Source: an uncultured Eubacteriaceae bacterium (GTDB lineage Bacteria; Bacillota; Clostridia; Eubacteriales; Anaerofustaceae). From it: DNA of 16,348 bases. Within the stretch, counting starts at the first letter, position 1, and every line of letters starts with the position of its first letter. The position numbers were made by a program, and so were the translations under genes. Location: contig CAMSGF010000002.1 in assembly GCA_947058225.1 (NCBI GenBank), positions 1 through 16,348 on the forward strand, read 5' to 3'. Of this stretch, positions 1 through 16,348 are shown in pieces. Below the pieces are notes generated by a model. The model was not told the DNA's origin. It saw only the letters and a program-made list of their open reading frames with translations, and did no database searches.

Positions 1-2
1 TT

Positions 3-89
3 AAAATTAAGATAAGTGAACTGATTTTGAGTTGCGACAATGAGGTAAAACTTGATTTATTTTACCAACTTGCAAAGAAAAGTTTATAA
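3..89 (+). CDS. C-terminal end of an unknown protein (5' cut by window edge)
   Basis: An open frame enters from the left edge and ends at TAA 87-89. It encodes about 28 residues, with a helical and plausible C-terminal composition (…SCDNEVKLDLFYQLAKKSL). The other two forward frames close within the first 15 bases. The stop lies just before a strong hairpin-T-run terminator, which is what one expects at the end of a real rightward gene converging on the leftward repressor. The family cannot be recognised from this fragment. In temperate phages of this layout the position is often taken by an integrase, an ImmA-type protease or a superinfection gene, but nothing here discriminates among them. 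Confidence 0.5.
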   Translation, partial: KIKISELILSCDNEVKLDLFYQLAKKSL

Positions 90-98
90 ATCTTTTCC

Positions 99-125
99 AA
101 GAGGACCGTTAGTCCTCTTTTTTTT
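99..125. terminator. Bidirectional intrinsic terminator between convergent genes
   Basis: The inverted repeat AAGAGGAC (99-106) / GTCCTCTT (112-119) has a 5-nt loop and is followed by a run of T on the + strand (to 125). The left flank is A-rich only next to the stem, so termination should be strongest rightward. It serves the partial gene ending at 89, and the leftward repressor stop codon lies inside the loop (109-111). Confidence 0.8.
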
Positions 126-504
126 GTGATTTAACCAGTCCATCGCAAACTCTCTCAACAATTTGCAATTCTTCCTCTGTAAGCTTTGATAAATCTTCTA
201 TCAGTTTATATATATCTCCACCTATATCATTGATGGCTTTAGAAATAAAATCAGAAACATCATTATTTCTTTCTGAAACAATGTTATCAAATTTTACTAA
301 CATATCTCCTTCTTCATATTTAAGCCATTTGCTACTTATACCGAATTTTGCTTCTATATTTTCGCAAAGTTGAATACTTGGTTCACATCCACCCTTTAAT
401 ATTCTTGATATATGTGTTGGTGTTACATTAATTATTTCAGCAAATTCTTTTTTTTTCTTTCCTGTGAATTTTATAGCTTTTGCAAATCTTTCTTTAGATT
501 CCAT
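109..504 (-). CDS. XRE-family phage repressor (CI-like, no protease domain)
   Basis: Predicted DNA-binding repressor that maintains lysogeny. The frame is open further upstream, but ATG 502-504 is chosen. It gives MESKERFAKAIKF…, has an AGAAGG ribosome binding site just upstream, and avoids a hydrophobic, promoter-overlapping N-terminal extension. The product is 131 aa. The helix-turn-helix lies at about residues 20-43 (EFAEIINVTPTHISRILKGG), followed by the usual SIQLCENIEAKFGISSKWL helices. The C-terminal half is short and helical (LSKLTEEELQIVERVCDGL), probably for oligomerisation. There is no S24/LexA-type peptidase, so induction by RecA-stimulated self-cleavage is unlikely and an ImmA-type protease or antirepressor may be needed. 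It is divergent from the early operon and sits next to TCAAC-N5-GTTGA sites it probably binds. The family call is firm; the operator assignment is inferred. Confidence 0.88.
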   Translation of the reverse strand: MESKERFAKAIKFTGKKKKEFAEIINVTPTHISRILKGGCEPSIQLCENIEAKFGISSKWLKYEEGDMLVKFDNIVSERNNDVSDFISKAINDIGGDIYKLIEDLSKLTEEELQIVERVCDGLVKSQKKED

Positions 505-532
505 ATATGCCCTTCTTTTTATGTTTTTTTTT

Positions 533-561
533 ATATTACCATAATAAATGTTTAGTGTCAA
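533..561 (-). promoter_or_regulatory. Leftward repressor promoter
   Basis: Reading leftward, TTGACA (complement of 556-561), 17 nt, then TAATAT (complement of 533-538), about 30 nt upstream of the repressor ATG. The first operator-like palindrome (570-584) starts 9 bp upstream of this -35 box, a position suited to autoactivation or to repression of the opposing promoter. Confidence 0.75.
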
Positions 562-569
562 TAAAAAAA

Positions 570-584
570 TCAACAAAAAGTTGA
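570..584. promoter_or_regulatory. Operator-like palindrome O1
   Basis: TCAAC-AAAAA-GTTGA is a perfect 5+5 bp inverted repeat between the two divergent promoters. It has the same half-sites and spacing as the palindrome at 633-647 and is a probable repressor or Cro-type site. Confidence 0.65.
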
Positions 585-594
585 AAAAAATATA

Positions 595-623
595 TTGACA
601 ATCAACATTATGTATAGTATAAT
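595..623 (+). promoter_or_regulatory. Rightward early promoter
   Basis: Perfect consensus TTGACA (595-600), 17-nt spacer, TATAAT (618-623). A degenerate operator half-site (602-616, TCAAC-N5-GTATA) fills the spacer, and a perfect palindrome lies just downstream of the expected start. It should drive the early operon beginning with the gene at 676. Confidence 0.9.
602..616. promoter_or_regulatory. Degenerate operator-like site O2
   Basis: TCAAC-ATTAT-GTATA keeps one half-site of the TCAAC-N5-GTTGA motif and lies inside the -35/-10 spacer of the early promoter. Its centre is about 32 bp from O1 and 31 bp from O3, so all three sites would sit on the same helix face. Confidence 0.45.
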
Positions 624-631
624 GTAATAAA

Positions 632-648
632 ATCAACAATATGTTGAT
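632..648. promoter_or_regulatory. Operator-like palindrome O3
   Basis: ATCAACA-ATA-TGTTGAT is a perfect 7+7 bp palindrome that starts 8 bp after the early -10 box, over the expected transcription start. It shares half-sites with O1. A bound repressor here would block early transcription. Confidence 0.7.
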
Positions 649-675
649 AAATTCGTTAAGTGAAAGGAGAAAAAA

Positions 676-828
676 ATGTCAACTAAAGAAAACAATATTA
701 TAGATACAAGTATAACAAATATCATTTTAAAATATCTGGAATTAAAAGAAAAACAAAAGTATTATGTATCAGGTTTAATAAGAGGTTTAGCAATGGATAA
801 AGAAGAAAAGAAAGATAAAGGAGTGTAA
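676..828 (+). CDS. Small early protein, helical, resembles XRE repressor C-terminal tails
   Basis: 50 aa, ATG 676 with a strong site GAAAGGAG (662-669). It is the first gene after the early promoter, where a Cro repressor would be expected, yet no helix-turn-helix is visible. The central part (LELKEKQKYYVSGLIRGLAM) has the amphipathic pattern seen at the C-terminus of many short phage XRE regulators, and loosely resembles the tail of the repressor encoded at 109-504 (LTEEELQIVERVCDGL). It could be a multimerisation-only partner that interferes with the repressor, but that is inference from the pattern alone. The C-terminus is highly charged (KEEKKDKGV). Confidence 0.7.
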   Translation: MSTKENNIIDTSITNIILKYLELKEKQKYYVSGLIRGLAMDKEEKKDKGV

Positions 829-833
829 GGAAA

Positions 834-1019
834 ATGAGTTATAAAGATTTTTTAGACAATATTGACAAATATGTTGGTAAAATAGTTGAGTTTACCATAA
901 AACCAAAAGCAAACAACCAAGTGTTTAAATCTCAGCGTGTAGTGTGGGATAACAAAGAATTTGGACCCCCAAGCAAAGATGCACTTATAGAAGTCCTTTA
1001 TGTTGAAGTTGTGGGATAA
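834..1019 (+). CDS. Hypothetical small early protein
   Basis: 61 aa, starting 6 nt after the previous stop, with GTAAGG as a modest ribosome binding site. It begins MSYKDFLDNIDKYVGKIVEF and looks like a small alpha/beta domain: an N-terminal helix followed by strands (VEFTIKP, LIEVLYVEVV). No known family is recognised. Its tight spacing between two other small early genes supports co-transcription and reality of the gene. A role in the switch to lytic growth or in host take-over would fit the position but nothing in the sequence proves it. Confidence 0.7.
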   Translation: MSYKDFLDNIDKYVGKIVEFTIKPKANNQVFKSQRVVWDNKEFGPPSKDALIEVLYVEVVG

Positions 1020-1043
1020 AAATAAAGATAAAGGAGCGTAAAG

Positions 1044-1232
1044 ATGAAAACAGAATGTCAGATTGTAAAAGAAATTAAAAGGTTGGAAAATAACAAAGAA
1101 ATTCAACTTGAGATTTATACAAGAGCAGACGATACAACAAAAAAAGAAATTAGAAAAATTATCAATGAGTTGGATATTAAGGTAGATGTTTTGTATTGGG
1201 TAATGAAAGATAAAAAATATAGTTGTTTGTAA
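1044..1232 (+). CDS. Hypothetical small helical early protein
   Basis: 62 aa, ATG 1044 preceded by AAAGGAG. It is highly charged and predicted largely helical or coiled-coil (VKEIKRLENNKEIQLEIYTR…KKEIRKIINELDIKVDVLYWVM), ending KKYSCL. No family is recognised; short helical proteins of this type in phages are often annotated only as hypothetical. A notable point is that the last codons and stop (1217-1232) form the 5' outer strand of the closing helix of the structured RNA that follows. A ribosome reaching the stop would therefore compete with that helix. Confidence 0.7.
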   Translation: MKTECQIVKEIKRLENNKEIQLEIYTRADDTTKKEIRKIINELDIKVDVLYWVMKDKKYSCL

Positions 1233-1650
1233 ACATACTTTCGTATGAATATAGGTAGAATATAACAAAAAATCAATAAAGGCTGTATCTTCATTGATTT
1301 AATGTCCGCATTTACACCTTAAGTATTTTGCAATCTTGCGATACAGCAAATACAGCTTACTGCTTCTATGAAATACCCCATCTCTTGACAGTTGCAGTTC
1401 TGTTATTAAAAAGTTTTAATTGCCCTTTTAGCAGATGGGTTAATTAAGAGATAACAATAAAGTAATGACCTTATAGGTAGTCTAACCCGTGTTTTTAACG
1501 CTGTTCTCTCATCGTAATTACTTATTGTTAAATTTATTTAATTAAGGAACAGGGCAAATTCAAAAACTGGGTCAATAAAAACACCACCTTTATAAAGAAT
1601 TTGCCACTAAAGGCAAAAACATACGAAAGTATGTTCATAAACAATTATAT
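1217..1650 (+). ncRNA. RNA1: large structured non-coding RNA, about 434 nt
   Basis: A 441-base stretch without a credible ORF (1233-1673). The closing helix P1 pairs 1217-1247 with 1620-1650: 30 of 31 positions pair, the inner 16 perfectly, two are G-U and one is an A-C mismatch. Internal helices are P2 1270-1277/1293-1300; P3 1323-1331/1346-1353 (one bulge); P4 1377-1383/1433-1439 enclosing hairpins 1387-1391/1400-1404 and 1405-1410/1415-1420; P5 1440-1447/1538-1545 continuing as 1452-1466/1517-1530; and P6 1553-1561/1597-1605. The P2 loop TGTATC (1284-1289) can kiss the P3 loop GATACA (1340-1345). CTGTTC (1501-1506) matches GAACAG (1547-1552) as a possible pseudoknot. The wobble pairs in P1 are G-U only if the + strand is transcribed. 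I do not recognise a named RNA class, and group I and II intron hallmarks are absent. A miniature inverted-repeat element is the main alternative. Confidence 0.7.
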
Positions 1651-1673
1651 AAAAAAAGAAAGGAAAAGCAATA

Positions 1674-1869
1674 ATGAATTTTGGCGATTATATAAAAGAA
1701 GAAAGAGAAAAACAAGGATTATCTCAAGGCGATTTAGCAAAAAAAAGCAGGATTAACAAGACGAACAATACAATACTATGAACAAGAAAATAGGCAACCC
1801 TCATTTGCAAATGCAACAAAAGTTTTAAATGCTTTGGGTTTTGATTTGAAAATCATTGAACAAAATTAA
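1674..1869 (+). pseudogene. Small XRE-family HTH gene interrupted by a +1 frameshift
   Basis: ATG 1674 has an AAAGG ribosome binding site and reads MNFGDYIKEEREKQGLSQGDLAKK before a run of eight A (1739-1746). In the annotated frame it then soon stops (TGA 1780-1782). Skipping one A continues as AGLTRRTIQYYEQENRQPS…LNALGFDLKIIEQN to TAA 1867-1869. The restored product is about 64 aa with a complete XRE helix-turn-helix at roughly residues 16-42. The good start site and intact downstream half suggest a very recent lesion, a homopolymer sequencing error, or transcriptional slippage on the A-run. It lies exactly between the two structured RNAs, so its intact form could be their regulator or simply a second Cro-like repressor. 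Confidence 0.8.
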
Positions 1870-1876
1870 ATATCAA

Positions 1877-2035
1877 TATTAAGTGTTAAGGCAGAGGGGT
1901 AAAGCGTACCTCCTTTCAGTGATATTAAAATAATGAGCGTTCAGAGTGCCGGCTACACTCTAAATAAAAGATAGATGAATCGATTGACTGTTTTTGTACA
2001 TAATCACGCTTACCCCTCTGCCTTAATGCTTAATA
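1877..2035 (+). ncRNA. RNA2: structured RNA with long closing helix and displayed anti-SD
   Basis: The closing helix pairs 1877-1907 with 2006-2035: 30 pairs with one bulged A (1901) and two adjacent wobble pairs (1884/2028, 1885/2027) that are G-U on the + strand only, which supports a transcribed + strand RNA. The GC-rich core is GGCAGAGGGG (1890-1899) against CCCCTCTGCC (2013-2022). The interior holds a hairpin AGAGTG (1943-1948) / CACTCT (1956-1961) with loop CCGGCTA. Just inside the helix, apparently unpaired, is ACCTCCTTTC (1908-1917). This is identical to the anti-Shine-Dalgarno tail of Bacillota 16S rRNA and complementary to GAAAGGAG sites in this phage. There is no T-run, so it is not a simple terminator. 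I recognise no known class; the 6S RNA architecture does not match. Confidence 0.7.
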
Positions 2036-2158
2036 GATAATACCACCGATTTTGAAAGCATTAAATATAAATCATTTATATGAAAAAGTGAGGTGAAAAC
2101 TTTTCCTAAACACTATACTTTATACTTTTCAGTTATGTTATTAGGTGGGAAAAAATAT

Positions 2159-2215
2159 TTTACCCTTTGCTTATCAGCATAAAAAAATAATAACTAAATT
2201 TTTATAAAGGGTAAA
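2159..2215 (+). promoter_or_regulatory. Stem-loop in the leader of the excisionase-like gene
   Basis: TTTACCCTTT (2159-2168) and AAAGGGTAAA (2206-2215) form a perfect 10-bp stem around a 37-nt, mostly A/T loop. There is no T-run after it, so it is more likely a leader structure or a processing site than a terminator. The rest of 2036-2270 holds small AT-rich hairpins (2065-2071/2075-2081; 2084-2089/2099-2104) but no convincing gene. Confidence 0.5.
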
Positions 2216-2270
2216 CAGCGTAAGGGGGTGATAATCCTGCAAAACAAAATCTATAAGAAAGGAGAAAAAA

Positions 2271-2579
2271 GTGAAAGAAACATTATCAGTGGTTGAAGTG
2301 GCAAAATATTTACATAAAAAGCCTGAACTAATAAGAGCAGGCATTAAGAGTGGAGTATTACCGTTTGGGGTATGTGTTGAAGGTAAGGTGGATAATTTTA
2401 TCATAGTGAGAGAACGCTTTGAAAGATGGGTAAAAGGTATGGATATGGACAAAGTTGCAGAAAAAGAAAAAAGGCTTGATGAAATGTTAAATACGCTTCA
2501 AATGCAAATGGATATTTTAAATGACCAAATATATTTTTTTAACAAAGAAAAGAATATGCAAGCAAAGAGGGGGAGTTAA
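2271..2579 (+). CDS. Excisionase/MerR-type HTH DNA-binding protein
   Basis: 102 aa, GTG 2271 with an ideal site AAAGGAGA (2258-2265). Residues 5-60 (LSVVEVAKYLHKKPELIRAG … RERFERWVKG) match the compact winged HTH of the excisionase/HTH_17 group: a first helix choosing the site, a recognition helix after KKPELIRAGIKSG, and a beta wing with VDNFII. The C-terminal third (about 62-95) is a coiled coil (EKRLDEMLNTLQMQMDILNDQ). Such proteins sit just upstream of the replication genes in many clostridial phages and act as excisionases or transcription factors. No integrase is in the window, so the precise role is open. Confidence 0.75.
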   Translation: MKETLSVVEVAKYLHKKPELIRAGIKSGVLPFGVCVEGKVDNFIIVRERFERWVKGMDMDKVAEKEKRLDEMLNTLQMQMDILNDQIYFFNKEKNMQAKRGS

Positions 2580-2752
2580 TGTGTAGTTTTATATTAGATT
2601 TAATTTTATTCTTGTGCATAGCATTTATGGTTGTGTATATAGAAGATGAAAAAGAAAGAAAGGAGAAAGACAATGAAAAACGACATAAAAAAAAGCATTC
2701 CTGCAAAAGCAAGAATGCCACAAAAAACCAAGACTATATTATCAGATTATAA
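2579..2752 (+). CDS. Small single-span membrane protein
   Basis: 57 aa, ATG 2579 overlapping the previous stop as TAATG, with GGGGGAG just upstream. Residues 4-21 (FILDLILFLCIAFMVVYI) form one hydrophobic segment. The rest is a very basic and acidic cytoplasmic tail (EDEKERKEKDNEKRHKKKH…). No family is recognised. Its last third overlaps, in another frame, a 32-aa ORF with its own strong ribosome binding site, so part of the charged tail may be constrained by, or merely a shadow of, that frame. Confidence 0.55.
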   Translation: MCSFILDLILFLCIAFMVVYIEDEKERKEKDNEKRHKKKHSCKSKNATKNQDYIIRL

Positions 2753-2771
2753 GAGAAATTTCAAGAGGTAA
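2673..2771 (+). CDS. Tiny basic protein overlapping the membrane protein tail
   Basis: 32 aa, ATG 2673 preceded by AAAGGAG at good spacing, overlapping the 2579-2752 gene in a different frame for about 80 bases. The product is very basic (MKNDIKKSIPAKARMPQKTK…), ending in KR encoded by AAG AGG TAA, where the AGAGG also serves as the ribosome binding site of the gene at 2775. That junction sequence recurs at the next two gene boundaries, which supports real translation and coupling. The function is unknown; a nucleic-acid-binding peptide is possible from charge alone. Confidence 0.5.
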   Translation: MKNDIKKSIPAKARMPQKTKTILSDYKRNFKR

Positions 2772-2774
2772 TTT

Positions 2775-3071
2775 ATGAAAAATAAAGAAACAATTAGTAA
2801 TATGCATCCAATGCACCTATTTGAAGAAACACGTGCTATTGAAACGCATTATGTTGAAAAAATAGAAACGTATATCGTAAACACGAGATTTATAACAACA
2901 GATGAAGAAAAACAACTTATTTCAGATGATATTGACCGTATTTTGTATTTGACAGATGAGATTAAAAACAGTCTTGAAAACATACAAAAAAAGTGCTGTC
3001 CGACTATAGAAAGAGATTATGTCAGATGGTATATTGACAAAAATACGGGGGAACGATATTCAAAGAGGTAA
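2775..3071 (+). CDS. Hypothetical phage protein
   Basis: 98 aa, ATG 2775 preceded by AGAGGTAATTT. Predicted mostly helical in residues 15-72 (HLFEETRAIETHYVEKIETY…DIDRILYLTDEIKNSLENIQ), then KKCCPTIERDYVRWYIDK with a Cys pair. It ends in KR, encoded by AAG AGG before TAA, which feeds the ribosome binding site of the following gene. No known domain is recognised. The position between the excisionase-like gene and the replication initiator is typical for small unannotated early genes of clostridial phages. Confidence 0.7.
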   Translation: MKNKETISNMHPMHLFEETRAIETHYVEKIETYIVNTRFITTDEEKQLISDDIDRILYLTDEIKNSLENIQKKCCPTIERDYVRWYIDKNTGERYSKR

Positions 3072-3074
3072 TTT

Positions 3075-3395
3075 ATGTTAGAAGTAAAAAAAGCAGATTT
3101 ATTAAGAATGTTAGCAGAAGCAAATGAGGAGTTAGAAAAAGGGCAGAAAAATTTTAATAATTTTGCACTTAAAAATAATTTGGATGATTTGACGGAAAAT
3201 CAACAGGAAAAGTTTATAAAGGAAACACAAAAACAAACTTTTGCTTTAGGTATTAAAATTGCACTTGAGGCAATTTTATTCCACGAAAGTCCTTGTATTT
3301 CAGAAATATTGGATGAGTACGATAAAGTAATAGGTACAACCAACAATATAGATACAAAAGACAATGTTATTAGCTTGTCAGACTTAAAAAAATAG
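3075..3395 (+). CDS. Hypothetical phage protein, helical
   Basis: 106 aa, ATG 3075 with the AGAGGTAATTT initiation cassette. Strongly helical and acidic: an N-terminal helix pair (VKKADLLRMLAEANEELEKG…), a central stretch (NNLDDLTENQQEKFIKETQK) and a hydrophobic amphipathic helix (FALGIKIALEAILFHES). The tail (NVISLSDLKK) is short and polar. No family is recognised. It lies 9 nt upstream of the initiator gene and is probably co-translated with it, so an accessory replication role is conceivable but not shown by the sequence. Confidence 0.7.
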   Translation: MLEVKKADLLRMLAEANEELEKGQKNFNNFALKNNLDDLTENQQEKFIKETQKQTFALGIKIALEAILFHESPCISEILDEYDKVIGTTNNIDTKDNVISLSDLKK

Positions 3396-3404
3396 AGGTA
3401 ACTT

Positions 3405-4142
3405 ATGAAAGATGAAAATTACATAGTTTTGCAAGGGTGGATGATTAATAAATTAAATTTAAAAGGAAATGAATTAACTGTGTATGCTTTGATATATGGA
3501 TACTCACAAAATGGTGAAAATACATACAAAGCAAGTCTACAAACAATAAGTAAAGATACTAATATAACAAGACAATCTTGTTTAAATATTTTAAATAAAT
3601 TATTAGAAAAGAAATTAATTTTTAAAAGTAATTATACAAAAGATTTTAGCGAATATTTTATAAATTTCGATGCTGTCAAAAATTTTGACAATGAAGATGT
3701 AGATGTCAAAAAAATTGACTGTACTGTCAAAAATTTAGACAACAGTGTCAAAAAAATTGACAGCACTGTCAAAAAAATTGACGGTGTACATCTAATAAAT
3801 ATATATAATAATAATTTATATATTATATATAAATATATATGCGATTATTTGAACGAAAAAGCAGGAACGAATTATAAGCATTCAACAGACAAAACAAAAC
3901 AAAAAATCAAGGCAAGACTAAACGAGGGATTTACGATTAACGATTTTGAAAAAGTAATTGATACAAAAGTCAGTGAGTGGAAAGGTACAGACTTTGAAAA
4001 GTTTTTACGACCAGAAACTCTGTTTGGCACAAAGTTTGAAAGTTATCTAAATCAGAAATTTAAAAAGAAAAAAAACGAAATACCAAAAGATTACCAAGTG
4101 GATTACTTAACACCAACTGTAATTGTAGGAGATGAAACATAA
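3405..4142 (+). CDS. Phage replication initiator (wHTH plus Phg_2220_C domain)
   Basis: 245 aa. Residues 1-85 form a winged helix of the replisome-organiser type (LKGNELTVYALIYGY … ISKDTNITRQSCLNILNKLL). Residues about 147-217 match the Phg_2220_C / TIGR02220 family (YLNEKAGTNYKHS…KIKARLNEGFTINDFEKVI … PETLFGTKFESYL). The linker, about residues 90-127, contains heptad-like repeats VKKID/VKNLD that exist because the underlying DNA carries five 17-bp iterons. The protein should bind those iterons, melt the AT-rich stretch beside them and recruit the loader encoded immediately downstream (ATG overlaps this stop region at 4142). This resembles the arrangement of lambda O. Function by family and context is confident; the binding target is inferred. 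Confidence 0.88.
   Translation: MKDENYIVLQGWMINKLNLKGNELTVYALIYGYSQNGENTYKASLQTISKDTNITRQSCLNILNKLLEKKLIFKSNYTKDFSEYFINFDAVKNFDNEDVDVKKIDCTVKNLDNSVKKIDSTVKKIDGVHLINIYNNNLYIIYKYICDYLNEKAGTNYKHSTDKTKQKIKARLNEGFTINDFEKVIDTKVSEWKGTDFEKFLRPETLFGTKFESYLNQKFKKKKNEIPKDYQVDYLTPTVIVGDET
3674..3845. other. Probable phage replication origin: five iterons plus AT-rich DUE
   Basis: Five 17-bp near-palindromic repeats of consensus TGTCAAAAAAATTGACA lie at 3674-3690, 3704-3720, 3725-3741, 3746-3762 and 3767-3783. The last four start exactly 21 bp apart (two helical turns, seven codons). Directly downstream, 3790-3840 is almost pure A/T (ATATATAATAATAATTTATA…), a candidate unwinding element. All of it lies inside the initiator gene, as in lambdoid and many Gram-positive phage origins. 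Confidence 0.82.
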
Positions 4143-4963
4143 TGGAAAGTTTAAAAGAAAGTTTAGATAAAGTTAGTTTGTCAGATATATTAAGTGTTAA
4201 TAAAATAAGAAATTTGCAAAATGATGAATTTTTAAAAGATAACTTGATTTACTGTAAAACTTGTAAGACCCCAAGAGAAGCAATAATTAAACATAAAGAC
4301 GAACAATACAAGGTAAACATTAATTGCAAATGTCAGCAGGAAAAGTATGATATGCAAGAAGAAAAACAAAGGGTATGGAATAATCAATCAAAAAATATTA
4401 AAGACCTTGATAGTTTAAGTATTGATGTAAATATTTTAACGGGATACAGCTTTAAAAGTGATGATATGAGTAAACCTGTTATATCAAAGTACATAGTGGA
4501 ATATGTGAGAAATTTTAAAGATAATTTAAAAAACAATAGAGGCATTTTGTTTAGTGGGTATGTAGGTGTGGGCAAAACTTTTTACAGTAGAATTATCGCA
4601 AACGAATTATATAAAAAAGGTTATTTAGTTTTACCGTTAAGGATAACAGATTTAATTAAAATTTACAGTAGTTTCAAAGACAGTGACAAAATGATGAAAC
4701 TTGAAAGAATGTTAAAAACTTATGATTTAGTCATAATTGATGATTTAGGAGCAGAAAGACAGTCCGAATTTGCCACAGAAAGAATATTTGATGTGTTTGA
4801 CATAAGGTATGATACTCATAAACCTTTGATAGTAACTACAAACTTAACCAATAAGGATATAAGTAAATCGTCAATGGAAGTAGCAAGAATTTTTGACAGA
4901 ATTAACGGAATGTGTACTCAAAGGTTTTTGCTTGAGGGTAAATCAAAGAGAATAAAGGAGTAA
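4142..4963 (+). CDS. DnaC/DnaI-like helicase loader ATPase
   Basis: 273 aa AAA+ ATPase that should load the host replicative helicase at the phage origin. An N-terminal zinc-binding module has Cys 38, 41, 62 and 64 (CKTCKTP…NCKC). Walker A is GYVGVGKT (139-146), Walker B LVIIDDLG (196-203), sensor-1 VTTN (231-234), with Arg residues around 249-253 (ARIFDRI) as arginine-finger candidates. Length and order match phage DnaC-like loaders. The ATG overlaps the end of the initiator gene, so the two are translationally coupled. No helicase or primase is encoded in this window, so the partner is most likely the host DnaB/DnaC-type helicase. The dnaC name is not assigned because DnaC and DnaI subtypes cannot be separated by eye. 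Confidence 0.9.
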   Translation: MESLKESLDKVSLSDILSVNKIRNLQNDEFLKDNLIYCKTCKTPREAIIKHKDEQYKVNINCKCQQEKYDMQEEKQRVWNNQSKNIKDLDSLSIDVNILTGYSFKSDDMSKPVISKYIVEYVRNFKDNLKNNRGILFSGYVGVGKTFYSRIIANELYKKGYLVLPLRITDLIKIYSSFKDSDKMMKLERMLKTYDLVIIDDLGAERQSEFATERIFDVFDIRYDTHKPLIVTTNLTNKDISKSSMEVARIFDRINGMCTQRFLLEGKSKRIKE

Positions 4964-4967
4964 GAAA

Positions 4968-5228
4968 GTGAGTTATTACAAAGATACAGTTGAAAATATC
5001 AATAGTGTCATAGCAGAACAAGAAAAGTATTATGTATACAAAGTAAACAAGGAAGTATTTAAAATCATAAAGTTATGTGCAGAAATAGTTGAAGAACACA
5101 ATCACGCAAAATTTAATTTTGACAAAGTAAAGCAGTTTGTACCGCATATAGCAGAACTTAACAAGCTTTATGCTTGCTGGCAGTTGATAGAATTGTTTGA
5201 TAAAGAATTAATGAAAGATGAGGTGTAG
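4968..5228 (+). CDS. Hypothetical phage protein, helical
   Basis: 86 aa. GTG 4968 is used, with AAAGGAG upstream overlapping the end of the loader gene. Sequence MSYYKDTVENINSVIAEQEK… is helical throughout, with a Cys/aromatic-rich C-terminal helix (LNKLYACWQLIELFDKEL). No known domain is recognised. It sits between the helicase loader and a DUF4406 protein with a 2-nt gap downstream, so it is part of the replication operon. A helicase-loader accessory role is possible by position only. Confidence 0.7.
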   Translation: MSYYKDTVENINSVIAEQEKYYVYKVNKEVFKIIKLCAEIVEEHNHAKFNFDKVKQFVPHIAELNKLYACWQLIELFDKELMKDEV

Positions 5229-5230
5229 TT

Positions 5231-5572
5231 ATGAGTAAAGAAACAGTATACATAGCAGGGGCAATAAGTTCAGACCCTAACTATAAAGAAAAGTTTAGAA
5301 AAGCACAAGAGAAAATAGAAGCGATGAAATTTAGGGTATTAAGTCCAACATTTATCAAAGAGGGGCTAAATTATGAGGATTACTTTCCTTTGTGTTATGG
5401 AATGATTGATGAAGCTAATTATATCGTTATTATTGATTATTCAAAAGGAGTGGGAAGAGAAATTCAATATATCGAAGATGTGAAAGAAAATGGAATTGAT
5501 GATGTTTACGGACTTAAAGAATTTATTGAAAAGTTTGGTAGAGAAATGGAAGAAACGGAAAATCAACTATAG
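5231..5572 (+). CDS. DUF4406 protein (nucleoside deoxyribosyltransferase-like fold)
   Basis: 113 aa, close to the usual length of DUF4406 proteins. The N-terminal strand and turn VYIAGAISSDPNYKEKF (6-22) and the later block (MIDEANYIVIIDYSKGVGREIQYIED) are the family signatures: a Rossmann-like fold related to nucleoside 2-deoxyribosyltransferases, with G9-A10 at the nucleotide-binding turn and the GVGREI segment at the second half-site. The substrate is not known for phage members; a role in nucleotide metabolism or modification during replication is the general expectation. The start follows the previous stop by 2 nt. Confidence 0.82.
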   Translation: MSKETVYIAGAISSDPNYKEKFRKAQEKIEAMKFRVLSPTFIKEGLNYEDYFPLCYGMIDEANYIVIIDYSKGVGREIQYIEDVKENGIDDVYGLKEFIEKFGREMEETENQL

Positions 5573-5581
5573 GAGAGATAT

Positions 5582-5716
5582 ATGATAACAGAACTTGAAC
5601 TTGAAAGAAGAGAACACCTTGATTGGTGGGGAACACCACCAAAGCTGACTAAATATGACGATGAAAGGAAAATAAAAAATGCTACAAAGCGAAGAAAAAA
5701 GCAAGACAGAAATTAA
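5582..5716 (+). CDS. Small basic hypothetical protein
   Basis: 44 aa, ATG 5582 with AGGAGAG upstream. The N-terminal half has a characteristic REHLDWWGTPPKLTKYDDER, and the C-terminus is very basic (KNATKRRKKQDRN). The DWWGTPP segment resembles the small conserved phage peptides seen between DUF4406 and Gp157 genes, but I cannot name a family. Its 3' end overlaps the next small ORF in a different frame. Confidence 0.6.
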   Translation: MITELELERREHLDWWGTPPKLTKYDDERKIKNATKRRKKQDRN

Positions 5717-5801
5717 GGAAACTTTAGAAGATGTGCTTGATATAAAGATACCAAAACTTGAAGAATTTGACTATATAAAAGAGAGGAGTAAAAAATGTTA
5801 A
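5679..5801 (+). CDS. Small acidic helical hypothetical protein
   Basis: 40 aa, ATG 5679 with GAAAGGA upstream (5663-5669). It overlaps the preceding gene by about 38 bases and the next start (ATG 5795) by 7. Composition is helical (EIKETLEDVLDIKIPKLEEF). It has no known domain. The strong ribosome binding site and the nested overlaps typical of this operon are the main support; it could still be a chance frame. Confidence 0.45.
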   Translation: MLQSEEKSKTEIKETLEDVLDIKIPKLEEFDYIKERSKKC

Positions 5802-6283
5802 AGATAAAAGACAGTGTTGATTTAGAACGTTTGAAAAATTATGGTTTCAGTAAGATAACAGATGCCCAATGGATAAAAAAAGAAGAACAAGTTTGTTCAG
5901 ATGGAAAATTTAATGTCAAAATTGTTGTGAACTCGTCTGAAAGTAGTATACAAAACGAAATAAATTTCTTTATTGAAAATCCTTATTTTGAGTTTTACGA
6001 TACAAAAATTATTTTGGTTGGAATTTTTGATGCAGTGTATGATTTGATAGAAAATGGATTAGTGGAAAAAGTTCCTTATAAAAACGAGGACCTTACAAAC
6101 ATACGAAGTTCTTTTGAAGAATTAAGCAAAAAGCTATGTGAAGCACAATCAATGATAGATTCTATAGCACAAGAAAATACGGTAAAAGAAATAAACGGTG
6201 ATATTTTTGACCTTTTGGAGAATTTTCAAAAGAAGTTGTCCGATATAAATAGCATTCAAAGAAAGGTAGATGAATTGAGATGA
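5795..6283 (+). CDS. Hypothetical phage protein sharing an MLKIKD domain with the gene at 9179
   Basis: 162 aa, ATG 5795 with GAGAGGAG upstream. The N-terminal 95 residues begin MLKIKDSVDLERLKNYGF and end YDLIENGLVEKV; the same frame pattern forms the whole of the 87-aa protein encoded at 9179-9442, so the two are paralogues. This version adds a 65-residue helical or coiled-coil tail (SSFEELSKKLCEAQSMIDSI…FQKKLSDINSIQRKVDELR). No biochemical function is known to me. It overlaps the Gp157 start by 4 nt and is therefore coupled with it. Confidence 0.75.
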   Translation: MLKIKDSVDLERLKNYGFSKITDAQWIKKEEQVCSDGKFNVKIVVNSSESSIQNEINFFIENPYFEFYDTKIILVGIFDAVYDLIENGLVEKVPYKNEDLTNIRSSFEELSKKLCEAQSMIDSIAQENTVKEINGDIFDLLENFQKKLSDINSIQRKVDELR

Positions 6284-6780
6284 AATTATATGATATAAAA
6301 AAAGAATTGCTTGATATTTACAGTGATTTAGTAGATGAAGAAACAGGAGAAATAGACGAAGAAAAAGTACATAGATTTGAACAGCTTTCAATAGCAAAAG
6401 AAGAAAAAGAAGAAAACACAGCACTTTACATAAAAACGCTTGACTATGATATAAAGTCTTTAAAAGAAGAAAAAAAGAGGATAGACAGAAAAATAAAAAG
6501 TGCTGAACAAACAAAAGGATTTTTAAAAGGAATGCTTGAGTATTCACTTGCTGGGCAAACGATAAAAACACCACAAGTTACAGTAAGTTACAGAAAAAGC
6601 GAAAGCGTGAAACTTGATGATGATTTTATCGATTATGCGATGAAACACGGATATGAAGATTTGGTAAAAGAAAGTATAGATTATAAAGCGAAAAAGACGG
6701 AAATTAAGAAAAAACTTAAAGCAGGTGAGAAAATTCCTCATTGTGAGTTAGAAATAAAGCAAAATATACAAATAAAGTAG
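6280..6780 (+). CDS. Siphovirus Gp157 family protein
   Basis: 166 aa, matching the Gp157 family in length and order. It has an N-terminal helix (MKLYDIKKELLDIYSDLVDE ETG), a long coiled coil at about residues 40-88 (…ALYIKTLDYDIKSLKEEKKR…AEQTKGFLKGML), then the family's conserved beta part (TPQVTVSYRKSESVKLDD, about 98-115) and a C-terminal segment (KKTEIKKKLKAGEKIPHCEL). A Streptococcus thermophilus phage member of this family was linked to resistance to superinfection, but the biochemical role is not settled. It lies directly upstream of the MazG-like and Sak4-like genes, a common neighbourhood for recombination modules. Confidence 0.9.
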   Translation: MKLYDIKKELLDIYSDLVDEETGEIDEEKVHRFEQLSIAKEEKEENTALYIKTLDYDIKSLKEEKKRIDRKIKSAEQTKGFLKGMLEYSLAGQTIKTPQVTVSYRKSESVKLDDDFIDYAMKHGYEDLVKESIDYKAKKTEIKKKLKAGEKIPHCELEIKQNIQIK

Positions 6781-6789
6781 AGGAAAGAA

Positions 6790-7074
6790 ATGTTTAAGAT
6801 AAAAAGTAAGTTACAAAAGAAATTAAAGAAGATATACGATTTTTACGGTGAAACACTACAACAAGGGCAACTTATCGAAGAAATGGAAGAGTTGAAAGTA
6901 GCAATAAATAAAAATGACAGAGAAAACTATATTGAAGAAATGGCAGATGTTTTGGTTGTATGGATGCAGTTATTTTTAGCTATGGAGGAAAAAGAAAAGC
7001 ACAAACTGTTAAAGACCGTAAATTACAAAGTAAATAGAACATTAAAGAGAATTAAAGATATTCAAAATAAATAA
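6790..7074 (+). CDS. MazG-like all-alpha NTP pyrophosphohydrolase
   Basis: 94 aa, short for the superfamily but with its metal-binding motif. The EExxE-type helix is IEEMEEL (29-35), and the downstream ExxD helix is IEEMADVLV (48-56). The predicted fold is a four-helix dimer that hydrolyses (d)NTPs to (d)NMPs and PPi. In phages this may protect the nucleotide pool or lower alarmone signalling; the substrate cannot be told from sequence. The N-terminal KIKSKLQKKLKKI is unusually basic. ATG 6790 has AGAGGAAAG upstream, and the gene follows Gp157 after 9 nt. Confidence 0.78.
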   Translation: MFKIKSKLQKKLKKIYDFYGETLQQGQLIEEMEELKVAINKNDRENYIEEMADVLVVWMQLFLAMEEKEKHKLLKTVNYKVNRTLKRIKDIQNK

Positions 7075-7089
7075 AAGGAGATATAAAAA

Positions 7090-7728
7090 ATGGCTATACC
7101 AATATTGATTATAGGTAAAAGCGGAACAGGTAAAAGTACAAGTTTGAGAAACTTTAAAAAAGACGATGTTGGAATTATAAATGTCATAGGTAAGCCTTTG
7201 CCTTTCCAAAATGATTTAAAAACGGTACATACAGATAATTACAGACAGATAGAAAATATCCTTTTAAAATCAGAAACAGACAGTATAGTAATTGACGATG
7301 CAGGATATTTGCTTACTAACTATTTTATGAAAGGACACAGAAGTAAAGAAGATGTATTCGGCTTTTATGATGATTTAGCCGATGAGTTTTGGAAACTGAT
7401 AAACATAATTACAAATAAAATGAGTAAGGAAAAATTGGTTTATATCATAATGCACGAAGAAACAAACGATATAGGAGAAGTTAAACCAAAAACAATAGGT
7501 AAGTTACTAAATGAAAAAGTATGTATTGAAGGTATGTGTACTATAGCTTTAAGAACAGCAAGGGTAAACGGAGAGTATAAGTTTTTAACACAATCAAACG
7601 GACTTGATATTTGTAAATCTCCTATGGGTATGTTTGAAAGCGAAACAATAGACAACGATTTAAAAATGGTAGATGACACTATAAGAAAATATTATAAATT
7701 TGATAAAAAGAAAGGAAGTAAAGAATAA
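7090..7728 (+). CDS. Sak4-like RecA-fold ATPase (AAA_24), single-strand annealing/recombination
   Basis: 212 aa. Walker A is GKSGTGKS (9-16) and Walker B SIVIDDAGY (65-73), with HEE at about 122-124 in the position of the catalytic or sensor segment. This is the AAA_24 phage nucleotide-binding family that includes Sak4, a shortened RecA/Rad51-type core that promotes annealing together with an SSB. The next gene, overlapping by TAATG, encodes an SSB-like protein with an acidic DDDCPF-type tail, the partner expected for Sak4. ATG 7090 has AAAGGAG upstream. The family is confident; recombinase activity is inferred from family and neighbour. Confidence 0.85.
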   Translation: MAIPILIIGKSGTGKSTSLRNFKKDDVGIINVIGKPLPFQNDLKTVHTDNYRQIENILLKSETDSIVIDDAGYLLTNYFMKGHRSKEDVFGFYDDLADEFWKLINIITNKMSKEKLVYIIMHEETNDIGEVKPKTIGKLLNEKVCIEGMCTIALRTARVNGEYKFLTQSNGLDICKSPMGMFESETIDNDLKMVDDTIRKYYKFDKKKGSKE

Positions 7729-8321
7729 TGGGAGTTTTTGATAATTATGATAATGTAGAACCAAAAAGAAAGGGAGAATATAACTCTTTGCCTGCAGGTG
7801 CGTATGTAGCAAGGATAAAAAGAGCCGAAGAAGTAGGAAATGACAAATACACAGCATTAAAAATTAATTTTGATATAGAACAAGGAGAATATAAAGGCTA
7901 CTTTGAAGAACTATATAAAAATCAAAATAAAGATAACAGAAGTTGGAGAGGCAGTTTTTACGCATTCTATCCTAAAGACAACGAATATTATGCCAGCAGT
8001 GCAGGAGAGTTAAAACACAATATTGAATCAATAGAAAAATCAAATGCAGGCTTTAAGATGAGTCATACAAGCGACGGTTTTACTGGGGAAAGCATAGCAC
8101 AGTTAAGTGGTAAACTTGTCGGAGTTATCTTCTTTGAAAAAGAATATCTTAATAAGTTTGGTAAAGTAAAAACAGGTATTAATGTTTGGGGCTTTGAAAC
8201 AGTTGAAGATGTGTTAAGTGGTAATTATGAAATACCCCCAAAACAAGAACTAAAACAAGAAACACAAAGTAGTGATATGAGTGGTTTTAACGAATTTGAT
8301 AACGATGATTGCCCATTCTAA
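7728..8321 (+). CDS. Phage single-stranded-DNA-binding protein (DUF669-like)
   Basis: 197 aa, ATG 7728 overlapping the Sak4 stop (TAATG). The N-terminus (MGVFDNYDNVEPKRKGEYNS followed by LPAGAYVARIKRAE) and the INFDIEQGEYKGYF block fit the DUF669-type phage proteins that function as SSBs. The last residues (GFNEFDNDDCPF) imitate the acidic DDDIPF tail with which bacterial SSBs recruit partners. It would coat ssDNA and load or guide the Sak4-like annealing ATPase. The linker before the tail is Q/E/K-rich (PPKQELKQETQSS), as in SSB tails. The assignment rests on family pattern, tail and neighbour; no fold was computed. Confidence 0.82.
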   Translation: MGVFDNYDNVEPKRKGEYNSLPAGAYVARIKRAEEVGNDKYTALKINFDIEQGEYKGYFEELYKNQNKDNRSWRGSFYAFYPKDNEYYASSAGELKHNIESIEKSNAGFKMSHTSDGFTGESIAQLSGKLVGVIFFEKEYLNKFGKVKTGINVWGFETVEDVLSGNYEIPPKQELKQETQSSDMSGFNEFDNDDCPF

Positions 8322-8959
8322 TGATAGGAAAAATTGTTAATTACGACGGCGAAACTCTGACAATTCAAGCAGAATACTATGATAGCATTCTGCTTGAGGA
8401 CAGAAATGTAACCGAAGTAGAAATAAGACTAAAAGACGGTAGAGAGATAAGCAGAGAGCAACAAAAGAAAGTATATGCCTTATTAAGAGATATAGGAGAT
8501 TATACGGGGTATGTAGGGGAAGATATAAAAGACATAATGAAATATGACTTTATAGCTAAAACAGGTTGCGATGAGTTTTCTCTCTCCGATGTGGATATGA
8601 CAACGGCAAGAAACTTCATTGAACACTTAATTGAGTTTTGTTTAATCAATGATATACCTTGTAGAGATAGTCTTTTGTCTTATACATCAGACATAGGTAA
8701 ATATGTATATTTGTGTCTACTGCATAAAAAGTGTTGTATAAGTGGGAAAAGAGCAGAATTACATCATACAGACGCTGTAGGAATGGGAAGAAACAGAAAC
8801 GAAATAACACACATAGGTATGAGAGCAATGCCTTTGAGTAGGAAATATCACAATGAAGTACACACAATAGGACAAGCTAAGTTTAATGAAAAATATCATA
8901 TCTACGGTGTAAAGATAGACAAGGTAATTGCAAGTAAATATAGACAGATAAGGGGGTAA
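8321..8959 (+). CDS. HNHc_6 putative HNH nuclease (recombination-associated)
   Basis: 212 aa. ATG 8321 overlaps the SSB stop as TAATG; an upstream in-frame TTG (8309) would lie inside the SSB tail and is rejected. The N-terminal beta domain (MIGKIVNYDGETLTIQAEYY) is followed by ISREQQKKVYALLRDIGDYTG and then the nuclease part: AELHHTDAVGMGRNRNEITH (about 145-164) and SRKYHNEVH (about 173-181). Together these are the HNHc_6 signature with the HH…N…H metal site. The preceding CCISGK is a degenerate zinc-ribbon half. The family occurs in staphylococcal and clostridial phages next to SSB and recombinases and may act on branched DNA. The exact substrate is unknown. Confidence 0.88.
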   Translation: MIGKIVNYDGETLTIQAEYYDSILLEDRNVTEVEIRLKDGREISREQQKKVYALLRDIGDYTGYVGEDIKDIMKYDFIAKTGCDEFSLSDVDMTTARNFIEHLIEFCLINDIPCRDSLLSYTSDIGKYVYLCLLHKKCCISGKRAELHHTDAVGMGRNRNEITHIGMRAMPLSRKYHNEVHTIGQAKFNEKYHIYGVKIDKVIASKYRQIRG

Positions 8960-8960
8960 G

Positions 8961-9185
8961 ATGAAAAAAAATATTATTAAAGGTTTAAGACAAGAAATTT
9001 TAAAGATAAAAAAGGATTTTGACCTTATAACTTTAGATTACTGTATACGAAGTGTATCGTCTGAAAAAGAAGTTGAAGGGAAAAAAAGACTTGCTTCACA
9101 AAAAATTGAAGATGATATATGGAAAGTCATAGATGATATAGATTGTCTTTTGGAATTGATTGAAAAAGGAGAAAAACAATGCTAA
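8961..9185 (+). CDS. Hypothetical small helical protein
   Basis: 74 aa, ATG 8961 directly after the nuclease stop with AAGGGGGTAAG as ribosome binding site. It is all-helical and charged (LRQEILKIKKDFDLITLDYC…IEDDIWKVIDDIDCLLELIE). No domain is recognised. It overlaps the next gene by 7 nt. The antiparallel helix-pair look would suit a small adaptor or regulator; nothing more can be said from sequence. Confidence 0.7.
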   Translation: MKKNIIKGLRQEILKIKKDFDLITLDYCIRSVSSEKEVEGKKRLASQKIEDDIWKVIDDIDCLLELIEKGEKQC

Positions 9186-9442
9186 AGATAAAAGATGATG
9201 TTGATTTAAAAGAACTTGAAAAATATGGAGTTTTTCCTATTGATGATGAAGAAAAAGAGTTTGGTAAAATTGTAAGTGAAGATACAGATGCTATTTTTAT
9301 GGCAATGGAAGTAAACAAAAAAAGAGAATTGGAGTATATGCTGATTGCAGGAAAAAAAGTTAAATTTGATGAAAGCTATTATATACTTTGCAACGATACT
9401 TTATATGATTTAATTAGCGATGGTTTGATTGAAAAAGTATAG
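9179..9442 (+). CDS. Hypothetical protein, paralogue of the gene at 5795 (MLKIKD domain)
   Basis: 87 aa, overlapping the previous gene by 7 nt; AAAAGGAG upstream. MLKIKDDVDLKELEKYGVFP at the start and LYDLISDGLIEKV at the end mirror the N-terminal domain of the 162-aa protein at 5795-6283 (MLKIKDSVDLERLKNYGF … VYDLIENGLVEKV). The middle is divergent. The two copies lie about 3 kb apart in one operon. The short version lacks the coiled-coil tail, so it may be a free domain competing with, or partnering, the longer protein. No biochemical function is known to me. Confidence 0.72.
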   Translation: MLKIKDDVDLKELEKYGVFPIDDEEKEFGKIVSEDTDAIFMAMEVNKKRELEYMLIAGKKVKFDESYYILCNDTLYDLISDGLIEKV

Positions 9443-9469
9443 AAGAAGAAAAGGAGCAAAGAGAAATAA

Positions 9470-9748
9470 ATGGAAGTAGTGCTAAAGAGAACAGCAAAAC
9501 AAATGTTTAAAAATTTAGGTTTTGAATGTGAAATTAATACCACAGGAGATAAAATATGGCGTATTTGCTACACAAGGAAATTTTTAAATATGTTGGGTAA
9601 TGAGATAACAGAAAAAATTATATTCAGAACACTTTATAACGGATATACAGCATTTGCAACTGATAAATATTTTAATACATTTTCTGGTTTTTACATAAAT
9701 GTACCTTTATTTAAAGCGATACAACAACAAATGAAAGAATTAGGGTGA
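9470..9748 (+). CDS. Hypothetical phage protein, alpha/beta
   Basis: 92 aa, ATG 9470; the AAAAGGAG (9450-9457) lies about 12 nt upstream, rather far. Strand-rich: ECEINTTGDKIWRICYTRKF, then EKIIFRTLYNGYTAFATDKYF and a C-terminal helix (LFKAIQQQMKELG). This layout is common among small phage proteins placed at the end of replication operons, but I do not recognise a named family. It is co-directional with the rest of the operon and followed after 6 nt by a membrane protein gene. Confidence 0.65.
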   Translation: MEVVLKRTAKQMFKNLGFECEINTTGDKIWRICYTRKFLNMLGNEITEKIIFRTLYNGYTAFATDKYFNTFSGFYINVPLFKAIQQQMKELG

Positions 9749-9754
9749 TAAATT

Positions 9755-10159
9755 ATGCAAAGTTTAAATTTAATGATAACAAAAATAGTGGAATACTTTG
9801 ATGTTTCGGTAAAGTTTTTACAACAAAATCTTATGGATTATATACTTGAATATGGGAGATATGGATTAGTGAATAATCTTTTTGATGATGTTTTTACGAT
9901 TATTCCTCTTATTTGTATACCTTTAGCTTTATTTACTTTTTTTCAGCTCTGCGACGTATTTGAGTATGATTTTAGTGAAAATGCAGTAAGTTCTTTTAAA
10001 AGGAAAATGAAACCTGTATTAATAATAGCTATTAGTATTTTTTCGTTTCTAAGTATTATGACAATAGCTTACGAACTTATTTCATATAAAGTAAGTCCTA
10101 CGATGTATTCAGTGCAAGAAGTATATCAAGATTTTGTAATAAATAACAAAGGAGAATGA
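9755..10159 (+). CDS. Two-span membrane protein of unknown function
   Basis: 134 aa, ATG 9755 with TTAGGGTGATAA upstream. Two clear transmembrane segments lie at about residues 47-66 (FTIIPLICIPLALFTFFQL) and 87-109 (PVLIIAISIFSFLSIMTIAY), separated by a short polar loop with basic residues (SSFKRKMK, 79-86) that would face the cytoplasm. The N-terminal amphipathic helix precedes TM1. It is too early in the map and has the wrong topology for a typical holin. A superinfection-exclusion or accessory role is possible but not supported by any motif. Confidence 0.7.
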   Translation: MQSLNLMITKIVEYFDVSVKFLQQNLMDYILEYGRYGLVNNLFDDVFTIIPLICIPLALFTFFQLCDVFEYDFSENAVSSFKRKMKPVLIIAISIFSFLSIMTIAYELISYKVSPTMYSVQEVYQDFVINNKGE

Positions 10160-10160
10160 T

Positions 10161-10769
10161 ATGGAAAAATTAATATTTGAAGATTGTATAAATTTAGTTG
10201 GTAAAAAAGTATGGGATAACACAAATAAAAAGTATGTGTTTATTGAGAGTGTTTATCATAGCTATAATTATATAAAAGGTTGTAATGAAGTAAAAATCAC
10301 TTTCATCCACGATGGAACTCTTTATGATATAAATGAATTAGAGCTATACAAAGAAAAGCCAAATATTCATTGGAAACCTAAATATGATGAAGAATTTTTT
10401 AAAGTCTATAAGAATTATTATACTAAATGGGAATATACGTTTGATATATATACAGATGGCTGTAAGTATAGCAAAATACATATAGATAGTTTAATTTTTA
10501 AATCGGAAGAAGAAGCGAAAAAGTGTTGTGAAGTGTTGAACTTTATAGAGGAGCATAAATTATCCAAAAACGAAATTACAGACAAAATTAATAATGACGA
10601 TAATATTTATGAGTTAGTGCTTGACCATTATGCAAGAGTTATAAAAATTGAAGAAACATTAGATTTGACTAACACAGATTATTTTAGCATGAGAAACGCA
10701 AAAGAAATTATGGGTAAGTTCTCATATCAAGAATTAGTAAAATATTATTTTAGGTTGCCAGTTGATTAA
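10161..10769 (+). CDS. Hypothetical phage protein
   Basis: 202 aa, ATG 10161 with AAAGGAG upstream, 1 nt after the membrane protein stop. The N-terminal half is strand-rich and aromatic (INLVGKKVWDNTNKKYVFIE, then CNEVKITFIHDGTLYDINEL); the C-terminal half is helical (EEAKKCCEVLNFIEEHKLSK …). An internal WEYTFDIYTDGCKYSKIHID block looks like a beta-sheet core. It could be an SH3-like plus helical two-domain protein, but I do not recognise a family. It precedes the RNA ligase-like gene by 33 nt. Confidence 0.65.
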   Translation: MEKLIFEDCINLVGKKVWDNTNKKYVFIESVYHSYNYIKGCNEVKITFIHDGTLYDINELELYKEKPNIHWKPKYDEEFFKVYKNYYTKWEYTFDIYTDGCKYSKIHIDSLIFKSEEEAKKCCEVLNFIEEHKLSKNEITDKINNDDNIYELVLDHYARVIKIEETLDLTNTDYFSMRNAKEIMGKFSYQELVKYYFRLPVD

Positions 10770-10802
10770 ACGTAAATTAAATAAAAAAACAAGGAGTAAA
10801 TT

Positions 10803-11423
10803 ATGATAAAGAAAAAGTTATATCCACACACGGAAAGAATTAAGGAAAATAATACAGTACAAATTACAGAAAAGATGGATGGGTCAAACATCGGATTTTT
10901 TAACAAAGACGGAGAATTACTTGTTTGTACAAGAAATTACATAATCTCTTTAGACGAGATAGAAAAACAAAAAAATATATTACAAGGGTATAAGGGTTTA
11001 TATGAATGGCTACAAGAATATGGCGAGGTGTTAAAAAAAGAAATATATGTTGGCAGTGGAATATTTTGTGAGTGGATGGGAACTAACGGACATGTTAAGT
11101 ATCCGCAAGAAGTAAGATATAATAAGGTTTATATATTCGCCAAAGCAAGAATAACGGATAATTATGAAGGAGAAAAAATAATATACGATATTAACTTGTT
11201 CAAGTACGCATTTAATTCAAAAACTATACCTGCGTATATGGATATAGTTCCTGTTGTATGGGAAGCCGAACAATATCCGACGGTATCTAATCTTGATGAA
11301 CTGTATCAGAGTTATAGCAAAGATGTAAGTAGAAATGTAGAAGGCTTTGTTGTTAGTTTCAATGACCGAATTGAAAAATATGTCAGAATGAAAAATGGCA
11401 AGTTAGAAAAGCATCATCAATAA
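10803..11423 (+). CDS. RNA ligase-like nucleotidyltransferase
   Basis: 206 aa, ATG 10803 with AAGGAG upstream. All core motifs of the covalent nucleotidyltransferase superfamily are in order: motif I EKMDGSN with catalytic Lys24; motif Ia around CTRNY (Arg44); motif III IFCEWMG (87-93); motif IV VEGFVV (179-184); motif V YVRMKNGK with Lys197. The size fits the small RNA-ligase-domain proteins of phages (Rnl2/DRB0094-like) without an appended domain. It would seal 3'-OH/5'-PO4 nicks, for example in tRNA cleaved by a host anticodon nuclease. No end-healing kinase/phosphatase gene is seen nearby. Family firm, substrate unknown; sealing of phage RNAs cannot be excluded. Confidence 0.88.
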   Translation: MIKKKLYPHTERIKENNTVQITEKMDGSNIGFFNKDGELLVCTRNYIISLDEIEKQKNILQGYKGLYEWLQEYGEVLKKEIYVGSGIFCEWMGTNGHVKYPQEVRYNKVYIFAKARITDNYEGEKIIYDINLFKYAFNSKTIPAYMDIVPVVWEAEQYPTVSNLDELYQSYSKDVSRNVEGFVVSFNDRIEKYVRMKNGKLEKHHQ

Positions 11424-11436
11424 AAAAAATAGTATT

Positions 11437-11781
11437 ATGAGATTAAACAATTATTCAAAGTATAGAAATAAAAAAGTAGTAGTAGACGGAATAACATTTG
11501 ACAGTACGAAAGAAGCTAACAGGTATAAAGAGTTAAAGCTATTGTTAAGAGCAGGAGAGATAAAAGACTTAAAACTTCAAGTACCTTATGAGCTGATACC
11601 AACACAAAGAGATGAGAGGGGAAAGGTAATTGAACGAAATTGTGTATATAAGGCAGACTTTGTATACGAAGAAAACGGTAAAACTATCGTAGAAGATACA
11701 AAAGGTTTTAAAACTCCTGAATACATAATTAAGAGGAAGTTAATGTTAAAGACATACGGCATAAGGATAAAGGAAGTGTAG
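11437..11781 (+). CDS. DUF1064 family endonuclease-like protein
   Basis: 114 aa, typical DUF1064 length. The family pattern is clear: KVVVDGITFDSTKEANRYKE (13-32), then LLRAGEIKDLKLQVPYEL, and YKADFVYEENGKTIVEDTKG (71-90) with candidate PD-(D/E)xK residues E26, D74, E86 and K89. Members are phage nucleases related in fold to Holliday-junction-resolvase-like enzymes, so it may trim replication or recombination intermediates beside the Sak4/SSB/HNH set. The ribosome binding site is weak (AATAGTATT before ATG 11437), unlike its neighbours. The fold assignment comes from the family, the activity is inferred. Confidence 0.83.
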   Translation: MRLNNYSKYRNKKVVVDGITFDSTKEANRYKELKLLLRAGEIKDLKLQVPYELIPTQRDERGKVIERNCVYKADFVYEENGKTIVEDTKGFKTPEYIIKRKLMLKTYGIRIKEV

Positions 11782-11785
11782 AAAA

Positions 11786-11950
11786 GTGGAGCATAAAGAA
11801 ATGATTAAGAAATTCAGACAGATACACAAAGACATAAATAGTGTGGTGGAAAAAGAGAAATCAAAAGACAATATAGAATTGGCAAAATTAAGATATTGGA
11901 ATTTTGACAAAGATGGAGGAGATACCGATTTATATGATAAAGAAATATAA
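11786..11950 (+). CDS. Small hypothetical protein
   Basis: 54 aa from GTG 11786, with AAGGAAG (11769-11775) as the ribosome binding site. An internal ATG at 11801 would give 49 aa but has only GGAGC upstream at longer spacing. The product is charged and helical (MIKKFRQIHKDINSVVEKEK, then IELAKLRYWNFDKDGGDTDL). The C-terminal LRYWNFDKDGGDTD has the look of a conserved phage motif, but I cannot name it. It overlaps the start of the tandem-HTH gene by 17 nt, whose GGAGGAG ribosome binding site lies inside this frame. Confidence 0.65.
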   Translation: MEHKEMIKKFRQIHKDINSVVEKEKSKDNIELAKLRYWNFDKDGGDTDLYDKEI

Positions 11951-12350
11951 TTACAAAGGCAAAAATTACACGATGAAAGAATTGTCAAAAATAAGTGGTA
12001 TAAAATACGATACGATTCAGTATCGAATTTGTCATCTTAATTGGAGCGTAGAAAAAGCAGTTGAAACTCCGTTAAAGAAAGAAAAGAAATACAAGTATAA
12101 AAACGGTATGTATACAGTTGTGGAATTATCTGAAATGACAGGAATACCTCGAAGTGTTATACACGGTAGATTAACGCTTGGCTGGGGTATAAAAAGAGCA
12201 GTTGAAACACGTTACAATGGAAAAGCTATAAATAACAATAAAGATAAACAACCACACACTAAAAAAGAAATAAAAGAAAATAGAGCTATATTAAATAAAA
12301 CACTTGATGAAATATATCAAAGTTCTTTAATGAAAAGACCAGTGTATTAA
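11934..12350 (+). CDS. Protein with two tandem HTH repeats
   Basis: 138 aa from ATG 11934; GGAGGAG (11915-11921) lies upstream. An earlier TTG (11904) is in frame but lacks a ribosome binding site. Residues 7-45 (YKGKNYTMKELSKISGIKYD … NWSVEKAVET) and 55-92 (YKNGMYTVVELSEMTGIPRS … GWGIKRAVET) are two copies of one ~39-residue module, a helix-turn-helix followed by a GWS/GIxxAVET tail. These modules are frequent in phage DNA-binding proteins and in homing-endonuclease DNA-recognition parts, but no nuclease domain is attached. The C-terminal third is basic and helical. It probably binds a direct repeat or two half-sites; the target is unknown. Confidence 0.8.
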   Translation: MIKKYNYKGKNYTMKELSKISGIKYDTIQYRICHLNWSVEKAVETPLKKEKKYKYKNGMYTVVELSEMTGIPRSVIHGRLTLGWGIKRAVETRYNGKAINNNKDKQPHTKKEIKENRAILNKTLDEIYQSSLMKRPVY

Positions 12351-12366
12351 AAGAGGAGGTGAAAAG

Positions 12367-12666
12367 ATGAATACACCAAGAGAAAAAGAGAATATAAAAA
12401 AAGCAATGGATAAACTTAAAAAAGAAATGCCACAAAGAAAGCAACATTACAAAGTGTTGAATTACATATTAAAAAAAGGCAGTTTAACCTCTTTAGACGG
12501 AGCATACTTATTTAAAACAAGCAAAATATCAAATGTAATAAGTGAATTAAAACAAGATGGTCTACCTATTGTTTCAGTCTATGTAGCAAAGAACGGAAAG
12601 AACTATGTAAGGTATTATTGGAATGAGTCTTTGCATAACGAGTTGGAACAAATAGGGGAAAGGTAA
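12367..12666 (+). CDS. Winged-helix (HTH_39-like) DNA-binding protein
   Basis: 99 aa, ATG 12367 with an excellent AAGAGGAGGTGAAAAG ribosome binding site. An N-terminal basic helix (PREKENIKKAMDKLKKEMPQ) is followed by RKQHYKVLNYILKKGSLTSL (24-43), FKTSKISNVISELKQDG (49-65) and the wing (VSVYVAKNGKNYVRYYW). This is the winged-helix layout of HTH_39, found in many phages just before the late regulator. It probably binds DNA and may take part in the early-late switch. The gene is followed by a small membrane protein and then the late regulator in a tightly packed unit. Confidence 0.8.
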   Translation: MNTPREKENIKKAMDKLKKEMPQRKQHYKVLNYILKKGSLTSLDGAYLFKTSKISNVISELKQDGLPIVSVYVAKNGKNYVRYYWNESLHNELEQIGER

Positions 12667-12669
12667 GTA

Positions 12670-12816
12670 ATGTTTGAAATAGTTATTGGAACAATATCAA
12701 TAATTACCGTAAAATCAATTATTGAATACTTTATGAAAATAACAATCAGTAATTGGTTTGTGATAGGTATAGTAATTTTATTATACACATATAAAGTAAG
12801 CAAAGGAGAAACTTAA
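12670..12816 (+). CDS. Small two-span membrane protein
   Basis: 48 aa, ATG 12670 with GAAAGG upstream. Two hydrophobic helices (about 2-19: FEIVIGTISIITVKSIIEY; 29-41: WFVIGIVILLYTY) are separated by a short polar turn KITISN. Its stop overlaps the late-regulator ATG as TAATG, so it is translationally coupled to that gene. No family is recognised. It is too early and too small to call as a holin; a membrane-associated regulator is only a guess. Confidence 0.6.
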   Translation: MFEIVIGTISIITVKSIIEYFMKITISNWFVIGIVILLYTYKVSKGET

Positions 12817-13226
12817 TGACAAAAGATGAGTTTTACACTTTAACAGAAGATTTTAAAAGAGAACATACAGAGTTGGAGTATATGAAAAACAGGCTTGAAC
12901 TTTTAAAATCAAAAAGAGGTATAAAAGCGAGCGTGCAAAGTGAAGTAAAAGGCAATGGTACTGGTTCAATGGAAAATGCGACAGTTGATATAGTAGACCT
13001 TGAAGAAAAAATAAAAGTGATAAAAGAAAAACACGATAAAAAAGAACAAGTGCTATATCAGATATTTAACAAAGTAAAAGACCCTACGCTCAAGTATTTG
13101 CTTATTTATAGGTACATAGATTGTATGGATTGGGAAGATGTGGCAAGTAATATAAATTACTCATTCAAGTATACTGCATATAGATTGAAAGCCGATGCGA
13201 TAAATGAGGTTTTAAAAAATAATTAA
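12816..13226 (+). CDS. Late transcription regulator (DUF1492/ArpU/RinA-like)
   Basis: 136 aa, TAATG overlap with the preceding gene. The N-terminal half is coiled (FKREHTELEYMKNRLELLKS, then VDIVDLEEKIKVIKEKHDK). The C-terminal part (about 85-134: VKDPTLKYLLIYRYIDCMDW … KYTAYRLKADAINEVLKN) is a sigma-70 region-4-like helix-turn-helix, as in DUF1492 and related ArpU/RinA activators. In phages of this type that protein switches on the packaging and structural operon from a promoter just downstream of its own gene. Here that gap holds four 10-bp repeats next to a promoter lacking a -35 box, which fits. Family call good; the activation mechanism is inferred from context. Confidence 0.82.
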   Translation: MTKDEFYTLTEDFKREHTELEYMKNRLELLKSKRGIKASVQSEVKGNGTGSMENATVDIVDLEEKIKVIKEKHDKKEQVLYQIFNKVKDPTLKYLLIYRYIDCMDWEDVASNINYSFKYTAYRLKADAINEVLKNN

Positions 13227-13229
13227 TGT

Positions 13230-13269
13230 TGCGAACAAATGTGAAACAATGTGAACAAATGCGAAAGTT
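13230..13269 (+). repeat. Four 10-bp direct repeats, probable activator binding sites
   Basis: Consecutive units TGCGAACAAA, TGTGAAACAA, TGTGAACAAA and TGCGAAAGTT have an exact 10-bp period (one helical turn). They start 3 bp after the late-regulator stop codon and end about 36 bp before the TATAAT at 13306-13311. They look like a tandem activator array. Confidence 0.7.
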
Positions 13270-13297
13270 TGCGTATTGATATACCAAGTAACCTATG

Positions 13298-13311
13298 ATA
13301 TAGTGTATAAT
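13298..13311 (+). promoter_or_regulatory. Probable late promoter, -10 only
   Basis: ATATAGTGTATAAT contains a perfect -10 (13306-13311). The sequence at the expected -35 position (13283-13288, ACCAAG) is unlike TTGACA, suggesting dependence on an activator bound at the repeats 13230-13269. Confidence 0.6.
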
Positions 13312-13353
13312 GTGGTAACACATAAAAAAAGTATATAAGTTTTTCCTTTCTTG

Positions 13354-13380
13354 AAAAGCACCGTAGCAGGTGCTTTTTTA
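13354..13380 (+). terminator. Intrinsic terminator
   Basis: AAAAGCACC (13354-13362) / GGTGCTTTT (13369-13377) with loop GTAGCA and a T-run. It would end the early operon, and would also stop transcripts from the -10 at 13306 after about 60 nt unless they read through. Confidence 0.85.
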
Positions 13381-13404
13381 TTACATATATAAGGAGTTGA
13401 AAAA

Positions 13405-13548
13405 TTGAAAGACATAAAAGATACGATAGTTTTCCTCTTCAGAGCAGGAAAGATAAGTAGACAAAGTTACAAAGAATATGAACAGCTTTTAAGTGAAGAT
13501 AAAGAAAATATTGTTTTGACAAGATTAAGACGAAAAAAACTTATATAA
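13405..13548 (+). CDS. Small hypothetical protein
   Basis: 47 aa from TTG 13405, with TAAGGAG (13390-13396) 8 nt upstream; the TTG at 13397 touches the ribosome binding site and is rejected. The product is helical and basic (MKDIKDTIVFLFRAGKISRQ … LTRLRRKKLI). The IVFLFRAGKISRQSYKEYEQ block looks like a compact helix pair reminiscent of short phage proteins placed before the terminase genes. No function is known to me. It lies just after a terminator, so it needs either read-through or the activator-dependent promoter. Confidence 0.62.
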   Translation: MKDIKDTIVFLFRAGKISRQSYKEYEQLLSEDKENIVLTRLRRKKLI

Positions 13549-13567
13549 GGTAGGATAGCTTGTTTTT

Positions 13568-13596
13568 TTGACATTATATAAAATTTAGTTTATAAT
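13568..13596 (+). promoter_or_regulatory. Consensus promoter upstream of XRE gene
   Basis: TTGACA (13568-13573), 17 nt, TATAAT (13591-13596): a full vegetative-sigma consensus, so probably active in the lysogen. The spacer (ATATAAAATTTAGTT) is nearly identical to that of the promoter at 13900-13928. Confidence 0.88.
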
Positions 13597-13619
13597 GTGT
13601 ATAAAAAAGAGGTGATACA

Positions 13620-13838
13620 GTGGATATTAGAGAATATATAAATTTATGCAGAGTAAAAAAAGGCAATATGTCAGAAGCAGAACTCGCAAGAAGGACAGGG
13701 CAGACACCACAAAACTTAAATAATAAATACAAGCGAAATACATTTAAAGTATCAGAACTTGAAAAGATAGCGCAAGCATTTGATTCGGAACTTAAAATAC
13801 AATTCATTGACAGAGAAACAGGAGAACCTATAATATAA
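13620..13838 (+). CDS. XRE-family HTH regulator
   Basis: 72 aa, GTG 13620 with AAAGAGGTGAT upstream. Single-domain XRE/Cro-type protein: AELARRTGQTPQNLNNKYKR (about residues 20-39) is the helix-turn-helix, followed by FKVSELEKIAQAFDSELKIQ and a short C-terminal strand (FIDRETGEPII). It is transcribed from its own consensus promoter, between terminators, in a cassette separate from both early and late operons. It may regulate itself and the neighbouring small gene; a palindrome (13935-13952) over the start of the next transcript is a candidate site. An antitoxin-like role is possible but no toxin is visible next to it. Confidence 0.85.
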   Translation: MDIREYINLCRVKKGNMSEAELARRTGQTPQNLNNKYKRNTFKVSELEKIAQAFDSELKIQFIDRETGEPII

Positions 13839-13899
13839 AATAATATTTATATTATATATAGAAAAATTTAAAAAATATAAAATAAAGTATATAAAATGC

Positions 13900-13928
13900 T
13901 TGACAACATATAAAATATAGTGTATACT
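13900..13928 (+). promoter_or_regulatory. Near-consensus promoter upstream of the 46-aa gene
   Basis: TTGACA (13900-13905), 17 nt, TATACT (13923-13928); it shares TTGACA-N2-ATATAAAAT-N-TAGT-N-TATA with the promoter at 13568. The surrounding 13839-13899 is nearly pure A/T with no gene. Confidence 0.82.
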
Positions 13929-13934
13929 ATAATT

Positions 13935-13952
13935 AAGTTAAGAGATTAACTT
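13935..13952. promoter_or_regulatory. Operator-like palindrome over the transcription start
   Basis: AAGTTAA-GAGA-TTAACTT is a perfect 7+7 bp inverted repeat starting 7 bp after the -10 box at 13923-13928, so a bound regulator would block this promoter. The nearby XRE protein (13620-13838) is a candidate binder; this is inferred. Confidence 0.5.
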
Positions 13953-13974
13953 GATTATATGGAAAGGAGAACAT

Positions 13975-14115
13975 ATGGAAGAAATGACAAGATTAGAATT
14001 ATTGACATTGCTGTACTCTTTGAAGGCTTTGCTTGATACTGACAATGTAGACAAAGCACAAGAAACAATTGACAAAGTTATAAAAGAGGCAGAAACAACA
14101 AAAGATAATAAATAA
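13975..14115 (+). CDS. Small helical hypothetical protein
   Basis: 46 aa, ATG 13975 with GGAAAGGAG upstream. Sequence MEEMTRLELLTLLYSLKALL … AQETIDKVIKEAE forms two amphipathic helices. Short proteins with this MTRLELLTLLYSLKALL pattern are familiar from clostridial prophages and are always annotated as hypothetical. Its own promoter, the palindrome over the start site and the terminator right behind make it a complete one-gene transcription unit. Function unknown. Confidence 0.72.
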   Translation: MEEMTRLELLTLLYSLKALLDTDNVDKAQETIDKVIKEAETTKDNK

Positions 14116-14120
14116 AACAA

Positions 14121-14150
14121 AAAAAAGACAGCTGAAAGGTTGTCTTTTTT
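14121..14150 (+). terminator. Intrinsic terminator
   Basis: AAAAGACA (14123-14130) / TGTCTTTT (14141-14148); the stem extends through wobble pairs to a GAAA tetraloop and is followed by T. It ends the small cassette before the packaging genes. Confidence 0.85.
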
Positions 14151-14170
14151 AATGATAAAGAGGTGGTTAA

Positions 14171-14545
14171 ATGAATGATGAAAACTTAATACCGATGAAT
14201 AAACGAACAAAGGATGAGCAAAGAGAAATACAATCAAAAGGTGGTGTTGCAAGTGGGAAAGCAAGAAGAAAGAAAAAGACATTAAAAGAGATAGCTGAAG
14301 TAATAGGCAATACTATTGATACAAAGAATACAAATAAAATAAAAAAGAATTTTCCAGATGTAAAAGACGAAGATATAACATATAATTTTGAGTTGATAGT
14401 GACAGCATATAATAAGGCATTAAAAGGAGATGTTAAGGCGATTCAGTATGTTACGGATATTTTAGGAGAAAATCCTAAATTTGTAAAAATAGAAGATGAT
14501 AATGATGTAGTAATGAAGTTTATTGAGGGTATGATTGATGATTAA
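14171..14545 (+). CDS. Probable small terminase subunit
   Basis: 124 aa, ATG 14171 with AAAGAGGTGG upstream. The N-terminal segment (NLIPMNKRTKDEQREIQSKG followed by GVASGKARRKKKT) is typical of the clostridial proteins found just before the large terminase: a basic DNA-binding arm and KGG-type turn. A helical middle (FELIVTAYNKALKGDVKAIQ) and an acidic tail (DDNDVVMKFIEGMIDD) follow. The end overlaps the start of the large terminase gene, strongly suggesting a holoenzyme pair. It would recognise the packaging site. The family is recognised by pattern and position rather than a named Pfam match. Confidence 0.72.
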   Translation: MNDENLIPMNKRTKDEQREIQSKGGVASGKARRKKKTLKEIAEVIGNTIDTKNTNKIKKNFPDVKDEDITYNFELIVTAYNKALKGDVKAIQYVTDILGENPKFVKIEDDNDVVMKFIEGMIDD

Positions 14546-15803
14546 ACTTACTGACAAGCAAATTGAATATTTAACTGTTGTTCCTCATAGGTGGAATTTT
14601 AAAACAGGTGCAACAAGAAGTGGTAAATCTTTCGTTGATGTATCTGCAGTTATACCAAAAAGAATAATTGAAAGACAAGGTAAACAAGGACTTAATTTGA
14701 TTTTAGGTGTCAGTAGAGAAACAATAGAAAGAAATGTTTTATTACCAATGCGTGAAATATATAGCGAAAAAAGAGTTGGATATATAAACAATAGTAAAAA
14801 TGTAGCTGTGTTATTTGGTGAAGATGTTTATTGTCTTGGGGCTGAAAAGATTTCACAAGTAGCTAAAATACAAGGTACAAGTGTTAAATATTGCTACGGT
14901 GATGAAGTGGCAAAATGGAATAAAGAAGTGTTTGAAATGCTTAAATCAAGATTAGATAAGCCGTATAGTTGCTTTGATGGTTCTTGTAATCCTGAATACC
15001 CTACACATTGGTTAAAGACTTTTCTTGATAGTGATGTCGATAAATATGTACAAAAATATACTATATTTGATAATCCTTATTTACCTAAAGAATACGTTGA
15101 TAATTTATGTAAAGAATACAAAGGCACAGTTTGGTATGATAGGTTCATATTGGGAGAATGGAAAAGAGCAGAGGGTAGCATATACACTTCTTATTTAAAA
15201 AATAAAAGTAAAGTGCTTGTTAATAGTTTAAAATGTGATGATACAGACAAAGACAAAAGAGATGATGATATAGATTTTATTCAAATAGGGGTTGACTTTG
15301 GCGGAAATAAATCAAAGCATACTATTGTTGCAACAGGGTTAAAAAAAGATGGAAGTGTTTTATATGTATTAAAATCACGACGTTACAATGCAAAAGAAAC
15401 AAGTCCAGATGATATAAATAACATTGTCTTAATGTTTGTTAAAAGTATTATGAAAAAATATGATATTCCTATAAGGGCAGTTTATTGTGATAGTGCTGAA
15501 CAAGTTTTAATAAATGGGATTAGAACTTATTTAAGAGATGAAAATATATATATTCCTATTATGGATAGTATAAAAAAGCCAATAATGGATAGAGTGCGAT
15601 TTGTTGAGTTGCTTATTTCAACAGGTCGTTTTTTTATGATAAAAAGTGAATGTGAAACATTAGATATTGCTTTGACGGAAGCAGTCTTTGATGATAAAAA
15701 AGATAATGATGTTAGGCTTGATAATTTCACTACTGATATAGATACACTTGACGCTTTTGAATATAGTTTTGAAAGTATGATGAAAGTTTACGAAAGGGGA
15801 TAA
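14538..15803 (+). CDS. terL: Large terminase subunit (Terminase_3 family)
   Basis: 421 aa from ATG 14538; the TTG 3 nt earlier is less likely. Packaging motor and headful/cos nuclease. ATPase domain: Walker A GATRSGKS (24-31), Walker B region VKYCYGDE (116-123, acidic D122/E123), coupling motif near CFDGSCNPE (145-153). C-terminal RNase H-like nuclease: first acid in IGVDFGG (D253), second in VYCDSAE (D318), third near IDTLDAFEYS (D401-D405). Gene order and length match Terminase_3 / XtmB-type subunits of siphoviruses. It overlaps the small-subunit gene and is followed 1 nt later by the portal gene. High confidence. Confidence 0.95.
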   Translation: MIKLTDKQIEYLTVVPHRWNFKTGATRSGKSFVDVSAVIPKRIIERQGKQGLNLILGVSRETIERNVLLPMREIYSEKRVGYINNSKNVAVLFGEDVYCLGAEKISQVAKIQGTSVKYCYGDEVAKWNKEVFEMLKSRLDKPYSCFDGSCNPEYPTHWLKTFLDSDVDKYVQKYTIFDNPYLPKEYVDNLCKEYKGTVWYDRFILGEWKRAEGSIYTSYLKNKSKVLVNSLKCDDTDKDKRDDDIDFIQIGVDFGGNKSKHTIVATGLKKDGSVLYVLKSRRYNAKETSPDDINNIVLMFVKSIMKKYDIPIRAVYCDSAEQVLINGIRTYLRDENIYIPIMDSIKKPIMDRVRFVELLISTGRFFMIKSECETLDIALTEAVFDDKKDNDVRLDNFTTDIDTLDAFEYSFESMMKVYERG

Positions 15804-15804
15804 A

Positions 15805-16323
15805 ATGAGTTTAATAAATTGGATTGTGAATAAGATGGGAATTTTTAATAAACAAAATATAAAACAAAAACTTAATACAGAAATAGCATTAACAAACGAA
15901 GAAATTAGTAATATTGAACTTTGGTATAAGATGTTAGTGGGTAATGCCCCTTGGTGTAAGAAGTTTGTAAAAAGTGCAGGGATGGAATATGCGATATGTA
16001 GAGAGTTTTCAAACTGTATAACGGTTGAAATGGATACATATATATCTGATGAAATATTGGATAATGTATATCAAGAATCTATTGCTAATTTAAACGAATA
16101 TTTACAAAAGGGGTTAGCACTTGGCAGTTGTATTTTAAAACCAGTAGGAACAGAGGGGGTACAATTTGTTGATGCTTACAATTTTATACCGTTAAGAAAA
16201 GATATAAAAGGACAACTTACAAAAGTTGCTTTTTTAGATAGAAAATATATAAAAGATAATAATTATTTAGTAAGAGTTGAAATTCACGATATAAAAGAAA
16301 ATGTTGTTGACGGATGGTGTTGA
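15805..16323 (+). CDS. Portal protein, N-terminal part; probably frameshifted near the window end
   Basis: 172 aa before TGA 16321-16323, far shorter than the 400-500 aa usual for A118/SPP1-type portals. The N-terminus (MSLINWIVNKMGIFNKQNIK) and the region …MEYAICREFSNCITVEMDTY … LNEYLQKGLALGSCILKPVG … FVDAYNFIPLRKDIKGQLTK fit this portal type. After HDIKEN the frame runs into several stops (TGA, TAG, TAG, TGA, TAA). If one A is dropped from the AAAA at 16298-16301, the reading continues EMLLTDGVDSSDKFSRY to the window edge, resembling the usual portal course. It is therefore likely a single-base insertion or sequencing error; a true truncation is less likely but cannot be excluded here. Confidence 0.8.
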   Translation: MSLINWIVNKMGIFNKQNIKQKLNTEIALTNEEISNIELWYKMLVGNAPWCKKFVKSAGMEYAICREFSNCITVEMDTYISDEILDNVYQESIANLNEYLQKGLALGSCILKPVGTEGVQFVDAYNFIPLRKDIKGQLTKVAFLDRKYIKDNNYLVRVEIHDIKENVVDGWC

Positions 16324-16348
16324 TAGTAGTGATAAATTCAGCAGATAT

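Follow-up and report, generated by a model that had tools for sequence, protein, structure and literature searches.

A FuFi-1 RNA with a tiny leader open reading frame and long-range pairings beyond its Rfam model, set in the immunity regions of temperate phages

The stretch of DNA analysed here, which we call the window, comprises positions 1 to 16,348 (16,348 nucleotides) of contig CAMSGF010000002.1 from an uncultured Eubacteriaceae bacterium, and it almost certainly encodes an RNA of the FuFi-1 family (RF02986). The family itself is known; what is new here is a longer RNA architecture, a conserved tiny open reading frame (ORF), and a setting in phage immunity regions. An Rfam scan of the whole window returned FuFi-1 as its single match at curated thresholds, located at 1439-1267 on the minus strand with a score of 99.6 bits against a gathering score of 59.6 (E 5.8e-21) and covering positions 1-175 of the 175 in the model. 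Neither GOLLD, ROOL nor HEARO was matched by Rfam in the window, a search of 1190-2100 at E up to 1 gave FuFi-1 alone, and no tRNA was found in the structured stretch. The RNA that we propose is about 355 nt long, the Rfam model represents its 3' half alone, and its features are as follows.

1264 to 1618, minus strand: whole proposed RNA, from alignment with 33 homologues; both ends are putative, the 5' end near 1618 being taken from the promoter position in homologues and the 3' end being placed near 1264
1267 to 1439, minus strand: the Rfam FuFi-1 match, model 1-175 of 175
1264 to 1302, minus strand: terminator-type hairpin, AU-rich, with a T-run, which is the last hairpin of FuFi-1
1600 to 1617, minus strand: 5' hairpin UUUGCC-UUUAGU-GGCAAA, from the terminator scan, sited as TGCC-N-GGCA in homologues
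1584 to 1591, minus strand: Shine-Dalgarno-like site AAAGGTGG, ahead of the tiny ORF
1538 to 1606, minus strand: 5' element outside the Rfam model (Shine-Dalgarno-like site, tiny ORF and neighbourhood), from profile R1
1534 to 1575, minus strand: tiny ORF, TTG to TAA, with a start offset shared with homologues

The first-pass annotation of this DNA had recognised a large, conserved structured RNA borne by a phage, and this much stands, as homologues occur in varied temperate phages and show covariation. Its description of the RNA as previously unrecognised gives way to the family assignment, and its choice of the plus strand is rejected, since the family match, the T-run, the Shine-Dalgarno-like site, the start codon, and the promoter-like boxes of homologues all lie on the minus strand. 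Because the FuFi-1 match sits on the minus strand, the RNA is read leftward, against the early genes. The folding-energy z-scores for 1217-1650 are -6.61 on the plus strand and -6.82 on the minus strand, and -3.85 for the minus strand of 1618-1264, which is without the flanking arms discussed below (100 shuffles each), and these values therefore indicate structure beyond chance on both strands, with the plus strand not favoured by thermodynamics. The helices proposed earlier are borne out to that extent, and the three-way junction placed at 1377-1439 corresponds to the first helix of FuFi-1 and the GCAGAAC hairpin, though on the opposite strand to the one assumed. In place of a region said to hold neither a terminator nor an ORF, the minus-strand FuFi-1 match closes in a hairpin and T-run (about 1302-1264), and the same strand carries a short ORF preceded by a site of Shine-Dalgarno type. 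The T-run lies at 1270-1264 after the terminal hairpin in the FuFi-1 alignment and has the same place in homologues; a simple terminator scan did not list this AU-rich hairpin and listed instead the 5' hairpin at 1617-1600 on the minus strand.

FuFi-1 is rare in the genomes sampled. The window's own genome, an assembly that is 84.5% complete and in 222 contigs, holds one copy, and, with that genome included, the family was found in 3 of 149 relatives (two of them over the cut-off) and in 2 of 398 genomes of a phylum sample; a sub-threshold match also turned up in Bacillus subtilis, one of 14 control genomes. When the window RNA was compared by BLASTN with a phage collection, nothing was returned, and the same held for the L004, L006, L059, and L107 RNAs; that of L084 returned one phage and one plasmid record via the ORF segment alone, both of which carry FuFi-1. 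Pattern scans supplied 22 genome and 65 viral stretches, and two more viral scans gave 75 and 7, with overlaps, many pattern-scan stretches being chance matches. Among the 22 stretches from genomes, fourteen exceed the FuFi-1 gathering score, every one of them bearing the title of Clostridia or of a family or genus within it, and four (L010, L012, L017, and L028) fall below it, the scoring having covered 18 of the 22 and left out L011, L013, L015, and L016. The full-element alignment comprises 34 loci, window included, of which 32 are above the gathering score and two, L036 (47.1 bits) and L070, are below it; these two were too divergent for the pairing tests and the start-codon count. Excluded from the alignment were the duplicates L043, L048, L051, and L071, together with L008, L020, L022, L057, L155, and L161, in which the ORF or the 3' motif was unanchored. 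Some contigs that bear FuFi-1 also carry other RNAs, namely a ROOL RNA with tRNA genes in L034 (281-873, 297.6 bits), a DUF3800-VII RNA in L059 (10083-10163), and a 6A RNA in L047 (1551-1601).

The homologues share elements 5' of the Rfam match, which in the window reach up to about 180 nt further. Their order is a hairpin of the form TGCC-N-GGCA (in most homologues), a Shine-Dalgarno-like site, a TTG or ATG start, and about 12 codons. R1, a sequence profile of the 5' element built from 30 sequences with the window left out, finds the element in the window at 1606-1538 on the minus strand (E 8.9e-14, 45 bits, where the second-best match there reaches 7.7 bits), and the best R1 score in 51 other viral-scan loci is 19.9 bits, these being taken as chance matches to the core 16-mer. 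A further FuFi-1 5' element of 48.9 bits lies at 4264-4193 of L136, on a contig without a FuFi-1 match at the gathering score, and is either a remnant or a different RNA with the same leader.

The short ORF is of the MTKLLTLPVPLI type in homologues and reads MTQFLNLPCSLIK in the window. Its start codon lies exactly 21 nt before a proline codon in 30 of the 33 anchored sequences (L121 is unanchored, and L065 is scored as a miss), an ATG stands one codon earlier in two others, L018 and L035, and one sequence fits neither pattern; the start codons in this set are TTG in 27 and ATG in 5. Both L018 and L035 have TTA at the usual start position and ATG one codon before it, so that the relocated starts are as expected of a translated frame. 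A Shine-Dalgarno-like 4-mer is present in 32 of the 33 by a lax test, for which one of six purine-rich 4-mers located within 16 nt suffices. In the homologues, the RNA gene has its own promoter-like sequence and its own terminator-type hairpin; in most of them, boxes resembling -35 and -10 elements can be seen by eye, ending a few bases short of the 5' hairpin. In the window the candidate promoter is poor, and one arm of an inverted repeat occupies the place of these boxes. Repeats of the RNA promoter region occur nearby with z > 4 in 13 of 36 loci, those convincing by eye, besides the arms, being few (L007, L009, and L166).

Three covarying pairings, S1:S2, S3:S4, and a loop-loop contact, lie outside the nested consensus of the Rfam model. 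In the window, their segments are the following.

1552 to 1556, minus strand: S1, UGCCC, within the ORF, pairs with S2
1421 to 1425, minus strand: S2, GGGCA, partner of S1
1542 to 1547, minus strand: S3, CCUUAA, at the end of the ORF, pairs with S4
1317 to 1322, minus strand: S4, UUAAGG, partner of S3
1350 to 1356, minus strand: hairpin loop GCUGUAU, with complementarity to the loop of the terminal hairpin
1282 to 1288, minus strand: terminal-hairpin loop AUACAGC, read from sequence, partner of 1356-1350

S1 is mostly UGCCY, and its partner RGGCA stands ahead of the GCAGAAC hairpin. With the segments picked by hand, 153 of 160 S1:S2 pairs form across 32 sequences; re-dealing the partners, a procedure that, here and below, ignores the relatedness of the sequences, gives 142.9 on average and 149 at most. 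Variation in this pairing is small, mostly UGCCU:AGGCA or UGCCC:GGGC, and the telling changes are UACCC:GGGUA in L034, CGCCC:GGGCG in L066, and UGCCA:UGGCA in L121. In the case of S3:S4, S3 consists of the last ORF codons (CCC-U, CUC-U, CUC-A, CCC-G, and UCU-U, for example) and S4 of the four bases that precede UAAACA, a motif close to the 3' end, and at four pairs per sequence 123 of 128 form in 32 sequences, where 5000 re-dealings averaged 104.3 and did not exceed 113; this final set has four sequences set by hand, and automatic extraction gave 111 of 120 in 30 sequences. The pairing is broken in L018 and kept in L165 and L166, two loci found later, with the new combination CCAGA:UCUGG. The loop-loop contact offers perfect complementarity over a 7-mer in 29 of 34 loci (mean 6.9 and maximum 14 in 1000 re-dealings) and is missed in L047, L059, L065, L128, and L165. 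That count was made without a loop finder; an earlier test, in which the finder missed several loci including the window, had given 24 of 32. The window loop at 1350-1356 also matches CUGUAUC just 3' of it, and two neighbouring partners fit. Covariation of this kind supports either strand alike.

Across the homologues, the RNA gene lies in a temperate-phage immunity region, where it shares its strand with the CI-like repressor and integrase and runs against the early lytic operon. A first same-strand downstream ORF was assigned in 29 of the 34 loci (none for L018, L027, L066, L074, and L106, and hand-chosen below the length or distance cut-off for L025, L036, and L049), and it matches HTH_3 in 26 of these 29 and Peptidase_S24 in 8. 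All seven S24-like phmmer matches, the query included, are on the RNA's strand and downstream of it, and the same holds for all seven members of an integrase cluster, two of which are confirmed as Phage_integrase, and for all five members of a second cluster that resembles serine recombinases. For example, L165, from a gut phage, and L166, from Vescimonas fastidiosa, have the arrangement HTH(-), FuFi-1(+), HTH(+), and a same-strand integrase, the plus-strand HTH of L165 being below the Pfam cut-off and the complete order in L166 being HTH(-), unannotated RNA, HTH(+), two small minus-strand ORFs, HTH(+), and integrase(+). In both, a further promoter seems, by eye, to lie between RNA and repressor, and read-through may therefore be unimportant there. 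No dedicated partner protein was seen on clustering 366 ORFs around the 34 loci and L008, in which the clusters that recur are HTH regulators (31 loci, one loose cluster), two that resemble recombinases (7 and 5 loci), and three more with 3 loci each.

The corresponding repressor in the window shares the RNA's strand.

109 to 639, minus strand: CI-like repressor, a mechanical ORF with its likely start near 507 (Pfam HTH_3, E 3.1e-7; PHROG transcriptional regulator)

Three predicted early ORFs lie between the end of the RNA and this repressor, and a divergent early promoter at 595-623 matches 12 of 12 consensus positions. PHROG matches to a replication initiation protein, a DnaC-like loader, a Sak4-like annealing protein, and the terminase large subunit (3405-4963, 7090-7728, and 14535-15803) indicate that the contig belongs to a temperate phage or prophage. 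A Cro-like HTH frame starts at 1674 (MNFGDYIKEEREKQGLSQGDLAKKS...; 1674-1869) and runs into stops, with its continuation apparently in another frame, and it likely carries a frameshift.

We lean toward a role for FuFi-1 in lysis-lysogeny control. The fuller statement, that it acts in the lysis-lysogeny switch as a stand-alone phage RNA in which folding and translation of the leader ORF compete, seems to us evenly poised between right and wrong. Telling against it are the poor promoter of the window, the three early ORFs between the window RNA and its repressor, the further promoter in L165 and L166, the variable ORF tail, the small variation in S1:S2, and the broken S3:S4 in L018. A tentative mechanism for such competition, which we hold to be less likely than not, is a ribosome switch, in which a ribosome would initiate at the transcript's tiny ORF and, while translating it, would cover S1 and S3 and so exclude S1:S2 and S3:S4. 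Without translation, the long-range helices together with the loop-loop contact would lock the ORF, the 3' motif, and the terminal hairpin into one compact fold. The two states might differ in termination, with read-through toward the repressor like that of a PRE transcript, or they might differ in how active or how stable the finished RNA is, and the lysis-lysogeny choice would thereby be tied to the translation state of the host. The further idea that FuFi-1 is an RNA decision device of temperate phages, a stand-alone transcript from the repressor strand in which ribosomes on the 12-codon leader ORF open or close the tertiary fold and terminator and the translation state of the host is read, is speculative and rather unlikely.

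One alternative is that the RNA acts as a plain antisense or trans-acting small RNA of the OOP kind, which would pair with a lytic mRNA and lower its expression, the ORF being incidental. In its favour are the RNA's own promoter-like boxes and terminal hairpin, its course opposite the early operon, and the presence, in 22 of 34 loci, of an ORF of 58 aa or more on the opposite strand within 450 nt of the RNA 3' end; this ORF matches HTH_3 in 9 of the 22, with one match each to Rha, Bro-N, and KilAC. However, no opposite-strand ORF meeting the cut-offs was assigned in the other 12, the window included, the overlapped sequence varies between phages, an antisense RNA has no need of a conserved tertiary fold, and retention of the start codon and Shine-Dalgarno-like site, with relocation in L018 and L035, speaks against an incidental ORF. 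We regard this alternative as possible, at well under even chances. Slightly less probable is a dual-function mRNA, whose product would be the short hydrophobic peptide, acting as a regulator or mild toxin, with its translation governed by the RNA body. The long-range pairing that spans the ORF would be in keeping with this, as would the conserved start, the Shine-Dalgarno-like site, and a peptide core of the MTKLLTLP type that is kept in the 32 peptides read, but the conserved codons overlap the pairing segments, so that constraint on the RNA may explain part of the conservation, and the peptides are merely 11-32 aa long with ORF tails that are variable beyond about the 11th codon.

The inverted repeat around the RNA bears on a third alternative.

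1620 to 1650, minus strand: upstream arm, which covers the place of the promoter
1217 to 1247, plus strand: downstream arm, which overlaps the 3' end of the ORF at 1044-1232

The repeat is real, its 31-nt arms being 90% complementary, and the pairing described for it in the first-pass annotation (30 pairs over 31 positions, with both wobbles on the plus strand) is reproduced when counted by hand on that strand, as 28 Watson-Crick pairs, two G-U pairs, and one A-C. The closing helix that the arms form is no feature of the family. Of 35 loci examined, 5 have strong inverted repeats immediately on either side of the RNA (window, L005, L085, L116, and L149; z > 11); of these, L005 is a sub-threshold FuFi-1 locus (43.6 bits) whose 5' element matches too (E 3.7e-4), and shorter flanking inverted repeats are present in other loci. 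In seven more (L007, L009, L025, L036, L058, L080, and L121) the repeats are reached by at most 2 of 100 shuffles, though they are mostly distant or short and stand outside the count of five. The upstream arm of the window overlaps a dyad, AACATAC-N4-GTATGTT (1618-1635), where the promoter should be, a position that would suit an operator, and in L116 and L149 the upstream arm, ahead of the RNA promoter, resembles over about 30 nt the neighbouring cro-like coding sequence, inverted across the RNA gene. Of these two readings, operator and inverted duplication, neither accounts for all five arm-bearing loci. The arms are not the ends of one element, because their sequences are unrelated among the five loci, and a MITE-like or other mobile element bounded by 31-nt terminal repeats, for which the real arms of the window, the five loci, and the cro-like resemblance in L149 and L116 might be cited, is most improbable given also that the incomplete own genome holds one FuFi-1 copy and one arm pair and that the arms overlap promoters or coding DNA. 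A search for relatives of three cro-like genes, in which empty sites might be read, returned the query contigs alone. A second inverted repeat lies between early genes of the window at 1877-1902 and 2010-2035 (26 nt, 92% complementary, 107 nt apart), where no Rfam family came near threshold.

In the literature searched, which excluded the original description of the family, we found no function for FuFi-1 (RF02986), nor the longer architecture or the immunity-region setting, some of which that original description may note. Its placing in the immunity region, its roughly doubled length, and a conserved leader ORF tied into its fold give this orphan RNA a testable role and suggest that some temperate phages of Clostridia employ a structured RNA alongside CI and Cro.

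Several known systems share individual traits with this RNA. The OOP and PRE transcripts of phage lambda come from the repressor strand, against the early operon and near cro, and OOP, which runs against that operon, pairs with a lytic mRNA. Compared by description alone, FuFi-1 has the same orientation as both, whereas OOP is much shorter and neither is structured in a like manner. Leader-peptide attenuators have a short ORF with segments that pair with downstream RNA, followed by a terminator; the window RNA differs in having no directly following gene in the same direction and in placing an elaborate fold between ORF and terminator. In type I toxin messengers, the RNA body controls translation of a short toxic peptide, and of that arrangement, a toxic membrane peptide with an antisense antitoxin, the short ORF is the part established in the window. 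ROOL and GOLLD are likewise large structured phage RNAs, and the window matches neither family. Finally, in comparison with the 175-position model of FuFi-1 itself, the window RNA has further 5' elements, a tiny ORF, and three extra pairings.
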